Assembly: GCF_900107855.1 (NCBI RefSeq)
Contig: NZ_FNRJ01000018.1
Location: 1 to 64,000 of the forward strand
DNA length: 64,000 nucleotides
DNA from: Marinobacterium iners DSM 11526
GTDB taxonomy: Bacteria > Pseudomonadota > Gammaproteobacteria > Pseudomonadales > Balneatricaceae
Reading direction: 5' to 3'
Made by a program: the position numbers and the translations under genes. This document shows positions 1 to 64,000 of the stretch, one piece after another. Under the pieces are notes generated by a model. The model did not search any database and was not told the origin of the DNA. It worked only from the letters and a program-made list of their open reading frames with translations. The first letter of the stretch is position 1. The number at the start of each line of letters is the position of its first letter.

Positions 1-1
1 T

Positions 2-268
2 CCACTTGAGTGTCAGGCGCATCTTCTGAATCAGCTCAACCCACTGTTTCGGCATCTGCCTCGGTGAGGCGTGGGGGCGGCTGGATGCTGACTCAAGACC
101 AGCGTCACCAGCCTCTCGATAGCGAGCAAGCCACTTATACACCGTGCGCCTACTGATGCCGAACGTGTGGGCGATATCTTTGATGGATTGTTGCTGACGT
201 ATGGCGCGATCAACGATCAGGGCTCGAATATGGGGCGTGGTTCGTGCATTCTTATGGGGGTTGTTCAT
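2..268 (-). CDS. IS481-family transposase, N-terminal part (cut by window edge)
   Basis: The minus-strand reading frame starts at the ATG at 268 and runs off the left edge, giving 89 residues. It carries a helix-turn-helix with SIKDIAHTFGISRRTVYKW (about residues 33-51), followed by an EAGLE/SSRPH-type stretch (GDAGLESASSRPHASPRQ) that is typical of the N-terminus of IS481-family DDE transposases, which bind the element ends. The catalytic DDE domain lies outside the window, so whether the element is intact cannot be judged. The right end of the element probably falls within about 80 bases upstream of the start codon; I could not fix the terminal inverted repeat without the other end. Confidence 0.8.
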   Translation of the reverse strand, partial: MNNPHKNARTTPHIRALIVDRAIRQQQSIKDIAHTFGISRRTVYKWLARYREAGDAGLESASSRPHASPRQMPKQWVELIQKMRLTLKW

Positions 269-669
269 GTCGGTTGTTCTGTGCTGTTTGTTTGGCGATA
301 ACCAGCATCTCGAACTTAACCGGCGTGAACAACCTCCTTAGCACCCACAGCTAGCACCCCGCGACCATACATGCTTCCTCATGCGCGAAATACCGGCGAC
401 GACGCTGCACTCCTGTATGAGTTCGACTCTCTCCAGCTTAGACACTCCTCTGCAATAGGTCTACACCCAGGCCTGTACTGACTGACACCGCAATCCATGA
501 AAATAACTCATGGATTTATTATAAAAAATCAATATTACTCATCTAAATACAGCTGTATAAATCTCACTTTATTTCATCTGCTCCTACTTCTCGGCTACGA
601 ACAAGCTCGAAAAGTGAACAGAGCGACAAAAGTCAGGCTTTATTTTAAGAATCGGAACACGAAATAATC
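269..669. other. Non-coding stretch between IS end and mesX
   Basis: About 400 bases without a convincing gene. The left third should contain the end of the IS481-type element. From about 480 onward the base composition becomes AT-rich and stays so through mesD. The mesX promoter must lie in the last 150 bases, but no clear -35/-10 pair stands out. One inverted repeat (493-515) is listed separately. Confidence 0.5.
493..515. promoter_or_regulatory. Inverted repeat upstream of mesX
   Basis: ATCCATGA, a 7-base spacer, then TCATGGAT: a perfect 8-base dyad about 155 bases before mesX. Inside it, TGAAAATAACTCA differs at one position from the TGAA-N5-TTCA core known for MetR operators in enterobacteria. 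It could be an operator for methionine control or simply a hairpin at the end of the mobile element. Confidence 0.35.
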
Positions 670-1647
670 ATGAGTCATAATTTCACATACAGCATTAAAA
701 ACATTCGGTTTGATCAACATTATCAACCATCAAGTGACACGCGTCTTACCACTAACTTTGCCAACCTGGCTCGCGGCGAAAAGCGGCAAGAAAACTTATA
801 CAGAACCATCAGCATGATCAATAATAGTTTTAACTCGCGTGTACACTGGGACAATCCCGGCGGTGATAGGTACTCAGTCGAGCTTGAAATTATTCATATC
901 GACGTTGATATCGAAGGAAATGGCAAAAGTTTTCCTACGATCGAGTTTTTAAAAACTTACATTGTCGATCATAAAAATAATAGACGTATCGAAGGTATTG
1001 TTGGCAATAACTTCTCGTCCTATGTGCGCGACTATGATTTTAGTGTCTTACTTAAAAATCACAACAAAGGACGAAATCAGTTTTCCGTGCCTGATGGTTA
1101 TGGTGATTTGCATGGGAAGATGTTTAAAGACTTTATTAAATCTTCTAATTACAAAGATAATTTTAATAAACTTCCGGTTATATGTTTAAGCGTATCAGAT
1201 AATAAAACCTATTATCGAACCAGCAATCAACACCCTGTATTAGGTATTGAATACATACCTAATGAGCCATCTTTGACTGAAAGATATTTCAAGAAAATGG
1301 GCATGGACGTACGCTATTTTATGCCGCCAAATAGTGTTGCGCCTTTCGCTTTTTATTTCTTTGGCGACTTGCTGAACGACTATACCGATTTAGAGCTAAT
1401 CAGTACCCTCAGCATTATGGAGACCTTCCAGAAAATTTATCGGCCGGAAATCTATAATGCACACTCCGTTGCAGGCGAAGAGTATAAGCCAAGCTTGAAA
1501 AACGAGGACTACTCATTGACGCAAGTGATTTATGATCGAGAGGAACGCAACCTTTTGGCGGTAAAACAAGGCAAATGGTGCGAAGATAACTTTATTCAAC
1601 GTTATCAGCCTATCCTGGAAAAATGGGCTACAGAATTTGCCGCATAA
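670..1647 (+). CDS. mesX: MesX, DUF1852 partner of MesD methionine synthase
   Basis: A 325-residue protein of the DUF1852 family, recognised by overall sequence (starts MSHNFTYSIKN, has IEIIHIDVDIEGN-like and GDLHGKMFKDF segments) and by its position directly before mesD. In aerobic bacteria DUF1852 proteins (MesX) are reported to be required for MesD, a folate-independent methionine synthase that needs oxygen; the chemical role of MesX is not settled. No signal peptide or membrane segment is seen, so it is cytoplasmic. The stop is 28 bases before the mesD start, so the two form an operon. Base composition is clearly more AT-rich than genes from 6 kb onward, which suggests acquisition from another lineage. 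Confidence 0.85.
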   Translation: MSHNFTYSIKNIRFDQHYQPSSDTRLTTNFANLARGEKRQENLYRTISMINNSFNSRVHWDNPGGDRYSVELEIIHIDVDIEGNGKSFPTIEFLKTYIVDHKNNRRIEGIVGNNFSSYVRDYDFSVLLKNHNKGRNQFSVPDGYGDLHGKMFKDFIKSSNYKDNFNKLPVICLSVSDNKTYYRTSNQHPVLGIEYIPNEPSLTERYFKKMGMDVRYFMPPNSVAPFAFYFFGDLLNDYTDLELISTLSIMETFQKIYRPEIYNAHSVAGEEYKPSLKNEDYSLTQVIYDREERNLLAVKQGKWCEDNFIQRYQPILEKWATEFAA

Positions 1648-1675
1648 TTAATTACGCTACTGAATGGAATTTTTT

Positions 1676-2704
1676 ATGAATAAACTACTTCCCACATCTA
1701 CCGCTGGAAGTTTGCCTAAACCTTCATGGTTAGCAGAACCTGAAAAACTCTGGTCTCCTTGGAAATTAGAAGGTGATGAACTCGCTAAAGGAAAGCAGGA
1801 TGCACTGCGTGTTACCCTGCAAGAGCAAAGAAATGCTGGTATTGATATCGTCAGTGATGGTGAGCAAACCCGTCAACATTTTGTAACAACATTTATCGAG
1901 AATTTGAGTGGCGTTGATTTCAAAAACAAAAAAACCGTCAGAATTCGAGATCGCTACGACGCTAGTGTTCCCGGTGTGATAGGCCCCGTCAGCCGTCAAA
2001 AACCTGTATTTGTCGAAGACGCAAAGTTCCTTCGGTCTCAAACTAGCCAGCCCATTAAATGGGCACTTCCGGGCCCTATGACCATGGTAGATACACTCTA
2101 CGATGATTTTTACCAGGACCGTAAGGAGCTGGCTTTCGAATTCGCCAAGGCTCTGAACGAAGAAGCTAAAGAACTCGAAGCCGCGGGTGTCAACATCATT
2201 CAGTTTGATGAGCCTGCTTTTAACGTATTCCTCGATGAGGTTAGTGAATGGGGTATAGAAGCGTTAGAAAAAGCGACTGAAGGACTTAAATGCGAAACGG
2301 CGGTTCATATTTGTTATGGTTATGGTATCAAAGCCAATACTGACTGGAAAAAGACCCTGGGAACAGAATGGCGTCAATATGAGCGGACCTTTCCTGCAAT
2401 TCAGAAATCAAGCATCGATATTGTTTCTCTAGAGTGCCATAACGGCCGTGTGCCATTGGAAGTGCTGGCGCTGCTTAAGGGTAAGAAAATCATGGTCGGT
2501 GCTATCGATGTAGCAACTGACACCATCGAAACGCCTGAAGAGGTTGCTGCGACCATTCGCGAAGCTCTTAAATATGTAGATGCGGATAAGATTTACCCAT
2601 GCACTAATTGTGGTATGGCACCACTTTCACGAGAACTGGCCAGAGGTAAATTGAATGCACTGGCTGCTGGTGCAGAAATTGTTAGAAAAGAGCTATCTAA
2701 ATAG
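1676..2704 (+). CDS. mesD: MesD, folate-independent methionine synthase (core MetE-like)
   Basis: A 342-residue protein equal to the C-terminal catalytic half of MetE, lacking the N-terminal folate-binding half. It transfers a methyl group to homocysteine, from a donor other than methyltetrahydrofolate. Candidate zinc ligands are visible: His211 and Cys213 in VHICYGYG, Glu253 in SLECHNGR, and Cys309 (with Cys312) in PCTNCGMAP. QFDEPAF is the usual homocysteine-domain signature. I chose the ATG at 1676 because GGAA sits 6-7 bases before it; an in-frame ATG at 1664 has no ribosome site. It follows mesX (DUF1852), the pairing reported for MesD. Codon use is AT-rich like mesX. A full-length metE exists at 51.7-54.0 kb, so this is a second route to methionine. 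Confidence 0.85.
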   Translation: MNKLLPTSTAGSLPKPSWLAEPEKLWSPWKLEGDELAKGKQDALRVTLQEQRNAGIDIVSDGEQTRQHFVTTFIENLSGVDFKNKKTVRIRDRYDASVPGVIGPVSRQKPVFVEDAKFLRSQTSQPIKWALPGPMTMVDTLYDDFYQDRKELAFEFAKALNEEAKELEAAGVNIIQFDEPAFNVFLDEVSEWGIEALEKATEGLKCETAVHICYGYGIKANTDWKKTLGTEWRQYERTFPAIQKSSIDIVSLECHNGRVPLEVLALLKGKKIMVGAIDVATDTIETPEEVAATIREALKYVDADKIYPCTNCGMAPLSRELARGKLNALAAGAEIVRKELSK

Positions 2705-2738
2705 TTTTCGGTAATACTATAACAGAGAGCACATAATT

Positions 2739-2755
2739 GGGGCTTTAATAGCCCC
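2739..2755 (+). terminator. Hairpin after mesD
   Basis: GGGGCT, loop TTAAT, AGCCCC, followed by ATTATTTATT. It lies 35 bases after the mesD stop and has the form of a modest intrinsic terminator for mesX-mesD. Confidence 0.6.
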
Positions 2756-2785
2756 ATTATTTATTCAATATAAAGATATCAATTA

Positions 2786-2908
2786 ATGAATGTCATATAT
2801 TTTCCAACGAACAACATACCGACTGTTTTAGCACTAGCTGTAACTGGGGTATTAGCAGGTGTTTTGGCAGATTTGTTGGGTGTAGGTGGTTGTATATACG
2901 TCACGTAG
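2786..2908 (+). pseudogene. Truncated TauE/SafE-family exporter (N-terminal 40 residues)
   Basis: An open frame of 40 codons encodes a peptide ending in the segment GVLAGVLADLLGVGGCIYV and then stops at 2906-2908. The GVLAG...LLGVGG pattern is the first-helix signature of TauE/SafE (DUF81) anion exporters, which normally have about 250 residues and eight helices; nothing of the rest is present. The break coincides with the end of the AT-rich patch and with the 3' end of the convergent glycosylase gene, whose last few codons it overlaps. I read it as the edge of a transferred segment that carried mesX-mesD plus the start of a neighbouring exporter gene. Confidence 0.6.
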
Positions 2909-3512
2909 GGGCACCTCGATAGTAGTGCCAAAGAAACAGAGACCCAACACTTCTCCAAGGTGACCAATGCTCGACCAGATCACGTGCTTGCTTGGGTGTG
3001 GGCCTAGCAGAAAGCCCCTTCAAGCGTCCCAGAGCAACTAGTAAAGCTAGATCGTCGGCAGGAAAAATATCGCTTCGTTTCAAAGAGAACATCAGATAAA
3101 TCTCAGCGCTCCAGCGGCCAAAGCCTCGCAATTCCATTATTGCCTCAATCGCCTTTTCATCACTCAAATCAGCAAGCCCGTCAACATCAAAACGTCCCGA
3201 GTAAACAGCCTCAGCCAAGCCTTTGGCATATTCAATCTTTCGCCAGGATAACCCTGCATCACGTAACGCTTGGTCATCCACATGTAACAATCCAGTGGCT
3301 GTCATATCAGGCACCAGAGCTGTTACTCGATCCATAATGACACGCGCGACTTCCGTCGAAATTTGCTGGCTTATAATGGTCGATAGAAACGTCTCAAAAC
3401 CTTGTGGCCGATGGCGCGGAGGTGGCGGCCCCAGCTCTGTTAATGCATATTCAATATCCTTATCGATAAGGGCAAGAGCCTTCATTCCACAATCTATATC
3501 CTGTGCATTCAT
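2901..3512 (-). CDS. DNA-3-methyladenine glycosylase (AlkA/HhH-GPD family)
   Basis: A 203-residue helix-hairpin-helix glycosylase that removes alkylated bases such as 3-methyladenine. The HhH is ELRGFGRWSAEIYLMF, followed by the catalytic aspartate region FPADDLALL; LSTIISQQIST is the family N-terminal signature. It is shorter than E. coli AlkA, lacking the N-terminal beta domain, as in many bacterial 3-methyladenine glycosylase 2 proteins. I chose the ATG at 3512 (a GAAGAG lies upstream); an open frame continues to 3563. It shares a locus with ada, so it probably belongs to the adaptive response to alkylation. The last codons overlap the TauE fragment, so the extreme C-terminus may have been reshaped by the insertion. 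Confidence 0.85.
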   Translation of the reverse strand: MNAQDIDCGMKALALIDKDIEYALTELGPPPPRHRPQGFETFLSTIISQQISTEVARVIMDRVTALVPDMTATGLLHVDDQALRDAGLSWRKIEYAKGLAEAVYSGRFDVDGLADLSDEKAIEAIMELRGFGRWSAEIYLMFSLKRSDIFPADDLALLVALGRLKGLSARPTPKQARDLVEHWSPWRSVGSLFLWHYYRGAPT

Positions 3513-3647
3513 AAAGCTGCTCTTCACTTCAGGTTTTGAAAGACAAACTACTTGGCTGGCCAAGCAGTGGCAGCATAGCTCTATTCGTTCCCAAATAGCT
3601 CGCAGGTACCCGCGTTGCCAGCTTGCTTGAAAGCTTCGCAGCGGCCG

Positions 3648-4571
3648 TTAGGCTTTCGCTGTTACCCTGCGCCGCCAAAGCCGCCCATCGATGGCGGATA
3701 AACCCAGTGCTATCAGCGCCATTCCCACAAAATGGACAACCTCTAGTGTCTCGTTTAGGAGCAGCGAACCGAGCAATATTGCCGAGACAGGCACCAGCAA
3801 TGTGACCAACAGCAGGTTGGTTGCTCCTGCCGATGCCAGTATTTTGAAATAGAGGACATAAGCTACTGCCGTTGAAAGAACGGCCAAGCCAAAGATTGCT
3901 CCCCATGTCCCTGTATTTATCTCGGTTATATCAGGTGGACCCTCTACAGCCAGGGCGATAGGTGCCAACACAAGCGCTGATGCTGTGACCTGGCCAGCCG
4001 CTGTAATGATCGGGTTTACAGCCATTGCCTTAAATCGGCGACCATATACACCCGCAAATGCGTAAGACAATGTTGCAGCAATGATAGCGACCTGCGCGAG
4101 TAAGCTGTTATCACCATCAATAGCGGGTAGACCGATCATCATAACTACCCCGATAAAGCCAATCATTACACCCACGATTTTTAATGGTGTAGCACGCTCG
4201 TCGGGCAACAGCATGCTTGCGACGACAACAGTGAAGATAGGGGTTGCAGCGTTAAGGATTGATGCCAGCCCCGAAGCTATTTGAGTTTGCCCCCAAACGA
4301 TGAGCGCAAAGGGAATGACATTGTTCAACAGCCCCATTCCCAGAAATGCCGCCCAAACTTCCAGACTCTTTGGAGGTCGCAGCCCCATTACCAGCACGAT
4401 GCACCATAACGTTATGGCTGCGATCCCGACTCTTAGAGTAACAATGGTTAATGGAGGAAGATCTGTAACAGCCACACCGACGAAGAAAAAGGACCCTCCC
4501 CATAGGACAGACAACGTAATCAGCATCGCCCACTCGCGAGTGCCCATAGTGGTGTTAATAGAAGATGTCAT
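3648..4571 (-). CDS. EamA-type drug/metabolite transporter (DMT superfamily)
   Basis: About 307 residues with roughly ten hydrophobic helices in two EamA repeats; WGGSFFFVGVAV near the N-terminus and the helix pair around AGVYGRRF mark the repeat boundaries. It is an inner-membrane permease of unknown substrate. The start is uncertain: an ATG at 4613 would add 14 residues and one at 4547 would remove 8, and none has a good ribosome site; 4571 gives the usual short N-terminus before helix 1. It lies 135 bases before the glycosylase start on the same strand and is divergent from ada, so it may be transcribed from the ada intergenic region. Confidence 0.8.
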   Translation of the reverse strand: MTSSINTTMGTREWAMLITLSVLWGGSFFFVGVAVTDLPPLTIVTLRVGIAAITLWCIVLVMGLRPPKSLEVWAAFLGMGLLNNVIPFALIVWGQTQIASGLASILNAATPIFTVVVASMLLPDERATPLKIVGVMIGFIGVVMMIGLPAIDGDNSLLAQVAIIAATLSYAFAGVYGRRFKAMAVNPIITAAGQVTASALVLAPIALAVEGPPDITEINTGTWGAIFGLAVLSTAVAYVLYFKILASAGATNLLLVTLLVPVSAILLGSLLLNETLEVVHFVGMALIALGLSAIDGRLWRRRVTAKA

Positions 4572-4716
4572 AGTGAATGTCAGCCCAAAATGAACACAGG
4601 TTGGAACCATCATAACGAGTGATCAAAAGACGAAACATCCGATTCTTGCATTCTAATTCGCTTTCAATACCAGGCCTGCATTCAGGACTCCTGATGCAAC
4701 AACTCCATCGATTGAA

Positions 4717-4729
4717 AATTGCTTAGCAA
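4717..4729 (+). promoter_or_regulatory. Candidate Ada box in the ada promoter
   Basis: AATTGCTTAGCAA exactly fits AAT-N6-GCAA, the A-box/B-box arrangement bound by methylated Ada in enterobacteria. It lies 70 bases before the ada start; a TATTAT at 4769-4774 could be the -10. The site also contains the perfect dyad ATTGC-TTA-GCAAT, so other proteins could use it. Confidence 0.6.
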
Positions 4730-4798
4730 TAATCGGATGGACGCGCTCCTCGAAATCGGCTCAACTAGTATTATCAACTTCGCAAAAAGTACTACGTC

Positions 4799-5863
4799 AT
4801 GTCGATGCCATCAGAACAGCAAATGCGAGCCGCAATAGAAGCAAGGGATGAGTCCTACGATGGACACTTCTTCTACGGCGTCATCACGACAGGCGTATTC
4901 TGCAAACCGTCCTGCTCCGCTCGCTCTGCCAAGCCTGAAAACCTGAGGTTTTTTTCTACTATTGAAAGCGCCATGTTGGCAGGCTTCAGGCCCTGTAAGC
5001 GCTGCCAGGCCACAGCAAAGATTCCACGAATAGATCGATTGGTGGAGATCGCCCGCCATATTGAAAAGCATGCTGATGAACGGCTAACACTGTCTAGTTT
5101 GGCTGAGTTAGCCGAACTGTCTCCCTCAAGACTGCAAAGAATATTCAAGGAAGCCTTTGGTATTTCACCAAAAGCCTACCAAGACGCTGTTCGAATGCGG
5201 CACTTCAAGCAATTATTGAAGGAAGGTGACAGCGTGACCAATGCGATTTTTTCCTCAGGTTTTGGCTCCATTAGTCGTGTCTATGGCGAAGCAACCCGCA
5301 ATATCGGAATGACGCCAAAGGCCTATCGATCAGGCGGTGCTGGTGAGACCATTGCCTACGCATGCCGAAACACTGCACTGGGTCAGATGGCTATGGCCGC
5401 GACTGATAAAGGCGTCTGTTTTGTCCAATTTGGTGAGGATAAAGCATCATTGGTTACCAATTTAAAAGCGGAGTTCCCCAATGCTGAGTTGAGCGCCTCA
5501 CCTGCGCAAGACGCTCCCGAACTTGATGCCTGGATGGAAGCCTTGGATCAACATATTAGTAAAGGGGCTCCCAGACCTGACCTGCCGCTTGATATGCGGG
5601 GCACAGCCTTTCAAATGAAGGTATGGCAGTTTCTGTTGAGCATCCAAGAAGGCAACGTTCTCAGTTATAGCGAGGTGGCTGAAAAAATCGACAAGCCCAA
5701 AGCGGTTCGGGCAGTGGCATCAGCGTGTGCAAAAAACCGTATAGGCGTGCTTATCCCTTGCCATCGGGTCTTGAGAGGAGACGGAAGCCTTGGCGGATAC
5801 CGCTGGGGGCTGGAGCGAAAACGAGCCCTACTAGACGCGGAAAGAAAGCGGCGTTTTGGATAA
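4799..5863 (+). CDS. ada: Bifunctional Ada: methylphosphotriester/O6-methylguanine methyltransferase and activator
   Basis: 354 residues with the full Ada domain order. The N-terminal zinc domain has Cys35 and Cys39 (FCKPSCSAR) and Cys66 and Cys69 (PCKRC); one of these accepts methyl groups from phosphotriesters and switches Ada to an activator. An AraC-type double helix-turn-helix spans about 80-180 (LTLSSLAELAELSPSRLQR). The C-terminal suicide methyltransferase has PCHRV with acceptor Cys321. The length matches E. coli Ada (354). The start may be 4799 or 4805 (MPSEQQ); neither has a strong ribosome site. It is divergent from the EamA transporter and glycosylase and is preceded by a candidate Ada box, so it is likely self-inducing. 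Confidence 0.95.
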   Translation: MSMPSEQQMRAAIEARDESYDGHFFYGVITTGVFCKPSCSARSAKPENLRFFSTIESAMLAGFRPCKRCQATAKIPRIDRLVEIARHIEKHADERLTLSSLAELAELSPSRLQRIFKEAFGISPKAYQDAVRMRHFKQLLKEGDSVTNAIFSSGFGSISRVYGEATRNIGMTPKAYRSGGAGETIAYACRNTALGQMAMAATDKGVCFVQFGEDKASLVTNLKAEFPNAELSASPAQDAPELDAWMEALDQHISKGAPRPDLPLDMRGTAFQMKVWQFLLSIQEGNVLSYSEVAEKIDKPKAVRAVASACAKNRIGVLIPCHRVLRGDGSLGGYRWGLERKRALLDAERKRRFG

Positions 5864-6052
5864 TCCTGCTGCCGCAAGCCGTCTGGTTCAGTTAATACTC
5901 GATAAGATCGAATGTTTGGTAAATTTCTTCCCCCAATACGAACGGACTCCACCAGAACTCCCTGACTCAGTTCATAGAGAAGTGAAGATGAGCGTCGGGC
6001 ACTCATCCTCTATGTTATGCGAGAGAAGCGGCAGTTCCGGGTGATACCAGCT

Positions 6053-6811
6053 TCAGCCGACCGCTTCAAGCGACTCCGGCAGTATCTGCCCGCCATCCAC
6101 GATCAACGTCTGGCCGGTGATATAGCTCGCCTCGGGTGACGCAAAAAACACCGCCGCATGGCCGATATCCTCGACTCGACCCAGCCGTTTCAAGGGTATG
6201 GACGCTGCCATCTGGCGCAGGTAGTCCTCGCCCATGCCCTCCAGCCCTTCGGTAATGATGTTACCCGGCATGACCGCATTGACGGTGATGCCATATTTGG
6301 CCAGCTCAATCGATGCGGTTCGCACGAATCCGAGCTGACCGGCCTTGCTGGCACCGTAATGCGACCAGCCCGGAAAACCGGTGACCGGCCCGGTGATGGA
6401 CGAGGTCACCACGATGCGGCCACATTGGCTCGCTTTCAGCACCGGAAGGGCCGCCTGTACAGTATTGAACATGCCCTTGAGATTGGTATTGATGACCAGA
6501 TCCCAGTCGTCTTCGGTCATGGTTTCAAGGTCTGCCGACGGGAAGATGCCCGCGTTTGCACACAACACGTCCAGTTGGCCAAACTTCGCCTGCACCGCGT
6601 TAACGGCGGCCTCCAGTGACGCACGATCTGTCACGTCAGCAGCCAAGCCCAACGCTTCCGTCTCAAGACTGTCCGCTGCCGCCTGAGCCTGTTCCAAATG
6701 TCGTGCCGCTATGGCAACTCTGTAACCCTTGTCCGCAAATACACGGGCAATCCCCAGCCCAATGCCCTTGCTTGCTCCGGTCACAAGCACTACGGGTTTG
6801 CTGTCATTCAT
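6053..6811 (-). CDS. SDR-family NAD(P)-dependent oxidoreductase (FabG-like)
   Basis: 252 residues, a classical short-chain dehydrogenase: TGASKGIGLGIA nucleotide-binding motif near residues 11-22, NAG in LCANAGIF, the catalytic Ser in SSITG, and YGASK (Tyr-x-x-x-Lys). It ends with ITGQTLIVDGGQ as in FabG-like enzymes. The substrate cannot be read from sequence. It starts 37 bases after the SMR exporter gene, with GAGG upstream, and is the last gene of the dmmABC transcription unit. Position suggests a role around methylated amine or aldehyde metabolism, but this is inference; it could equally be a general ketoacyl reductase homologue. Confidence 0.8.
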   Translation of the reverse strand: MNDSKPVVLVTGASKGIGLGIARVFADKGYRVAIAARHLEQAQAAADSLETEALGLAADVTDRASLEAAVNAVQAKFGQLDVLCANAGIFPSADLETMTEDDWDLVINTNLKGMFNTVQAALPVLKASQCGRIVVTSSITGPVTGFPGWSHYGASKAGQLGFVRTASIELAKYGITVNAVMPGNIITEGLEGMGEDYLRQMAASIPLKRLGRVEDIGHAAVFFASPEASYITGQTLIVDGGQILPESLEAVG

Positions 6812-6848
6812 GCCTATACCTCGTTCAATTCAGCCATGCGCCTGACGA

Positions 6849-7175
6849 TCAGACCGTCCCTTCACCAAACAGTTTGAGCCCCACCACACCGGCGATGATC
6901 ATGCCGATACAACCCATCCGAATCAGACCGCCCGGTTCCTGCATGAACAGGATACCGACAACCGCCAGTGCAGAGGCTCCAATCCCTGACCATACCGCAT
7001 AGGCAGTTCCCACGGGAATGGTCCGCATGGCCAACGACAGCAATCCCAGACTGATCACGATCAGCGCCGCGGTAATCAACGAAGGCCACAGCCGGGTGAA
7101 GCCGTCACTGTATTTGAGGCCGAGCGCCCAAAGGCACTCCAGTACTCCGGCGATCAGCAGATAGATCCAGCCCAT
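6849..7175 (-). CDS. SMR-family exporter of the Gdx/SugE subtype
   Basis: 108 residues, four helices, small multidrug resistance fold working as an antiparallel dimer in the inner membrane. Residues that mark the Gdx (guanidinium/H+ antiport) subtype are all present: Glu13, Trp16, Ser42, Tyr59 and Trp62, plus KYSDGFTRLWPS. Gdx proteins export guanidinium and small substituted cations. The gene starts 13 bases after dmmC, with no room for a guanidine riboswitch, so it is expressed with the dimethylamine monooxygenase. That context suggests export of a small amine or guanidinium cation linked to methylamine use (inference). Confidence 0.85.
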   Translation of the reverse strand: MGWIYLLIAGVLECLWALGLKYSDGFTRLWPSLITAALIVISLGLLSLAMRTIPVGTAYAVWSGIGASALAVVGILFMQEPGGLIRMGCIGMIIAGVVGLKLFGEGTV

Positions 7176-7188
7176 TCAACGCTCCGTT

Positions 7189-8208
7189 TCAGTTGGCCGG
7201 GTCGAAGCGCGACAGCCATTCGACAGCCAGGTCGTGATACCGCCCCAGTCCCTTGTATTCGATCAGCTCCGGCGGCAGGGTCTTGAGCACCCGGTGCATG
7301 CGGCGCGCCCAGTCCGGGTTGGTCACCAGATCGTCAAAGCTGATCAGGAAAGTACGAATACTGAACATCAGTGCATTGCTGCGCGGCATGCGATCCAGCA
7401 CCTGCAGTTCCACTCGAAGGTGTACTTTCTCACCCACGTTATCAGCAGTAACGCTGGCCCGGTCGGTGCCCCAGTTCGGATAGGTTTCCGGCGAGGTGTC
7501 CATGCGTGCGTTGACAGTCAGGGTCCAGTTCAGGCGACGCACTGGACGCCCGACCGGAATGGCGGTCAGATACTTCAGGGCACGGTCAAACACGCCCATT
7601 TCGTGGGCCAGCGGGACCGGGCCGTGCCACTCGGAAAAGCTCATGCCGGCATCGAACGCCAGCGACCAGTCGGCTGGGCAGGTCACGATGCCCGCATCCA
7701 GGAACAGGTCACCATCACGCTGGTCCAATAGTGCGAAGTCGCCCTGTACCTGACGGCCCATGTACTCCATCGGTGGCAACGGCAAGGTGCTGCTGTCACC
7801 AAAGGTGAAGCTATCCTTGATATTGAGCAGCCGGTTTTCCCAGGTCCACTGGTCACCATCAACCTGCAGGCTGAAATGTTCGGGGTAATCCGCTGCCAGT
7901 GATGTCATGCATCGCTCGATCATATCCCAGCACGCGAGATCCATATGCGGCATCGCCAGACAGCGTTTGGGATTTTCTTCCAGCACGGTGGCACGCTCGG
8001 CCATCTCCGACAGATAGTGTTCGTCGATATCCAGCAGAAACTCAAACACTGACCCTTCCGGCCCCGGCGTCACGTGGGGCTCAATGTTGACCGAGTAGCG
8101 ATACTCGTCCTCTGGAAACGGGAACGGAAAACGTGCAACGGCACCGGGGCTGTTGCTGTAGGTAAAGTCATCACGAAAGGTTTGTACGGGTTTGGGTGAC
8201 ATGCGCAT
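7189..8208 (-). CDS. dmmC: DmmC, haem-dependent oxidative N-demethylase (DUF3445)
   Basis: 339 residues of the DUF3445 family, the PAS-fold haem enzyme described as a haem-dependent oxidative demethylase acting on dimethylamine. Recognised by overall sequence (FPFPFPEDEYRYSVNIEP near the N-terminus; FSIRTFLISFDDLVTNPDWARRMH towards the C-terminus). It is cytoplasmic, without signal peptide. It starts at the ATG at 8208, with AGGAG 8 bases upstream (an in-frame ATG two codons later is possible), 11 bases after dmmB. Together with the reductase DmmB and the small subunit DmmA it should convert dimethylamine plus oxygen to methylamine and formaldehyde. Confidence 0.85.
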   Translation of the reverse strand: MRMSPKPVQTFRDDFTYSNSPGAVARFPFPFPEDEYRYSVNIEPHVTPGPEGSVFEFLLDIDEHYLSEMAERATVLEENPKRCLAMPHMDLACWDMIERCMTSLAADYPEHFSLQVDGDQWTWENRLLNIKDSFTFGDSSTLPLPPMEYMGRQVQGDFALLDQRDGDLFLDAGIVTCPADWSLAFDAGMSFSEWHGPVPLAHEMGVFDRALKYLTAIPVGRPVRRLNWTLTVNARMDTSPETYPNWGTDRASVTADNVGEKVHLRVELQVLDRMPRSNALMFSIRTFLISFDDLVTNPDWARRMHRVLKTLPPELIEYKGLGRYHDLAVEWLSRFDPAN

Positions 8209-8219
8209 AGCTGTCGCTC

Positions 8220-9170
8220 CTATAGGTCCAAAGTCAGGTGTTTGCCGGCGGCACGGGAGACGCAGGGCATGATGCAGCTGCCGCTGGAGCGCTCGTCGTT
8301 GGACAGGAAGTCATCTCGATGCTCAACATCGCCCTCAAGAACAGCCGTGCGACATTGGCCACAGACGCCTGCACGGCACAGATTGGGAACCTTGACGCCT
8401 TCACGCTCCAGCGCTTCAAGCAGGCTTTCATCGGCCGCTACGTCCACCGTTTTTCCGCTGTGGGTCAGCTGCGCCTTGAACGGCTCGCCCGGCTCGGGTG
8501 CGGCAAAGGCTTCGAAATGGATCAGGCTGTCTGGCCAGCCCAAAGCGGCTGCCGTGCTGCGAACACCGTCAATCAACGATTCAGGGCCACAGATATAGAC
8601 ATGGGTCCCCGGCCCCTGACCGCTCAACACGGCAGTCAGGTCACATTTATTACCCTGCACAGAGTCATAGCGATGGAGAGCCGATCCAAGTTGCTGCTGC
8701 AGTTGATCCAGATAGGCGCCGGTTTGACTGCTTCGATACAGATAGTGCAACTCGAAATCAGCACCCTTCCGTTTGAGTTCCGGGATATACGACATGAAGG
8801 GGGTGATGCCAACGCCACCTGCAATCAGCAGGTGTTTGCGGGCAGTCATCACGGGAGCAAAGAGGTTGGCCGGTGGTGTGATCGCCAGCTGGTCCCCTAC
8901 GTTCACCTGTCCATGCATGAAAGAAGAACCGCCACGGGAGGCATCCTGCAACCGCACGGCGATGCTGTAACGCCGCGGTGTGGCAGGGTCGCCACACAGC
9001 GAATAGGCATTACGGATCTCGCGGGATGCTCCCGGCATGATCACCTGAACATGACTGCCGGGCGAGAATGCCGGCAGCCGGCCTTCAATCGCTTCCAGTT
9101 TGAACTCTCGAATCATCGGTGCCACCTGCTCGATGGCCATCACACGCACCGGTATGCTGTCGATACTCAT
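8220..9170 (-). CDS. dmmB: DmmB, flavin/2Fe-2S reductase of dimethylamine monooxygenase
   Basis: 316 residues laid out like phthalate dioxygenase reductase: an N-terminal flavin barrel with RNAYSLCG, a NAD-binding domain with AGGVGITPFMSYI and YICGPESLI, and a C-terminal plant-type 2Fe-2S ferredoxin domain with CRAGVCGQC plus a fourth Cys downstream. It passes electrons from NAD(P)H to the haem subunit DmmC. The start ATG shares its A with the dmmA stop (TAATG), so translation is coupled. A generic oxygenase reductase would look the same; the gene neighbourhood makes the assignment. Confidence 0.9.
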   Translation of the reverse strand: MSIDSIPVRVMAIEQVAPMIREFKLEAIEGRLPAFSPGSHVQVIMPGASREIRNAYSLCGDPATPRRYSIAVRLQDASRGGSSFMHGQVNVGDQLAITPPANLFAPVMTARKHLLIAGGVGITPFMSYIPELKRKGADFELHYLYRSSQTGAYLDQLQQQLGSALHRYDSVQGNKCDLTAVLSGQGPGTHVYICGPESLIDGVRSTAAALGWPDSLIHFEAFAAPEPGEPFKAQLTHSGKTVDVAADESLLEALEREGVKVPNLCRAGVCGQCRTAVLEGDVEHRDDFLSNDERSSGSCIMPCVSRAAGKHLTLDL

Positions 9171-9715
9171 TACTGCAACACCTCCTGTTCCGGCTGTTCA
9201 TCAGGATCTTCAGCATTGATCTGCACCCCTACGTAGGCACCATGCAGACGGGCAAAATGATCCCGTACCAACAACAAACGACCACACCCTGTGCAGGTGT
9301 GAGGACTGGCTGTCACCCCTTCCATAAGGGTGTAGCAATGGGTACAGAATAACCGGCGGGCAGAACTGATCGGAGGCGCCAATTGAATCTGCTCATCGAC
9401 CAGCCCGGCCGACAACGCTTGATTGCGTATGTCCCACAGAAAGCCTTCACTTCCGGCCACATACAATCGGGTGGTCACCGGCGCGTCATTCAGAATGTGT
9501 TGCAGGTAGCCCGACAGCGAGTTCGCCAGCGTACCCGGCGCATTGCCCGGTTCCGCCACCAGCCATTGTGCACCTGATTCAGCACACTGACGGTACAGCG
9601 GTTCCAGCAGGTGCTCTGCGTCTGACTCACTGACAAACAACTGTAGTCCTGCTGTCGCGACCAGCTCGGGTGGCGTATAGGTCGGACGACTCTTGATGGA
9701 TGGATCGATCTGCAT
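9170..9715 (-). CDS. dmmA: DmmA-family subunit of dimethylamine monooxygenase
   Basis: 181 residues. The N-terminal two thirds have no catalytic motif that I recognise. The C-terminal third holds a zinc-ribbon-like set of four cysteines, Cys124-x2-Cys127 and Cys141-x2-Cys144 (RLFCTHCYTL, CTGCGRLLLV), characteristic of DmmA-family proteins. Its exact role in the complex is not known to me; a metal or structural role is plausible. The ATG at 9715 is chosen because AAGGAG sits 5 bases upstream. It is the first gene of the operon dmmA-dmmB-dmmC-SMR-SDR and lies behind a sigma-54-type promoter. Confidence 0.8.
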   Translation of the reverse strand: MQIDPSIKSRPTYTPPELVATAGLQLFVSESDAEHLLEPLYRQCAESGAQWLVAEPGNAPGTLANSLSGYLQHILNDAPVTTRLYVAGSEGFLWDIRNQALSAGLVDEQIQLAPPISSARRLFCTHCYTLMEGVTASPHTCTGCGRLLLVRDHFARLHGAYVGVQINAEDPDEQPEQEVLQ

Positions 9716-9724
9716 CACTACTCC

Positions 9725-9741
9725 TTTTGGGTTACCCAAAA
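9725..9741. promoter_or_regulatory. Perfect inverted repeat at the dmmA ribosome-binding site
   Basis: TTTTGGG-TTA-CCCAAAA, a perfect 7-base dyad in the dmmA leader that overlaps the edge of the Shine-Dalgarno AAGGAG. It could be an operator or an RNA hairpin that limits ribosome access. Confidence 0.4.
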
Positions 9742-9761
9742 TTTATTAGTGGTGTAATTTA

Positions 9762-9776
9762 TTTCTCCCTAGGAAA
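9762..9776. promoter_or_regulatory. Operator-like dyad just downstream of the dmmA -12 element
   Basis: TTTCTCCCTAGGAAA, with core TTC-N7-GAA. It begins directly after the TTGCT of the sigma-54 promoter, so it covers the expected transcription start. Similar dyads sit near the promoters of dmmD, purU and amtB. Confidence 0.5.
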
Positions 9777-9793
9777 AGCAATTTTTCTGCCAA
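9777..9793 (-). promoter_or_regulatory. Sigma-54 (-24/-12) promoter of the dmmABC operon
   Basis: Minus strand reads TTGGCAGAAAAATTGCT: GG and GC are ten bases apart, and it fits YTGGCACGRNNNTTGCW except at two or three inner positions. It lies 62 bases before the dmmA start. An enhancer-binding activator would be needed; none is encoded in the window. Confidence 0.75.
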
Positions 9794-10047
9794 AATATGA
9801 AACCAGATAAATTTCAATACCTTAGGATTATCAATCCAAAACATCTCCTCTATAAGGGCACAGCAACAGTGCATTTCCGTATCCGGATGACTCAGCACAG
9901 GGCAGATGATCATTACGGTGCAAAAGTACCCCGGTTGACCCAAAACGGGTCGCACTTCAGCTCCCCATACCCAAATATTGGCCAAGGCCCGAGCCAGTTT
10001 TGATTGGGATTATTTTTTCACTCTATAAATCATGACGTTGAGTCTTA
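9794..10047. other. Region between the divergent dmmA and dmmD sigma-54 promoters
   Basis: About 250 bases with no gene. It lies upstream of both -24/-12 promoters, so it is where enhancer-binding-protein sites and perhaps an IHF site would be expected. I see several short GTGC and GCAC words but no convincing paired activator site. Confidence 0.5.
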
Positions 10048-10064
10048 ATGGCCCGGAACTTGCT
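10048..10064 (+). promoter_or_regulatory. Sigma-54 (-24/-12) promoter of dmmD
   Basis: ATGGCCCGGAACTTGCT: GG-N10-GC spacing, with TGGC, CG and TTGCT matching the consensus. The -12 GC is 66 bases before the start codon at 10130. Confidence 0.75.
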
Positions 10065-10097
10065 TTCCTATCAGGAATAATAGTTCCTCTTCAGGAA
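10065..10097. promoter_or_regulatory. Two tandem operator-like dyads downstream of the dmmD -12 element
   Basis: TTCCTATCAGGAA (10065-10077) and TTCCTCTTCAGGAA (10084-10097), centres about two helical turns apart, covering the expected start of transcription. The first abuts the -12 element. Confidence 0.5.
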
Positions 10098-10129
10098 TTA
10101 ATTATGATCTGTTACCAATGGAGAGAAAA

Positions 10130-11269
10130 ATGGCTAATTCATGGCGTATCGCCGCACTGGCTGAAAGACATCGTGCCCTGGGCTCAAACCTTGAAGACTG
10201 GAACGGCCTGCCTACGGCATGGACCTACAGCAAAAGCGGTTACACTCTGGCCGATGAGCACGAAGCAATCCGTACCAAGGCAGGCTTGATGGATGTATCA
10301 GGCTTGAAGAAGGTGCACTACGTGGGTCCACATGCCGAGAGCCTGCTGGAGTGGGCCACCACGCGTGACATCTCCAAGCTGTATCCGGGCAAGGCGGTCT
10401 ACGCGACCATGCTGAATGAAGCCGGCAAGTTTATTGATGACTGTGTTATATACCGCATGGGCCCCAACGCTTTCATGGTTGTACATGGCACCGGCGCCGG
10501 CTATGAACGCCTGACCCAGGCGGCACTGGGCAAACAGGTTGCCGTGCTGTTTGATGACGATATGCACGATCTTTCGCTGCAAGGCCCCACTGCAGTGGAT
10601 TTCCTCGCTGAGCATATCCCCGGAATCCGGGATCTGGCCTACTTCCACCACACGCACGCACGCCTGTTCGGTTGCCCGATCACCATTTCACGCACCGGCT
10701 ATACCGGCGAGCGCGGTTACGAGATCTTCTGTAAGGCGGCCGACGCCACTACCATTTGGGACGGCATTCTGGAGCACGGCAAAGCGTTCGGCATCATTCC
10801 CTGCTCTTTCACCGCGCTCGACTGGCTGCGTACCGAAAGTTACCTGCTGTTCTATCCGTTCGATAACTCCGAGATGTACCCGTTCGAAAACGAACCGGCC
10901 GGCGATACACTTTGGGAGCTGGGCCTGGATTTCACAGTGTCCAAGGACAAGACAGAATTCTGCGGTGCTTACGAGCACTTCCGCCTGCAGGGCAAAGAGC
11001 GATTCAAGATTTTCGGTGTTTTGCTGGAAGGAAAAGAGGCCGCTTCCGAGGGTGATGAACTCTGGGCCGATGGCAAAAAGGTGGGGGTTATCACCTGCGC
11101 CATGTATTCACGCCTGACCGACAGATCAATGGCAATCGCTCGTCTTGAAGTGCCCTACGCCGAGCAGGGCACCCCGCTTCAGGTCAAAGGTAGCCTTGAG
11201 GTATCGGCCATCGCCCATACCCTGCCATTTGATGATCCCGAGAAAATAAAGCGTACCGCTAAGGGCTGA
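10130..11269 (+). CDS. GcvT-like aminomethyltransferase-family protein (DmmD-like)
   Basis: 379 residues of the GcvT/YgfZ family, resembling the tetrahydrofolate-binding T-protein of glycine cleavage. DVSGLKKVHYVGP, ISRTGYTGERGYEIF and LDWLRTESY are family landmarks. It probably traps a one-carbon unit from demethylation on tetrahydrofolate, keeping formaldehyde low; GcvT-like genes (dmmD) are known beside dmmABC, but substrate is inferred. I chose the ATG at 10130 because GGAGA sits 5 bases before it; an ATG at 10118 lacks a site. It is divergent from dmmABC with its own sigma-54 promoter. Confidence 0.8.
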   Translation: MANSWRIAALAERHRALGSNLEDWNGLPTAWTYSKSGYTLADEHEAIRTKAGLMDVSGLKKVHYVGPHAESLLEWATTRDISKLYPGKAVYATMLNEAGKFIDDCVIYRMGPNAFMVVHGTGAGYERLTQAALGKQVAVLFDDDMHDLSLQGPTAVDFLAEHIPGIRDLAYFHHTHARLFGCPITISRTGYTGERGYEIFCKAADATTIWDGILEHGKAFGIIPCSFTALDWLRTESYLLFYPFDNSEMYPFENEPAGDTLWELGLDFTVSKDKTEFCGAYEHFRLQGKERFKIFGVLLEGKEAASEGDELWADGKKVGVITCAMYSRLTDRSMAIARLEVPYAEQGTPLQVKGSLEVSAIAHTLPFDDPEKIKRTAKG

Positions 11270-11289
11270 TCAGGCCTGACACACCGAGG

Positions 11290-11312
11290 GGGCCTGTTTC
11301 CATAAACAGCCC
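11290..11312 (+). terminator. Terminator after dmmD
   Basis: GGCCTGTTT, loop CCAT, AAACAGCCC, then TTTT. An imperfect stem 20 bases after the stop codon. Confidence 0.65.
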
Positions 11313-11346
11313 TTTTCGGTTGGATCATCACACGTAGCTGCAGCGG

Positions 11347-11958
11347 TCACTGCCCCTCAGTATAGCCATAGCCGCGCAGAAACAGGTCAACACAACTCAC
11401 AATGTAACGATCAATCTCTTCATCACTCAGCTGAGGAGTAATACCCAGCTCGGAGCGTAGCTTGGCCTCCCCCATCACCATCATCAGGAACTGAATGGCG
11501 GCATGGCGTGGCTGCTCCATGACAACCCGGCCCAACTCGGCTTCACGCCCCAGCATATCGGTGAACCCCTGAATCATGACCTGAGGCCCGGCGGCAAAAA
11601 AAAGTGCTGCCGCTTGCGGTTGAGTATCGACCTGGGCCACACAGGTTCGGTGCACGCAGCGCGCTTCTTCAGACAGTATTAACTGAATGAAGTGACGACC
11701 GATGTCGAGCAACCGTTCCCGCAAAGAGCCATCTTCACGCACCAGCAGATCAACCAGGTTATAGCGATCGCACTTGCACCGAATGGCAGCCGTAAAAAGA
11801 TCATCCTTACAGCCAAAGTGACTGTACACCGTCTGCTTGGACACGCCCGCCTGCTGCGCCACCATTTCCATGCTGGTATCGGTAAAACCATGCTGCACAA
11901 ACAGCGTCGAGGCAGCGTCCAGTATCTGCTCACGTTTGGCTGCACTGCTGGGTCTCAA
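11347..11958 (-). CDS. TetR-family repressor of the adjacent RND pump
   Basis: About 203 residues. The N-terminal TetR helix-turn-helix is clear (ILDAASTLFVQHGFTDTSM, then VAQQAGVSKQTVYSHFGCKDDLF); the C-terminal ligand domain resembles the AefR-like TetR group. No ATG precedes the HTH. The TTG at 11958 is 6 bases after AGGAGA, whereas the in-frame GTG at 11964 directly touches that site, so TTG is the better start. It is divergent from the adaptor and permease genes, the usual arrangement for a local repressor whose ligand is a pump substrate. Confidence 0.85.
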   Translation of the reverse strand: MRPSSAAKREQILDAASTLFVQHGFTDTSMEMVAQQAGVSKQTVYSHFGCKDDLFTAAIRCKCDRYNLVDLLVREDGSLRERLLDIGRHFIQLILSEEARCVHRTCVAQVDTQPQAAALFFAAGPQVMIQGFTDMLGREAELGRVVMEQPRHAAIQFLMMVMGEAKLRSELGITPQLSDEEIDRYIVSCVDLFLRGYGYTEGQ

Positions 11959-11996
11959 AAGCACTCTCCTGATATTTGGAACAAAATCATACTATA

Positions 11997-12036
11997 CAGT
12001 CCAGTCTATTGACTCTAAACTAAACTCATCAGTCCA
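11997..12036. promoter_or_regulatory. Repeat cluster in the TetR/RND intergenic region
   Basis: Direct repeats CAGTCCA at 11997-12003 and 12030-12036 flank the dyad AGTC-TATT-GACT (12003-12014). Placed between the divergent genes, this is the likely operator of the TetR protein. Confidence 0.45.
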
Positions 12037-12064
12037 TTATTATAGCCCTTATGGCCCTACTCAT

Positions 12065-13174
12065 ATGAATCTTTTCCGCCCCTTGTGTGTTGCAACACTG
12101 TGTATTGTGATTCTTTCGGGCTGCAACAGCAGCGATGACACTGTCTTGGCCATTGCCGAACCGCTGACTGTTTCGGTGTTCACACTTGAGCCCCGGCAGG
12201 CCTACACCATTGAACACCGCTATGCAGGGACCGTTGAGGTCAAGCAGAACAGTGCGCTGGGCTTCGAAGCCGGTGGCAAACTGGCACTCATCAATGTCAA
12301 CGAAGGTGCGAGCGTCAAGGCCGGTCAAGTGCTGGCCCGGCTTGATACCCAACTGCTGGAAGCCGAAACAACTCAGCTACAGGCCCAGCGCAACGAGATC
12401 AAGGCCAGGCTCAAACTGGCCAAAGCCAGCCTGAACCGCTTCACGGCCCTGCAGCAGAAGGGATATGCCTCGGCCCAAAATCTGGATGAGCTGAACGCTG
12501 AAGTAGAAGCCCTGCAAGCCTCGGTGGCCGTCACTGACAGTGCCCTTGCGGCCAACCGCCTGCGATTGGAAAAGTCCGTACTGCATGCCCCCTTTGAGGC
12601 CCGTATTGCACAACGTCTGGCCGATGAAGGCGAAGTTGTCGCGGCCGGCCAACCTGTTCTCCAACTGCTGTCTGTCGCCAACGCCGAGGTGAGTGTCGGC
12701 CTACCGCCCGAACAGGCCAGTGCACTGCGTGAGGACAGGCTCTACACCCTGTACGCCGGACAACGCACCCTGCAGGCGCGCCTGCTCAGTGTGGGTGCCG
12801 ACCTGAATCCGGGGACACGTACTTTGCAGGCGCGACTGATGCCGCTTGACGATACTGGCCTGGTCAATGGCGAACTGGTGCAGCTGTCACTGCCGCAGGA
12901 CTATGCGGCATCAGGCTTTTCGGTACCCCTGAGCGCACTGACCGAAGGTGTTCGCGGCCTGTGGAATCTTTACGCGCTCAAGCAAACTGACGCGGGCACG
13001 ATTGTCGAGGCGCGTGATATCCGCGTACTGCACAGTGATCAGCAAACTGCCTATATAACCGGTGCCGTCACAGGGGGTGAGCAGATCATCGTCAGCGGCT
13101 TGCACCGGGTTGTACCCGGACAAAAGGTCTCGCCTGCGAACCCGGCCCTTTCCACTGAAGGACGACCCGAATGA
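12065..13174 (+). CDS. RND efflux periplasmic adaptor lipoprotein
   Basis: 369 residues. A signal peptide ends in the lipobox LSGC (Cys about residue 17), so it is anchored to the inner membrane. It has the membrane-fusion-protein order: barrel-sandwich halves around an alpha-helical hairpin (EAETTQLQAQRNEIKARL to AEVEALQASVAV), then LHAPFEARIAQRLADEGEVVAAGQP. It links the RND permease to an outer-membrane channel; no TolC-like gene is nearby. I start it at the ATG that precedes the signal peptide; an open frame runs further upstream without signal features. Its stop overlaps the permease start by 4 bases. Confidence 0.9.
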   Translation: MNLFRPLCVATLCIVILSGCNSSDDTVLAIAEPLTVSVFTLEPRQAYTIEHRYAGTVEVKQNSALGFEAGGKLALINVNEGASVKAGQVLARLDTQLLEAETTQLQAQRNEIKARLKLAKASLNRFTALQQKGYASAQNLDELNAEVEALQASVAVTDSALAANRLRLEKSVLHAPFEARIAQRLADEGEVVAAGQPVLQLLSVANAEVSVGLPPEQASALREDRLYTLYAGQRTLQARLLSVGADLNPGTRTLQARLMPLDDTGLVNGELVQLSLPQDYAASGFSVPLSALTEGVRGLWNLYALKQTDAGTIVEARDIRVLHSDQQTAYITGAVTGGEQIIVSGLHRVVPGQKVSPANPALSTEGRPE

Positions 13175-16100
13175 AGGCTGCTCTGTTCAACGGTCGTTTG
13201 CTGGCACTGCTGGTGGCTCTGCTGATCGTGGCCGGCATGGCCGCCCTGCACAGCCTGCCGCGAATGGAAGACCCGCGTGTGCTTGCACGCATCGCAACCG
13301 TTATTACGCACCTCCCCGGAGCCAGTGCCGAACGGGTCGAAGCGCAAATTTCCGAGCCGATCGAAAATGCCCTGCGTGAACTGGCCGACATCAAACTGAT
13401 CAGTTCTACCTCCCGCCCCGGCATCTCCTTTGTCAGTCTGGAGCTGGAGGATCGCGTCACCGATGTGGCGCCGATCTGGTCACGCGCCCGGGATCTGCTC
13501 AATGACCTTACTCCTCAACTGCCCACCGGCAGCTCGGCACCACAACTGGAAGATGACCGTGGCTATGCCTTCACCCTTCTGATCGGATTGCGCTGGTCAG
13601 ACACCACACCACCGGATATGGCCACTCTGGGGCGCTATGCCAAAGAGCTTGAAAGCCGCATGCGAACCTTGAACGGCACTGACTACGTTGAGGTGTATGG
13701 CGAGCAGCAGGAGGAGATACGCGTTGAAGTTGACCCGGAACAGGCAGGCGCTCGGGGCCTGACCATTCCTGCCATTGCAGGAGCCGTACAACGGGCGGAT
13801 GCCCGTATCGCCGCGGGTGAGATCACCAACGATGAGACACAGTTTCAGATCGAAATCACCGGTGCACTGGATACAGCCGAACGCATCCGCGCCATTCCGA
13901 TTCAGACCGATGCCGATGGTCATCTCAGCCGAGTGGGTGACATCGCCCGCGTCGAACCCGCGCTGCGCTTCCCGACGCGGGAGCAGGTCAGCATTGATGC
14001 CGAACCGGGGGTTGTGATCGGTGTGCGCATGCTGCCGCATCTGCGTGTGGATCAGTGGACCGCTTCAGCCCGAGAGCGACTGGACCTGTTCAATGACAGC
14101 CTGCCCGCCAATATCGAAGCGCACATTCTGTTTGATCAAAGCGGCTATACCCAAACGCGACTGCAGGAACTGGTGCTCAATGTTGCCGAGGGGTTTGTCA
14201 TTATCCTGTTGGTTCTAATGGTCACGCTGGGGCTGCGCGCGGCCCTGATCACCGCTGTTGCACTGCCGCTGACCACGCTGTTCACGCTCGCCTGCATGAA
14301 TGCGTACGGTTTGCCGATCCACCAGATGTCTGTCACCGGGCTGGTGGTTGCGTTGGGCATCATGATCGATAATGCCATTGTTATGGTCGACAGCATTCAG
14401 CATCGCCGACAGCAGGGTGCATCCGCCCAAGAGGCCGTAATCGAGTCGGTCAAACACTTCTGGTTGCCACTGCTGGGCTCGACCCTGACCACCATTCTCG
14501 CTTTCATGCCGATTGTGCTGATGCCAGGACCCGCCGGTGAGTTTGTTGGCGGTATCGCCATCAGTGTGATCTTTGCCTTGATTGGTTCATGGCTGCTGTC
14601 ACATACACTGATCGCCGCCATGGCCGGCCGCTATCTTCGCCCGGTACCACGCGGTACCGACCACTGGTATCGCACCGGCCTGCACCTGCCAGCGCTGGCG
14701 CGCATGTTCACACAGAGTCTGCAACTGGCTCTGCGCCACCCCTGGCGTGCCGGAATACTGGTCATGATATTGCCGCTGACCGGTTTCTGGAGTGCTGGCC
14801 AGCTGACTGAGCAATTTTTTCCGCCGTCTGATCGGGATATGTTCCATATCGAACTGCATCTGCCGCCGCAATCCAGCCTCCAGCATACCGCTGCCGTCAC
14901 CACCGATATCAGTGCCCTGTTGACGGAATATCCCGCCATCCAACAGGTCACATGGTTCATTGGCAACAGTGTCCCGCCCTTCTATTACAATCTGGTTCCC
15001 CTGAACGATGGCAAACCCAACTACGCCCAGGCAATGATCACCACCGCCGACGTTACCAGCGCCAACCGGTTAATTCCGCAGCTGCAGCAGCGCCTTGATC
15101 AGGCTCTGCCTGGCGCCCAGATTCTGGTACGCCAACTGGATCAGGGCCCTCCGTTCAACGCCCCGATCGAACTGCGCCTGTATGGCCCGTCACTGGATCG
15201 ACTCAAGGTTCTGGGGGATGAAGCGCGGCGAATTCTTTCGACTGTGCCACAGGTTATTCACACCCGCGCCACATTGCAGTCCGGCATGCCCAAGGTCTGG
15301 CTGGATGTGAATGAAGCCTCGGCCCGGGTTGCCGGTCTGGGTTTGCGCGAGATTGCCCAGCAGTTACAAACCGCACTACAGGGTGTCGATGCCGGTGAAC
15401 TCCTGGACGGCACCGAGTCCATTCCCGTCAGAGTCAGAATCGCCGATGAACGGCGCCAGTCTGCCGCCGCACTGGAGCAGCTGCACATCAGCACCCCGAC
15501 CGCAGGGAACATCCCGCTTAGTGCACTGGCATCGATCAGCCTGCAGCCGAGTCTGGGCGCCATTCCCCGCCGCAATGGTGAGCGCGTCAACGTTATCGAG
15601 GGGTTTCTCGGTTTTGGCGTTCTGCCCGGTAGCGCCCTGCAGACATACAAACAGGCACTGGATGAGGCAGGGTTCGAACTCCCCGCAGGCTATCGGCTGG
15701 AGATCGGCGGTGAAGCGTCTGAGCGTGACCGTGCGGTCGGCAACCTAATGGCCAATGTGGGCATTATTGTTGTGCTGCTGATCGCAGTGGTGGTGCTCTC
15801 GTTCAACTCCTTCCGTATCAGCGGTCTGATCTTTGCGACTGCACTTCAAGCGGCCGGGTTGGGGTTGCTGACCGTTTGGCTGTTCGGCTACCCGTTCGGC
15901 TTTACCGTCATCATTGCCCTGCTGGGCTTAATGGGGCTGGCCATCAATGCGGCCATCGTCATTCTGGCAGAACTCAAGGCTGATCCGAATGCAGCCAGGG
16001 GGGATATTCACGCCATCACCCAAGCGGTTCAGAGCTGCACCCGCCACATCAGTTCAACCACCATCACCACCATCGGGGGCTTTATGCCGCTGATTCTGGC

Positions 16101-16281
16101 GGGTGGCGGTTTCTGGCCCCCCTTCGCGGTTGCCATCGCCGGAGGCACTCTGCTGACCACATTGCTCTCGTTCTATTTTGTACCGTCCTGCTTCCTCTTG
16201 ATGACCCGTCACCGCACTTTCGGAAGCACGTCCATGCAGGCAGATGACCTGCTGTTGATGAGTGACAACCGGCAAGCCTGA
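13171..16281 (+). CDS. RND-family efflux permease
   Basis: 1036 residues, the normal length for an AcrB-type trimeric proton antiporter with twelve membrane helices and two large periplasmic loops. Helix 4 reads VALGIMIDNAIVMVDSI: the first of the two AcrB proton-relay aspartates is kept, the second is Asn, which is common in some RND groups. The helix 10/11 region is GLMGLAINAAIVILAELK. Hydrophobic-amphiphilic drug or metabolite export is likely; the substrate is unknown. It is co-transcribed with the adaptor and controlled by the divergent TetR. Confidence 0.9.
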   Translation: MKAALFNGRLLALLVALLIVAGMAALHSLPRMEDPRVLARIATVITHLPGASAERVEAQISEPIENALRELADIKLISSTSRPGISFVSLELEDRVTDVAPIWSRARDLLNDLTPQLPTGSSAPQLEDDRGYAFTLLIGLRWSDTTPPDMATLGRYAKELESRMRTLNGTDYVEVYGEQQEEIRVEVDPEQAGARGLTIPAIAGAVQRADARIAAGEITNDETQFQIEITGALDTAERIRAIPIQTDADGHLSRVGDIARVEPALRFPTREQVSIDAEPGVVIGVRMLPHLRVDQWTASARERLDLFNDSLPANIEAHILFDQSGYTQTRLQELVLNVAEGFVIILLVLMVTLGLRAALITAVALPLTTLFTLACMNAYGLPIHQMSVTGLVVALGIMIDNAIVMVDSIQHRRQQGASAQEAVIESVKHFWLPLLGSTLTTILAFMPIVLMPGPAGEFVGGIAISVIFALIGSWLLSHTLIAAMAGRYLRPVPRGTDHWYRTGLHLPALARMFTQSLQLALRHPWRAGILVMILPLTGFWSAGQLTEQFFPPSDRDMFHIELHLPPQSSLQHTAAVTTDISALLTEYPAIQQVTWFIGNSVPPFYYNLVPLNDGKPNYAQAMITTADVTSANRLIPQLQQRLDQALPGAQILVRQLDQGPPFNAPIELRLYGPSLDRLKVLGDEARRILSTVPQVIHTRATLQSGMPKVWLDVNEASARVAGLGLREIAQQLQTALQGVDAGELLDGTESIPVRVRIADERRQSAAALEQLHISTPTAGNIPLSALASISLQPSLGAIPRRNGERVNVIEGFLGFGVLPGSALQTYKQALDEAGFELPAGYRLEIGGEASERDRAVGNLMANVGIIVVLLIAVVVLSFNSFRISGLIFATALQAAGLGLLTVWLFGYPFGFTVIIALLGLMGLAINAAIVILAELKADPNAARGDIHAITQAVQSCTRHISSTTITTIGGFMPLILAGGGFWPPFAVAIAGGTLLTTLLSFYFVPSCFLLMTRHRTFGSTSMQADDLLLMSDNRQA

Positions 16282-16304
16282 TTGCAAGGCTTCGCCGGGC
16301 GCAC

Positions 16305-16328
16305 AAAAAAAGGCCCCGAAGGGCCTTT
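16305..16328 (-). terminator. Terminator of amtB
   Basis: On the minus strand AAAGGCCC-TTCG-GGGCCTTT runs into a U-tract, 26 bases after the amtB stop. The stem may also stop the convergent RND operon. Confidence 0.85.
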
Positions 16329-16353
16329 GACTCTGGAGGAGTCCTTTTTGCCG

Positions 16354-17619
16354 TCACTTACTGCTCATGTGCTCCGGACCAAATTCCGGGTATGCCTGCA
16401 TGCCACATTCATGCACATCCATGCCTTCCATTTCCTCTTCTTCGCTGACACGCAGCCCCATGATCACCTTGATCACCAGCAACACTGCCATACTGGCCAG
16501 GAACATCCAGGCGAAGGTTGCTGCGGTACCGATCAACTGCCCCATGAACGTTGCATCTTCGTTGCTCAGCAGCACCGCGAAGATACCCCAGATACCGGCA
16601 GAACCATGCACCGAGATCGCACCAACAGGGTCATCCAGCTTAAGCTTGTCCAGTGCCAGTACTGAGCCCACGACCACCAGACCACCTACAGCACCGATCA
16701 AGCTGGCCAGACCTGCAGAAGGCTGAAGCGGCTCGGCGGTAATGGCAACCAGACCGGCCAGTGCACCGTTGATGGTCATGGTCAGGTCGGTTTTGCCGAA
16801 CAGGAAGCGGGCGAACAGAGCCGCGACGACCATACCTGCAGCAGCTGCAGCATTGGTGTTAACAAAGATCTTGGCCACGGCGTTGGCTTCTTCCACATTG
16901 GCGATCTTCAGCTCGGAGCCGCCGTTGAAGCCGAACCAGCCCATCCACAGGATGAACATGCCCAGCGTGGCCATCGGCAGGTTGGCACCCGGAATCGCAC
17001 GTACTTCACCGTTCTTGCCATACTTGCCCTTGCGTGGACCCACGAGGATAACCGCTGCCAGCGCTGCGGCTGCACCCGCCATGTGCACCACAACCGAGCC
17101 GGCGAAATCCTGGAAGCCAAGCTGGTCAAGGAAGCCACCGCCCCATTTCCAGTAACCTTCTACCGGATAGATCACGGCAACCATGAAAACCGAGAAGATC
17201 AGAAACGGCCACAGTTTCATGCGCTCGGCAACCGCACCGGAGACAATCGACATGGTTGCAGCGGCAAACACAGCCTGGAAGATGAAGTCAGCCATGCTGG
17301 AGTAATAGGGCGCATCATCACCACCGGCTGTAACAGACTCGGTGCTATTGTCTCCGCCCAGCAGGAAGTCGATGCCCGGAATCACCGAGCTGATCGGGTT
17401 GGCGGGATACATGACGTTGTAACCCACGACGAGATAAACAATACAAGCCACGCCGTACAGCAGCGCGTTCTTGTTGAGGATTTCCACCGTATTCTTGGCA
17501 CGCACCAAACCTGCTTCGAGCATGGCAAAACCGGCTGCCATCCACATCACCAGTGCGGTACACATCAAGAAATAGAAGGTGTCGAGGGCATAGCCCAGTT
17601 CCAGCACCATACTTTCCAT
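16354..17619 (-). CDS. amtB: Ammonium transporter AmtB
   Basis: 421 residues with eleven predicted helices. Family signatures include FWMAAGFAMLEAGLVRAKN-like text near the N-terminus (MWMAAGFAMLEAG), DFAGSVVVHMAGAAAALAA, and the pore-histidine region DDPVGAISVHGSAGIWG. Amt proteins move ammonium and also methylammonium. I chose the ATG at 17619 because AGGAGAGT precedes it; the open frame extends upstream without sense. No glnK gene adjoins. The promoter at 17716-17732 is sigma-54-like, and the downstream dyad resembles those at the methylamine operons, so this copy may serve methylamine uptake as well as nitrogen supply (inference). Confidence 0.92.
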   Translation of the reverse strand: MESMVLELGYALDTFYFLMCTALVMWMAAGFAMLEAGLVRAKNTVEILNKNALLYGVACIVYLVVGYNVMYPANPISSVIPGIDFLLGGDNSTESVTAGGDDAPYYSSMADFIFQAVFAAATMSIVSGAVAERMKLWPFLIFSVFMVAVIYPVEGYWKWGGGFLDQLGFQDFAGSVVVHMAGAAAALAAVILVGPRKGKYGKNGEVRAIPGANLPMATLGMFILWMGWFGFNGGSELKIANVEEANAVAKIFVNTNAAAAAGMVVAALFARFLFGKTDLTMTINGALAGLVAITAEPLQPSAGLASLIGAVGGLVVVGSVLALDKLKLDDPVGAISVHGSAGIWGIFAVLLSNEDATFMGQLIGTAATFAWMFLASMAVLLVIKVIMGLRVSEEEEMEGMDVHECGMQAYPEFGPEHMSSK

Positions 17620-17700
17620 TAGCACTCTCCTAACGTCTCTTGTTCGGTATCCGGTTGGGCTGAAGCGCACAAACCGGTCTTTACCAAAAGGATATTTAAT

Positions 17701-17713
17701 TTCCTGATATGAA
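17701..17713. promoter_or_regulatory. Operator-like dyad downstream of the amtB -12 element
   Basis: TTCCTGATATGAA (minus strand TTCATATCAGGAA), again TTC-N7-GAA, two bases after the TTGCT of the sigma-54 promoter. TATCAGGAA is shared exactly with the first dyad at dmmD. Confidence 0.45.
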
Positions 17714-17715
17714 TA

Positions 17716-17732
17716 AGCAAAGGACAGGCCAG
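17716..17732 (-). promoter_or_regulatory. Sigma-54 (-24/-12) promoter of amtB
   Basis: Minus strand CTGGCCTGTCCTTTGCT has GG-N10-GC spacing, with CTGGC and TTGCT matching. It lies about 97 bases before the start codon. Sigma-54 control of amtB is well known in proteobacteria. Confidence 0.7.
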
Positions 17733-17847
17733 TTTTATAACCGCATGATTTAAATGAATTAATTGGGGAAAGGAGGAGTAATACTGATAGGGCAGGAACC
17801 AAAACCGCGCAGCGGAGGGTGCACGCGGTCCATTGCGGGGCATATAG

Positions 17848-19641
17848 CTAGTCTGCAGAAATCTCCGGGGCGGGTTCGCTAAACAGATAACCTTGTGACT
17901 CATCGATTCCCAGCGCCATCACCACTGCCTGTACTTCTTCACAATGAACAAACTCTGCAACCGTGCGAATGCCTGCATTGCGGGCGAAATAGACAATGGC
18001 GCGTACAATTTCATAACTGGTACGGTCAAGATGGATATTACGGATGTATTTGGCGTCAATTTTGATGATATCGACTTCAAGTTCAAGAATGCGTTCGAAG
18101 TTGGAATATTCGGTGCCAAAGTCATCAATCGCCAGCTTATAACCTCGCTGTTTGAGGGCATGCAACTGAGGTATGTGCGTCTGTTTACCACCGCTGCTGG
18201 TGCCCTCAAGTATTTCCAGTGTGATGCGCTCAGGCGATACACCATGCAGCTGTGTCATCTGGTCCAGGTAGTCAGGCAGGTAGCCCAACTCCAGATCGGT
18301 TTCGGTGATATTAATCGCCAACTCACCTTCAACCTGTGCCAGCATTGCCACGCCCTGTTCAACCACTATGCAGGTGATGGAACGCATCAACCCGGATAAA
18401 GCCGCGACCGGCAGGAAATGAACAGGACTGAAAATCTCTCCCTCATGTTCCAGTCGCACCAACGCTTCCCATTTCTGAATTTTGCCACTGCGGTTATCAC
18501 GTATGCCTTGATACCACGCGCGGATGCCGCCGTTGCGAAGTGCCTCGTGCAAGCGGCCATTCCAACCGATGTAATCTTCCTTCTGCTGTCGTGCCGGAGC
18601 ATCATATTTGGGATCGAATACGTGAGTAGCACTTTTGCCACTGCGTGCGGCACGCTTAAGTGCCACCATGGCACTGCGCAATAGATCTCTTCCTCCACAC
18701 GCAAGCCCGGCATTGAAGGTCAGATAGAAGTTGAGACCATCCAGCTGCGCTGGTTCAGTAGAAAAGTGTTGCCGCAACCGCTGTACTTCGCCGACCGGAT
18801 TTTCCAGCTGGTCATAAAGCAAGGCAAACTCATCTGCACTGCCTCGATAGACCTGCGCGCCTTTCGCGTTGCGATGCAGCTCATCTGCCAACGTCCGCAG
18901 CAGCTGGTCACCCACACCAAGACCATAGGCGGTGTTGATATAGCCCAGATTGTTGAGATTCAGTAATACCAGAACTGCCGTTTCGGGAGCACGCTTGAGG
19001 GCTTGCAGAAGGCTTTGAGTATTGGGAAGACCGGTTAATGCGTCATGCTCAAGGCTGAAAATCAGTTCTTCACGCTGTGCTTGCAGTTGCATTTGCTGCG
19101 CATGGCGAAGCAGAACAATCGCAATCAGGGAAGCGCCGACATCCAATAATCGCTTGTGAAAATCTGATGGGTTACGGTGTTCAAATGAAGACAGGGCAAA
19201 TGAGCCGATGGCCTCCCCTTGCTCGTTGCGAACAGGAAACGACCAACAGGAGCAAAGGTTAAAGTCCTCTGCCACGCTACGCAAGTTACTCCAGCGGGGA
19301 TCAGTGAAGGTGTTATATACGAACACTGGCGCATTACCGTAGACCGCATTACCACAGGAGCCGCTACCTGGCCCAGGTTTAAGCCCATCCAAGCGGCTGA
19401 CGCCTTCAGATGAAATACTCGGGGCCGACACAACACTCATTCTTTCAGTGTGGCTGTCGAGCCGCATGAACGACGCCACAGCACCCGGCAACAGCTGCTC
19501 TGCCATTTGGCAGGTCTCGGTAATGACATCAAGATAAGGAGTGTCAGACGCTATCAAGCTGCATATCGTCCGCTGCAGAGCCAATATATGATCGAGTTCA
19601 CTGAGGCTAAGCGACACTTCTTTTTTGTTGGACTGGAGCAT
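17848..19641 (-). CDS. GAF - degenerate GGDEF - EAL protein (probable c-di-GMP phosphodiesterase)
   Basis: 597 residues, cytoplasmic. A GAF domain fills about residues 20-180. The GGDEF domain (about 190-340) has GSADEF where GGDEF should be, so cyclase activity is unlikely. The EAL domain (about 360-595) keeps WEALVRL, ITET, LEILEG, DDFGTEYSN, KIDAKYI and the late AEFV and QGYLF motifs, consistent with an active phosphodiesterase that may be tuned by the degenerate GGDEF and by a GAF ligand. It starts at the ATG at 19641. It lies between amtB and the N-methylglutamate operon on the same strand but behind a terminator. Confidence 0.88.
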   Translation of the reverse strand: MLQSNKKEVSLSLSELDHILALQRTICSLIASDTPYLDVITETCQMAEQLLPGAVASFMRLDSHTERMSVVSAPSISSEGVSRLDGLKPGPGSGSCGNAVYGNAPVFVYNTFTDPRWSNLRSVAEDFNLCSCWSFPVRNEQGEAIGSFALSSFEHRNPSDFHKRLLDVGASLIAIVLLRHAQQMQLQAQREELIFSLEHDALTGLPNTQSLLQALKRAPETAVLVLLNLNNLGYINTAYGLGVGDQLLRTLADELHRNAKGAQVYRGSADEFALLYDQLENPVGEVQRLRQHFSTEPAQLDGLNFYLTFNAGLACGGRDLLRSAMVALKRAARSGKSATHVFDPKYDAPARQQKEDYIGWNGRLHEALRNGGIRAWYQGIRDNRSGKIQKWEALVRLEHEGEIFSPVHFLPVAALSGLMRSITCIVVEQGVAMLAQVEGELAINITETDLELGYLPDYLDQMTQLHGVSPERITLEILEGTSSGGKQTHIPQLHALKQRGYKLAIDDFGTEYSNFERILELEVDIIKIDAKYIRNIHLDRTSYEIVRAIVYFARNAGIRTVAEFVHCEEVQAVVMALGIDESQGYLFSEPAPEISAD

Positions 19642-19683
19642 CCTAGTTCCCCATACAGGTGCCCTGTTTCAAACGTCGCAAAC

Positions 19684-19721
19684 AAAACAGGCCGTACATT
19701 TAATCACTAAACGCACGGCCT
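19684..19721 (-). terminator. Terminator of the N-methylglutamate operon
   Basis: Minus strand AGGCCGT, a 19-base loop, ACGGCCT, then GTTTTG. It lies 28 bases after the folD stop. Confidence 0.65.
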
Positions 19722-19748
19722 ATTGTACAGTGGTATGGCTACAGAAAT

Positions 19749-20606
19749 TCAGTTTTTTTCCATCGCCTCGCAGGCTTCCAGCGTGTTCTGCAACAGACAG
19801 GCTATGGTCATGGGCCCCACACCACCGGGTACCGGTGTGATGGCTGACGCCTTTTCAGATGCACTGGCGAATTCAACGTCCCCGACCAGTCGGCCATCGT
19901 CCAGCCGATTGATGCCCACATCGATCACCACGGCACCGGGCTTGAGCCACTCGCCCTTGATGAACTCGGGAATTCCCACGCCAGCAATCACGATGTCGGC
20001 CGTAGCCAGTTCCGCTGGCAAGTCTTGGGTTTTGGAGTGACAAACCGTGACGGTAGCTCGAGCCATCAGCAGCTCAAGTGCCACCGGGCGGCCCACGATG
20101 TTGGAGGCCCCCACCACAACAGCCTTTTTACCTTCCGGGTTGATGCCATAGGCAGCCAGCAGACGCATGCAGCCATAGGGTGTGCAGGGGCGAAGGGTTG
20201 GAGCCTTGCCCGCCAGACGCCCCAGATTATAGGGGTGGAATCCATCCACATCCTTGGAGGGATGTATACGCTCAATGACCGACTGCACGTCGATCTGACT
20301 CGGCAGTGGCAGTTGCACCAGAATCCCGTGGATCTGATCATCCGCGTTCAGAGTATCAATCAACTCAAGCAACTGCGCCTGCGTTGTGTCCATCGGCAAG
20401 CTGTGATTGCGTGACAGAAAGCCCACTTCTTCGCAGGCCCTGACTTTGCTGCGTACATAGACCTGTGACGCCGGGTCCTGCCCGACCAGTACTACGGCAA
20501 GTCCGGGCCGTGGCTTGTTGGCGGATACACGCTCGGCAACCTTGCCTGCAATCTCCATCCGTAATCCGGCCGCTACGGCTTTGCCATCGATCAGTTGAGT
20601 GTCCAA
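19749..20606 (-). CDS. folD: FolD, methylene-THF dehydrogenase/cyclohydrolase
   Basis: 285 residues. It oxidises 5,10-methylene-THF to methenyl-THF and hydrolyses that to 10-formyl-THF. Signatures: [14 protein letters not shown] with the catalytic Lys, [28 protein letters not shown] for NADP, and [11 protein letters not shown]. The start appears to be TTG at 20606: AGGAGA lies 5 bases upstream and the protein then begins [12 protein letters not shown], the normal FolD N-terminus. As last gene of the methylamine operon it should process the methylene-THF made by MgdABCD and hand 10-formyl-THF to PurU; a housekeeping folD may exist elsewhere. Confidence 0.92.
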
Positions 20607-20679
20607 GATCGTCTCCTGAATCAAGGTTTTTAAAAGGGCGATACCCCCGCCACCCTATCATCAGGTGCAGGGCTTACTG

Positions 20680-20713
20680 TGGCCTGCGGACTCGTTTGCG
20701 AGTCAGCAGGCCA
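20680..20713. repeat. Long hairpin between mgsC and folD
   Basis: TGGCCTGC, G, GACTC, loop, GAGTC, A, GCAGGCCA: a nearly perfect 34-base stem-loop. No U-tract follows on the minus strand, so it is more likely an RNA-stability or processing element than a terminator. Confidence 0.6.
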
Positions 20714-20720
20714 TGGGTCC

Positions 20721-22049
20721 TCAGAATCCCTGGCCGGGGATCCAGCTGGTGCCCGCCAGCGGCACACGGGCCATGGCGGCGGATTCAACGGTCAGGGCAA
20801 CCAGGTCTTCCGGTTCCAAGTTGCGCAGATCGTTCTTGCCACAGGCTCGCGCCAGGGTCTGCGCTTCCAGTGTGAGCACTCGCAGGTAGTTGGCCAGACG
20901 GCGTCCCCCTTCGACCGGATCCAGTCGCTGCATCAGGTCCGGGTCCTGTGTGGAGATGCCCGCCGGGTCCTTGCCTTCCTGGTAGTCATCGTAGAAGCCG
21001 GCGGCGGAGCCGATTTTCTGGTAATCATCGCTCCATTTCGGGTCGTTGCAGCCCAGTGCCACCAGAGCAGCCGTGCCGATGGCAACGGCATCGGCGCCCA
21101 GCGCCATGCACTTGGCCACATCGGCGCCGTTACGGATACCGCCGGAGACGATCAACTGCACCTTGCGATGCATGCCCATCTCCTGCAGTGCCTGTACCGC
21201 CTGCGGAATGGCCGCCATGGTGGGGATGCCGACATGCTCGATGAACACATCCTGAGTCGCGGCGGTACCGCCCTGCATGCCGTCCACAACAATCACGTCA
21301 GCACCGGCCTTGACCGCCAGCTTCACGTCATAATAGGTACGGGTTGCACCGACCTTGATGTAAATCGGCACCTGCCAGTCGGTGATTTCACGCAGTTCCT
21401 GAATTTTGATCGCCAGATCGTCCGGGCCGGTCCAGTCCGGGTGACGACAGGCCGAGCGCTGGTCGATGCCCTTGGGCAGGTTGCGCATCTGGGCAACACG
21501 GTCGGTAATTTTCTGACCCAGCAGCATGCCGCCACCACCGGGTTTGGCACCCTGGCCCAACACCACCTCGATGGCATCCGCCTTGCGCAGGTCGTCCGGA
21601 TTCATGCCGTAGCGAGACGGCAGGTACTGATAGACCAGCTTGCTGGACTGACCGCGCTCTTCGGGGGTCATACCGCCATCACCGGTGGTGGTGGAGGTGC
21701 CCACGATGGAGGCACCTCGTCCCAGCGCCTCTTTGGCGTTGGCTGACAGGGCACCGAAGCTCATGCCGGCAATAGTCACCGGGGTTTCAATCACGATCGG
21801 CTTCTTGGCAAAGCGGGTGCCCAGGGTCACCTGGGTATTGCACTTCTCGCGATAGCCTTCCAGCGGGTAGCGCGACATGGACGCACCCAAAAACAGCAGA
21901 TCATCAAAGTGTGGCAGCTTGCGTTTGGCGCCAAAGCCGCGAATGTCATAGATGCCGGTGTCCGCCGCGCGACGGATCTCGGCCATGGTGGTACGGTCAA
22001 AGGTCGCGGACTCACGCAGGCCCGGATTGACGTTGATATCGTTGCTCAT
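20721..22049 (-). CDS. mgsC: MgsC, N-methylglutamate synthase large subunit (GltS-like FMN domain)
   Basis: 442 residues matching the FMN/Fe-S synthase domain of glutamate synthase (also annotated GlxD). ETPVTIAGMSFGALSANAKEALGRGA, GTSTTTGDGGMTPEE, KPGGGGMLLGQK and VDGMQGGTAAT are the landmark segments. With MgsA and MgsB it makes N-methylglutamate from gamma-glutamylmethylamide (or glutamate plus methylamine). The ATG at 22049 is chosen because GAGGA precedes it and the protein then starts MSNDINVNP; the open frame extends further. It is 76 bases after mgsB and 114 before folD. Confidence 0.9.
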   Translation of the reverse strand: MSNDINVNPGLRESATFDRTTMAEIRRAADTGIYDIRGFGAKRKLPHFDDLLFLGASMSRYPLEGYREKCNTQVTLGTRFAKKPIVIETPVTIAGMSFGALSANAKEALGRGASIVGTSTTTGDGGMTPEERGQSSKLVYQYLPSRYGMNPDDLRKADAIEVVLGQGAKPGGGGMLLGQKITDRVAQMRNLPKGIDQRSACRHPDWTGPDDLAIKIQELREITDWQVPIYIKVGATRTYYDVKLAVKAGADVIVVDGMQGGTAATQDVFIEHVGIPTMAAIPQAVQALQEMGMHRKVQLIVSGGIRNGADVAKCMALGADAVAIGTAALVALGCNDPKWSDDYQKIGSAAGFYDDYQEGKDPAGISTQDPDLMQRLDPVEGGRRLANYLRVLTLEAQTLARACGKNDLRNLEPEDLVALTVESAAMARVPLAGTSWIPGQGF

Positions 22050-22125
22050 AATCAAGTCCTCAAAAATCGGATTCAACGGCTGCCCGTCTCGGATATTGGG
22101 GGCAGCCATGATGGCCTGTTGATCA

Positions 22126-22809
22126 TCAATACGCGGACGCGTTGTCCACCTTGAAGTTATACAGCTGACGGGCAGACCCGTAGCGCTTGAAGCTGGACGG
22201 GTCTTCGTCCACTCCGGCACGGTTGAGCAGATCCGTCAGCTCTTCGATATGCTCGGAACGCATCTCTTTCTCGACGCAATCGGCACCCAGGGACTTCACT
22301 TCGCCCTTAACATAGATGTGCACCTCATAGAGGGAATCGCCCAGCGCTTCACCGGCATCTCCGCAGACAACCAGTGAGCCGGACTGACCCATGAAGCAGC
22401 TCATGTGGCCAACATCACCCTTGACGACAATATCGACCCCTTTCATGGAGATGCCGCAACGGGCACCGGCGTTGCCTTCGATTACCAGCAGTCCGCCCTG
22501 TGCCGTGGCACCTGCCGCCTGAGAGGCATCGCCCTTGACGCGAACCGTGCCGGACATCATGTTTTCTGCCACGCCCTGACCGGCGTTGCCGTGAATTACC
22601 ACATGCGCCTTCTTGTTCATGCCGGCACAGAAGTAGCCGGCATGACCGCGAATATCCACGGACAGGTTCTGATCAATACCGCAGGCAATGTTGTGCTGGC
22701 CTTTGGGATTCAGTACTTCAAATTCACGCTCCAGACACTCCTGTGCCTGATCATGCAGCGCCTGATTCAATTCACGGATGCTGGATTCAGCCAGATCAAT
22801 CGTTTTCAT
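22126..22809 (-). CDS. mgsB: MgsB, GXGXG subunit of N-methylglutamate synthase
   Basis: 227 residues, the right-handed beta-helix domain equal to the C-terminal GXGXG domain of glutamate synthase (GlxC-like). Repeats such as GHAGYFCAGMNKKAHVVIHG and GNAGARCGISMKG show the pattern. It is structural and helps channel ammonia or methylamine between subunits. The start is the ATG at 22809 (MKTIDLAESS), 7 bases after GAGGAGT; a TTG two codons upstream is less likely. It sits between mgsA and mgsC. Confidence 0.9.
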   Translation of the reverse strand: MKTIDLAESSIRELNQALHDQAQECLEREFEVLNPKGQHNIACGIDQNLSVDIRGHAGYFCAGMNKKAHVVIHGNAGQGVAENMMSGTVRVKGDASQAAGATAQGGLLVIEGNAGARCGISMKGVDIVVKGDVGHMSCFMGQSGSLVVCGDAGEALGDSLYEVHIYVKGEVKSLGADCVEKEMRSEHIEELTDLLNRAGVDEDPSSFKRYGSARQLYNFKVDNASAY

Positions 22810-22833
22810 ATTCAATACTCCTCAAACAGGCGC

Positions 22834-23733
22834 TTAGCTGCGTTCCCAAACATAGAAAGTGGCCGGCTCCGGTTCCCATACTCTGGCATTCTCGATGCCC
22901 GGCAGAGTGGTCAGGGCCTGGTACTCGGATGCCATCGCGACGTAGTCATCGGTTTCAGCCAGTACAGCAGGCTTGCAAGCAATCGGGTCACGCATGACCG
23001 CAAAACCGTTACGGGTGCCGATGGTGAAAGTGAAGAATCCGTCCAGGTCTTCCAGTGCATGTTCCAGCGCCTGCTTCAGACTGTCGCCTTCCTGCAGCCG
23101 CCAGGTCAGGTAACCCGCGGCGACTTCAGAATCGTTCTGGGTTTCAAATGTGATCCCTTCACGCTTGAGGTTTTCACGCAGGCGATTGTGGTTAGACAGG
23201 GAGCCGTTATGCACCAGGCACAGGTCCATGCCGGTAGAGAACGGGTGACTGCCTTCCATGGTGACAGCCGACTCGGTCGCCATGCGGGTATGGCCGATGA
23301 TATGGCTGCCTTTCATGCCTTCCAGGTTAAAGGTCTCAGCGATCTTCTCCGGCAGACCCACTTCCTTCAGGATTTCGATCGACTGGCCAACGCTCAAAAT
23401 CAGCACATCCGACGCTTCTTCAGACAGCCACTCGCGCAGTGTCGCCTCCTCGGCATGCACCTTGAACACCGCCACACTGGCGTTCTGGAACCAGCTCAAT
23501 TCCAGCTGGAGTTCGGTTTTCAGACGGGTGGCAAGTGCCTCCCAGTCATATTCTGCGTCCGGGTGACGCAGGGTCAGCTTGACCCAGCCTTCGCCCACTT
23601 CATCACCGTAGATGGCGAAGCCTGCGCTGTCCGGACCACGATCGGTCATTGCGATCAGCATCGGTTTGAACAGTTCACCAATCCGGCTTTCCAGCTCAGG
23701 ATTTTTCAGATAAAGCCCGACAATTCCACACAT
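22834..23733 (-). CDS. mgsA: MgsA, class II glutamine amidotransferase-like subunit
   Basis: 299 residues. The start at 23733 gives MCGIVGLY, placing the nucleophile Cys2 at the mature N-terminus after Met removal, as required for Ntn amidotransferases; GAGGAAT lies 7 bases upstream. GHTRMATESAVTMEGSHPF and LVHNGSLSNHNRLR follow as in GlxB and the GltS amidotransferase domain. It should release methylamine (rather than ammonia) from gamma-glutamylmethylamide for MgsC. It is 24 bases before mgsB and 27 after gmaS. Confidence 0.92.
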   Translation of the reverse strand: MCGIVGLYLKNPELESRIGELFKPMLIAMTDRGPDSAGFAIYGDEVGEGWVKLTLRHPDAEYDWEALATRLKTELQLELSWFQNASVAVFKVHAEEATLREWLSEEASDVLILSVGQSIEILKEVGLPEKIAETFNLEGMKGSHIIGHTRMATESAVTMEGSHPFSTGMDLCLVHNGSLSNHNRLRENLKREGITFETQNDSEVAAGYLTWRLQEGDSLKQALEHALEDLDGFFTFTIGTRNGFAVMRDPIACKPAVLAETDDYVAMASEYQALTTLPGIENARVWEPEPATFYVWERS

Positions 23734-23760
23734 AATCACATTCCTCGTAACAAATCCGGA

Positions 23761-25095
23761 TCAGAAAAATTCGGCGTAGTGACTGACTTCCCAGTCCGAC
23801 ACATGACGGCTGTATTCAACCCACTCGGTCCGTTTCACCTTGAGGAACTCGGACACGATTTCCTGTCCCAACGCTTCGGTGAAAACGGTGTCCGCTTCCA
23901 GCGCATCCAGCGCCTCGTTCAGGTTCTGGGGCAGGATCTCGACACCTTTCTCCTTGATCTGATCCAGAGTCAGGCTGTACAGGTTGAGGTTCATCGGCTC
24001 ACCCGGGTCCAGCTCGCGCTCGATACCATCCATGCCTGCGGCTATGATCGCTGCGGTGACCAGGTAGGGGTTACAACCGGAGTCCGGCAGTCGGAATTCC
24101 AGTCGGCCATAAGGGACTCGCACCATGGCCGAGCGGTTGTTGTCGCCGAAGCAAATGTAAGCCGGCGCCCAGGTGGCACCGGAGGCGTTGCCACCCACGA
24201 CAAGACGCTTGTAAGAGTTGACCGTCGGTGCAGCGAAGGCACAGAGTGCCGGTGCGTGCGCCAGCAGGCCCGCCGTAAAGTGATAGGCCATTTTGGACAG
24301 CCCCATGCCACTCACATCGTCCGGGTCATGGAACAGATTGCGGCCATCCTTGTCTGTGATCGACAGGTGGAAGTGCATGCCGTTACCGGTGCGATCGGAA
24401 GACGGCTTGGGCATGAAGGAACACACCATATCCAGCTCGTTGGCGATCTCGCCCGCCGCCATGCGTACAAAGGTGAAACGGTCAGCCGATGTCAGTGCAT
24501 CGCTGTAGGTGTAGTTGATCTCGAACTGGCCGTTGGCGTCTTCGTGGTCGATCTGATACACATCGAAATCAACCTGCTGCAGCGATTCAACCAGTTTTTC
24601 CAGAAACGCACGGGAACGTGACAGACCCTTGTAGTCATAGCAGGGCTTGTCCAGTACATCACTTTCATCCACTGGCATCAGGACACCCTTGTCATCACGG
24701 GTGAACAGCGAAAACTCGGGCTCCACACCGGTATTCAGCGTCCAGCCCCTGTCGGCCAGACGCGCCAACTGCTGTTTCAGAACCACACGGCTGCAATAGG
24801 GATGAGGCGCATTGCTCACATAACCGTCACAGGCAATGCGGGCATAACCCGGCTGCCAGGGTACGATGCTGAAGGTTTCCAGGTCACCGCGAGCCATGAA
24901 GTCGGGGCCATGTGGCTCCATCCCCAGTCCCCAGACAGCAAACCCGGCAAAACCGGCACCTTTTTCGACCACATCCATAAGGCAGCTGGCCGGCACCGAC
25001 TTGGTCTTGGCCACGCCGTGGATATCAACAAACTGCGCCAGCACGTACTTGATGTTGTTCTGGCTGATAATGCGTTCGATCTCTGCGGGCATCAT
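23761..25095 (-). CDS. gmaS: GmaS, gamma-glutamylmethylamide synthetase
   Basis: 444 residues of the glutamine-synthetase superfamily (group often annotated type III GS or GlnT). [27 protein letters not shown] with metal-binding glutamates, [23 protein letters not shown] and [12 protein letters not shown] are the conserved GS segments. It ligates methylamine to glutamate using ATP, the first step of methylamine use here. AGGAGGT lies 5 bases before the ATG at 25095, which overlaps the mgdD stop (ATGA). Full mgs and mgd sets on both sides make GmaS much more likely than an ordinary glutamine synthetase. Confidence 0.93.
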
Positions 25096-25592
25096 GATGC
25101 ACCTCCTGTCGTTTTTCGAGTTGCGCTGAGGTCATCAAGGACCGCGCTGAATATTTCGCTGAGATAGTGTCGGTAACTCGGATCGGCACCGATCAGCAGA
25201 CTGCCGCTTTCAATTTCGTGGTAGAGCCAGCAGTTGACGCCAGCCACTGAGGTCATTAGCCAGTTGCCGCGCTGAAGCTGGCGGAAATCGTACTGACACA
25301 GGTGTGCCATGAATGCGATCCAGTTACCCCCGGTCAGTTCGAACACGCAGTCGTAGCGGCGGAAGCACCACTCTCCCTGTGGCGCAGGAAGGGTGCCAGC
25401 AAGCATCGCCATGTACTCGTCACGTCCGGTTCGGGCCACCAGAGCGCCGGGGCGCTCTTCGGCACTCAAGACCGCCTCAGGCAACGGCAAGCCTGCCGCT
25501 GCCAGCACTGCCTTGCTGTCAGATCCGGTCAGCAGATAGCTGCTCAGTTCACGCACACCGATCTGCAGCGTGTTCGGTTGTTGTGTGTTCAT
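25092..25592 (-). CDS. mgdD: MgdD, N-methylglutamate dehydrogenase gamma-like subunit
   Basis: 166 residues of the SoxG (sarcosine oxidase gamma) family, the small GcvT-related subunit. [14 protein letters not shown] and [26 protein letters not shown]-like text mark it. It starts at 25592, sharing one base with the mgdC stop, behind GGAGGT. It is part of the heterotetramer that oxidises N-methylglutamate. Confidence 0.88.
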
Positions 25593-28501
25593 CAGGCCAC
25601 CTCCGTCAGATCAACGGTCTGACGCGCACCTTCGGCGTCATAGAAGGGAGTTGCACAGGGTTCAAGCGATACCAGTTCACCGCTGTCGACACGCACCTTG
25701 AAATCGCCTTCAGTTGCAGCCAGAGGCATGTCCACCATAGCCAGACCGATATGGCGGCCCAGGGAGGGGCTGTAGGCGATACTGGTAATGCGACCGGCGA
25801 TATCACCGTTTTCGATCAGCAAGTGGCACTCTTTCGGCCGCTCGCCGCTGTACCCCTTGGGCAGCATGAAGCCGCACAGATGTCGGTTGCAGCGCTCTTT
25901 CAACAGCGCCAGTGAAGGCTTGCCGGTAAACCAGGGCTTGGTCTTCAGCGGCACAGCCCAGGGCATGTTGGCTTCGAAAGGGTTGGTCAGGCCATCGGTG
26001 TCCTGACCGACGATGATGTGTCCCTTTTCCAGCCGCAGTACACGCTGTGCTTCAACACCGAATGGACGAATACCGTACTCGGTGCCCTTTTCCATCAGGG
26101 TGTTCCAGATCCGTTCGGCGGCATCCACCGGCAGGTGGATCTCGTAACCCAGCTCACCGACAAAGCCGACCCGAATCAGGCGCACAGGCACACCGCACAG
26201 CGTGCCTTCTCGGCAGCCCAGATAGGGAAAGTGCTCTTCGCTCAGATCGATATCGGTCAGCGGCTTAATCAGCGTGCGAGCATGGGGGCCGGCCAGGTTC
26301 ATCGCCGCCAGCGTTCCGGTGCGATTCACCAGACGAACATCCAGCCCCCACTCGATCACATGGCGTGACAGCGTACGGAACGTGGCATCGGCATGGCTGG
26401 TGGTGGCGGTAACATAGAAGCGATCTTCGGCGATGCGTCCTACAATGCCGTCGTCAACGATGACGCCGCTGTCATCCACCATCAGGGCATAACGGGTCAT
26501 GCCCAGTTTGATGTTGGACATGCGCATGGTGTAAGTGCCATCCAGCAGTTTGCCAGCGTCCGGGCCCATCACTTCGATCTTGCCCAGTGTGGACACGTCG
26601 ATCAGGCCCAGAGCCGTGCGCACCGCCTGCACTTCGCGCAGAATCGCCTGGGCACGCTCCTCGGGGCGGCCATAGAATTCAGGCCGCACCCATACCCCCG
26701 CTTCCATCATCTGAGCGCCATTGTCCAAATGCCACTGGTGCAGCGCAGTCAGACGCTCGGGACGGAAGCGACGACCGGCCAGTGCCTGTACCGGCACCGG
26801 ATGGAACATGGGACGCGCTGTGGTGGAGCCGGTCTGATCGATGCTGCGACCCGTAACGGCGGCCAGCACACGAATGCCGTTCATGTTGGCATGCTTGCCC
26901 TGACTCGGGCCCATACCTACTGTGGAGAAACGCTTCATCAGCTCGATGTTGTCGAAGCCTTCCTTCGCCGCGTTGATCAGATCCTTGAGCTGCAGATCTT
27001 CGTCGAAATCCACGAAGTTCTTGCCTTTCGGGTGCTTCACGATCGGCCAGGGGTGGGAGTGCGCCACGCTGTCGCGGAAGGCACTCAACGCCGCCGTAAC
27101 CGGCTGGCCTTTGAGCCAGGCAGCCGCCTCGGTTGCTGCACGCTCTCCATCGGCCAGGCGCTGCTGCAGCGTAAACGCACCGTTCAGGCGACCGCAGGCG
27201 AAGATCCCGTTCGGCAGCTCCTGTGGCAGGAGCTGCTCCAGGGTAAAGTCATAGGCCAGACGGCCACCGGCCTGATACAACAACTGTGAAGCCGGTGCCC
27301 AGCCGACGCTCATCAACAGCAGGTCAACGTCAAACTCTCGCGCCTGCGTGGCATCACACTGTTCGCCATCAAAAGGCGCCACCACAACACGCTTAAGCTG
27401 GCCCTTGCCCTGCGCCTCATGGACCGCATGCCGTTCCAGCACCGGTACCTTGAGCGCCACCAGCTCGTCTGCCCAGGCACCGCGACCGCTGGCGGAGCCC
27501 ATGTCGATCACCGCCGACACCTGAACGCCGGCCTTGATCAGATCGAGCGCAGCGCGGTAGCCCTCGCTGTTGGCGGTCAGTACCGCCGCACGCTGCCCCG
27601 GCTTGACCGCGTAACGCGCGATCAAGCGCTGGGCACCCGACGCCATCATCACACCGGGCAGGTCGTTGTTGCGAAAGACCGCTGGCTGCTCCATCACACC
27701 GGTGGCGCTGATTACGGCGCGTGCACGCATCTTGACGATGCCATTCGGGCCCACAAGCGGCACGTAGTGATCGGTGTACCAGCCGCAGGCCAGATGCGCC
27801 GGCAACACCCGTATATTGGCGTGAGACTGGACCTTCTGTTTAAGACTGGACCGCACCGGCTCCGCTTCTGCCTCGTTCACCAGCTGATAGTCCAGGCTGC
27901 CGCCGATCTGCGAGTTTTCATCCACCAGCACCACATCCAGCCCCTGTTCGGCTGCGCTCAGCGCAGCCTGCATGCCGGATGCACCGGCACCGATCACCAA
28001 CAGATCGCAGAAACCGTAGGATTTGGGCTGACGGCGCACACTCCAGCCGGTATCAATACGCCCCAGGCCCGCTTTTTCGCGAATCAGGCGCTCCCACATC
28101 GGGAACAGTTTTTTCGGTTTGTGAAATGCCTTGTAGTAGAAGCCCACCGGCAGAAAGCCCGACAGCTTCTCGATAATCCGGTCCCGGTCGTTCTCAAGGC
28201 TGCCGTTCACGTTGCAGGCGCTCAGCACCATACCCTCGGTCAAAGGCGTTACATCGCCGCGGATATTGGGCTCTTCACTGCTCTGGAACAGCGCGTTAAC
28301 GTCATGGTTGGCCAGTGTTACGGCCCCACGCGGGCGGTGATACTTGAAGCTGCGGCCCAGCAGGGTCTGGCCCGCCGCCAGCAGTGCGGAGGTGATGCTG
28401 TCGCCGCGGTAACCGGTATAACGACGGCCTTCAAATTCAAAGTCACAGAGCGCCGAGCGGTCGATCCACTCCAGCGGCTGCTGATCAAGCCGGGATGTCA
28501 T
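25592..28501 (-). CDS. mgdC: MgdC, N-methylglutamate dehydrogenase alpha-like subunit (NAD/THF)
   Basis: 969 residues with the SoxA layout: a small N-terminal ferredoxin-like domain (FEGRRYTGYRGDSITSALL), a nucleotide-binding dehydrogenase region with LLVIGAGASGMQAALSAAEQ, and a C-terminal GcvT-type folate domain (about 600-960; KIEVMGPDAGKLLDGTYTMR, LRLEKGHIIVGQDTDGLT). It takes the methyl carbon of N-methylglutamate to methylene-THF. The ATG at 28501 follows GGAGGAGGT closely, so the longer frame upstream is not used. It overlaps mgdB by 17 bases. Confidence 0.92.
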   Translation of the reverse strand: MTSRLDQQPLEWIDRSALCDFEFEGRRYTGYRGDSITSALLAAGQTLLGRSFKYHRPRGAVTLANHDVNALFQSSEEPNIRGDVTPLTEGMVLSACNVNGSLENDRDRIIEKLSGFLPVGFYYKAFHKPKKLFPMWERLIREKAGLGRIDTGWSVRRQPKSYGFCDLLVIGAGASGMQAALSAAEQGLDVVLVDENSQIGGSLDYQLVNEAEAEPVRSSLKQKVQSHANIRVLPAHLACGWYTDHYVPLVGPNGIVKMRARAVISATGVMEQPAVFRNNDLPGVMMASGAQRLIARYAVKPGQRAAVLTANSEGYRAALDLIKAGVQVSAVIDMGSASGRGAWADELVALKVPVLERHAVHEAQGKGQLKRVVVAPFDGEQCDATQAREFDVDLLLMSVGWAPASQLLYQAGGRLAYDFTLEQLLPQELPNGIFACGRLNGAFTLQQRLADGERAATEAAAWLKGQPVTAALSAFRDSVAHSHPWPIVKHPKGKNFVDFDEDLQLKDLINAAKEGFDNIELMKRFSTVGMGPSQGKHANMNGIRVLAAVTGRSIDQTGSTTARPMFHPVPVQALAGRRFRPERLTALHQWHLDNGAQMMEAGVWVRPEFYGRPEERAQAILREVQAVRTALGLIDVSTLGKIEVMGPDAGKLLDGTYTMRMSNIKLGMTRYALMVDDSGVIVDDGIVGRIAEDRFYVTATTSHADATFRTLSRHVIEWGLDVRLVNRTGTLAAMNLAGPHARTLIKPLTDIDLSEEHFPYLGCREGTLCGVPVRLIRVGFVGELGYEIHLPVDAAERIWNTLMEKGTEYGIRPFGVEAQRVLRLEKGHIIVGQDTDGLTNPFEANMPWAVPLKTKPWFTGKPSLALLKERCNRHLCGFMLPKGYSGERPKECHLLIENGDIAGRITSIAYSPSLGRHIGLAMVDMPLAATEGDFKVRVDSGELVSLEPCATPFYDAEGARQTVDLTEVA

Positions 28502-28751
28502 AGCGCACCTCCTCCAGGTCGATAAACCGAAGCACTTCATCCTTCAGGGTGTCGCGCTCCATCACATACCAGCGCCCGGTCGGACGGTGGTACCACCATT
28601 CGCGCAGCAGGCCCGGTGCACCGTTTCTGTTGAATACATACTCGGCCCAGGTGATCTCATCCGCGTCCATCGGTGGCTTGCGAACCTCTCCGACATAGTC
28701 GAACTCGCTGATCGGCCGACGGCCTATTACGGGACAATCAAATACTTTCAT
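28485..28751 (-). CDS. mgdB: MgdB, N-methylglutamate dehydrogenase delta-like subunit
   Basis: 88 residues of the SoxD family, the smallest subunit of heterotetrameric sarcosine oxidase-like enzymes. It keeps GRRPISEFDYVGE and EYVFNRNGAPGLLREWWYHRPTG-type text. SoxD proteins usually have several zinc cysteines near the N-terminus; here only Cys6 remains, so zinc binding is doubtful. The start at 28751 has GAGGAG upstream; the longer frame is rejected because it would run back into mgdA. Confidence 0.88.
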   Translation of the reverse strand: MKVFDCPVIGRRPISEFDYVGEVRKPPMDADEITWAEYVFNRNGAPGLLREWWYHRPTGRWYVMERDTLKDEVLRFIDLEEVRYDIPA

Positions 28752-28761
28752 CGCCCTCTCC

Positions 28762-30003
28762 TCAGTGCCCGACCGATGCTGCACCCTTCTCGCCGACCAG
28801 ATCGAAGTCGGCGAAACGGGACAGTCGGAAGGGTTCAATCAGTTCATGGTTGCGGTCGTTGGCCAGCGTCCAGGCCATTGTTTTGCCGCTGACGGGAGTG
28901 GCCTTGAAGCCCCAGGTCCCCCAGCCGGCATCAAGGTAGAAACCCTCAATCGGGGTCTTACCCATGATCGGGGCAAAGTCGGGGGTGATATCACTCATTC
29001 CGGCCCACTGGCGCATCACTTTCATGCGGCTCATGAACGGGAACAGGTCGATCATTTTGTCGGTCAGCCCTTCAACGAAATCAAAGCTGGAGCGGGTGGA
29101 GTGCAACACCGATGGATCGACCGAAGCCCCCATCACCATTTCGCCACGCGAGGACTGGCTGACATAGACATGCAGGCTGCCGGATACGACGATGGTGTCC
29201 ATGAACGGCTTCACCGGCTCGGACACACAGGCCTGCAGCGGGTAGATCTCTATCGGGGTCTGCAACCCCAGCATGGAGGTGATGCGCGGGGTGGAACCGG
29301 CCACCATGGATACCACCTTGTTACAGCTGACAAAGCCGCGGTCGGTTTCAACACCGGTTACCCTGTCGCCCTGGGTACGGATGGCAGTGACACGGGTTTT
29401 CTGATGAATCTCCACACCGCGGTTGTAGGCGCCCCGAGCGTAGCCCCAGGCAACGGCATCATGACGTGCAACCGCGCCCGGCGCATGATAGAGCGCGCCC
29501 ATCACCGGGTTGTGGCCGGCACAGTCGAGGTCCATGTAGGGCACTTCTTTGGCGATGAAATCGCGATCCACCACTTCGGAATCGATGCCGTGATGCTTGT
29601 TTACCTCGGCACGCCAGCGCATGGTGCGCAGAGCACTGTCAGTGTGCGCCAGCGTGAAGTGGCCTCGTGTTGAGTAGAAGATGTTGAGGTCAAAATCGTC
29701 AGACAGATCCTCAAACAGCTTCAGGCTGGTGTCGTAAAACTTCACCCCTTCAGGCGTGAGGTAGTTGGAACGCACGATGGTGGTATTGCGGCCGGTATTG
29801 CCGCCACCGATGTACCCTTGTTCCAGCACCGCCACATCCGTGATGCCGTGCTCCTTGGCGAGGTAGTACGCACAGGCCATGCCGTGACCACCACCACCGA
29901 TGATCACCACGTCATAATGTGATTTCAGTGGCCGGGTTTCCGGAAAGAACCGGGGCTCATTGTGAGACGACGTGAAGCCATGTTTAAGCAGGCGCCAGGG
30001 CAT
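28762..30003 (-). CDS. mgdA: MgdA, N-methylglutamate dehydrogenase beta-like subunit (FAD)
   Basis: 413 residues of the DAO/SoxB family. YDVVIIGGGGHGMACAYYLA (about 30-49) is the FAD motif; GGGNTGRNTTIVRSNY and the His in GAVARHDAVAWGYA match SoxB, where a nearby His holds FMN covalently. It carries the amine oxidation site. It starts at 30003 with TAGGAG upstream, 9 bases after purU, and is followed 10 bases later by mgdB. Confidence 0.92.
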   Translation of the reverse strand: MPWRLLKHGFTSSHNEPRFFPETRPLKSHYDVVIIGGGGHGMACAYYLAKEHGITDVAVLEQGYIGGGNTGRNTTIVRSNYLTPEGVKFYDTSLKLFEDLSDDFDLNIFYSTRGHFTLAHTDSALRTMRWRAEVNKHHGIDSEVVDRDFIAKEVPYMDLDCAGHNPVMGALYHAPGAVARHDAVAWGYARGAYNRGVEIHQKTRVTAIRTQGDRVTGVETDRGFVSCNKVVSMVAGSTPRITSMLGLQTPIEIYPLQACVSEPVKPFMDTIVVSGSLHVYVSQSSRGEMVMGASVDPSVLHSTRSSFDFVEGLTDKMIDLFPFMSRMKVMRQWAGMSDITPDFAPIMGKTPIEGFYLDAGWGTWGFKATPVSGKTMAWTLANDRNHELIEPFRLSRFADFDLVGEKGAASVGH

Positions 30004-30012
30004 AATATTCTC

Positions 30013-30885
30013 CTAGGCAAAGACAACGGTTTTATTGCCGTGTACCAGTACACGGTCTTCGATGTGGTAGCGCAGGCCGCGTGCCAACACCGACTTCTCC
30101 ACGTCCTTGCCCAACCGGACCATATCCGCAGTGGTGTTGTGGTGGGTAACGCGATGCACGTCCTGCTCAATGATCGGCCCGGCATCAAGCTCCGAGGTGA
30201 CGTAGTGACAGGTGGCACCGATCTGTTTCACGCCGCGCGCGGCGGCCTGATGGTATGGGCGTGCGCCAATGAAGGAGGGCAGGAAGCTGTGGTGGATATT
30301 GATGATCCGGCCCGGATACAGCTCACACAGTTCTTCGGGAATGATCTGCATGTATTTAGCCAGCACAATGGCATCGGCTTCCGCCGCCGCGATCTGTTCA
30401 CGCACGGCACGGAAATGCGGTTCCTTGTTGCTCATATCGACCGGGACGTGTACATAGGGAATACCGTGCCACTCGACATAGGAGCGCAGGTCGTCATGGT
30501 TGGAGATGACACAGGGAATATCGATGTTCATCTCCCCCGAACGCCAGCGGTACAACAGATCCGACAGTGCATGCGCTTCCTTTGATACCATCAGGACCAC
30601 GCGCTTGCGCTGGGAGGAGTCAGTGATCTGCCAGTGCATGCCGAACGTCTCGCCCAGCGGAGCGAATTTGGCTTTCAGTTCTTCCAGCCCAAATGGAAGC
30701 GAATCGGCCAGTACTTCGTACCGCATGAAGAACTGGCAGTTCTCTGTATCAGCGAACTGATGTGCCTCGCTGATCCAGCCACTGTGAGAGGCGAAGAACT
30801 GGGTAACGGCTGCTACAATCCCGACCCGATCAGGGCAGGAGACGGTCAGACGGAATTTGCGTGCATGTTGGGTTTCGATTGCCAT
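30013..30885 (-). CDS. purU: PurU, formyltetrahydrofolate deformylase
   Basis: 290 residues: an N-terminal ACT domain (LTVSCPDRVGIVAAVTQFF) and a formyltransferase-like hydrolase domain with NIHHSFLPSFIGA, GVKQIGATCHYVT and LDAGPIIEQD. It releases formate from 10-formyl-THF. As first gene of the operon purU-mgdABCD-gmaS-mgsABC-folD it completes the route from methylene-THF to formate with FolD, regenerating THF during methylamine oxidation. Transcription starts from the sigma-54-type promoter at 30935-30951. Confidence 0.93.
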   Translation of the reverse strand: MAIETQHARKFRLTVSCPDRVGIVAAVTQFFASHSGWISEAHQFADTENCQFFMRYEVLADSLPFGLEELKAKFAPLGETFGMHWQITDSSQRKRVVLMVSKEAHALSDLLYRWRSGEMNIDIPCVISNHDDLRSYVEWHGIPYVHVPVDMSNKEPHFRAVREQIAAAEADAIVLAKYMQIIPEELCELYPGRIINIHHSFLPSFIGARPYHQAAARGVKQIGATCHYVTSELDAGPIIEQDVHRVTHHNTTADMVRLGKDVEKSVLARGLRYHIEDRVLVHGNKTVVFA

Positions 30886-30899
30886 GACCTTGTCCCATA

Positions 30900-30934
30900 T
30901 TTCTTTAAAGGAAAGTTTATTTCCTTAAGGTAAA
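30900..30934. promoter_or_regulatory. Two tandem operator-like dyads at the purU transcription start
   Basis: TTTCTTTAAAGGAAA (30900-30914) and TTTCCTTAAGGTAAA (30920-30934), exactly 20 bases apart. The second touches the -12 element of the purU promoter. The divergent XRE-cupin protein is the obvious candidate to bind them. Confidence 0.55.
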
Positions 30935-30951
30935 AGCAATCTCTTTGCCAA
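30935..30951 (-). promoter_or_regulatory. Sigma-54 (-24/-12) promoter of the N-methylglutamate operon
   Basis: Minus strand TTGGCAAAGAGATTGCT, GG-N10-GC, 15 of the fixed consensus positions kept except two. Its flanks are also alike to those of the dmmA promoter, including TTTATTTC at the same distance on the other strand. Confidence 0.78.
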
Positions 30952-31126
30952 CTTTGCTCTTCAGGCAAAAAAATTGCGCACAGCAAGGCTAAGGCATTGT
31001 TTTAGCTTATTATGTGAAAATAAATATACTGTCAGGAATATTAAGCTATTCAAGCCTCACTCATGGTTGCACGCAGAAAAACGCACCATTGGTGAACAGA
31101 ACGCACAAGAAAGGAGCATGACGCCC

Positions 31127-31720
31127 ATGAGCGATGCCGATAACCCGAAACTGAAGCTTGAGCAGTACATCGCCATGCGCGTGAAAAGCAAACGTACCGA
31201 GCAGAGCCTGAAGATCACCGATGTTGCCCGCATCGCAGGGCTTAGTCAGGGTATGGTGAGCAAGATTGAAAACGCGCAGGTATCCACCAGCCTGGATACG
31301 CTGAGTCGATTGTGTGATGCCATTGGGCTGCCGATTTCACAGCTGTTTACCGACTATGACCGCCCCGAGGGTACGGCACAGCTGACCAAGGCAGGTGAAG
31401 GGATGGAGGTGGTGCGCCGCGGGACCGAGAAAGGCCACACTTACCAACTGCTCAGCTACCACCGCGGCAAGAAGAAAAGCTACGAGCCGTTTCTGATCAC
31501 CATGGATGATGCCAGCGAGGTGTTCCCGACCTTTTCTCACCCCGGTCAGGAGTTCATCTACCTGCTGCAGGGACAGATTCGCTACCGGCACGGCAACCAT
31601 CTGTACGACATGGAGCCCGGGGATGCACTTTCATTCGATGCAGAGATTCCCCACGGGCCTGAAGAGTTGCTGGAGGTTCCGATCCAGCTGCTGTCGATCA
31701 TTCATTATGATGACCAGTAG
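31127..31720 (+). CDS. XRE-family regulator with C-terminal cupin domain
   Basis: 197 residues: an N-terminal Cro/C1 helix-turn-helix (LKITDVARIAGLSQGMVSKIENAQVSTSLDTLSRL, about 22-57) and a C-terminal cupin (FSHPGQEFIYLLQGQIRYR, MEPGDALSFDAEIPHGPEEL). Such proteins sense small metabolites through the cupin and usually repress nearby catabolic genes. I chose the ATG at 31127: AAGGAG lies 10 bases before it, but only 1 base before the ATG at 31118. It is divergent from the methylamine operon, making it the likely local regulator, probably answering to methylamine or an intermediate. Confidence 0.85.
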   Translation: MSDADNPKLKLEQYIAMRVKSKRTEQSLKITDVARIAGLSQGMVSKIENAQVSTSLDTLSRLCDAIGLPISQLFTDYDRPEGTAQLTKAGEGMEVVRRGTEKGHTYQLLSYHRGKKKSYEPFLITMDDASEVFPTFSHPGQEFIYLLQGQIRYRHGNHLYDMEPGDALSFDAEIPHGPEELLEVPIQLLSIIHYDDQ

Positions 31721-31756
31721 ATGTAAGCCTGCCGTTTTCGGATCAAGACTCTCAGC

Positions 31757-33037
31757 CTATCCTTCTACCCGGTTTCGCCCGGATGATTTGGCACGATACA
31801 TGGCGCGGTCTGCGGCCCCCACCAGCTGACGGATACTGTTACCGTTTTCCGGAAAACCACTGATGCCCGCGCTGAAGGTCAGTTCCAGCGACTCCCCCCC
31901 TTGGGTAACAAAGGGTACGGCATTGAAGTGTTTCAGCAGGCGTTGCATCATGCCGTGAGCGGAGCTGCGATCCATCCCCGGGAACAGCAGCAGAAACTCT
32001 TCGCCTCCCCAGCGGAACAGCCACTCATCGGCGCGCAGGCAGCGGCGCAGTTCATCGGCCACATGACGAATGGCCCGATCACCTTCCAGATGACCATAAT
32101 CGTCATTGAGCGGCTTGAAGTGGTCGATGTCGAGCATCACCACTTGCAGGGGCTGATTATCGCGTCGGCAGTCACGCAGAAAACGTTCAAACAGCTCATA
32201 CCCCGTGCGCCGATTATAGAGCCCTGTCAGTTCATCGCGCTGGGATCGCTCGAGCAGCTCGGCGGCATAATGCTCGGATTCTGTGATATCCAGCACAAGG
32301 CCGATCATGCGCTGCGGACGACCGTCCAGATCGTGTTGTGCCACCATCCCTCGGTCATGTACCCAGAGATAGTGTCCGTCACGGCTGCGCAGGCGGTATT
32401 TAGCCTCATAGCGCGACGACTTGCCCTGCAGATGATCCTGCAGCAGCGTGATAACGCGCTCCAGGTCTTCCTGATGTACCGAGTTGCGCCATGTATCCAG
32501 AGTGGGTGAGCTGATCTCGTTCGGGCCATAGCCCAGCATGCGGAACCACTGCGGACTCAGAAAGAGGCTATGGTCCTGCAGGTTCCAGTCCCACAGGCCG
32601 TCACTGGACTCATTCAGCAACAGTGCACGAATCAGCTCATCATCCGTCAGGTGTTCGCGATGTCGGTGGTGCTCGCTCAGGTCACGTGCCACCGAGACCA
32701 GATAGCCACGTCCCTTATATTCCAGATAGTCTGTGACCACCTCAACCGGGAAATCGGTACCATCCTTGCGCACATGCCGCCCCATGAAGGTGTAATTGCC
32801 CGCAGCGATAATGGCAGCCGATATTTCACGCCACTGGTTGGGGCCGGTCACATCCTGATTCAGACTCAGTACGCTCTGGTCAATCAGCTCCTCTGGGCTC
32901 ATGCCCAACGCTCGACAGCCCGCCTCATTGGCCGCAAGTATCGATGAGCTGTCGGGGTCAATCACATAAATCGCATCACTCACACCATGAAACAGACGTG
33001 TGAAAAATGCATCCTGCAACGGGTTACCTCTGTCCAT
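31757..33037 (-). CDS. PAS-PAS-GGDEF diguanylate cyclase
   Basis: 426 residues, no signal peptide or membrane helix. Two PAS domains (about 8-125 and 135-260) precede a GGDEF domain (about 265-425) with an intact active site FRWGGEEFLLLF. The inhibitory I-site RxxD is absent: RADE stands where it should be, so product inhibition may be weak. It likely makes c-di-GMP in response to a PAS-sensed cue. Its start overlaps the end of the upstream GGDEF/EAL gene by 14 bases, so the two are translated from one message. Confidence 0.9.
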   Translation of the reverse strand: MDRGNPLQDAFFTRLFHGVSDAIYVIDPDSSSILAANEAGCRALGMSPEELIDQSVLSLNQDVTGPNQWREISAAIIAAGNYTFMGRHVRKDGTDFPVEVVTDYLEYKGRGYLVSVARDLSEHHRHREHLTDDELIRALLLNESSDGLWDWNLQDHSLFLSPQWFRMLGYGPNEISSPTLDTWRNSVHQEDLERVITLLQDHLQGKSSRYEAKYRLRSRDGHYLWVHDRGMVAQHDLDGRPQRMIGLVLDITESEHYAAELLERSQRDELTGLYNRRTGYELFERFLRDCRRDNQPLQVVMLDIDHFKPLNDDYGHLEGDRAIRHVADELRRCLRADEWLFRWGGEEFLLLFPGMDRSSAHGMMQRLLKHFNAVPFVTQGGESLELTFSAGISGFPENGNSIRQLVGAADRAMYRAKSSGRNRVEG

Positions 33038-35600
33038 GTATACTGTGCTCCAGCTCCTGTGCCGAGCCCGGTCGGCTGTACAGGTAGCCCTGAAAACCCT
33101 GGCAGCCCGACGTCACAAGTGCCTGTCTTTGTTCATTCGTTTCGACCCCTTCTGCCACAACGGACAGATCCAGGCTTTGGCCCAGCGCCACAATGGTACG
33201 GATAATGGCGGCATCGTTGGGATCCGTCATCAGGTCACGCACAAAGCTTTGATCAATTTTCAATTTATCCAGCGGCAGGCGCTTGAGATAACTCATGGAA
33301 GAATAGCCGGTGCCAAAATCATCAAGGGCGAAATGAACGCCTCGCTGGCGAAGTACCTGCATTTTGTCGATGGTCTGCTCTATGCTCTGCACCAGCATGC
33401 TTTCGGTCAGCTCCAACTCAAGCGCACATGCATCGGCCCCGGTTTGATCCAGAATCGAACATACTTCGGTGACAAACCCCTCATCCTGCATCTGACGGGC
33501 ACTGATATTCACGGCGATACGAACGTTCGCAAGCACAGGATGCTGTTGCCAGGCGACAAGCTGTTCACAGGCGGTCCGCAGGATCCAACGCCCAAGTGGC
33601 AGAATCAAACCGCTGGTTTCGGCAACTGGAATGAAATCGGCCGGCGAGACCATGCCCTGCTCGGGATGCTGCCAGCGGACCAGCGCTTCCATTCCGATCA
33701 ATTTGCCCTCCAGGTTGAACTGGGGCTGATACCAGAGTCGAAACTCATCCTGTTCCAGCCCACGGCGCAGGCCGGCTTCCAGCTCGGCTCTCAGCCGCAC
33801 CTGCGCCTGCATGGAAGGATCGAAAAAGCTGAATCCACTGCGCCCGGCACTTTTGGCTGCATACATGGCCAACTCTGCCTTTTTGATCAATCCACGAATA
33901 TCACCGGGCGCATCGGAGAACATGGCCACGCCGATACTTGCGGTTCCGGTATGGGTGTTGCCATCACTCAGCTCAAAGGGTTCACTCAGCGCCAGCAATG
34001 TCGTGTTTACATGCTGTTCCACCTGCATCAAAGCACGATCACGGAAGGGGCTGAGCCCTTCCAGCAGCAGAATGAATTCATCTCCGCCGAAACGGGCCTG
34101 CATGAAATGTTCCAGCGGCAACTGATTCAGCCGTGCCGCCACAGCCTGCAACAATTGGTCACCCACCTCATGGCCCTGATCATCGTTCAGGTCACGGAAG
34201 TTATCCAGGTCGATGAACAGGATCGCCCCTTCCTGACCATTGGGCTCTGCCGCCATAAGTGCCACCTTGAGCCGCTCCTGCAGCTGGCGCCGGTTGGGCA
34301 ACCCGGTCAGCGGGTCAAAATGAGACAACTGGTGCAACTGCTGCTGATGCTTGCGCTGTTCAGTGATATCGGTGGATACGCCACACAACCCGCGCACCCT
34401 TCCCTTGGCATCACACAGCGGCATTTTGACCGTCATCAGCACACGGGGCTCGGTTGAGTCGACCGGCGTGATCACTTCCTCAACCACCACACGCTTGCCC
34501 TGTTCAATCACCTGTCGATCGGCCTGGCGGATATCCTGCAAGGTGTCCGGGTCGAAGAAATCGGCGTCACTGGCCCCGGTTAACTGCTCTTCAGTGCGGC
34601 CCAGGAAACGGCACAGAGCAGCATTTACATACTCGTAACGGTAGTCCCTGCCCTTGTGGTAAATAAATGCCTGAATATTGGATAGGATGTCATTCAAGTG
34701 CGCTTCGTTTGCCTCGAGGGCACGAGTACGTGCCTGTACCTGTCGCTGCAGCAGCCAGACAAATGCCAGCGCCAGCAACAGCAGCAGAGCAGAAACCGAC
34801 AGCCCCCACACCAGAGCAGGAGGCACCAGTGCCGCTGGGGTTTCGCCACCCCAGCGTTTCATCAAGTTATAGTAGGGGGAGTTCGCATCATCACGCCAAC
34901 GTTGCAGCCAGTAGTCGATTCGTGACTGCAACTCATACCCTTTCCCGAGTGGAGCCGCGTAGTAAAGCCGACTGGGCTGAAACACGATAGAGGTCGGGAT
35001 GATGCCGTATTCAGCTGCGTGATAGTTGCCGTACAGATGGTTGCTGACCGCCAGATCCACATAGCCCTGCTGCAACTCCTGTAACGTTTCCTGCAGGGTG
35101 CTCACCGGCATGATGCGAGGACTGATATCAAATCCGTCCATCAACTGCTGCAGGTATTCATGCTGGACACCATCGGCCAGAATCGCGACCCGCTTCCGAT
35201 CCAGATCCAGTGGCGAATGGATATTGCTGCCGGGCCGGCTGAACAGCTGAGACCAGCTGTGCAACGCCGGTACCTGATGAAAGTCGTAAAGCTCCTGCCG
35301 CGCCGGGCTGCTGGCCACATCCGGCATCAGGTCAATATCGCCCTGTGACAACAAACTCAGGCAGCGCTGCCATTCACACTGTACCGGTTCCAGTTGCCAA
35401 CCTTCACGTTCAGCTATTGCCTGCAGCAAGTCGCCCAACAGCCCACTGGGCCGACCATCGGCTGCCGGCATGATTTTGGGTTCATTTTCATACACGCCGA
35501 CCCGCACGACTCTGTCGGGTGTCGCCATACAGGCGCTGGACAGCGTCACAGCCAACAGCATCACATACCGCAGCATCGGAGTGGACAAGGGTTTTCTCAC
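33024..35600 (-). CDS. Periplasmic SBP3 sensor - PAS - GGDEF - EAL membrane protein
   Basis: 858 residues. A signal sequence leads a type-3 solute-binding-protein domain (about 30-250; VRVGVYENEPKIMPAADGRPSG), then a membrane helix near 265-285, a PAS domain (about 305-420), GGDEF with intact RFGGDEFILLL, and EAL with MEALVRW, DDFGTGYSS and AEGVET. Both catalytic domains look able to work. The periplasmic part probably binds an amino acid or similar ligand. The start is a GTG at 35600 with GGAAGG upstream. It is followed by the PAS-PAS-GGDEF gene with a 14-base overlap. Confidence 0.9.
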   Translation of the reverse strand: MRKPLSTPMLRYVMLLAVTLSSACMATPDRVVRVGVYENEPKIMPAADGRPSGLLGDLLQAIAEREGWQLEPVQCEWQRCLSLLSQGDIDLMPDVASSPARQELYDFHQVPALHSWSQLFSRPGSNIHSPLDLDRKRVAILADGVQHEYLQQLMDGFDISPRIMPVSTLQETLQELQQGYVDLAVSNHLYGNYHAAEYGIIPTSIVFQPSRLYYAAPLGKGYELQSRIDYWLQRWRDDANSPYYNLMKRWGGETPAALVPPALVWGLSVSALLLLLALAFVWLLQRQVQARTRALEANEAHLNDILSNIQAFIYHKGRDYRYEYVNAALCRFLGRTEEQLTGASDADFFDPDTLQDIRQADRQVIEQGKRVVVEEVITPVDSTEPRVLMTVKMPLCDAKGRVRGLCGVSTDITEQRKHQQQLHQLSHFDPLTGLPNRRQLQERLKVALMAAEPNGQEGAILFIDLDNFRDLNDDQGHEVGDQLLQAVAARLNQLPLEHFMQARFGGDEFILLLEGLSPFRDRALMQVEQHVNTTLLALSEPFELSDGNTHTGTASIGVAMFSDAPGDIRGLIKKAELAMYAAKSAGRSGFSFFDPSMQAQVRLRAELEAGLRRGLEQDEFRLWYQPQFNLEGKLIGMEALVRWQHPEQGMVSPADFIPVAETSGLILPLGRWILRTACEQLVAWQQHPVLANVRIAVNISARQMQDEGFVTEVCSILDQTGADACALELELTESMLVQSIEQTIDKMQVLRQRGVHFALDDFGTGYSSMSYLKRLPLDKLKIDQSFVRDLMTDPNDAAIIRTIVALGQSLDLSVVAEGVETNEQRQALVTSGCQGFQGYLYSRPGSAQELEHSIHGQR

Positions 35601-35656
35601 TGCACCTTCCCTGCTTACTTGGGGGACCTCTACAAGACTATACGCCAGAGCATTAA

Positions 35657-36406
35657 TTAACCACCAGTGTCGCTCTGGATAATCACGGCCAGCACCAGCA
35701 ACAGGGTTTCGATCAATTCGATCGAGGCTCCGGCGGTGTCACCGGTTGTGCCACCCAGACGGCGCAGCATCAGGCACCTAAGCCCCGCACCGACAAGCAA
35801 CAGGTATAGTGGCAACCACAGGCTGAACAGGCCCAACAGCAGTATTACGACAGCACACACCCAAAATGCATGCCGACGCTGCAACAGTGGCAGCATTTCA
35901 CGCGCGATACCGTCAGGTCGGGCATAGGGGGTGGTGACCAGCAGCAACAGCGCAGCACCACGACCCGCTACAGGGGCCAGCAGCAGAGGCCACAGCGTGG
36001 CCGTACTTAACAGAGCGGCGAGCGCACTCCACTTCAGCAGCAACACCAGTATCAGCACCAGCGCTCCACTGGCCCCCAGGTGAGAATCCTTCATGATTTC
36101 AAGAGTACGCTCTCGGCTGCCCAGTCCGCCCATCCAGCCATCGGCACTGTCAGCCAGTCCGTCCAGATGCAGCCCTCCGGTCAGCCCGGCCCAGACAAGC
36201 AATAACAGTGCCGCGCTCAGCCCGGTCGGTACTCCTTGCAGAACGGTGGCCAGCAGCAGCAAACACAGCCCGATCAACCCGCCGACCAGCGGGTAATACA
36301 GCAGAGCCCGCGCCTGAGTTCGCTTATCGGGCGGTGCAGCCAAACGTACCGGAATCAGGGTAAGAAACTGCAACGCACAGAGAAACGCCTGCCATCCAGC
36401 TTTCAT
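35657..36406 (-). CDS. cobS: CobS, adenosylcobinamide-GDP ribazoletransferase
   Basis: 249 residues, a polytopic inner-membrane enzyme that joins adenosylcobinamide-GDP and alpha-ribazole at the end of cobalamin assembly. GGLHLDGLADSADGWMGG is the metal-binding signature, followed by MKDSHLGASGALVL. Its start overlaps the cobC stop by 4 bases. Last gene of the btu/cob cluster. Confidence 0.95.
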   Translation of the reverse strand: MKAGWQAFLCALQFLTLIPVRLAAPPDKRTQARALLYYPLVGGLIGLCLLLLATVLQGVPTGLSAALLLLVWAGLTGGLHLDGLADSADGWMGGLGSRERTLEIMKDSHLGASGALVLILVLLLKWSALAALLSTATLWPLLLAPVAGRGAALLLLVTTPYARPDGIAREMLPLLQRRHAFWVCAVVILLLGLFSLWLPLYLLLVGAGLRCLMLRRLGGTTGDTAGASIELIETLLLVLAVIIQSDTGG

Positions 36407-36957
36407 TGGCGTGCATCCTGCAGCTGATGCAAACTGCCATGCGCTACCGGAAAACTGAACATTTCACTGACCGGAAGCCCGTTCAGAATACAGTGCAAGG
36501 CACGAATGACACCGCCGTGACAGATCAGCAGCACGGCACGGGCATGTTCCTGCTGAAGTTGATCCACCAGAGCTTCAAGACGAACAAAAAAATCGGCCAG
36601 TGATTCGGCCTGTGGCGGTGGACAGTGCCAGGGATCCTGCCAGAAGCGACCCAGTGCAGCCGGATCGGTTGCGTGGATGTAGGCTGCAGTCTGTCCGTCC
36701 CATTGGCCAAAATCGTATTCTATCAAGCGAACGTCGGTCACAAAGCCATCGGAGCCGGCCCACTGCTCGGTAAAAGCAGAGCAGCGTTGCAGAGGTGAGC
36801 TGAATACCCCCTCATAATCCTCAGGCCTGACCCCTTCCAAACCTGCGTGCATCTGCTGCCAGCCTCTATCGGTCAGGGCCGCATCCGTACGGCCCAGAAA
36901 GCACTGACCGGCATCGGTTTCACCATGACGCAGCAGATCTATTCTGAATACGCTCAA
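36403..36957 (-). CDS. cobC: CobC-type alpha-ribazole phosphatase (histidine phosphatase family)
   Basis: 184 residues with [26 protein letters not shown], the RHG catalytic motif, a later catalytic Glu region and [11 protein letters not shown] with the second His. It removes phosphate from alpha-ribazole-5-phosphate (or adenosylcobalamin phosphate). The family is broad, but 4-base overlaps with cobT and cobS fix the role. Confidence 0.9.
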
Positions 36958-38003
36958 CTCGGTTTCTCCGACACTGCCGCTTCTGCGAAGGTGGCCATAC
37001 CGGCATGCAGCTCACAGGACATGCGCAACAGGGGCACAGCCGCAGCGGCACCACTACCCTCACCCAGGCGCAGCCCCAGATCCAGCAGGGGCGGTGATGG
37101 CAATGCAGGCCTCAAATGTCTATATCCCGGCTCTGCCGAATGATGGGAAAAGATCAGCCAGTCAGCAACAGCCGGGTTGATCCGGCAGGCCAAAAGCGCC
37201 GCAACGGTACAGATGAATCCGTCCACCAGTGCTGCCAGACCTTCCTGAGCGCAGGCAACGTAAGCCCCCGTCAGTGCTGCAATTTCAAACCCGCCCAGCG
37301 AGGCCAACAGGGCCATTGGCTCTTGCGTGTCTCCGTTGTTGCGGCCATGACGCAGCAGAGCCTGTTCTATGATTCGGCACTTGTGCGACATACCCATCGA
37401 ATCAAGCCCGGTGCCGGGGCCCACCAGCTCCGCCACCGGTTTTTCCAGCAACGCCGCCGCCAGGGCCGTGGCCGCCGTTGTATTGCCAATGCCCATTTCG
37501 CCGCCAATGAAAAGCTCGGCTGGGGTGTGCAACACCGCTTCTCGCCCTGCCGCCAGCGCCTGCTGCAACTGCACTGCCGTCATCGCAGGCTCATGTAGCA
37601 GATTGCCGCTCTGAGCTGCAATCACGCGGGACTCAACCGCCGGCAAAGGCTCAAGCTCCACCACGGTACCCAGATTCCAGACTCGCAGCTCGGCTTCCAG
37701 CACCCGGGCCGCCACACTGATGGCAGCTCCACCACGGGAGAAGTTGCGAATCATCTCAGCGGTGACCGCCTGTGGATAAGCGGACACACCTTCCACTGCA
37801 ACACCATGGTCGGCCGCAAATACGGCGATGCTGATCCGTTGCAGTTGCGGACAGGCCTTGCCCTGCATCCCGGCCAATCGAATCGCCAACTGTTCCAGCT
37901 GGCCCAGCGAGCCGGCCGGTTTGGTCAACTGTTGCTGGCGTGCCTGTGCCGCCGCAACAGCCTGGGTGTCAATCGGCTTGGTCGCATGGATTATCCAGCT
38001 CAT
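36954..38003 (-). CDS. cobT: CobT, nicotinate-nucleotide-dimethylbenzimidazole phosphoribosyltransferase
   Basis: 349 residues. It makes alpha-ribazole phosphate, the lower ligand of cobalamin. [35 protein letters not shown] and [15 protein letters not shown] are standard CobT segments; the C-terminal [14 protein letters not shown] carries the catalytic glutamate region. Both ends overlap neighbours by 4 bases, so cobU-T-C-S are translationally coupled. Confidence 0.95.
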
Positions 38004-38527
38004 GCGGACACCTCCAGTGCCGGTCCCTTCAGTTGCATCGATATTCCCGCCACCATCAACACGACCTGATCAGCCAGGGCCGCTGCAGACTGGTTGAGCC
38101 ACCCCGACTCGTCAGTAAAGCGGCGGTTCAACTCTCCCGTGGGGACAATACCCATGCCGGTTTCATTGCTGACCAGAATGATGTCGCCACGGGCATTGCG
38201 CAGGGCCGCACAGAGCGCTTCCCGCTCGGCGTGCATATCAGCCTTGGCCAGCAACTGGTTGGTAACCCAAAGGGTCAGACAGTCGATCAATAGACAGCGG
38301 TGGGGCGCCTGGTGCGACAGAATTGCGTCCGCCAGCTGCAACGGCTCCTCAATGGTTGTCCAGTGACGGGGACGATCATCCCGGTGACGGTTGATGCGTT
38401 CTTGCATCTCGCGGTCTTGCGCCTGTGCGGTGGCAATATAGATCACTTCAAGGCCCGAGGCCTGTGCCAACTGCTCCGCCTGCCGACTTTTGCCGGAACG
38501 AGCGCCTCCGAGAATCAATCTGATCAT
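38000..38527 (-). CDS. cobU: CobU, adenosylcobinamide kinase / guanylyltransferase
   Basis: 175 residues with the P-loop [18 protein letters not shown] at the N-terminus, [20 protein letters not shown] with the guanylylated His, and [12 protein letters not shown]. It phosphorylates cobinamide and adds GMP. The start at 38527 gives the normal MIRLILGG N-terminus; the open frame runs further upstream but into non-conserved sequence. It lies 58 bases after the patatin gene. Confidence 0.93.
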
Positions 38528-38585
38528 CTGCCTTGTATCTGCCTGTATTGCCGATAAAAAGAGATTGTACCTGCCGCAGCGGGCG

Positions 38586-39572
38586 TCAGAGAAATTCGGC
38601 TTCAATATCGCAGCTGCTGCTGCGCCCCAGCGCCGAGCGGTTTTGCTGCAGCCAGCGGTCCATCTGCGCCTGACCACGCTGCATCAGCTCAAGCAGAAAA
38701 TCAGGCCGCACATCCAGCTTGCTGCTTCGGTGCAGCTGACTCAAGCCCTCATCAGGCCCCAGCACGTGCAGCCGCATCTGCCGTATCCGGCGCTCAGGCC
38801 GCCCCAGCCGCCAGGGCGAGCGGCGCGCCCGCTGATGCATGGCTGCCAGCGCCCGCATCTCGCGCATGAAGGTGGTCTGAAAACCCAGTTCAGCCACCCG
38901 GTCAGCAATCGCCTGGGCACTGACCGGCGGTGCAGCCGGCTGCTGCGGGTGCAGCAACAGCAGAAGCAGGTCACGTGCCTTGCAGTCGAACAGCAGCGGG
39001 TACACCACCGGATTGCCGGCAAAGCCACCATCCCAGTAATGCGCACCTTCAATCTCCACCGCCTGATACAGCGCCGGTAGGCAGGCAGACGCCAGCAGGT
39101 GTTCAGTGCTCAGTTCGTGTTCACGAAACAGTTTCAGTTTGGCGGTTTCGACCTCGGTGGCGGCAATGAACAACTGAAAGGGCGCATCACGCCTCAGCCG
39201 CTCAAAGTCAACCAGATCATTCAGCAGGTCTCGCAGTGGATTGATATCAAACGGGTTCAGGTCATAGGGTGAGAGGTGCCGGGTCACCCCACTCCACCAG
39301 GTTGGCCAGTGACGGCTCCATCCCGCCGGGTCAAAGCTGTCGGGCAGCATCAATCGATGCCAGAACTCCGACAGCAGTGCTCGCGCACCCGCCGCGCCAC
39401 CCTGCTGCCAACCTGCCGTCAGCATTACGGCGTTCATGGCGCCTGCACTGGTACCGCTGATGCCGTCAAAGCGGATGTCATCTTCCTGCAACAGACGATC
39501 CAGCATCCCCCAGGTGAAGGCACCGTGAGCCCCTCCCCCCTGCAACGCCAGATTCAGTTTCACTTCAGACAT
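38586..39572 (-). CDS. Patatin-like phospholipase
   Basis: 328 residues. The oxyanion-hole LQGGGAHGAFTWG, nucleophile elbow GTSAGAMNAV (Gly-x-Ser-x-Gly) and DGGFAGNP dyad aspartate make an active serine lipase or acyl hydrolase likely. No signal peptide. It is inside the cobalamin cluster, 98 bases after the PduO-like gene and 58 before cobU on the same strand, so it is probably co-transcribed, although no link to cobalamin is known to me. Confidence 0.88.
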   Translation of the reverse strand: MSEVKLNLALQGGGAHGAFTWGMLDRLLQEDDIRFDGISGTSAGAMNAVMLTAGWQQGGAAGARALLSEFWHRLMLPDSFDPAGWSRHWPTWWSGVTRHLSPYDLNPFDINPLRDLLNDLVDFERLRRDAPFQLFIAATEVETAKLKLFREHELSTEHLLASACLPALYQAVEIEGAHYWDGGFAGNPVVYPLLFDCKARDLLLLLLHPQQPAAPPVSAQAIADRVAELGFQTTFMREMRALAAMHQRARRSPWRLGRPERRIRQMRLHVLGPDEGLSQLHRSSKLDVRPDFLLELMQRGQAQMDRWLQQNRSALGRSSSCDIEAEFL

Positions 39573-39670
39573 GCGCAGCCCCTTGTATTGTGCACTGCAA
39601 CAAGCATCGGTTCAGACTGTTCTGGTGTCAATGCCAATAACACCCGAAAACAGCCCGGGCTTCGGTCACT

Positions 39671-40228
39671 CTATACCTGACCGGATGCCGGTTTCACAGG
39701 CCCGTAACTGAGGCTGGCGAACGCCGTTTCCGCTTCGCCCCGGCGCTGGTTGATCACCAGCGTCAGGGTAAAACTGAAGTTGCACAACAGGTTCAAAAAG
39801 CGCGGCAGAATATCCGCCACCTCCCGCCCCTCTTCACTAACGCGCACGAGCGCCCGAATCGCTTTTTTACAGTTGGAGCGCACGATATGCAGTTGAGGCA
39901 CCGGTGCTGAGCCCCGAGGCAACACAAACCCCTGTGGTGGCGTAACCAGCTGTTGGCGAAAGTGCTGCAGTCTCGACTTGAGCCAGACGAGGTCAGCCTC
40001 CTTCAGGGCCAGCCGGCCGCGAATTGAGCCGTTGGCGTGCAACACCAGCGGCTGCAGCTGTTCAAGATCCTGGCGCAGGTCATCCCACTCATTCGGCAGC
40101 GCCGCCAGTACCGCCCCAATCTGGGCACAAAGTTCGTCGGTCAGCAGTTCATAATCACACAGCCAGGAGGTTTCATGGATGAAGGGGTAACAGAGTTCAT
40201 CCAGATCGCGGCTGTTGGCAATGCTCAT
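39671..40228 (-). CDS. PduO-type cobalamin adenosyltransferase-like protein lacking the N-terminal ATP motif
   Basis: 185 residues that follow the five-helix PduO fold: DLDELCYPF matches the VDELN segment, GFVLPRGSAPVPQLHIVRSNCKKAIR matches FILPGG...ALHVARTxxRRAER, and PRFLNLLCNFSFTLTLVINQ matches the xINRLSDxxF segment. The usual N-terminal T-x-x-GD-x-G ATP-binding stretch (about 25 residues) is missing and RLSD has become LLCN. So it may be a divergent adenosyltransferase, or a cobalamin-handling protein that no longer binds ATP. It overlaps btuD by 4 bases, which ties it to cobalamin uptake. Confidence 0.65.
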   Translation of the reverse strand: MSIANSRDLDELCYPFIHETSWLCDYELLTDELCAQIGAVLAALPNEWDDLRQDLEQLQPLVLHANGSIRGRLALKEADLVWLKSRLQHFRQQLVTPPQGFVLPRGSAPVPQLHIVRSNCKKAIRALVRVSEEGREVADILPRFLNLLCNFSFTLTLVINQRRGEAETAFASLSYGPVKPASGQV

Positions 40229-40968
40229 ATGGGTTCTCTCCCCTGCATGCGCAGCAGTGGCACTGCGGCGCTGAAATCAATTTCGGCCTCGACCCGGAAC
40301 ACCTGACGCAGATTTTCCGTCGTCAGTACCGCCTGTGGCGTACCCACGGCAATGACACGACCAGCGTCCATCAATACCAGCCGGTCACACCACGCCGCCG
40401 CCAGTGACAAATCATGCAGCGACAGGATCACGGCACGTTCTCGACTGGTGTAGTTGCGGAGCAGTTTCAGTACCTGCTGCTGATAATACAGATCCAGACT
40501 GGCCAAAGGCTCGTCGGCCAGAATCACGCGCGGCTCCCCTGCCAGCAGTCGTGCCAGCCAGACCCGTGCCTGCTCGCCGCCGGAGAGCTGATCCACCGGT
40601 ACGTTCAGCCATTCGTCTACGCCGGTACTGCGTGCCGCCTGATCAATAATCTGCGCTGACTCATCCCCCCAAGGCAGACGCCCCAGCGCGATCACATCAC
40701 GCACACTCAAGGTCCAGGCCGCCATGGATCGCTGTGGCAGAAACGCGATCTTGCGCGCCCGTTCCAGCGGTTCAAACGTGCTCAGGTTATTGCCTTCGAA
40801 ACTGATCACGCCGGAACAGGGCTGGATGCCGGCCAGTGACTCCAGCAGAGAGGATTTGCCGGCACCATTGGGGCCAATAATGCCCAGCAGCTCGCCCGGT
40901 TGCAGATCCAGACTGACCGATACCAGACGCTGTGCCAGCGACAGAGCTTCCACCCGAATCAGATCCAT
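40225..40968 (-). CDS. btuD: BtuD-like ABC transporter ATPase for cobalamin
   Basis: 247 residues: Walker A GPNGAGKSS, LSGGEQARVWLARLL signature, Walker B VILADEPLASLDL, and a switch His in LSLHDLSLA. It powers BtuC. The ATG at 40968 gives MDLIRVEALSLAQRL; a longer frame upstream lies inside btuC. It overlaps btuC by 10 bases and the PduO-like gene by 4. Confidence 0.9.
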   Translation of the reverse strand: MDLIRVEALSLAQRLVSVSLDLQPGELLGIIGPNGAGKSSLLESLAGIQPCSGVISFEGNNLSTFEPLERARKIAFLPQRSMAAWTLSVRDVIALGRLPWGDESAQIIDQAARSTGVDEWLNVPVDQLSGGEQARVWLARLLAGEPRVILADEPLASLDLYYQQQVLKLLRNYTSRERAVILSLHDLSLAAAWCDRLVLMDAGRVIAVGTPQAVLTTENLRQVFRVEAEIDFSAAVPLLRMQGREPI

Positions 40969-41933
40969 CGTCGGCGCTCCTTCCATACCAGCCAGATGAA
41001 CAGGGGGGCGCCGATCAGAGAGGTCAGCACCCCCAGTTTCAGCTCCTGCCCCGGCGGCAGCAGACGCACCACGATATCCGCCAGACACACCAGCACCGCA
41101 CCCAGCAGGGCCGAGGGCAACAGCACTCTGTCGGGCCGGTGTTGCACCCAGGGCCGCACCAGATGCGGCACAATCAAGCCGACAAAACCGATGGCTCCCG
41201 CCACGGCTACCGAGGTGCCCACCAACAACGCAGCGCCCAGCACAATCAGGCGGCTTCCGCGCCGGGGGGACAACCCCATGCTCTGTGCCACCTGTTCGCC
41301 CAGACTGAGCCCCAGCAGCAGACGCCGCTGACTGCAGATCAGACCGCCACCGACCAGCAATGCGGGCAGCAGCAACCAGAGATGATCCAGCCCGCGCTCG
41401 GACACCGAGCCCAGCAGCCAGAACACCAGCTCCTGCATGGCGAAGGGATTGGGGGCAAAGTTGAGTACCGCAGCCAGCAGCGCGCCAGTCAGCGTCGAGA
41501 TGGCCAGCCCCGCCATGATCACCATCGCCTGCCCGGCGGGGCCTGCCAGCAGCAGCATGATCAGCAGCGCCAGCCCTGCACCCACCAGCCCCGCCAGTGC
41601 CGGTGCTGCCACACCCAGGGCCGGAAACAGACCAAAATAGAACACGCAGGCCGCGCCCAGTGCCGCCCCCTGACTGGCACCGGTCAGCCCCGGATCTGCC
41701 AGCGGGTTGCGCAGCAGGCCCTGCAGCGCAGCACCACTGAGGCCCAGAGACGCCCCCACCAACAGTGCCAACAGGGTGCGTGGCAGGCGAATTTCACTGC
41801 TGACAATGGCATCAATGCTCTGCTCCCCTCGTGCCCAGTCAAGCAGGCCCGTCAAGGGGGCTATATCGGTGCTGCCAGTGGCCAGTGACAGCAGCGCCGT
41901 CAGCAGCACCAGCAACGCCAGTATCCCGTTCAT
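40959..41933 (-). CDS. btuC: BtuC-like cobalamin ABC permease
   Basis: 324 residues of the FecCD/BtuC family, about ten helices. RLPRTLLALLVGASLGLSGAALQGLLRNPLADPGLTG is the family signature; GAIGFVGLIVPHLVR contains the ATPase-coupling segment. The start at 41933 overlaps the btuF stop by 4 bases. FecCD permeases also serve siderophores; the riboswitch and cob genes argue for cobalamin. Confidence 0.9.
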   Translation of the reverse strand: MNGILALLVLLTALLSLATGSTDIAPLTGLLDWARGEQSIDAIVSSEIRLPRTLLALLVGASLGLSGAALQGLLRNPLADPGLTGASQGAALGAACVFYFGLFPALGVAAPALAGLVGAGLALLIMLLLAGPAGQAMVIMAGLAISTLTGALLAAVLNFAPNPFAMQELVFWLLGSVSERGLDHLWLLLPALLVGGGLICSQRRLLLGLSLGEQVAQSMGLSPRRGSRLIVLGAALLVGTSVAVAGAIGFVGLIVPHLVRPWVQHRPDRVLLPSALLGAVLVCLADIVVRLLPPGQELKLGVLTSLIGAPLFIWLVWKERRRWI

Positions 41934-42715
41934 TGCACTCGCTTCCGTTTCAGTTGTTCGATCAGCTCCCAGGTCCAAGGGCCGGGACATTGCCAGCGCC
42001 AGTAGTCGGTGCTCAACCACCCTTCCTGTGTGACAACCTGCTGCAGCGCCGGATGTTCGGCAAACCGGCTCGCCAGTGATGGACTCGCCGGAGCCGACCA
42101 GAGGATCGCATCAGGCGGGTCGGCTACCAACTGCTCTAGATCAAGGCGGACATAACCGGCATCACGCAGATAGTTGTGCCAGCCCGCCTGACGCAGAATC
42201 TGGTCTTCAAAGGTACCTGCGCCTGTACCGATGCCGTTGGCGCCCAGCAGCAACAGCCGAGGCGCATCACCCGCTGGCTGCGCAGGCGCTGGAGCCGGTC
42301 GTGCCCGCGAGGACGGCTGGCCTATAAGCTCAAGAAACTGACGCTCATAGACCTCGATTTCAGCAAGGCTGGTCGGCAGGGACAGGTCCACCACCGGAAG
42401 GGACAGCGCCTCAAGACGGCGACGCAACAGCAATGCGTTGTACTCACCCACCAGAATCAGGTCTGGCTGCAATAGATAAATCTGCTCCAGCGAGCCATCG
42501 TGCAGCGGCCAGTCAGGCATATCAAAAGGCAGCTGATAGCGCCGATGAGTTGGCGACAGGGCGGCAACCTGCTCAGGTTTTGCATGCAACGCCAACAGCC
42601 AGTCCATGCACAGATCCAGCGACAGGATGCGCTGGGGGGCTGACTGGGCACTGGCGCTGGCAAGCAGCAGCCCCAGCCCGAAGCCCCGCAAGCAGCGGAG
42701 CATCAGGCCAGACAT
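41930..42715 (-). CDS. btuF: BtuF-like periplasmic cobalamin-binding protein
   Basis: 261 residues with a signal peptide (MSGLMLRCLRGFGLGLLLASASA) and the two-lobed class III binding-protein fold: RILSLDLCMDWLLALH, LQPDLILVGEY, GTFEDQILRQAGWHN. It delivers cobalamin from the periplasm to BtuCD. It starts 13 bases after btuB. Confidence 0.88.
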   Translation of the reverse strand: MSGLMLRCLRGFGLGLLLASASAQSAPQRILSLDLCMDWLLALHAKPEQVAALSPTHRRYQLPFDMPDWPLHDGSLEQIYLLQPDLILVGEYNALLLRRRLEALSLPVVDLSLPTSLAEIEVYERQFLELIGQPSSRARPAPAPAQPAGDAPRLLLLGANGIGTGAGTFEDQILRQAGWHNYLRDAGYVRLDLEQLVADPPDAILWSAPASPSLASRFAEHPALQQVVTQEGWLSTDYWRWQCPGPWTWELIEQLKRKRVQ

Positions 42716-42728
42716 GCCGTTTCCAGAA

Positions 42729-44588
42729 TCAGAGTGCAGGTGTCCATGTCAGTGACAACAATGCTGTGCGTCCTGTTTCACGATAGGGGTGATAGGTTGA
42801 GGGCCAGCCCACACCGTACAGCGCGGTGGCGTACTCTTTATCGAACAGGTTATCAACTTTCAGCTTGAGCGCCAGTTCAGGGTTCAGCTGCCAGCGGCTG
42901 CGCAGATTCACCAGTCCATAACCGGCGATTTCACGCGTATTGGCGGCATCATCCCAGCGGCTGTCGGCCAGCTGCCAGCTGCCGCCCACAGACAGATCTC
43001 CGAACGTGCGATCCAGGTCCAGGCTCAGGCTGCGCTTGGCACGCCGGGCCAGAGTCTTGTCGGTATCCCGATCAACAGGGTCGACCAGCTCCAGCGCCAA
43101 TGCGGTCTGCCAGCCGAACAGTTCGTGCTGCAGGCGTGCCTCGAAACCATTGATACGTGCAGTGCCAATATTTTGCGGAGTGAAGGTCGAATCCAGCGTA
43201 ATCGCATTATCGATATCGGTACGATAGATAGACGCCTGCAGCTCGGTGCTCTGCCCCAGTCGGCTGCGCCACTGCAGCTCATAACTCTTTGAGGTTTCGG
43301 GCTGCAGGGCAGGATTGTCATAGCCCGGGTAGTACAGATCCACGAACGTGGGTGCCCTGAAGCCTTCGCTGTAGGAGACGATCAAATCGTTGTCTTGATT
43401 GAGTCGCCAGGTCAGTGCCGCACTCAGCGTATTTTCACTGCCGTACAGTTCGTTATCGTCATGCCGTAGGCCAACTTCGGTACTGAAGCGTGCATGATCA
43501 TAGCGGTGCTGAACGAACGCCGCCCGATTCCAGCGGCTGGTTTCAGCGAAGCTGTCATTGCCGTTTAGACGCTCCTTATGTCCATCGAAACCAACCAATA
43601 ACTGCTGTGCCGGGGTCAGCTGCAGGGTGTTGAGCCAGGCTAGGCTGTCACGATAGGTATTGAAGGCATCACTGCCGGCGTGATCGTCAAATCGCGTCCA
43701 GCTGCGGTTTTCTGCATGGCCCAATTCCAGACGGCTGTGCCACAGCTCACTGACCTGCAGATTGGCATAAACGGACGCGGTGCTCAGCTGGAAATCATTA
43801 TAGGGATAGTCACCGCCCCAGCTCAGATCGAATTCGCTTTCGCCCCGCTGATCCAGCAGACTGACGCCGGCGTCAAACCGGTCACTGAAACGGTGGTTGA
43901 GGTTGAAGCTGGCAGCCGTATTGCGATAGGCATCACGGTCACTGTCCGGGCCGGTGGCTTCATAAGTGCGGTTAATGCCATTGGTCTCGTCATTGCTGAG
44001 GCTCAGGTTGAAACGCGTATCAGCATTGCCACCTGACAGCCCGAGGCTGCGCTCCCAAGTTTGCTCTGTACCGTAGCCCAGATGTACACGGGCACGCAGG
44101 CCATCTCCTTCCCCACGACGGGTGAAGATCTGAACCACACCGCCAATGGCATCTGCCCCGTAGATGGCGGAACGGGCCCCTCGCAACACTTCGATGCGCT
44201 CGATCTGATCAACCGACAGTGCTTCCAGCGCGGCACTGCCGCTGTCGGCGCCGTTGATACGCACACCATCAATCAGTACCAGGCTCTGGGATGATTTTGT
44301 GCCACGGATGTACAGGCTGGTCATACTGCCGCGACCGCCGGATTGGGTCATCTGTACGCCGGGTACCCGATCAAGCAGCTCAACAACGGTTGAAGGCTGC
44401 AGGCGTTCAATGTCCGCACGAGTGAACACTTGGGTAGCGGCAGTTGTGTCCTGCTGCAGCTGTGGCTGGCGGGAAGAGGTCACCACGATGGTGGAGAGTT
44501 TCAGCTGCTCATCAAGCGAGGTTTCAGCAGCAAAGGCAATACTGGGCGCGAGCGTAATGGCCAGCGCCAACGTGGAACGTTTCGGCAT
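42729..44588 (-). CDS. btuB: BtuB-like TonB-dependent cobalamin receptor
   Basis: 619 residues. A signal peptide (MPKRSTLALAITLAPSIAFA) is followed by the TonB-box region LSTIVVTSSRQPQ, a plug with QSGGRGSMTSLYIRG and LIDGVRINGADSG, IYGADAIGGVVQIFTRRGEG, and a 22-strand barrel ending in WTPAL. Plug text is close to BtuB. I chose the ATG at 44588 (AAGG upstream, clean signal peptide); an ATG at 44606 is also possible. A cobalamin riboswitch directly upstream and btuFCD downstream fix the substrate. Confidence 0.92.
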   Translation of the reverse strand: MPKRSTLALAITLAPSIAFAAETSLDEQLKLSTIVVTSSRQPQLQQDTTAATQVFTRADIERLQPSTVVELLDRVPGVQMTQSGGRGSMTSLYIRGTKSSQSLVLIDGVRINGADSGSAALEALSVDQIERIEVLRGARSAIYGADAIGGVVQIFTRRGEGDGLRARVHLGYGTEQTWERSLGLSGGNADTRFNLSLSNDETNGINRTYEATGPDSDRDAYRNTAASFNLNHRFSDRFDAGVSLLDQRGESEFDLSWGGDYPYNDFQLSTASVYANLQVSELWHSRLELGHAENRSWTRFDDHAGSDAFNTYRDSLAWLNTLQLTPAQQLLVGFDGHKERLNGNDSFAETSRWNRAAFVQHRYDHARFSTEVGLRHDDNELYGSENTLSAALTWRLNQDNDLIVSYSEGFRAPTFVDLYYPGYDNPALQPETSKSYELQWRSRLGQSTELQASIYRTDIDNAITLDSTFTPQNIGTARINGFEARLQHELFGWQTALALELVDPVDRDTDKTLARRAKRSLSLDLDRTFGDLSVGGSWQLADSRWDDAANTREIAGYGLVNLRSRWQLNPELALKLKVDNLFDKEYATALYGVGWPSTYHPYRETGRTALLSLTWTPAL

Positions 44589-44645
44589 GGGAAAGACCTT
44601 TCTCATGTGTGCCACCCGCACACTGATGGATGAATGATCACTTCT

Positions 44646-44820
44646 GGCCGGTCTCCGGGCTCAGGCGTCAGACTGTGCAGTCAGGAGGGATAACACCTTC
44701 CCATATCGGATCGATACAGTGGCCTGTCGTCATCGCCTCACGCCTCTACCGTTGCGGGGGCAGCGTCGGCATTGCATCGACTTTCATAAAACGATGCGCA
44801 CCAACTTCCCGTTTAAGTCC
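44646..44820 (-). promoter_or_regulatory. Cobalamin riboswitch upstream of btuB
   Basis: Minus strand shows the class-I cobalamin aptamer landmarks in order: ACTTAAACGGGAAGTTGGTG near 44799-44818, the CCCCCGCAACGGTA core near 44750, and the B12 box GAGCCCGGAGACCGGCC at 44646-44662, ending about 60 bases before the btuB start. Cobalamin binding should reduce expression of the whole btu/cob operon, probably by hiding the ribosome site. Confidence 0.95.
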
Positions 44821-44835
44821 TGAACAGCTGTTCAG
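44820..44835. promoter_or_regulatory. Perfect 16-base palindrome at the btuB transcript 5' end
   Basis: CTGAACAGCTGTTCAG lies between the -10 element (44857-44862) and the riboswitch core. It could be an operator just downstream of the start site, or part of the aptamer's outer stem. Confidence 0.4.
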
Positions 44836-44856
44836 TACACCGGAAGCAAGCCGCGG

Positions 44857-44885
44857 ATAATAGGCACTCAGGAGGAAGAGGTCAA
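44857..44885 (-). promoter_or_regulatory. Sigma-70 promoter of the btu/cob operon
   Basis: Minus strand TTGACC (44885-44880), a 17-base spacer, TATTAT (44862-44857). It precedes the riboswitch by about 25 bases. Confidence 0.75.
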
Positions 44886-44922
44886 ACGGAGGCTGTTCAA
44901 GTGAAGTTGAACGAAAACGAAC

Positions 44923-44962
44923 AAAAAAATGCCGCTTCCCCCGGGGAGATGGAGGAAGCGGC
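44923..44962 (-). terminator. Intrinsic terminator upstream of the btuB promoter
   Basis: Minus strand GCCGCTTCC, 14-base loop, GGAAGCGGC, AT, then TTTTTT(T). A strong nine-pair stem with U-tract. It ends the candidate small RNA and may back up the receptor-gene terminator. Confidence 0.85.
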
Positions 44963-45022
44963 GCCAATCACCTTCGGCACACATCTGCAGTGCCTACAGT
45001 GAGCTAGACCTGTCAATGAACG
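44923..45022 (-). ncRNA. Candidate Fur-controlled small RNA
   Basis: A self-contained minus-strand unit between the terminator of the FecA-like receptor gene and the btuB promoter. Its own promoter is at 45029-45057 and overlaps a Fur-like box. The predicted transcript of about 100 nt has a first hairpin GGCAC...GTGCC (44994-44976) and ends in the terminator GCCGCTTCC...GGAAGCGGC plus seven U (44962-44923). The terminator loop is C-rich (UCCAUCUCCCC), able to pair with ribosome-binding sites as in known small RNAs. A 38-codon frame starting inside has no ribosome site, so I do not read it as coding. No homology to RyhB or PrrF can be claimed by eye. Confidence 0.5.
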
Positions 45023-45028
45023 AGATTA

Positions 45029-45057
45029 ATCTTAAATATAATCATTCTTATTTGCAA
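45029..45057 (-). promoter_or_regulatory. Promoter with Fur-like box for the candidate small RNA
   Basis: Minus strand TTGCAA (45057-45052), 17-base spacer, TAAGAT (45034-45029). The spacer AATAAGAATGATTATATTT matches the 19-base Fur consensus at 11 positions, so Fur could block this promoter when iron is ample. Confidence 0.5.
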
Positions 45058-45078
45058 CAAGAAATTAAGCCAATAATG

Positions 45079-45114
45079 AAAAAACCGCCAACCCCGGGGA
45101 AACAGAGTTGGCGG
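45079..45114 (-). terminator. Terminator of the FecA-like receptor gene
   Basis: Minus strand CCGCCAAC, 14-base loop, GTTGGCGG, then TTTTTT, 17 bases after the stop codon. Confidence 0.85.
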
Positions 45115-45130
45115 CTGAAGGCTCAGGGAG

Positions 45131-47302
45131 TTAAAACTCGTAGCGAATACCGGCAAAGAACTGACGCTGACGCCCCGCCACCTTGCCATCCACCCGGCTG
45201 ACCAGATATTCGCGATCGGTCAGGTTGTACACACTGCCGAACAGGGTGATATCGCTGCCGGGCTTTCTGTAGTTGATGGAAGCGTTCCAGAGGCTGTAGC
45301 CGTCAATCATGCCCTCTTGACCATTGGCACTTTCGACACGCGTGTTCTCGCCATCCACAAACTGTCGGCTGATGTAGTCCACACCGATGCGGGTATCCAA
45401 CCCGTAGGGATTTTCGTAACCCAGGCTGAGTGAGGCCATGTGACGGGGGGCATACGGCATGCGGTTACCCGCTGCAATATTCTCCGACGGTACGGCCTTG
45501 CTGAACTCGGCCTTGAACAGGTTGGTATAGGAACCCGTTAAATAGACGTTGTGAGCACTGTCATAGAAGGTGCCGAAATCGATTCGGCCCGCCAACTCGA
45601 TACCTGCCTGCTCCGACTCACCGGCATTGAAGAAACGGCCGCTGTCCTGAATTACGATCTCCTGGAAATCGGTATAGAACAGCGTTCCCGCCAGGGAGAC
45701 ACCATCGAAGTAGTCACTGCGCAAACCCAGTTCCCAGTTGGTGCTTTTTTCGGGGCTGGTTTTGGACAGCACCACACCATCACCCACCTCTCCCAAATCA
45801 CGATCAGGGCGCGGAGGGGCAATACCGCGGTGTACACCGGCAAAAACGGTTGTGTTGTCGATGCCATTCCAGGCGATACCGAAGCCTGGCAGAACATCGG
45901 TTGAACGGTTGGTCTGACGAATGTCCTGCGGGTCGCCTTCCGCCCAGACCACATCGGTCTTGATGCTCAGATCCTCGATTCGAACACCGGGAGTAAAGGA
46001 CCAGTCACCGAGGTGGAACGTGTTTTGGGCGAAGTAGGAGATCGCTTCCACATCGATGCGAATATCTTCACGCAGATAGTCCGTGCCAAAGGACTTGAGC
46101 CAGTCCAGATCGCGAGCACGCGGGTCACCATCACGGAACTGACGACGACGAATGTCCTCTTCGTGGTACCGAACGCCGACGACAGCATCACTGTCGAGGC
46201 CAAACAGGGTGTGATTGAAGTCCAAACGGGATTCAATACCCCAGTATTCATAGTCGCGGGGACGGTGACGTCCGCCACAGGCGTCTGCATTGGCAGCGGT
46301 CGCCGCTGTGCCACAGCGATCCAACTCTGAATAGGCAGTACCGTCAATAATGTAGCTGCCATCGCCCGGCTCATTGACCTGCCGGAAAGACGAGCGATAG
46401 GCATCCGCATAATAGGCTTGGGTATTGAGCGTGGCACTGTCGTTGATATCAAAGATGTGCTTCAGCTGCACACTGTCGCGCTGATGCTCAAAACGGTCAT
46501 GATCGGAGGTGGGTGCCTGAAATTTGTCCTGAGCGTACTCCAGCTGCCCCAGGCCGGTTTCGGTAATGGCCGAATCTTCTTCAAAGCGACTGACCTTGGC
46601 AATCAGCGTTTGCCGATCCGTCAGGTTGAGCTGCCCCTTGATGGAAAATTCGGTGACATCAAAGTCATGCCCACGACGAACGCCATCACCCTGCTTCTGC
46701 AGTGCATCAATCATGATACCGCCGGTGTCATTTCCGTAGCCCAGGCGCGTATGCGCACCTCGGAACCCTTGATTACCGGCGTCCATAGTGACAGCGCCTT
46801 CAAAGCCATCGGTCGGCACCGGGCGTGTTACGAAGTTGATCATGCCACCCACGGTTTGTGGCCCGTGCAGTATCTGCCCCGAGCCTTTTACCACCTCGAT
46901 GCGCTCAACTCTGTCCAGCGGGGTCGAGTAGTGTGCTGATGGGTCGCCATAAGGGCCCAGAAACAGCGGCATGCCATCTTCCATCAACAGGGTGCGGGAA
47001 GTACGGCGGGGGTTGAGGCCACGCACCCCGATGTTGAGCGCCAGGCCATAGCTGTCTTCATCAACCGCATTGATACCGGGGACGGTTTTCAGTGCTTCCT
47101 TCACGGTAAACGGCCGACGACGTTCAAGGTCACGCTCGTCCACAATATCAAATGAACCGGGAACCGCTTCCAGTCGGTCGGGCAAAATGCCGGTAACCGT
47201 CAGTGTGTTTATGCTGTCCACCTGCTCCGCCTGCAAGGCGAATGGGACCAGCATCAGCGAAGAGGCGATGGCACTGCTGAGCAGTTTCTTGCGAAAAAAC
47301 AT
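45131..47302 (-). CDS. TonB-dependent receptor, FecA-like (ferric-chelate uptake)
   Basis: 723 residues. Signal peptide MFFRKKLLSSAIASSLMLVPFALQA, then a plug with VRGLNPRRTSRTLLMEDGMPL, PYGDPSAHYSTPLDRVERIEVVKGSG and HGPQTVGGMINFVTRP, which is the FecA-type plug pattern; the C-terminus FFAGIRYEF closes the barrel. No N-terminal FecR-signalling extension is present, so it is probably not a transducer. AGGAG lies 7 bases before the ATG. The ligand is unknown: ferric citrate or a siderophore are the first guesses. No Fur box was found directly upstream. Confidence 0.88.
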   Translation of the reverse strand: MFFRKKLLSSAIASSLMLVPFALQAEQVDSINTLTVTGILPDRLEAVPGSFDIVDERDLERRRPFTVKEALKTVPGINAVDEDSYGLALNIGVRGLNPRRTSRTLLMEDGMPLFLGPYGDPSAHYSTPLDRVERIEVVKGSGQILHGPQTVGGMINFVTRPVPTDGFEGAVTMDAGNQGFRGAHTRLGYGNDTGGIMIDALQKQGDGVRRGHDFDVTEFSIKGQLNLTDRQTLIAKVSRFEEDSAITETGLGQLEYAQDKFQAPTSDHDRFEHQRDSVQLKHIFDINDSATLNTQAYYADAYRSSFRQVNEPGDGSYIIDGTAYSELDRCGTAATAANADACGGRHRPRDYEYWGIESRLDFNHTLFGLDSDAVVGVRYHEEDIRRRQFRDGDPRARDLDWLKSFGTDYLREDIRIDVEAISYFAQNTFHLGDWSFTPGVRIEDLSIKTDVVWAEGDPQDIRQTNRSTDVLPGFGIAWNGIDNTTVFAGVHRGIAPPRPDRDLGEVGDGVVLSKTSPEKSTNWELGLRSDYFDGVSLAGTLFYTDFQEIVIQDSGRFFNAGESEQAGIELAGRIDFGTFYDSAHNVYLTGSYTNLFKAEFSKAVPSENIAAGNRMPYAPRHMASLSLGYENPYGLDTRIGVDYISRQFVDGENTRVESANGQEGMIDGYSLWNASINYRKPGSDITLFGSVYNLTDREYLVSRVDGKVAGRQRQFFAGIRYEF

Positions 47303-47489
47303 GGGTCACTCCTGTTGCCGAGAGGACAGCCTCTGCCAATGAGAGGGCTGGCAAAATTGTTGCAGCAGTATGTGATGAGCAACAAAACGCTGTCGTCGGC
47401 AACAGGTAGCGGTACTGGCGTACTTTGGTACTACGCCCGCAACAGAGCGAAAAAATCCTGTATCTGACGGGAAAAATTCCCGGTTAATA
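47303..47489. other. Leader region of the FecA-like receptor gene
   Basis: About 190 bases without a gene. It has several copies of CAACA or TGTTG words (for example near 47357, 47379, 47399 and 47441) and GTAC dyads around 47420. I cannot assign an operator. Confidence 0.4.
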
Positions 47490-48293
47490 TTAGCCGAAAC
47501 GGTACCCGGACAGGCTTGTCTCCAGTATCCGATCTACAAACACGTGCCGCCCCTGATCATCACCGGCAGCACCCGCCGCCAGCATCAGTGGCAGCAAGTG
47601 CTCCTCGTGCCGCTCCGGGTGACATTCACGCGCCCTCGGAGCCTGATCCCAGTGCGCCAGCGCCTGCCAGCGCACGGCAGGGTCGGCCTCGACCGTCTGC
47701 GCCAGCCAGGCATCAAACTCATCCGAGATCGGGCCAAAATGAGGATCACGATAGCCACGCATGTTGTGGAAACTCATGCCACTGCCCACGATCAATACGC
47801 CCTCATCCCGCAGCGATTGCAGTGCTCGGCCTACCTGCAGGTGCGCCTCGGCATCCAGGTCCTGACGCAGAGACAGCTGCACCACCGGGATCTCCGCCTC
47901 AGGGAACATCAGCTTGAGCGGAATGAACATGCCATGGTCGAAGCCCCGGCCGGCATCGGTTGCAGCCGGCAGCCCGGCCTGCTGCAACAGCTCAATCACA
48001 CGCTGTGCCAATGCCGGCTGGCCGGGAGCCGGGTAGGTCAGCTCGTAGGTGTGTGGTGGAAAATTGTAGTAGTCATAGATCAGATCCGGCTGTTCACCCG
48101 AGGTAGTGCTGAACACGGGCTCAAGCCAGTGGGCCGATACCAGCAGGATCGCCTTGGGCTGTTCCGGCAAGGTCTCGCGAATGCCACGCAGAAACGCTTC
48201 CATCCGATCCCAGGCATCGGGCGGATTCCAGTCCATGAAAAAACAGGGGCCTGCCCCGTGCGGCACAAAAAAGGTGGGCTGAGTGGATGACAT
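47490..48293 (-). CDS. DODA-type extradiol ring-opening dioxygenase (YgiD/LigB family)
   Basis: 267 residues. VPHGAGPCFFMDW near the N-terminus, VSAHWLEP, GFDHGMFIPLKLMFP and a late HEEHLLPLMLA supply the conserved histidines of the class III extradiol fold, which holds one metal (Zn or Fe). YgiD relatives open 4,5-DOPA; true substrate unknown. The ATG at 48293 follows AGGAGT. An open frame upstream overlaps the next gene and is not needed. Confidence 0.88.
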   Translation of the reverse strand: MSSTQPTFFVPHGAGPCFFMDWNPPDAWDRMEAFLRGIRETLPEQPKAILLVSAHWLEPVFSTTSGEQPDLIYDYYNFPPHTYELTYPAPGQPALAQRVIELLQQAGLPAATDAGRGFDHGMFIPLKLMFPEAEIPVVQLSLRQDLDAEAHLQVGRALQSLRDEGVLIVGSGMSFHNMRGYRDPHFGPISDEFDAWLAQTVEADPAVRWQALAHWDQAPRARECHPERHEEHLLPLMLAAGAAGDDQGRHVFVDRILETSLSGYRFG

Positions 48294-48315
48294 GGGGATC
48301 ACTCCTGTTGCGGAT

Positions 48316-48717
48316 TTAAACGATATATTCACAGACTAGGGTGGCAGAGCTGTCCTGCAACGCCAGACTGATCAGAACACGGTCACATTCAAGTGCTCCG
48401 GCCGCCATGCGGTGGCAGTCAAAGGCGGCCTCAACGCCGGATACTCGGCAGTGCTCAAAGCGGGTGGGCGGCGCTGTGCTTGCATGCTCGCCGGCCGGCA
48501 GCTCGATGTACAGGGTTCGCAGATCGGGCGCGGTGTCGGCGGCCTTTTCCAGCCAGCGGACCAGCGCTCCCGGCTGCTCGATACGCGTGAGCGCAAAGTG
48601 ATGATCCAGCAGTGAGAACTGCAGCACGTCGCCTTGCTGAACCAGCAGGCCGCCCAGCATTTCAAGCTGCTCCACCAGATTGTGTTCACTCAACGGTTCG
48701 GAGGGAAATCGAAACAC
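48316..48717 (-). CDS. Protein of unknown function (133 residues)
   Basis: Starts at GTG 48717 with AGGAG 9 bases upstream (MFRFPSEPLSEHNLV) and ends 22 bases before the DODA gene, so the two are likely co-transcribed. No signal peptide, no membrane helix and no motif I recognise; the composition is acidic with mixed alpha/beta character. Coding is supported by the ribosome site and codon use like the neighbours. Confidence 0.65.
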   Translation of the reverse strand: MFRFPSEPLSEHNLVEQLEMLGGLLVQQGDVLQFSLLDHHFALTRIEQPGALVRWLEKAADTAPDLRTLYIELPAGEHASTAPPTRFEHCRVSGVEAAFDCHRMAAGALECDRVLISLALQDSSATLVCEYIV

Positions 48718-48878
48718 CTGCCACTCTCCTCATACCTGTGACCACCCAGTATATTGGACTGCAGTGGCGCATATTCAACTGCCTCCCTGCCCGCGGCTGG
48801 AAACCGCGTGCTGGAAACACTATACAGTAACGACGGGGAACCGCCCCGAAGACACCCATCTGCCGACAAGGACAGCCC

Positions 48879-50732
48879 GTGACCCTGAACGATCTTTTTA
48901 CCCCTGCATTGGGTTTCGCCTCTTTGGCACTGGCCAGCCTGGCCTGCCAGTGGCTGGCCTGGCGATTGCGCCTGCCGGCGATTCTGTTTCTGCTGTTGAC
49001 CGGCATTCTGGTGGGGCCCATCGGCGGGTGGCTGTCACCGGATCTTTTTCTGGATGAGCTGCTGTTTCCGCTGGTATCACTCAGCGTCGCTCTGATTCTG
49101 TTCGAAGGCAGCCTGACTCTGAAATTCAGCGAGCTGCGCGAGACCGGCACAGTCGTCCGCCGGCTGGTCACACTGGGTGCACTGGTGACCTGGGGCGTGC
49201 TCAGTCTGGCGACCTACTGGTTGATCGGGCTGTCGCCCGCACTGTCCGCTCTGTTCGGGGCACTGGTTGTCGTCACCGGCCCGACCGTGGTGGTGCCCAT
49301 GCTGCGTACCCTGCACGCCAAACCTCGCATCGCCGATGTGCTGCGCTGGGAAGGTATATTGATCGACCCTCTGGGTGCACTGCTGGCCGTACTGGTGTTC
49401 CAGTGGCTGATCGCCACCGGCAGCGGTGAAAACGGTTTTCTCGCCAGCCTGATGATCTTTTTCAAAGTCACGCTGGCCGGCACCATCATTGGCCTGTTGG
49501 CGGGCTGGCTGCTGGCTCTGGCATTGCGGCGTTACTGGATTCCGGAGTATCTGGAAGTACTGGCCGCCATTGCCGTTGTGCTGGTGACCTTCTCAGTGTC
49601 CAACCACCTCGCCCATGAGTCCGGTCTGCTGGCAGTGACGCTGATGGGGATCTGGCTGGCCAATGCCAAAGGGATCGATATCGACGAAATTCTGGCCTTC
49701 AAGGAACATCTTGCCACCCTGCTGATTTCCGGGCTTTTCATTCTACTGGCTGCCCGGCTGGACCTGCAGGCATTGCTGGCACTGGGCTGGCAGGCGTTGG
49801 TACTGTTGGCCGTCATTCAATTCATCGCCCGCCCATTATCGGTTTGGGTCTGCACCCTCGGCAGTAATCTGAGCTGGCCGGAGCGAGGCCTGATCGCGTG
49901 GATCGGCCCGCGCGGCATTGTCGCAGCGGCGGTCTCGGCCCTCTTTGCTCTCAAGCTGGAGCAGGCCGGGTATGAAGACGCCGGACTGATCAGTGCACTG
50001 ACCTTTGCCGTCATCATCGGCACCGTGGTGTTTCAGAGCGCTACGGCTCGCCCGGTCGCCAAACTGCTTAAGGTAACCGAACCGGAACCCCGCGGACTGT
50101 TACTGGTGGGCGCTAACCCAGCCGCATTGGCTCTGGCCGAGTGTCTGCAGAAAGAGGACGTTCCTCTGTTGGTGGTGGACACCCACTGGGATGCGATTCG
50201 GGACGCCCGCATGCGCGGACTCAGGACCCTGTGCGGCAATCCGTTGGCCGCGGTGGTCGATGACCGGCTGGACCTGGCCGGACTGGGGCATCTACTGACG
50301 CTGACACCGCAGCGGGAATGGAATGCCCTGCTGTGCCAGCATTTCCGACGCGATTTTCCGGCTCGGCAGATCTTCACGGTCCGCACGGAAAAACACCAAC
50401 AGGCGCGGCTCAAGCTGGCCGAAGAACATCAGGGCCGGCCACTGGGGGCTGATCCATTGAACTTCGGCCAGCTCGCCGGCCTGATCAGCCGCGGTGCGCG
50501 TTTTCGCGCCACCCGCTTCAGCGAGAGCTATGACTTCAATCAGTGGCAGCAGCAGGATGCATCAGGCGTGCGCATGCCAATCGCGCTGATCAGCCCGGAC
50601 CGGCACCTGCAATTGCTGTCCAATCCCGATGAGGTCAACCCGGGGACTGACTGGACCCTGATCTATCTGGATACCGCCGAGAAAGCGGCAAGCGGCAGGC
50701 CCGAGAAATCAACGACTGACCCAGTTACCTGA
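48879..50732 (+). CDS. CPA1-type sodium(potassium)/proton antiporter with C-terminal regulatory domain
   Basis: 617 residues. About twelve helices to residue 400 with LRLPAILFLLLTGILVGP, TGPTVVVPML, WEGILIDPLGALLA and IGPRGIVAAAVSALFAL, the NhaP-like pattern. The C-terminal 210 residues form a TrkA-N-like Rossmann domain (LLLVGANPAALALAECLQKEDVPLLVVDTHWDAIRDAR) that probably gates by nucleotide or redox. It helps pH and cation balance at the inner membrane. The start is a GTG with AAGGAC upstream. Its 3' end overlaps the convergent GGCT gene by 24 bases. Confidence 0.88.
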   Translation: MTLNDLFTPALGFASLALASLACQWLAWRLRLPAILFLLLTGILVGPIGGWLSPDLFLDELLFPLVSLSVALILFEGSLTLKFSELRETGTVVRRLVTLGALVTWGVLSLATYWLIGLSPALSALFGALVVVTGPTVVVPMLRTLHAKPRIADVLRWEGILIDPLGALLAVLVFQWLIATGSGENGFLASLMIFFKVTLAGTIIGLLAGWLLALALRRYWIPEYLEVLAAIAVVLVTFSVSNHLAHESGLLAVTLMGIWLANAKGIDIDEILAFKEHLATLLISGLFILLAARLDLQALLALGWQALVLLAVIQFIARPLSVWVCTLGSNLSWPERGLIAWIGPRGIVAAAVSALFALKLEQAGYEDAGLISALTFAVIIGTVVFQSATARPVAKLLKVTEPEPRGLLLVGANPAALALAECLQKEDVPLLVVDTHWDAIRDARMRGLRTLCGNPLAAVVDDRLDLAGLGHLLTLTPQREWNALLCQHFRRDFPARQIFTVRTEKHQQARLKLAEEHQGRPLGADPLNFGQLAGLISRGARFRATRFSESYDFNQWQQQDASGVRMPIALISPDRHLQLLSNPDEVNPGTDWTLIYLDTAEKAASGRPEKSTTDPVT

Positions 50733-51071
50733 TGTCAGCCGTTGCCCGGGCTGTACCGCCGGATTGTATAAATACAGCCAGGCACAGCCATGGGGGGTGT
50801 CCACCTGAATCCGGTCATACAGTCCGGTGTGCGGAGCACGGGCATTGTATTCTTCCAGTTCGTCCAGGGCGGCAAAAGTCTCCGTATTCACACGGTACAC
50901 CTCTACCTGCGTCTGGCCCGGCTCCCGCTTAACCGCCGGCCAAGGCCCCAGGTCATAGAGCGCGAAGCCATCCAGCCATGTTGAGCCAAGATATTCAGCC
51001 CCGCTGAGAAAGTGGTGGTTGCCTTGCCCCTGTTTAAGAGTGCCATATACGGCGACCCGAATCTGCTCCAT
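50709..51071 (-). CDS. Gamma-glutamylcyclotransferase-like protein (YtfP/GGCT fold)
   Basis: 120 residues starting MEQIRVAVYGTLKQGQGNHHFL, where YGTLKxGxxNH is the phosphate-loop of the GGCT fold; DELEEYN provides the catalytic Glu (about residue 72). It may cyclise gamma-glutamyl amines or peptides; substrate not known. The start at 51071 is chosen by homology; the longer frame runs into the lipocalin leader. Confidence 0.85.
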   Translation of the reverse strand: MEQIRVAVYGTLKQGQGNHHFLSGAEYLGSTWLDGFALYDLGPWPAVKREPGQTQVEVYRVNTETFAALDELEEYNARAPHTGLYDRIQVDTPHGCAWLYLYNPAVQPGQRLTSGNWVSR

Positions 51072-51141
51072 TGCCAATCCTCTGCGTATAAACGGGTCAG
51101 CTATTCTTAAATACCTTAAGGCCATTGAGCAAGGAGATCCC

Positions 51142-51654
51142 ATGCGCACGTTTTTTCTCGGTCTGATACTGCTGACGCTGACCGCCTGCACCAGCCTGCC
51201 CGATCGAGTCGAGCCGGTGAGCAACTTCGAGTTGAACCGTTATCTGGGCACCTGGTATGAGATCGCACGGCTGGATCATTCGTTCGAGCGCGGCCTGAGC
51301 CAGGTGCAGGCCGAGTACAGTCTGAGAGACGATGGCGGGGTGAAAGTGATCAACCGGGGTTTCGACGCCGCCCGAGGTGAGTGGCGCGAGGCCGAGGGCA
51401 AGGCGTATTTCGTTGAGGACAGCAACACCGGCTACCTGAAAGTGTCGTTCTTTGGTCCTTTCTATGGTGCCTATGTGATCATGGAACTGGACCACAAGGG
51501 CTATCAGTACTCACTGGTCAGCGGACCGGATCGAGATTATCTGTGGATACTGTCGCGCACGCCGAAGATGGATGCCGGTACGCTGGAGCAGCTGGTTGCC
51601 ACTGCCCGCAAGGCCGGTTATCCGGTGGATAAGCTGATTTATGTGAACTATTGA
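51142..51654 (+). CDS. blc: Blc-like outer-membrane lipocalin lipoprotein
   Basis: 170 residues. A lipoprotein signal (MRTFFLGLILLTLTAC, Cys16) precedes the lipocalin barrel: YLGTWYEIARLDHSFERGL carries the GxWYEIA signature, and DYLWILSRTPKM the third conserved region. It binds lysophospholipid or fatty acids in E. coli. AAGGAG lies 7 bases before the ATG. Monocistronic. Confidence 0.92.
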   Translation: MRTFFLGLILLTLTACTSLPDRVEPVSNFELNRYLGTWYEIARLDHSFERGLSQVQAEYSLRDDGGVKVINRGFDAARGEWREAEGKAYFVEDSNTGYLKVSFFGPFYGAYVIMELDHKGYQYSLVSGPDRDYLWILSRTPKMDAGTLEQLVATARKAGYPVDKLIYVNY

Positions 51655-51674
51655 TAGTTGTAAACAGATACAAA

Positions 51675-51699
51675 GGTGCCCGCCCTTGCAGCGGGCACC
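51675..51699. terminator. Bidirectional terminator between blc and metE
   Basis: GGTGCCCGC, loop, GCGGGCACC, a perfect nine-pair stem between two convergent stops, followed by CTCATTTT on the plus strand. Confidence 0.75.
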
Positions 51700-51706
51700 C
51701 TCATTT

Positions 51707-54037
51707 TCAGGCCGCAGCCGCCCGATCCTCACGCAGCACTCTGGCGGCATCCACCATGTTCTGTAGTGCCGGGATTACCTCACTCCACTGGCGGGTTTTC
51801 AGGCCACAGTCGGGGTTCACCCAGAGGTGTTCTGCCGGGATGCGCTGCGCCGCGAGACGCATCAGTTTCACCATCTGTTCTACCGACGGGATATTGGGGC
51901 TGTGGATATCGTACACGCCCGGGCCGATCTCGTTGGGGTAGTGGAATTCGTCGAATACATCCAGCAGCTCCATGTCGGAACGGGAGGTTTCGATGGTGAT
52001 CACGTCCGCATCCATGTGCGCGATCGCCTCGATGATGTCGTTGAACTCCGAGTAACACATGTGGGTATGGATCTGAGTGCTGTCCGACACGCCATTGGCG
52101 CTGATGCGGAACGACTCCACCGCCCAGTCTAGATACTCGGCCCACTGGCTGCGGCGCAGTGGCAGACCTTCACGCAGCGCCGCTTCATCGATCTGGATGA
52201 TATCGATACCGGCACGTTCCAGATCCTGCACCTCTTCGCGGATCGCCAGCGCCAGCTGGTAACAGCTGTGTGAACGCGGCTGATCATCACGCACGAAGGA
52301 CCAGTTGAGGATGGTGACCGGGCCGGTGAGCATCCCCTTCATCTTTTTATCCGTCAGTGACTGGGCATATTTGATCCACTCCACGGTCATTGCCTTCGGG
52401 CGGCTGATATCGCCGAACAGAATCGGCGGCTTGACGCAGCGGGAGCCGTAGGACTGCACCCAGCCGAACTGGCTGAAGGCATAGCCGTCGAGCTGCTCAC
52501 CGAAGTACTCCACCATGTCATTGCGCTCAGCTTCACCGTGTACCAGCACGTCCAGCCCCAGAGCCTCCTGCTGTTTGACGGCAAATTTGATCTCCTGCTG
52601 CATGCGGACTGTATAGTCTCCAGCATCCAGCTCACCCTTCCTGAACGCCAACCGCGCCTGGCGGATCTCCTGCGTTTGCGGGAAGGAACCGATGGTAGTG
52701 GTCGGGTACAGCGGCAGGTTCAGCGTCTGGCGCTGCAGCGCTGCCCGCTGCGGATAGGCACTCTTGCGCTTGCCCAGGCCCGGATCGATGGCGGCAACGG
52801 CGTTCTGTACTTTGGGGTTGTGCACCCGCGGTGAGGTACGGCGGCTGTTCAGCGCTGCGAGATTCTCGGCCAGCTCAGCGGCAACAGATGCCCGACCATT
52901 GTTCAATGCGCTGTGGATAACCCAAATTTCATCCAGCTTCTGCTGCGCAAAGGCCAGCCAGGAACGAATCTCGGCATCCAGCTTCTGTTCGCTCGCAAGA
53001 TCCACCGGCACATGCAACAGCGAGCAGGACGGTGCGATCCAGAGGCGACTCCCCAGCTTTGCCGCCACGGGTTCCAGCCAGTCCAGCAATGCACTCAGAT
53101 CGGTTTTCCAGATATTACGACCATTGACCACACCCAATGACAGCACCTTATCCGTGCTCAGCTGCTCGATCACCGGCTCGACTTCATCGCGGGCATTGAC
53201 CGCATCCAGGTGCAGTCCATCAACCGGCAGGCTGCAGGCCAGCGCCAGATTTTCTTTCAATTGACCGAAATAGGTGGTCAGCAGCAGCTTCACGCCCGTG
53301 TTGGTCAGCGCCCCATAGGCGGTGCGGAACGCCTCCTGCCATTGCGGTGCCAGCTCAGTGACCAGCGTCGGCTCATCGATCTGCACCCACTCGATGCCGT
53401 TCTCGGCCAGCAGTCCAAGCAGTTCGGCATAAACCGGCAACAGCTGCGCCAGCAGGCTCAGTGGATCGGTTGCGTCCTTGCTCTTGCCCAGCAACAGATA
53501 GGTCACCGGACCGATCAGCACCGGCTTGGCGTTGTGACCCCGTGCCTGAGCTTCTTCAATCTGCGCCAGCAGGCGACTCGGGTTCAGGCTGAAGCGGGTC
53601 TCGGCGCTGAACTCCGGCACGATGTAGTGGTAGTTGGTATCGAACCACTTGGTCATCTCACCGGCATGCACACAGTTGCAGCCGCTGTCGTTGGCGGAGC
53701 GGCCACGGGCGACACGAAAATACTGATCCAGTTCCGAGCCTTGCAGTCCCTGCACTCGGGCCGGCAGGTTGCCGAGGGTAAAGCTCAGATCCAGTACCTG
53801 ATCGTAGAGGGAAAAATCCCCCACCGGGATCAAATCGAGTCCCGCCTGACGCTTCCAGTTCTGCGCCCGCAGCTCTGAGGCGGTCTGCAGCAGCTCGGAT
53901 TCGCTTTTCTCGCCTTTCCAAAAGGCTTCCTGGGCAAATTTGAGTTCGCGCCGTGCGCCGATGCGCGGAAAACCCAAGTTGTGTAAACGGCTTTTTGCCT
54001 GTGGCTGAAGGCTTTTGTTTTGTCGCTGAAGGCTCAT
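51707..54037 (-). CDS. metE: MetE, cobalamin-independent methionine synthase
   Basis: 776 residues, full length. It has both MetE halves; the catalytic half has zinc ligands His659 and Cys661 (THMCYSE) and Cys744 (PDCGLKTR), each shifted by 18 from E. coli. It transfers a methyl from 5-methyl-THF-triglutamate to homocysteine. The ATG at 54037 follows GGAGAG. It is divergent from metR. With mesXD in the same window the strain has two B12-free methionine synthases, and no cobalamin riboswitch precedes metE. Confidence 0.96.
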
Positions 54038-54083
54038 AACACTCTCCAAAATTCAATTCGGAGTCGATGCTAGCCCTTATGAA

Positions 54084-54112
54084 TGATGAAAAATAATGGC
54101 ATTATCTCATCA
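54084..54112. promoter_or_regulatory. Dyad in the metE/metR intergenic region
   Basis: TGATGA...TCATCA flanks an inner ATAAT-GGC-ATTAT, giving a long near-perfect dyad midway between the divergent starts. It is the best candidate MetR site, though the enterobacterial TGAA-N5-TTCA word is not present. Confidence 0.5.
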
Positions 54113-54139
54113 ACACATTAATTATGATCATGGATTAAC

Positions 54140-55036
54140 ATGCTTGACCGCCACCACCTGATGATACTGCGCGCCGTGGACCAACAAGGTTCGCTGACTG
54201 CCGCCGCCGATACCCTGTGCCTCACCCAATCCGCCCTGAGTCATTCAGTGCGCAAGCTGGAGCAGCAGTTGGGTACCCCCGTGTGGCAGAAGGAAGGCCG
54301 TCGCCTGCGCCTGACCCAGGCCGGCCGCTATCTGCTGCGACTGGCGGAACGGCTGCTGCCTCAGTTCGAGCACGCCGAAGCGGTGATGCAGCAGTTTGCC
54401 AGTGGCGAGCGCGGCACCCTGCGCATCGGCATGGAGTGCCATCCTTGCTACCAGTGGCTATTGAAGATAGTGAACCCTTACTTGCAGCAGTGGCCCGATG
54501 TGGATGTGGACGTGCGGCAGAAGTTTCAGTTTGGTGGCATGGGCGCCCTGTATGGCCACGAGATCGACCTGCTGGTTACACCGGACCCGCTGCACCGTAG
54601 TGGCCTCGTCTTCGAGCCGGTTTTCGATTACGAACAGGTGCTGGTGGTGGGTCCTGAGCACCCACTGTACGGGCAACCTCAGGTTGAACCGAAACAGCTG
54701 CTCAACGACACTCTGATCACCTACCCGGTTGAGCCGGAACGGCTGGATATCTTCAACAGCTTTCTGACCTCGGCCGGTTGTGCACCGCGCCGCCACAAGC
54801 AGATCGAGACCACCGACATCATGCTGCAAATGGTAGCTGCCGGGCGTGGTGTCGCAGCACTGCCGCGCTGGCTGGTCAGTGAGTACCAACAAAGGCTGCC
54901 GCTGCACCCGCTGCAATTGGGAAAATCAGGCGTCGCCAAACAGATTTTCCTTGGTCTGCGTAAAGAGGATGTGGAGACTGACTACCTGAACGCCTTTGTC
55001 GAACTGGCACGCCAGTACAATCAGCCTCCAGCCTGA
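54140..55036 (+). CDS. metR: MetR, LysR-type activator of methionine genes
   Basis: 298 residues. The LysR helix-turn-helix is LMILRAVDQQGSLTAAADTLCLTQSALSHSVRKLEQQLG; the effector domain begins near residue 90 (GTLRIGMECHPCYQWL), a MetR-typical start. MetR senses homocysteine and activates metE. The divergent arrangement with metE is the usual one. Confidence 0.93.
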   Translation: MLDRHHLMILRAVDQQGSLTAAADTLCLTQSALSHSVRKLEQQLGTPVWQKEGRRLRLTQAGRYLLRLAERLLPQFEHAEAVMQQFASGERGTLRIGMECHPCYQWLLKIVNPYLQQWPDVDVDVRQKFQFGGMGALYGHEIDLLVTPDPLHRSGLVFEPVFDYEQVLVVGPEHPLYGQPQVEPKQLLNDTLITYPVEPERLDIFNSFLTSAGCAPRRHKQIETTDIMLQMVAAGRGVAALPRWLVSEYQQRLPLHPLQLGKSGVAKQIFLGLRKEDVETDYLNAFVELARQYNQPPA

Positions 55037-55059
55037 TACTGCAAACAACTGGCCGGTGC

Positions 55060-56655
55060 TCAGTCACCCAGCAGATGTACCAACCCCCGTCCCAGGGTTG
55101 CGCGCCAGTGGAAGTAGTCATGGCCAGCGCTGAACTCTTCCAGTTTCACCGGATAACCTTTTATCTGCAGGATCTGCTCCAGCTGGCGGTTGGCATTGAG
55201 AATACCGCTTTCGCCAAAGTCGGTCTCGAAACGGCCGGCACTGAGGTAGAAGCGGATGGGCAAGTGTTCAGACTTGGCCAGCTGCGCATTGAGCCATTCA
55301 GGACGTTCCGCATCCGCCGGGCTCCACCAGAACGACCCTGACTGGCTCAGCACCAGGCCAAAGTGTTGTGGATAACGATAGGCCGTGCAGGCAGATGCCA
55401 AACCACCGAAACTGGCACCGGCCAAGAGGGTTTTATCCCCAGAGAAATGCAAACCGGTTTTGTCCACAACAAATGGCAGCAGCTCCTCTGCCATGAAGTC
55501 GGCAAAGTCTGCGTTGCAGGGCAGCTCCGTACGCCGTGCTGCACGACTGGGATTGCTGACAAAAACCGCTGCCGTGGGCGGTATCTGACCCGATTCGATC
55601 AGATTCGACAAAATACGGGGCGTGGGTACTCGTGATTGGTACTCAGCACCATCAAAGAAAATGGCCAGCGGTACCTGCTCACCCGACCCCGCTTCAATGC
55701 CTTCGGGCAGCCAGATATCCACATCACGGGTATTGCCCAAACGCTCACTGCTCAAACGGTAGTGCCGGGCATTTGGCAGCGGTCGATCCCCCTTGAGCAG
55801 CAGATCGGAAGGTGCCTGATCCAGCTCCAGAATGGAGTTAAGGTTATAGCGATCATTCAGACCATCCGGCGACCACTGGTTCGGATTCAGCGGATCTCTT
55901 TGTGCCGTCGCCATAATGGCGACCCGCTGCTCGCGTTCCGTTCCTGCGACCTGCGGCACATCCGGCGCCAGTTTGTAGCTCATGCGCGTATCGCTGGGCA
56001 AACGATAGCTGCGAAACCAGATATCCGAATTCCCCAGGCGAAACAGCGGATCATGCTCATAACCCGGCGCACCCAGCATCAACACCCGCTCACGGGCACC
56101 GCGCCAAATGAAGGTGACCAGACGTTCATCCGCAGCCAATTCTGCCTCTGGCACATCCTGCGGCCATTCAATCAGGGGAGTGCCTGACGCCGTCAATCCA
56201 GACCAGACCTCATCGACACTCTGCCCTGCTTGCAATGCAGCCAATGCCCGGCGCACCTGAGGGCTGTCCATCTCGGGAGCATTCACCTCCCCCGGTGCCA
56301 ACAAGGGTGCCTTTTCCAGCGCCAGCGACAGTTGCACGGGTGCATCACCGGCACTCAATACCAGCTGATAGGCTTGCCCCTGAGAAGCACGAAAGGCCAC
56401 CCGTGCATCCACATCACCCGCTCGGGTCAGATGGCGCACCGGCGCGCCTTCGGAATCGACCAGCAGTGCGTTGACCGGGCCGTTGCCACTGAGTTGCCCA
56501 CGCAGGTAGTCCCCCTGTGCCAACTCCAGGTCCACCACCCGCGTTTCGCCGGCCGGCAGGGACAGCGTTTGCTGCAGCGGCAGCGCCCATGCAGCCGTTG
56601 TCACTAGCGCGGTGCTTGCCACGGCCAGTGCCAGCGTATTCATCCTTTTCAACAT
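55060..56655 (-). CDS. Periplasmic enterochelin-esterase-like hydrolase (Fes/IroE family)
   Basis: About 531 residues. A signal peptide (MLKRMNTLALAVASTALVTTAAWA) is followed by an N-terminal all-beta region, a Fes N-like domain (about 170-290; RLVTFIWRGARERVLMLG), and an alpha/beta-hydrolase esterase domain with LLAGASFGGLASA (nucleophile Ser) and the late His in FSAGHDYFHWRATL. It probably cuts catecholate siderophores in the periplasm to release iron. The start is uncertain (56667, 56655 or 56643); the first abuts the U-tract of a terminator. It follows a TonB receptor gene on the same strand. Confidence 0.82.
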   Translation of the reverse strand: MLKRMNTLALAVASTALVTTAAWALPLQQTLSLPAGETRVVDLELAQGDYLRGQLSGNGPVNALLVDSEGAPVRHLTRAGDVDARVAFRASQGQAYQLVLSAGDAPVQLSLALEKAPLLAPGEVNAPEMDSPQVRRALAALQAGQSVDEVWSGLTASGTPLIEWPQDVPEAELAADERLVTFIWRGARERVLMLGAPGYEHDPLFRLGNSDIWFRSYRLPSDTRMSYKLAPDVPQVAGTEREQRVAIMATAQRDPLNPNQWSPDGLNDRYNLNSILELDQAPSDLLLKGDRPLPNARHYRLSSERLGNTRDVDIWLPEGIEAGSGEQVPLAIFFDGAEYQSRVPTPRILSNLIESGQIPPTAAVFVSNPSRAARRTELPCNADFADFMAEELLPFVVDKTGLHFSGDKTLLAGASFGGLASACTAYRYPQHFGLVLSQSGSFWWSPADAERPEWLNAQLAKSEHLPIRFYLSAGRFETDFGESGILNANRQLEQILQIKGYPVKLEEFSAGHDYFHWRATLGRGLVHLLGD

Positions 56656-56667
56656 AGGTTCACTCAT

Positions 56668-56704
56668 AAAAAAGGGCGGTGCTCAGGTAACAAGAACACC
56701 GCCC
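56668..56704 (-). terminator. Terminator between the TonB receptor and esterase genes
   Basis: Minus strand GGGCGGTG, 15-base loop, CACCGCCC, then TTTTTT directly followed by an ATG. It should cut esterase expression relative to the receptor; read-through would give graded expression. Confidence 0.85.
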
Positions 56705-56721
56705 CAGGGAGAGACAATTAC

Positions 56722-58632
56722 TCAGAAGTCGTAACTCAGGCCCACGTAGACGCTGCGACCGACCACGTTGCTGTAGTAGTCATCATCGTCGTCATTCAGG
56801 TCCACGTCGGTGAGGTTGTTGATACCGCCACGCAGGGTCAAATCCGGTGCCACACGGGAGTTTGCTGTCAGGCTCACCAAGGTATAGGCGGACTGGGCCT
56901 CGTTATCCCAGTTTTTCTGCTCACCAAAATAATCCACACCCAGACGCAGGCCGGTATCGGCAGTGGCCTGCCAGTTCAAGCCGGCATTCAGCTTGTGGCG
57001 CGGGCGGAAGGCCAGCTCGGCATCGCCGTTTTCTTCGGTATCCATGTAAGTGTAGGCCGCATCCAGGCTCAGAACGCGGTTCAGATCAACCTGACCTTCC
57101 ACCTCCAGACCGGTGACCTGAACCTCATTCAGGTTGACCCAGGCACGGGATTGGGTAGCAGCATCGTAGGTGGCGGTGATCATATCTTCCACATCATTGC
57201 GGAACACCACTGCACTCATGCGCCAGTTGGTGGCACGGGTTTCAACACCCAGCTCATAGTTGACGCTGGTTTCCGGCGTCAGGTCCGGGTTACCCGGGAT
57301 AAAGCAGGACCCACCACAGCTGACGATCTGGTATTCCTCGATAATCTGGTGTGGCCGCGGTGCCTTGTACGCCTTACTGATACCCCCCTTGATAGAAACA
57401 GCGTTGTTCAACTCGTACACCAGGTAACCACGCGGGGTGAACTCACCGTCGAAGTCATCGTGATCCTCATAGCGGCCACCCAGGGTCAGGCGCAGCTTGT
57501 CGGTCAGCTGCATTTCGTCCTGCATAAACAGGGCCTGCTGGCTGGCGTCGCTGCTGCCAGATTGGGTAAAGGCGACCTTGTCGCCGACTTCCTGATTGCG
57601 ATATTCGTAGCCCATACTCAGGCCGTGAATGCCCAGATTCATGCCGGCACTACCGGACAGCGTCAGGTTGGTCTCTTCCAGATTGCGCTGCTTGGGGTCC
57701 GGATAGCGGCTGTTGTAATCGTCGATTTCGCCGTCTTCATAATTGACGCTGAGCAGGGTACGGCCCCAGTCCCAGTCACCCTCATGGCTCAGAGCATAGG
57801 TGGTGCGCTCGATTTCCTGCTCGCGATATGAGCCACTGGCGTAATTATCATAAGGGCGCTCATCATGGTTGATCATCAGATCCGCATTCACGGTCTGACG
57901 TTCATCCAGATCCCAGCTCAGCGAGCCGGACAGGTTACGCGCTTTCTTCTCTTCACGCTCCGGCACCGTATCAACATCGTTAATATACCAGGCGTCACGG
58001 TTGTAGAACTCACCACTGAGACGCAGGTAGAGATTGTCTGTCAGGGAGCCGGCGGTGGACAGGTTGGTACGGAACTGGTCGCCTTCTTCACCCTCGGTGA
58101 TGTGCTCATAGACCACGTCCACATTGGTGGCCCAGTCCTGCGCACCCTTCTTGGTGATGATATTGATAACACCCCCCATGGCATCCGCACCATAGAGCGA
58201 CGACATGGGACCACGCACAATTTCGATCCGCTCAATACTGGCGCGTGGAACCGCACTAAAGTCGAAATCACCGCCACGCCAAAGGGCATTGCCGGAGGAG
58301 ATGCGGCGGCCATCCACCAGAATCAGGGTATAACCGGCATCCAAGCCACGCATGCGCACTTCGTCACGGCCCGCACTGTCGGTGGTGTTGATCACACCGG
58401 CGCTACGGCTGACCAGATCAGCCACACTTTCGGTCGGATTGTCACGCAGCGCATCGGCATCGATCACAGTGGTAAAGGCCGGTGCGGTCATCTGGGTATG
58501 TTCGGTACCCGATGCACTGATGACGACCGTGTCCATTTCCTGAGTGGCGGCAAATGCAGATTGATGCGCCAGCATCAACCCGGCTGAAAGCGTAGAAAGG
58601 GCAAACGCCCGAATCGGCTTTGATGGATACAT
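56722..58632 (-). CDS. TonB-dependent receptor, FepA/CirA-like (catecholate siderophore)
   Basis: 636 residues. Signal peptide ending AHQSAFA, TonB-box region MDTVVISASG, plug with RDEVRMRGLDAGYTLILVDGRRISSG and SSLYGADAMGGVINIITKKG, and a barrel ending VYVGLSYDF. This plug pattern groups with FepA/CirA/IrgA. The esterase gene behind it supports a catecholate ligand such as enterobactin breakdown products. A Fur box 126 bases upstream makes iron repression likely. Confidence 0.88.
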   Translation of the reverse strand: MYPSKPIRAFALSTLSAGLMLAHQSAFAATQEMDTVVISASGTEHTQMTAPAFTTVIDADALRDNPTESVADLVSRSAGVINTTDSAGRDEVRMRGLDAGYTLILVDGRRISSGNALWRGGDFDFSAVPRASIERIEIVRGPMSSLYGADAMGGVINIITKKGAQDWATNVDVVYEHITEGEEGDQFRTNLSTAGSLTDNLYLRLSGEFYNRDAWYINDVDTVPEREEKKARNLSGSLSWDLDERQTVNADLMINHDERPYDNYASGSYREQEIERTTYALSHEGDWDWGRTLLSVNYEDGEIDDYNSRYPDPKQRNLEETNLTLSGSAGMNLGIHGLSMGYEYRNQEVGDKVAFTQSGSSDASQQALFMQDEMQLTDKLRLTLGGRYEDHDDFDGEFTPRGYLVYELNNAVSIKGGISKAYKAPRPHQIIEEYQIVSCGGSCFIPGNPDLTPETSVNYELGVETRATNWRMSAVVFRNDVEDMITATYDAATQSRAWVNLNEVQVTGLEVEGQVDLNRVLSLDAAYTYMDTEENGDAELAFRPRHKLNAGLNWQATADTGLRLGVDYFGEQKNWDNEAQSAYTLVSLTANSRVAPDLTLRGGINNLTDVDLNDDDDDYYSNVVGRSVYVGLSYDF

Positions 58633-58757
58633 TTTGTCTTATACCTGTAAGAATGTGTGTGAGCCCCTTGTTGGCCATGCGGCGGAGGGCTTCTTGAGTA
58701 CAGTGAGAGCGTGTGGCGCCCTGGAAGGGGTCAGAGCACCAAACACTTAAGCTTAAT

Positions 58758-58776
58758 GCTAATTATTATCATTTAG
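58758..58776 (-). promoter_or_regulatory. Fur box upstream of the FepA/CirA-like receptor
   Basis: Minus strand CTAAATGATAATAATTAGC matches GATAATGATAATCATTATC at 14 of 19 positions, including the full TGATAAT core. Confidence 0.8.
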
Positions 58777-58911
58777 GTAATCAATAGATTGTACTCGATG
58801 CGCGCTGCCCAGGCCGAATACTCTGTACTAACGCCCTGCCTGGCCCCGGCGATTCATTTCCCACACAATGACGTATCCTAGAAAGATTCTTTTTCCGCTT
58901 GAGACCCAATC

Positions 58912-59733
58912 ATGTCCCACCAGGCATTGAGCGATTTTATCCACAACCACCCCCGCTTGCTGGTGTTGACCGGTGCCGGTATCAGCACCGACTCTGGCAT
59001 CCCCGACTACCGCGACAGCAACGGTGACTGGAAGCGCAAGCAGCCGGTACAGCACCCGGAGTTCATGCGCTGCGAGCACACCCGTAAGCGTTACTGGGGT
59101 CGCAGTCTGGTCGGCTGGCCGGTGATGCGTGATGCCCGGCCCAACGCGGCACATGCTGCCTTGGCACAACTGGAACGGCTGGGCCATATCGACCTGCTGG
59201 TAACGCAAAACGTGGACGGCCTGCATCAGCGGGCCGGCAGCGAGAGGGTTATCGACCTGCACGGCCGATCTGATCGGGTGATCTGCATGAGCTGTGATTT
59301 CAGCTGCAGCCGTGACGAGGTACACCATCAAAGCGCCGACCTGAACCCTGCCTTCACCCACTTCAGCGCCGAGACCGCCCCAGACGGCGATGCGGACCTG
59401 GAGGTGGATTTCAGTGACTTCCGCATACCCGACTGCCCTCACTGTGGCGGAATTTTGAAGCCTGATGTGGTGTTTTTCGGCGATAATGTACCCAAACAGC
59501 GGGTAGTGGATGCACTGGACGCCCTGCATCAAGCCGATGGTCTGCTGGTGATCGGCTCATCGCTGATGGTCTATTCCGGCTTTCGCTTTTGCCGCCGTGC
59601 CCATGAGTGGAATAAGCCGATCGCGGCACTGACCCTGGGCAAAACCCGCGCGGACGAACTGCTCAGTCTGAAAATCAACCAGCCCATCAGGCCGGTTCTG
59701 AGTGCTGCGCTGGAACAACTAAGTATCAAATGA
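58912..59733 (+). CDS. Sir2-family NAD-dependent protein deacylase
   Basis: 273 residues. LTGAGISTDSGIPDYRD binds NAD, TQNVDGLHQRAGS and DLHGR provide the catalytic Asn, Asp and His, and CMSC with CPHCG form the zinc site; VVFFGDNVP and VIGSSLMVYSGF follow. The text is closest to class II (SIRT4-like) sirtuins rather than enteric CobB. It removes lysine acyl groups. Monocistronic, on the plus strand. Confidence 0.92.
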   Translation: MSHQALSDFIHNHPRLLVLTGAGISTDSGIPDYRDSNGDWKRKQPVQHPEFMRCEHTRKRYWGRSLVGWPVMRDARPNAAHAALAQLERLGHIDLLVTQNVDGLHQRAGSERVIDLHGRSDRVICMSCDFSCSRDEVHHQSADLNPAFTHFSAETAPDGDADLEVDFSDFRIPDCPHCGGILKPDVVFFGDNVPKQRVVDALDALHQADGLLVIGSSLMVYSGFRFCRRAHEWNKPIAALTLGKTRADELLSLKINQPIRPVLSAALEQLSIK

Positions 59734-59810
59734 CATACACAATAGGTGATATAGTAGCCACTCTCCCTATATAATTGGCTCTATTAATACTGTTGACGGA
59801 GCCGCAGCTG

Positions 59811-62045
59811 ATGAATTCAGCTATTTGTTCGGCCAGATCTGATCAATCAGCAGCCCTCATGCGATACCTGTGGCTGTGTCTGCTTTGCCTGTTGGCGCTT
59901 GGCCTGACGCGAGCACAGGCCGAAACCGTGCCACTGAACCAGCACTGGGAATACCGCTGGGGCGACTCACCGTTCAAGGATGACACTCCCGTTTGGACCA
60001 TCGAGGCCGATGAGGCCCAATGGCACCCTATCAGCTTTCCGTCCAACCCACCCGGGCGGGAGGGGCGCGAAAACATCTGGTATCGCACCCAGATCCCTGA
60101 AGATGACTGGCGCGACCCGGTACTGTACATCTTCAGTGTTGATCTGATTGTCGAGGTATACCTTGAGGGTGAGCGCATCTACCACTACGGCGAATTTGAT
60201 GCCCAGGGCAAGGGCCGTTTCGAGGGTTGGCCCTGGCACATGATCCCGCTGCCCGAGGATGCCGCAGGCAAGCCGATCCATTTTCGCGTCTACTCCAATT
60301 ACATGGACATCGGTCTTTGGGGTGAGGTCAAAATCATGGACCGGCTTGAGCTTTATCAGCAAATTCTGAAGGAATCGATCGATAGCCTGATCATCACCCT
60401 GTTCAACCTGTTAATTGCCGCTCTGGCACTGCTGTTTGCACTTTTCAAATCCGGTCGTCTGACCCTGCTTGCTCTGGGGTTGTTCTCGTTGGCCAGCGCA
60501 GGTCTTGCCCTGAGTACAAGCCAGGCTAAACAGTTGCTGTTCAATCATGCTCTTATATGGGAATACATTGGAGCCGGCAGCTACTATCTGCTGCCCATCG
60601 CACTGGCGCTGATGCTACAGGCATGGTTTGGGCGACTGCGATGGCTTTACCGCTCACTGGTGGGGCTGTTTCTGGTCTACCTGATCGGCGCTCTGGGGCT
60701 CTCGCTCATGGGTGTGGTAAGCCTCGCCAATACCTACCCTCTGTTCGACTTGCTGTTCGCGGTGCTGGTACCGGTCATGCTGCTTTGCACTGTGTATCAA
60801 TTGCCGCAAGCCAACAGCGACCAGCGTATCATGCTGCTGGCCACCACCACCCTGACGCTGCTGCTCCTGGTGGATATGGCGGTTGCCCATGGCTGGATCT
60901 CCTGGAGCCGGATTCCGGTCGGTTGGGGCTCACTGATGTTTTCACTGGCCATTGTGGCACTATCGTTACGGCACTTCATTCACACCCAGAACGCACTGGC
61001 ACATCTGAATGCCACACTTGAAAACCGCGTGGTCGAGCGCACCTCAGAGTTGAAAATACTGGCCCGGCGCGAAGCCGATCGTGCGCGTGCTCTGGAGTTC
61101 GGCAATCGCAAACGCGCACTGCTGGATAAAATGATAAGCGCTATGGAGCAAAGCGAGACTGCTGAGCACGCCATCAAACGGATGGCGGCGCACCTTCCCG
61201 ATCTGTGTGAACCGCTGCCCGGCGGACTTTATCGCAAGACTCAGCATCACTGGGAGCTGGAGTTACACTGGTGCCAGGAGACCCTGCCCTCGCGCTATGC
61301 GTTAACTGACACGCCCCGGCCTGAAGGGGATGAGTGGCACAGCTTCCGCATCGAATATGAAGACCCCCGCAACGGCAACCAGCTGATCGGCATGCTGGTG
61401 GTCAACCTCGACAGTCGCAATATCAATTTTGAGCAGCTGAACCCGTTAACACTGCAAAACCTGTTCCTGCGGGCTGTCGACCGGATCAACCTGACCCTGT
61501 CCAAAGTGGTACTGCAACAGGCGTTGAGTCACTTCTCCTACGAGGATGCGCTGACCGGCCTCAATAACCGGCGCTTCCTTGATGAAATGTTGTCCCGCGA
61601 GGTCGCCCTGGCACATCGCAATCATAGTCCGTTGACCGTCATGATCTGTGATATTGACCATTTCAAGCGACTCAACGATACCTACGGGCATGCTGCCGGT
61701 GATGAGGTGCTGAAAAGCGTTGCCCGATTGTTGCGGACAACCTTCCGCGAAACCGACATTATCTGTCGCTTTGGTGGCGAGGAGTTTGTTGTGGTCATGC
61801 CTGCGGCAACGCTGCAGGACTGCCAGGATCGCGCTGAACAGCTACGCGCCAGCATGGCCAGCCAGACATTCACATACGGTACCGAAATAATCGGCCCCGT
61901 GACCCTCTCAGCCGGAATCAGCGCCCTGAACCCCGAAAGTGATACCGCTGATGACCTGCTGCGTCGGGCCGATAATGCGCTGTATCAGGCCAAGGCTGGC
62001 GGACGAAACCGTGTCATCAGCGCTAATACCGAGCTTCAGCCATAA
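59811..62045 (+). CDS. Membrane diguanylate cyclase with periplasmic DISM sensor
   Basis: 744 residues. A signal segment (MRYLWLCLLCLLALGLTRAQA, from residue 17) leads a periplasmic beta-sandwich (7TMR-DISMED2-like, about 40-190), seven helices (about 195-400), a coiled-coil/GAF-like stretch (about 410-570) and GGDEF (about 580-740). The active site is RFGGEEFVVV, with an intact inhibitory site RETD five residues before it. It makes c-di-GMP. The ATG at 59811 has GGAG about 10 bases upstream; 59859, at the signal peptide itself, is a good alternative. Confidence 0.88.
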   Translation: MNSAICSARSDQSAALMRYLWLCLLCLLALGLTRAQAETVPLNQHWEYRWGDSPFKDDTPVWTIEADEAQWHPISFPSNPPGREGRENIWYRTQIPEDDWRDPVLYIFSVDLIVEVYLEGERIYHYGEFDAQGKGRFEGWPWHMIPLPEDAAGKPIHFRVYSNYMDIGLWGEVKIMDRLELYQQILKESIDSLIITLFNLLIAALALLFALFKSGRLTLLALGLFSLASAGLALSTSQAKQLLFNHALIWEYIGAGSYYLLPIALALMLQAWFGRLRWLYRSLVGLFLVYLIGALGLSLMGVVSLANTYPLFDLLFAVLVPVMLLCTVYQLPQANSDQRIMLLATTTLTLLLLVDMAVAHGWISWSRIPVGWGSLMFSLAIVALSLRHFIHTQNALAHLNATLENRVVERTSELKILARREADRARALEFGNRKRALLDKMISAMEQSETAEHAIKRMAAHLPDLCEPLPGGLYRKTQHHWELELHWCQETLPSRYALTDTPRPEGDEWHSFRIEYEDPRNGNQLIGMLVVNLDSRNINFEQLNPLTLQNLFLRAVDRINLTLSKVVLQQALSHFSYEDALTGLNNRRFLDEMLSREVALAHRNHSPLTVMICDIDHFKRLNDTYGHAAGDEVLKSVARLLRTTFRETDIICRFGGEEFVVVMPAATLQDCQDRAEQLRASMASQTFTYGTEIIGPVTLSAGISALNPESDTADDLLRRADNALYQAKAGGRNRVISANTELQP

Positions 62046-62062
62046 CCTGTTGACCCAAACGC

Positions 62063-62686
62063 CTAAAGCAGTGGCACGGATGCTATCCGTGCCAGCGGCC
62101 CGAACAGCTCACTGGCGCGGTAACAACTCAGCTCCAACTCACTCACCCGCAGCGTCAATGACTCGGCTCGGTTGAATGAACTGATCCTGGCCTGCAGCTG
62201 CGACCAAGACAACGCCTGTTGGAACAGCCCAACCGTCAGATGCGGCACATATTCGGCTTGCCGCACTTCCGAGCTGATTGTCTCAAGCCGCTCACGCAGC
62301 ACTGCCAACACACCCTCGGGATCACTTACCTGCAAATAGGGTGCGCTGGCAAAGCTGTCCAGCCCCCCAATCTGTAATGAAAAGGATGCCTGTGCCAGCA
62401 TTTCCAGCGCCTCACATTGCAACTGTTGTGCCTGCCGCGTGAAATCATCATCCCTGTGCTGCACCAGCGCATCAAACCCACAGACAAATAAAGTGATATG
62501 GGCCTGCCGACGGTAGTCTTGATGCAACCAGGGCGAAAGGTGCTGCTGCGCGGCCTGCAGACGCTCAAGCACAAGCCTGTCACGCACCGGCAGCGTCCAG
62601 ACACAATACATCTGGCGGCCATAATGCCACTCGGGATAGTCACGCAATTCGCAGGGGATGGTAAAGAGAGGAGAGGAATAAGGCAT
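62063..62686 (-). CDS. 2H phosphoesterase (LigT/2'-5' RNA ligase-like)
   Basis: 207 residues with two HxT/HxS-type motifs, AHITLFVCGF and PHLTVGLFQQ, which form the two-histidine active site of the 2H superfamily. RNA 2',3'-cyclic phosphodiesterase or related activity is likely. Convergent with the diguanylate cyclase gene, 17 bases between stops. Confidence 0.85.
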   Translation of the reverse strand: MPYSSPLFTIPCELRDYPEWHYGRQMYCVWTLPVRDRLVLERLQAAQQHLSPWLHQDYRRQAHITLFVCGFDALVQHRDDDFTRQAQQLQCEALEMLAQASFSLQIGGLDSFASAPYLQVSDPEGVLAVLRERLETISSEVRQAEYVPHLTVGLFQQALSWSQLQARISSFNRAESLTLRVSELELSCYRASELFGPLARIASVPLL

Positions 62687-62739
62687 GGTACAGAATGTTA
62701 ACGGGTGAGAGCCTGAACTTCAGCCCCCAAAACCAAAAA

Positions 62740-62756
62740 CGGGCCACAAGGGCCCG
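62740..62756 (-). terminator. Terminator of first csp gene
   Basis: CGGGCC-ACAAG-GGCCCG flanked by A-run and T-run, so able to act on both strands; 28 bases after the csp stop. Confidence 0.8.
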
Positions 62757-62783
62757 TTTTTTTACGCGTATCGAACTCGAGGT

Positions 62784-62990
62784 TCAGATCGCGACGATGT
62801 TCTCAGCCTGAGGACCTTTCTGGCCCTGAGTAACTGTGAACTGAACCTGCTGGCCTTCGGTCAGAGTTTTGAAGCCTGAACCGGAGATGGCGCTGAAATG
62901 GGCGAAAACGTCCGGGCCATTCTGCTGTTCGATGAAGCCGAAGCCTTTAGTTTCGTTGAACCATTTAACGGTGCCAGTAGTAGTAGACAT
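62784..62990 (-). CDS. CspA-family cold-shock protein (copy 1)
   Basis: 68 residues: [22 protein letters not shown] contains RNP1 (KGFGFI), and VFAHFS is RNP2. Single-stranded nucleic-acid chaperone. The start at 62990 gives the standard N-terminus. It is nearly identical to the copy at 63279-63488; the main difference is one residue deleted around QQNG/QKSGG. A long leader with a conserved block precedes it. Confidence 0.95.
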
Positions 62991-63072
62991 AATAGTATTC
63001 TCGTTCGAAATATAATTTTTGGGCGTAACCAAATGCTGGTCATGCTCCGATAATGCTTTAGGTAATGCTGGT

Positions 63073-63153
63073 ACTTATGAAAACAGAACGAGGTACATAC
63101 GATTAGGCAGGACTTCGAAATGGTGCATAAATGCAGGTGTTACTCTCAAGCCA
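63073..63153 (-). promoter_or_regulatory. Conserved csp leader block, copy 1
   Basis: 81 bases that match 63575-63655 at 80 positions. It lies 83-163 bases before the csp start, so it covers the promoter and/or the distal 5' untranslated region. Long structured leaders that respond to cold are known for cspA-type genes. Confidence 0.65.
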
Positions 63154-63235
63154 TTGCAGTCTACGCTGATTCGGTAGGGAGTCAAAGCATTATTTCAACT
63201 ATTTTCAGGCATTGCCAAAAGAAGTGAACAAAAAA

Positions 63236-63252
63236 CGGGCCACAAGGGCCCG
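63236..63252 (-). terminator. Terminator of second csp gene
   Basis: CGGGCC-ACAAG-GGCCCG with A- and T-runs, the same stem as after copy 1; 26 bases after the stop. Confidence 0.8.
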
Positions 63253-63278
63253 TTTTTTGCGCTGACTGAACTCAAGGT

Positions 63279-63488
63279 TCAGATCGCGGCGATGTTCTCT
63301 GCCTGAGGACCTTTCTGGCCCTGAGTAACATTGAACTGTACCTGCTGGCCTTCGGTCAGGGTTTTGAAGCCTGAACCGGCAATGGCGCTGAAATGGGCGA
63401 AAACGTCCGGTCCACCGCTCTTCTGCTCGATGAAGCCAAAGCCTTTAGTTTCGTTGAACCATTTAACGGTGCCAGTAGTAGTAGACAT
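63279..63488 (-). CDS. CspA-family cold-shock protein (copy 2)
   Basis: 69 residues with KGFGFI and VFAHFS RNA-binding motifs, differing from copy 1 at only a handful of residues (QKSGG, AIAGSG, NVTQ, IAAI). Tandem duplication with its own terminator and leader. The ATG at 63488 begins [11 protein letters not shown]. Both copies may be cold-induced, or one may be constitutive. Confidence 0.95.
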
Positions 63489-63574
63489 AATAGTATTCTC
63501 GTTCGAAATATAATGTGTGAACACAGCCAGCAAAATACTGATCTGGTTCGGGTAATGCTTTTAATAATACAAGG

Positions 63575-63655
63575 ACTTATGAAAACAGAACGAGGTACAT
63601 ACGATTAGGCAGGACGTCGAAATGGTGCATAAATGCAGGTGTTACTCTCAAGCCA
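63575..63655 (-). promoter_or_regulatory. Conserved csp leader block, copy 2
   Basis: 81-base block 80/81 identical to 63073-63153, at almost the same distance (87 bases) from its csp start. The stretches between block and gene differ more than the blocks do. Confidence 0.65.
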
Positions 63656-63759
63656 GTTCAGAGTACGCCTATTATTGAGCCAGTGACAGTTTTATTTAAC
63701 TTATTTCAATTAAAGACTGCAGCCTTATATTTAACTACAGCCTTTTCAATCGCTTAACG

Positions 63760-63909
63760 TTATTTAGGCCGACACACCTGATCACCATAATAGTTATTGC
63801 TGTAATTGCAGTCAGGGCATGCCTGTTCGGTCACGGGTACGGCGGCAACCGCAGCCGGGCGTGATGAATGTTCAAAGGATGAAACGATGTAGCGGGCAAC
63901 GTCAGTCAT
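63760..63909 (-). CDS. Small Cys-rich protein (49 residues)
   Basis: ATG at 63909 with AAGGAG 8 bases upstream; stop at 63760. The protein begins MTDVARYIVSSFEHSSRP and ends with a CPDC...C cluster (Cys31, Cys34, Cys46), suggestive of half a zinc ribbon. I do not recognise the family. Coding is supported by the strong ribosome site and GC-rich codon use in an otherwise AT-rich region. Confidence 0.55.
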   Translation of the reverse strand: MTDVARYIVSSFEHSSRPAAVAAVPVTEQACPDCNYSNNYYGDQVCRPK

Positions 63910-64000
63910 GTCGAGTGCTCCTTGGGTGTCAGATGCAACCAGATTACCCCCTGACGATCGTTTGTTGAAATTTATTGTTTTTAGGATATCAATTGCTTAA

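Follow-up and report, generated by a model that had tools for sequence, protein, structure and literature searches.

A sigma-54 promoter followed by evenly spaced predicted repressor sites is kept at methylated-amine genes of marine and soil gammaproteobacteria

Results

Many marine and soil gammaproteobacteria keep, at genes for the use of methylated amines, a sigma-54 (nitrogen-starvation) promoter with two predicted repressor sites at even spacing behind it. We found this unit in a 64,000-nucleotide stretch of Marinobacterium iners DSM 11526 (the window), and computed its promoter class, its dyads and their fixed geometry, the membership of the regulon and the co-occurrence of the unit with a gene for an XRE-cupin transcription factor. 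We think it probable that these features reflect a dual-control methylated-amine regulon, in which sigma-54 and NtrC would activate transcription and the XRE-cupin protein would repress it until released by a ligand.

Four promoters in the window

The promoter of the N-methylglutamate (NMG) operon is the 17-mer TTGGCAAAGAGATTGCT (30951-30935, minus strand), a sigma-54 (RpoN) -24/-12 promoter located 50 nt before the purU ATG, with two mismatches to the consensus YTGGCACGRNNNTTGCW and with the GG and the GC intact. Directly downstream are TTACCTTAAGGAA and TTCCTTTAAAGAA, both dyads of the TTCCYNNNRGGAA type, whose start-to-start spacing is exactly 20 bp. A first-pass annotation of this DNA had described a purU promoter with two dyads exactly 20 bases apart behind it, and this was borne out (30951-30901, minus strand). 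The genes following purU carry the domains DAO, SoxD, SO_alpha/GCV_T, Gln-synt_C, GATase, GXGXG, Glu_synthase and THF_DHG_CYH. The features of this region are:

19749..30003, minus strand: mgdABCD-gmaS-mgsABC-folD, NMG pathway (domain matches; gene order kept in relatives)
30013..30885, minus strand: purU, first gene of the operon (TIGR00655)
30901..30913, minus strand: distal predicted operator dyad TTCCTTTAAAGAA, 20 bp from the proximal dyad
30921..30933, minus strand: proximal predicted operator dyad TTACCTTAAGGAA, about -9 to +4 as counted from the inferred start site
30935..30951, minus strand: sigma-54 promoter (-24/-12) TTGGCAAAGAGATTGCT of the purU-mgdABCD-gmaS-mgsABC-folD operon (consensus; kept in 67 XRE-divergent loci)
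31010..31047, plus strand: dyad region ahead of the XRE-cupin gene, with ATACTGTCAGGAA at 31026-31038 (E 0.0003)
31082..31098, minus strand: NtrC-like box TGTTCACCAATGGTGCG, left half weak, 147 bp upstream of the purU promoter
31127..31720, plus strand: XRE-cupin transcription factor P0001, candidate repressor (HTH_3 and Cupin_2)

At sigma-54 promoters the start site lies about 12 nt downstream of the -12 element, which puts the two dyads at about -9 to +4 and about +12 to +24, respectively. If transcribed, the TTCCYNNNRGGAA dyads could give short stems, and might thus be hairpins of the leader RNA instead of DNA sites; however, the start site inferred from the -12 element falls within the first dyad, whose left half would remain untranscribed, and RNAalifold predicted no stem in the dyads from 36 sequences, making this reading very improbable.

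Sigma-54 matches with both the GG and the GC intact stand ahead of four genes of the window, purU, dmmA, gcvT and amt. The architecture that the first-pass annotation had ascribed to the dmmA and NMG operons alike is present in full at the NMG operon, gcvT and amt, but dmmA has only the promoter and the first dyad, with TTACACCACTAAT at the 20-bp position. The ungapped 36-base alignment of the purU region with 9758-9793 gave 26 identities, close to the 27 or so claimed, and nowhere else in the window, on either strand, does it reach 23. The corresponding features are:

6849..9715, minus strand: dmmA, reductase, HODM-alpha-like subunit and SugE-like SMR transporter (domain and family profiles)
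9763..9775, minus strand: single predicted operator dyad TTCCTAGGGAGAA of dmmA, second position decayed
9777..9793, minus strand: sigma-54 promoter of the dmm (dimethylamine monooxygenase) operon (consensus and profile search)
9857..9873, no strand assigned: NtrC-like box GGCACAGCAACAGTGCA, common to the divergent dmmA and gcvT promoters (box scan)
10048..10064, plus strand: sigma-54 promoter of the GcvT-like gene (dmmD-type; consensus)
10065..10097, plus strand: tandem predicted operator dyads TTCCTATCAGGAA / TCCTCTTCAGGAA of gcvT (dyad-pair scan)
10118..11269, plus strand: GcvT-like folate-dependent protein, relative of the C-terminal half of TMAO demethylase (domain and family profiles)
16354..17622, minus strand: amt, ammonium transporter, marine subtype (TIGR03644, 650 bits)
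17681..17713, minus strand: tandem predicted operator dyads of amt (dyad-pair scan and profile)
17716..17732, minus strand: sigma-54 promoter of amt (consensus)

AT-rich DNA often contains single degenerate dyads, and the likeness between the purU and dmmA promoters could in principle be a chance product of AT-rich intergenic sequence. The spacing of the dyads speaks against this: across the 354 kb of 16 loci, 22 pairs with 3 mismatches or fewer are spaced by 20 bp, and each of the other spacings between 13 and 59 accounts for only 0-5. The whole 3.9-Mb genome has only three pairs at 20 bp, all of them in the window (purU, gcvT and amt), and one match to a reversed control pattern. We also searched the genome with a sequence-only profile made from 36 promoters divergent to XRE-cupin genes. 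Its training set included the purU promoter of the window, which scored 52 bits; the remaining matches, all from outside that set, were dmmA (26.3 bits), gcvT (24.6), amt (21.6), then an amt paralog on contig C36 (19.7) and the region upstream of the XRE-cupin gene (17.1-17.2). Since the best match in sampled genomes lacking an XRE-cupin ortholog reached up to 19.5 bits, the 19.7- and 17.1-bit matches rest on position as much as on score. The spacing, the genome-wide rarity and the profile matches outside the training set exclude a chance origin, which, with the conservation described below, leaves it a negligible probability.

The XRE-cupin protein and its gene

P0001 has an N-terminal XRE-type HTH and a C-terminal cupin, as in XRE-cupin transcription factors. 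The closest fold to its structural model, which is of moderate quality (pTM 0.48), is 1y9q, an HTH_3-family regulator. PuuR was its best NCBIfam match and was rejected (44.1 bits for a cut-off of 211); TmaR was rejected too, as the protein consists of HTH_3 and Cupin_2 with no AraC-type HTH (PF00165). Palindromic sites lie beside the gene, making its product a candidate binder. The site list of the first-pass annotation lacked one of them, the dyad region ahead of the XRE-cupin gene itself, which is probably an autoregulatory operator. Across 64 loci, dyads proximal to the XRE-cupin gene numbered 77 for 0.98 expected, an expectation which, like that for the NtrC boxes of the window, derives from shuffles preserving base composition only.

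Conservation across relatives

Orthologs of the XRE-cupin protein (E < 1e-80) are present in 12 of 57 relatives, and gmaS scoring above 700 bits occurs in 11 of these 12 and in no other. Among 321 gammaproteobacterial genomes, the XRE-cupin gene (threshold E < 1e-60) was found in 8 of the 9 with gmaS above 600 bits and in 3 of the 312 others, a co-occurrence with a Fisher p of 6e-13 that carries no phylogenetic correction, related genomes not being independent.

A scan of GTDB genomes for relatives of the XRE-cupin protein provided 80 best loci, from Marinobacterium, Nitrincola, Amphritea, Marinomonas, Oceanobacter, Neptuniibacter, Thalassolituus, Halochromatium and Pseudomonas, and also from Cellvibrionaceae. 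In 67 of the 80 the sigma-54 and dyad unit stands divergent to the XRE-cupin gene in a fixed register: the distance between the starts of the sigma-54 17-mer and the first dyad is 17 nt in 48 of 64 unique loci and 18 nt in the other 16. The spacing of the -24 GG and the -12 GC, and their context, are kept in 63 aligned promoters. The gene behind the XRE-divergent unit varies (purU, mgdA, gmaS or dmmA), so the unit tracks the regulator and the pathway and not one particular gene.

Ammonium transporter genes served as specificity controls. The amt of the glnK-amtB type has no dyad pair (at least 7 mismatches) in 22 genomes with and without the regulator, most of which have good sigma-54 matches upstream of it. 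Among the amt copies linked to the cluster and the amt2 genes of regulator-positive genomes, 14 of 18 show a pair with at most 5 mismatches. No dyad pair was found at amt2 in three regulator-negative genomes. Two XRE-positive genomes depart from the pattern, G015 (described below) and G007. The promoter is decayed in G007, where no sigma-54 match is recognisable and the dyad pair is degenerate; loss of rpoN was considered as a cause and rejected, as G007 has the gene. In other genera (loci L119-L198) extra dyads are seen upstream of the -24 element, with preferred distances of 18, 38 and 78-88 bp from the sigma-54 element, and the promoter may there be flanked by operators on both sides.

From the neighbourhood and the co-occurrence we infer that the XRE-cupin protein is the binder of the dyads. 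Alternatively, a regulator encoded elsewhere could bind them, with the XRE-cupin protein a mere neighbour or in control of something else. Two observations fit that alternative. Orthologs of 52-56% identity that adjoin NMG genes mostly have no recognisable unit, so that the motif or the partner changes there, and G015 (its contig matches Nitrincola schmidtii; locus L058) has an XRE-cupin gene 79% identical with no gmaS match, no NMG genes and no dyad pair near it. Against it stand the divergent position of the unit in most of the best loci together with the extra dyads ahead of the XRE-cupin gene, the absence of a dyad pair from gmaS of G369, a genome without the regulator, and the fact that the TetR gene of the window (11347-11964) is no general neighbour of the unit. 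We therefore regard a binder encoded elsewhere as unlikely, and retain the XRE-cupin protein as the predicted one.

Reach of the regulon

Comparative genomics supports the proposal of the first-pass annotation that dimethylamine and methylamine use form one regulon with the XRE-cupin protein as candidate repressor. The predicted regulon reaches further than that proposal and also takes in amt and, in trans, an amt paralog, and in relatives tmm and purU-folD. The paralog of the window's own genome (amt2, G000:C36:8166-12204, equal to L247:2167-6205) follows a TMAO-demethylase-like gene, which scores 1077.5 bits, just below the cut-off of 1100; its promoter has a sigma-54 site and the first dyad, and it is probably a regulon member. 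Several other genomes have a profile or pattern match at amt2. Matches also precede both purU2 and tmm in G028, where tmm is identified as trimethylamine monooxygenase by NF058570 (839 bits), and in G011, and a gcvT in trans in G032.

Predicted operator dyads lie upstream of tmm in two relatives, at L053:4398-4432 and L250:9870-9908. In G033, whose XRE-cupin contig matches Neptuniibacter pectenicola, a dyad pair with no clear sigma-54 match precedes fdhD and a formate dehydrogenase-like gene (L110:13199-13231), and would tie the disposal of formate to the regulon. A small cupin-like gene opens the dmm operon of G001 behind the sigma-54 and dyad unit (L047:13975-14355), displacing dmmA from first place.

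The activator

Sigma-54 promoters require an AAA+ activator. The XRE-cupin protein, named as candidate repressor in the first-pass annotation, keeps that place, but it cannot be the sole control; an enhancer-binding activator is required as well. The genome has one copy of rpoN and 14 strong matches to sigma-54 activators. None of the latter is encoded in the window, and a dedicated activator there was rejected. The genome also contains glnA-ntrB-ntrC (NtrC by TIGR01818, 773 bits), with an NtrC-type box and a sigma-54 site at glnA. TGCAC-N7-GTGCA boxes occur upstream of the promoters in 50 of 64 loci and are mostly 120-190 bp away; no other spacing is found in more than 20 loci, and no scrambled half-site in more than 8. 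These spacing-specific boxes, the presence of ntrBC and the same box at glnA make NtrC the likely activator and the best candidate.

Another sigma-54 enhancer-binding protein could take its place and leave the XRE-cupin part of the model unchanged. The number of activators in the genome allows for it, the NtrC-like boxes at the NMG promoter of the window are weak (3-4 mismatches), and an ntrC mutant of P. stutzeri showed enhanced activity on methylamine (PMC8443478), a result that calls for caution in generalising the role of NtrC. Given the strongly preferred GCAC-N7-GTGC spacing, the box of the same type at glnA and the lack of an activator gene in the window, we consider a different activator unlikely and keep NtrC in the model.

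Discussion

We propose that the regulon would work as follows. Under nitrogen limitation, phosphorylated NtrC on the upstream boxes would drive open-complex formation by RpoN polymerase. As long as no methylated amine is metabolised, dimers of the XRE-cupin protein would occupy the two dyads, whose 20-bp distance is about two helical turns, and would span the melting and early transcribed regions. The bound dyads would cover about -9 to +25 and block promoter opening or escape. A ligand of the cupin domain (the amine, gamma-glutamylmethylamide or N-methylglutamate) would then release the repressor. The dyads ahead of its own gene indicate that the XRE-cupin protein would repress that gene too. 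Of these, gamma-glutamylmethylamide and N-methylglutamate are reasonable candidates, given that Roseobacters respond to a catabolite beyond methylamine (PMC13390433). With somewhat less assurance than for dual control as such, we favour the view that the XRE-cupin protein is an undescribed master regulator of methylated-amine catabolism, from TMA to formate and ammonium, in Gammaproteobacteria, forming an AND gate in which NtrC and sigma-54 would sense nitrogen hunger, and two repressor dimers, in invariant register with the start site, the substrate.

Repression is favoured by the location of the dyads across the start site, where they would be expected to hinder polymerase, and by the behaviour of characterised XRE-cupin proteins, which are local palindrome-binding repressors, including those of P. 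aeruginosa with determined regulons (PMC7901475). The protein could instead be a co-activator or anti-repressor: TmaR, known to be the master regulator of this pathway in Roseobacters, acts positively (PMC13390433), and the extra dyads of other genera lie upstream of the -24 element. It is not an AAA+ protein, however, the activator type that sigma-54 promoters need, and we hold a positive role to be quite improbable and repression to be the better reading.

Pseudomonas PauR, PsdR, ErfA and PA0535 (PMC7901475) resemble the protein studied here in having HTH_3 followed by Cupin_2, adjacent targets, palindromic sites and a site beside their own gene, and PauR also in serving a gamma-glutamylation pathway. 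They differ in that the predicted targets here are methylated-amine genes, the dyad is another one, and the dyads stand in tandem, in fixed register behind a sigma-54 promoter; neither 'methyl' nor 'RpoN' occurs in the main text of that paper. The proposed local repressor would thus be coupled to sigma-54 promoters via an unusually rigid tandem operator. NtrC-sigma-54 control of glnA and glnK-amtB has the same -24/-12 promoter and upstream GCAC-N7-GTGC boxes, the latter being weak at the NMG promoter of the window. The predicted substrate-specific operator pair over the start site is an addition here and is absent at amtB-type promoters.

The Escherichia coli repressor PuuR acts on a gamma-glutamyl pathway that starts with a glutamine-synthetase-like enzyme, and GmaS is glutamine-synthetase-like too. 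That PuuR senses putrescine is cited in PMC7901475. The substrates differ here, and P0001 falls below the PuuR cut-off.

Methylated amines form an important fraction of the dissolved organic nitrogen of the sea. The control of their use has been elucidated for Roseobacters: the AraC-type activator TmaR of Ruegeria pomeroyi, encoded beside dmm and mgd, is the master regulator of TMA, DMA and MMA catabolism and binds all promoters of the pathway plus its own (PMC13390433). The role that we propose for the XRE-cupin protein would be that of TmaR, but the two proteins are unrelated, and the TmaR paper makes no mention of XRE, cupin, sigma54, NtrC or palindromes. We found no link between XRE-cupin proteins and methylamine in the open-access literature, where papers on XRE-cupin proteins and RpoN are about other pathways, no mention of methylamine, methylglutamate or XRE in a 2025 sigma-54 regulon survey, and no regulator of the methylated-amine pathway in marine or soil gammaproteobacteria in the searchable literature. 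For a broad set of Gammaproteobacteria, culturable Marinobacterium, Marinomonas and Pseudomonas among them, we predict another regulator, another class of promoter and another operator. This prediction is precise, with named operators and a 20-bp register, and the DNA signature can be used to find regulon members (amt paralogs, tmm, purU-folD) without expression data.

Several neighbours of these genes recur. The SugE-like SMR transporter gene (6849-7175) adjoins the dimethylamine monooxygenase genes in many dmm-bearing relatives. A TetR regulator and an RND efflux pair (11347-16281) separate the dmm and gcvT genes from amt, and such a set is also near the XRE-cupin gene in two relatives. Finally, GGDEF/EAL genes lie on both sides of the cluster (17848-19641 and 31757-35600), and in other Marinobacterium a GGDEF/EAL gene adjoins the XRE-cupin gene.
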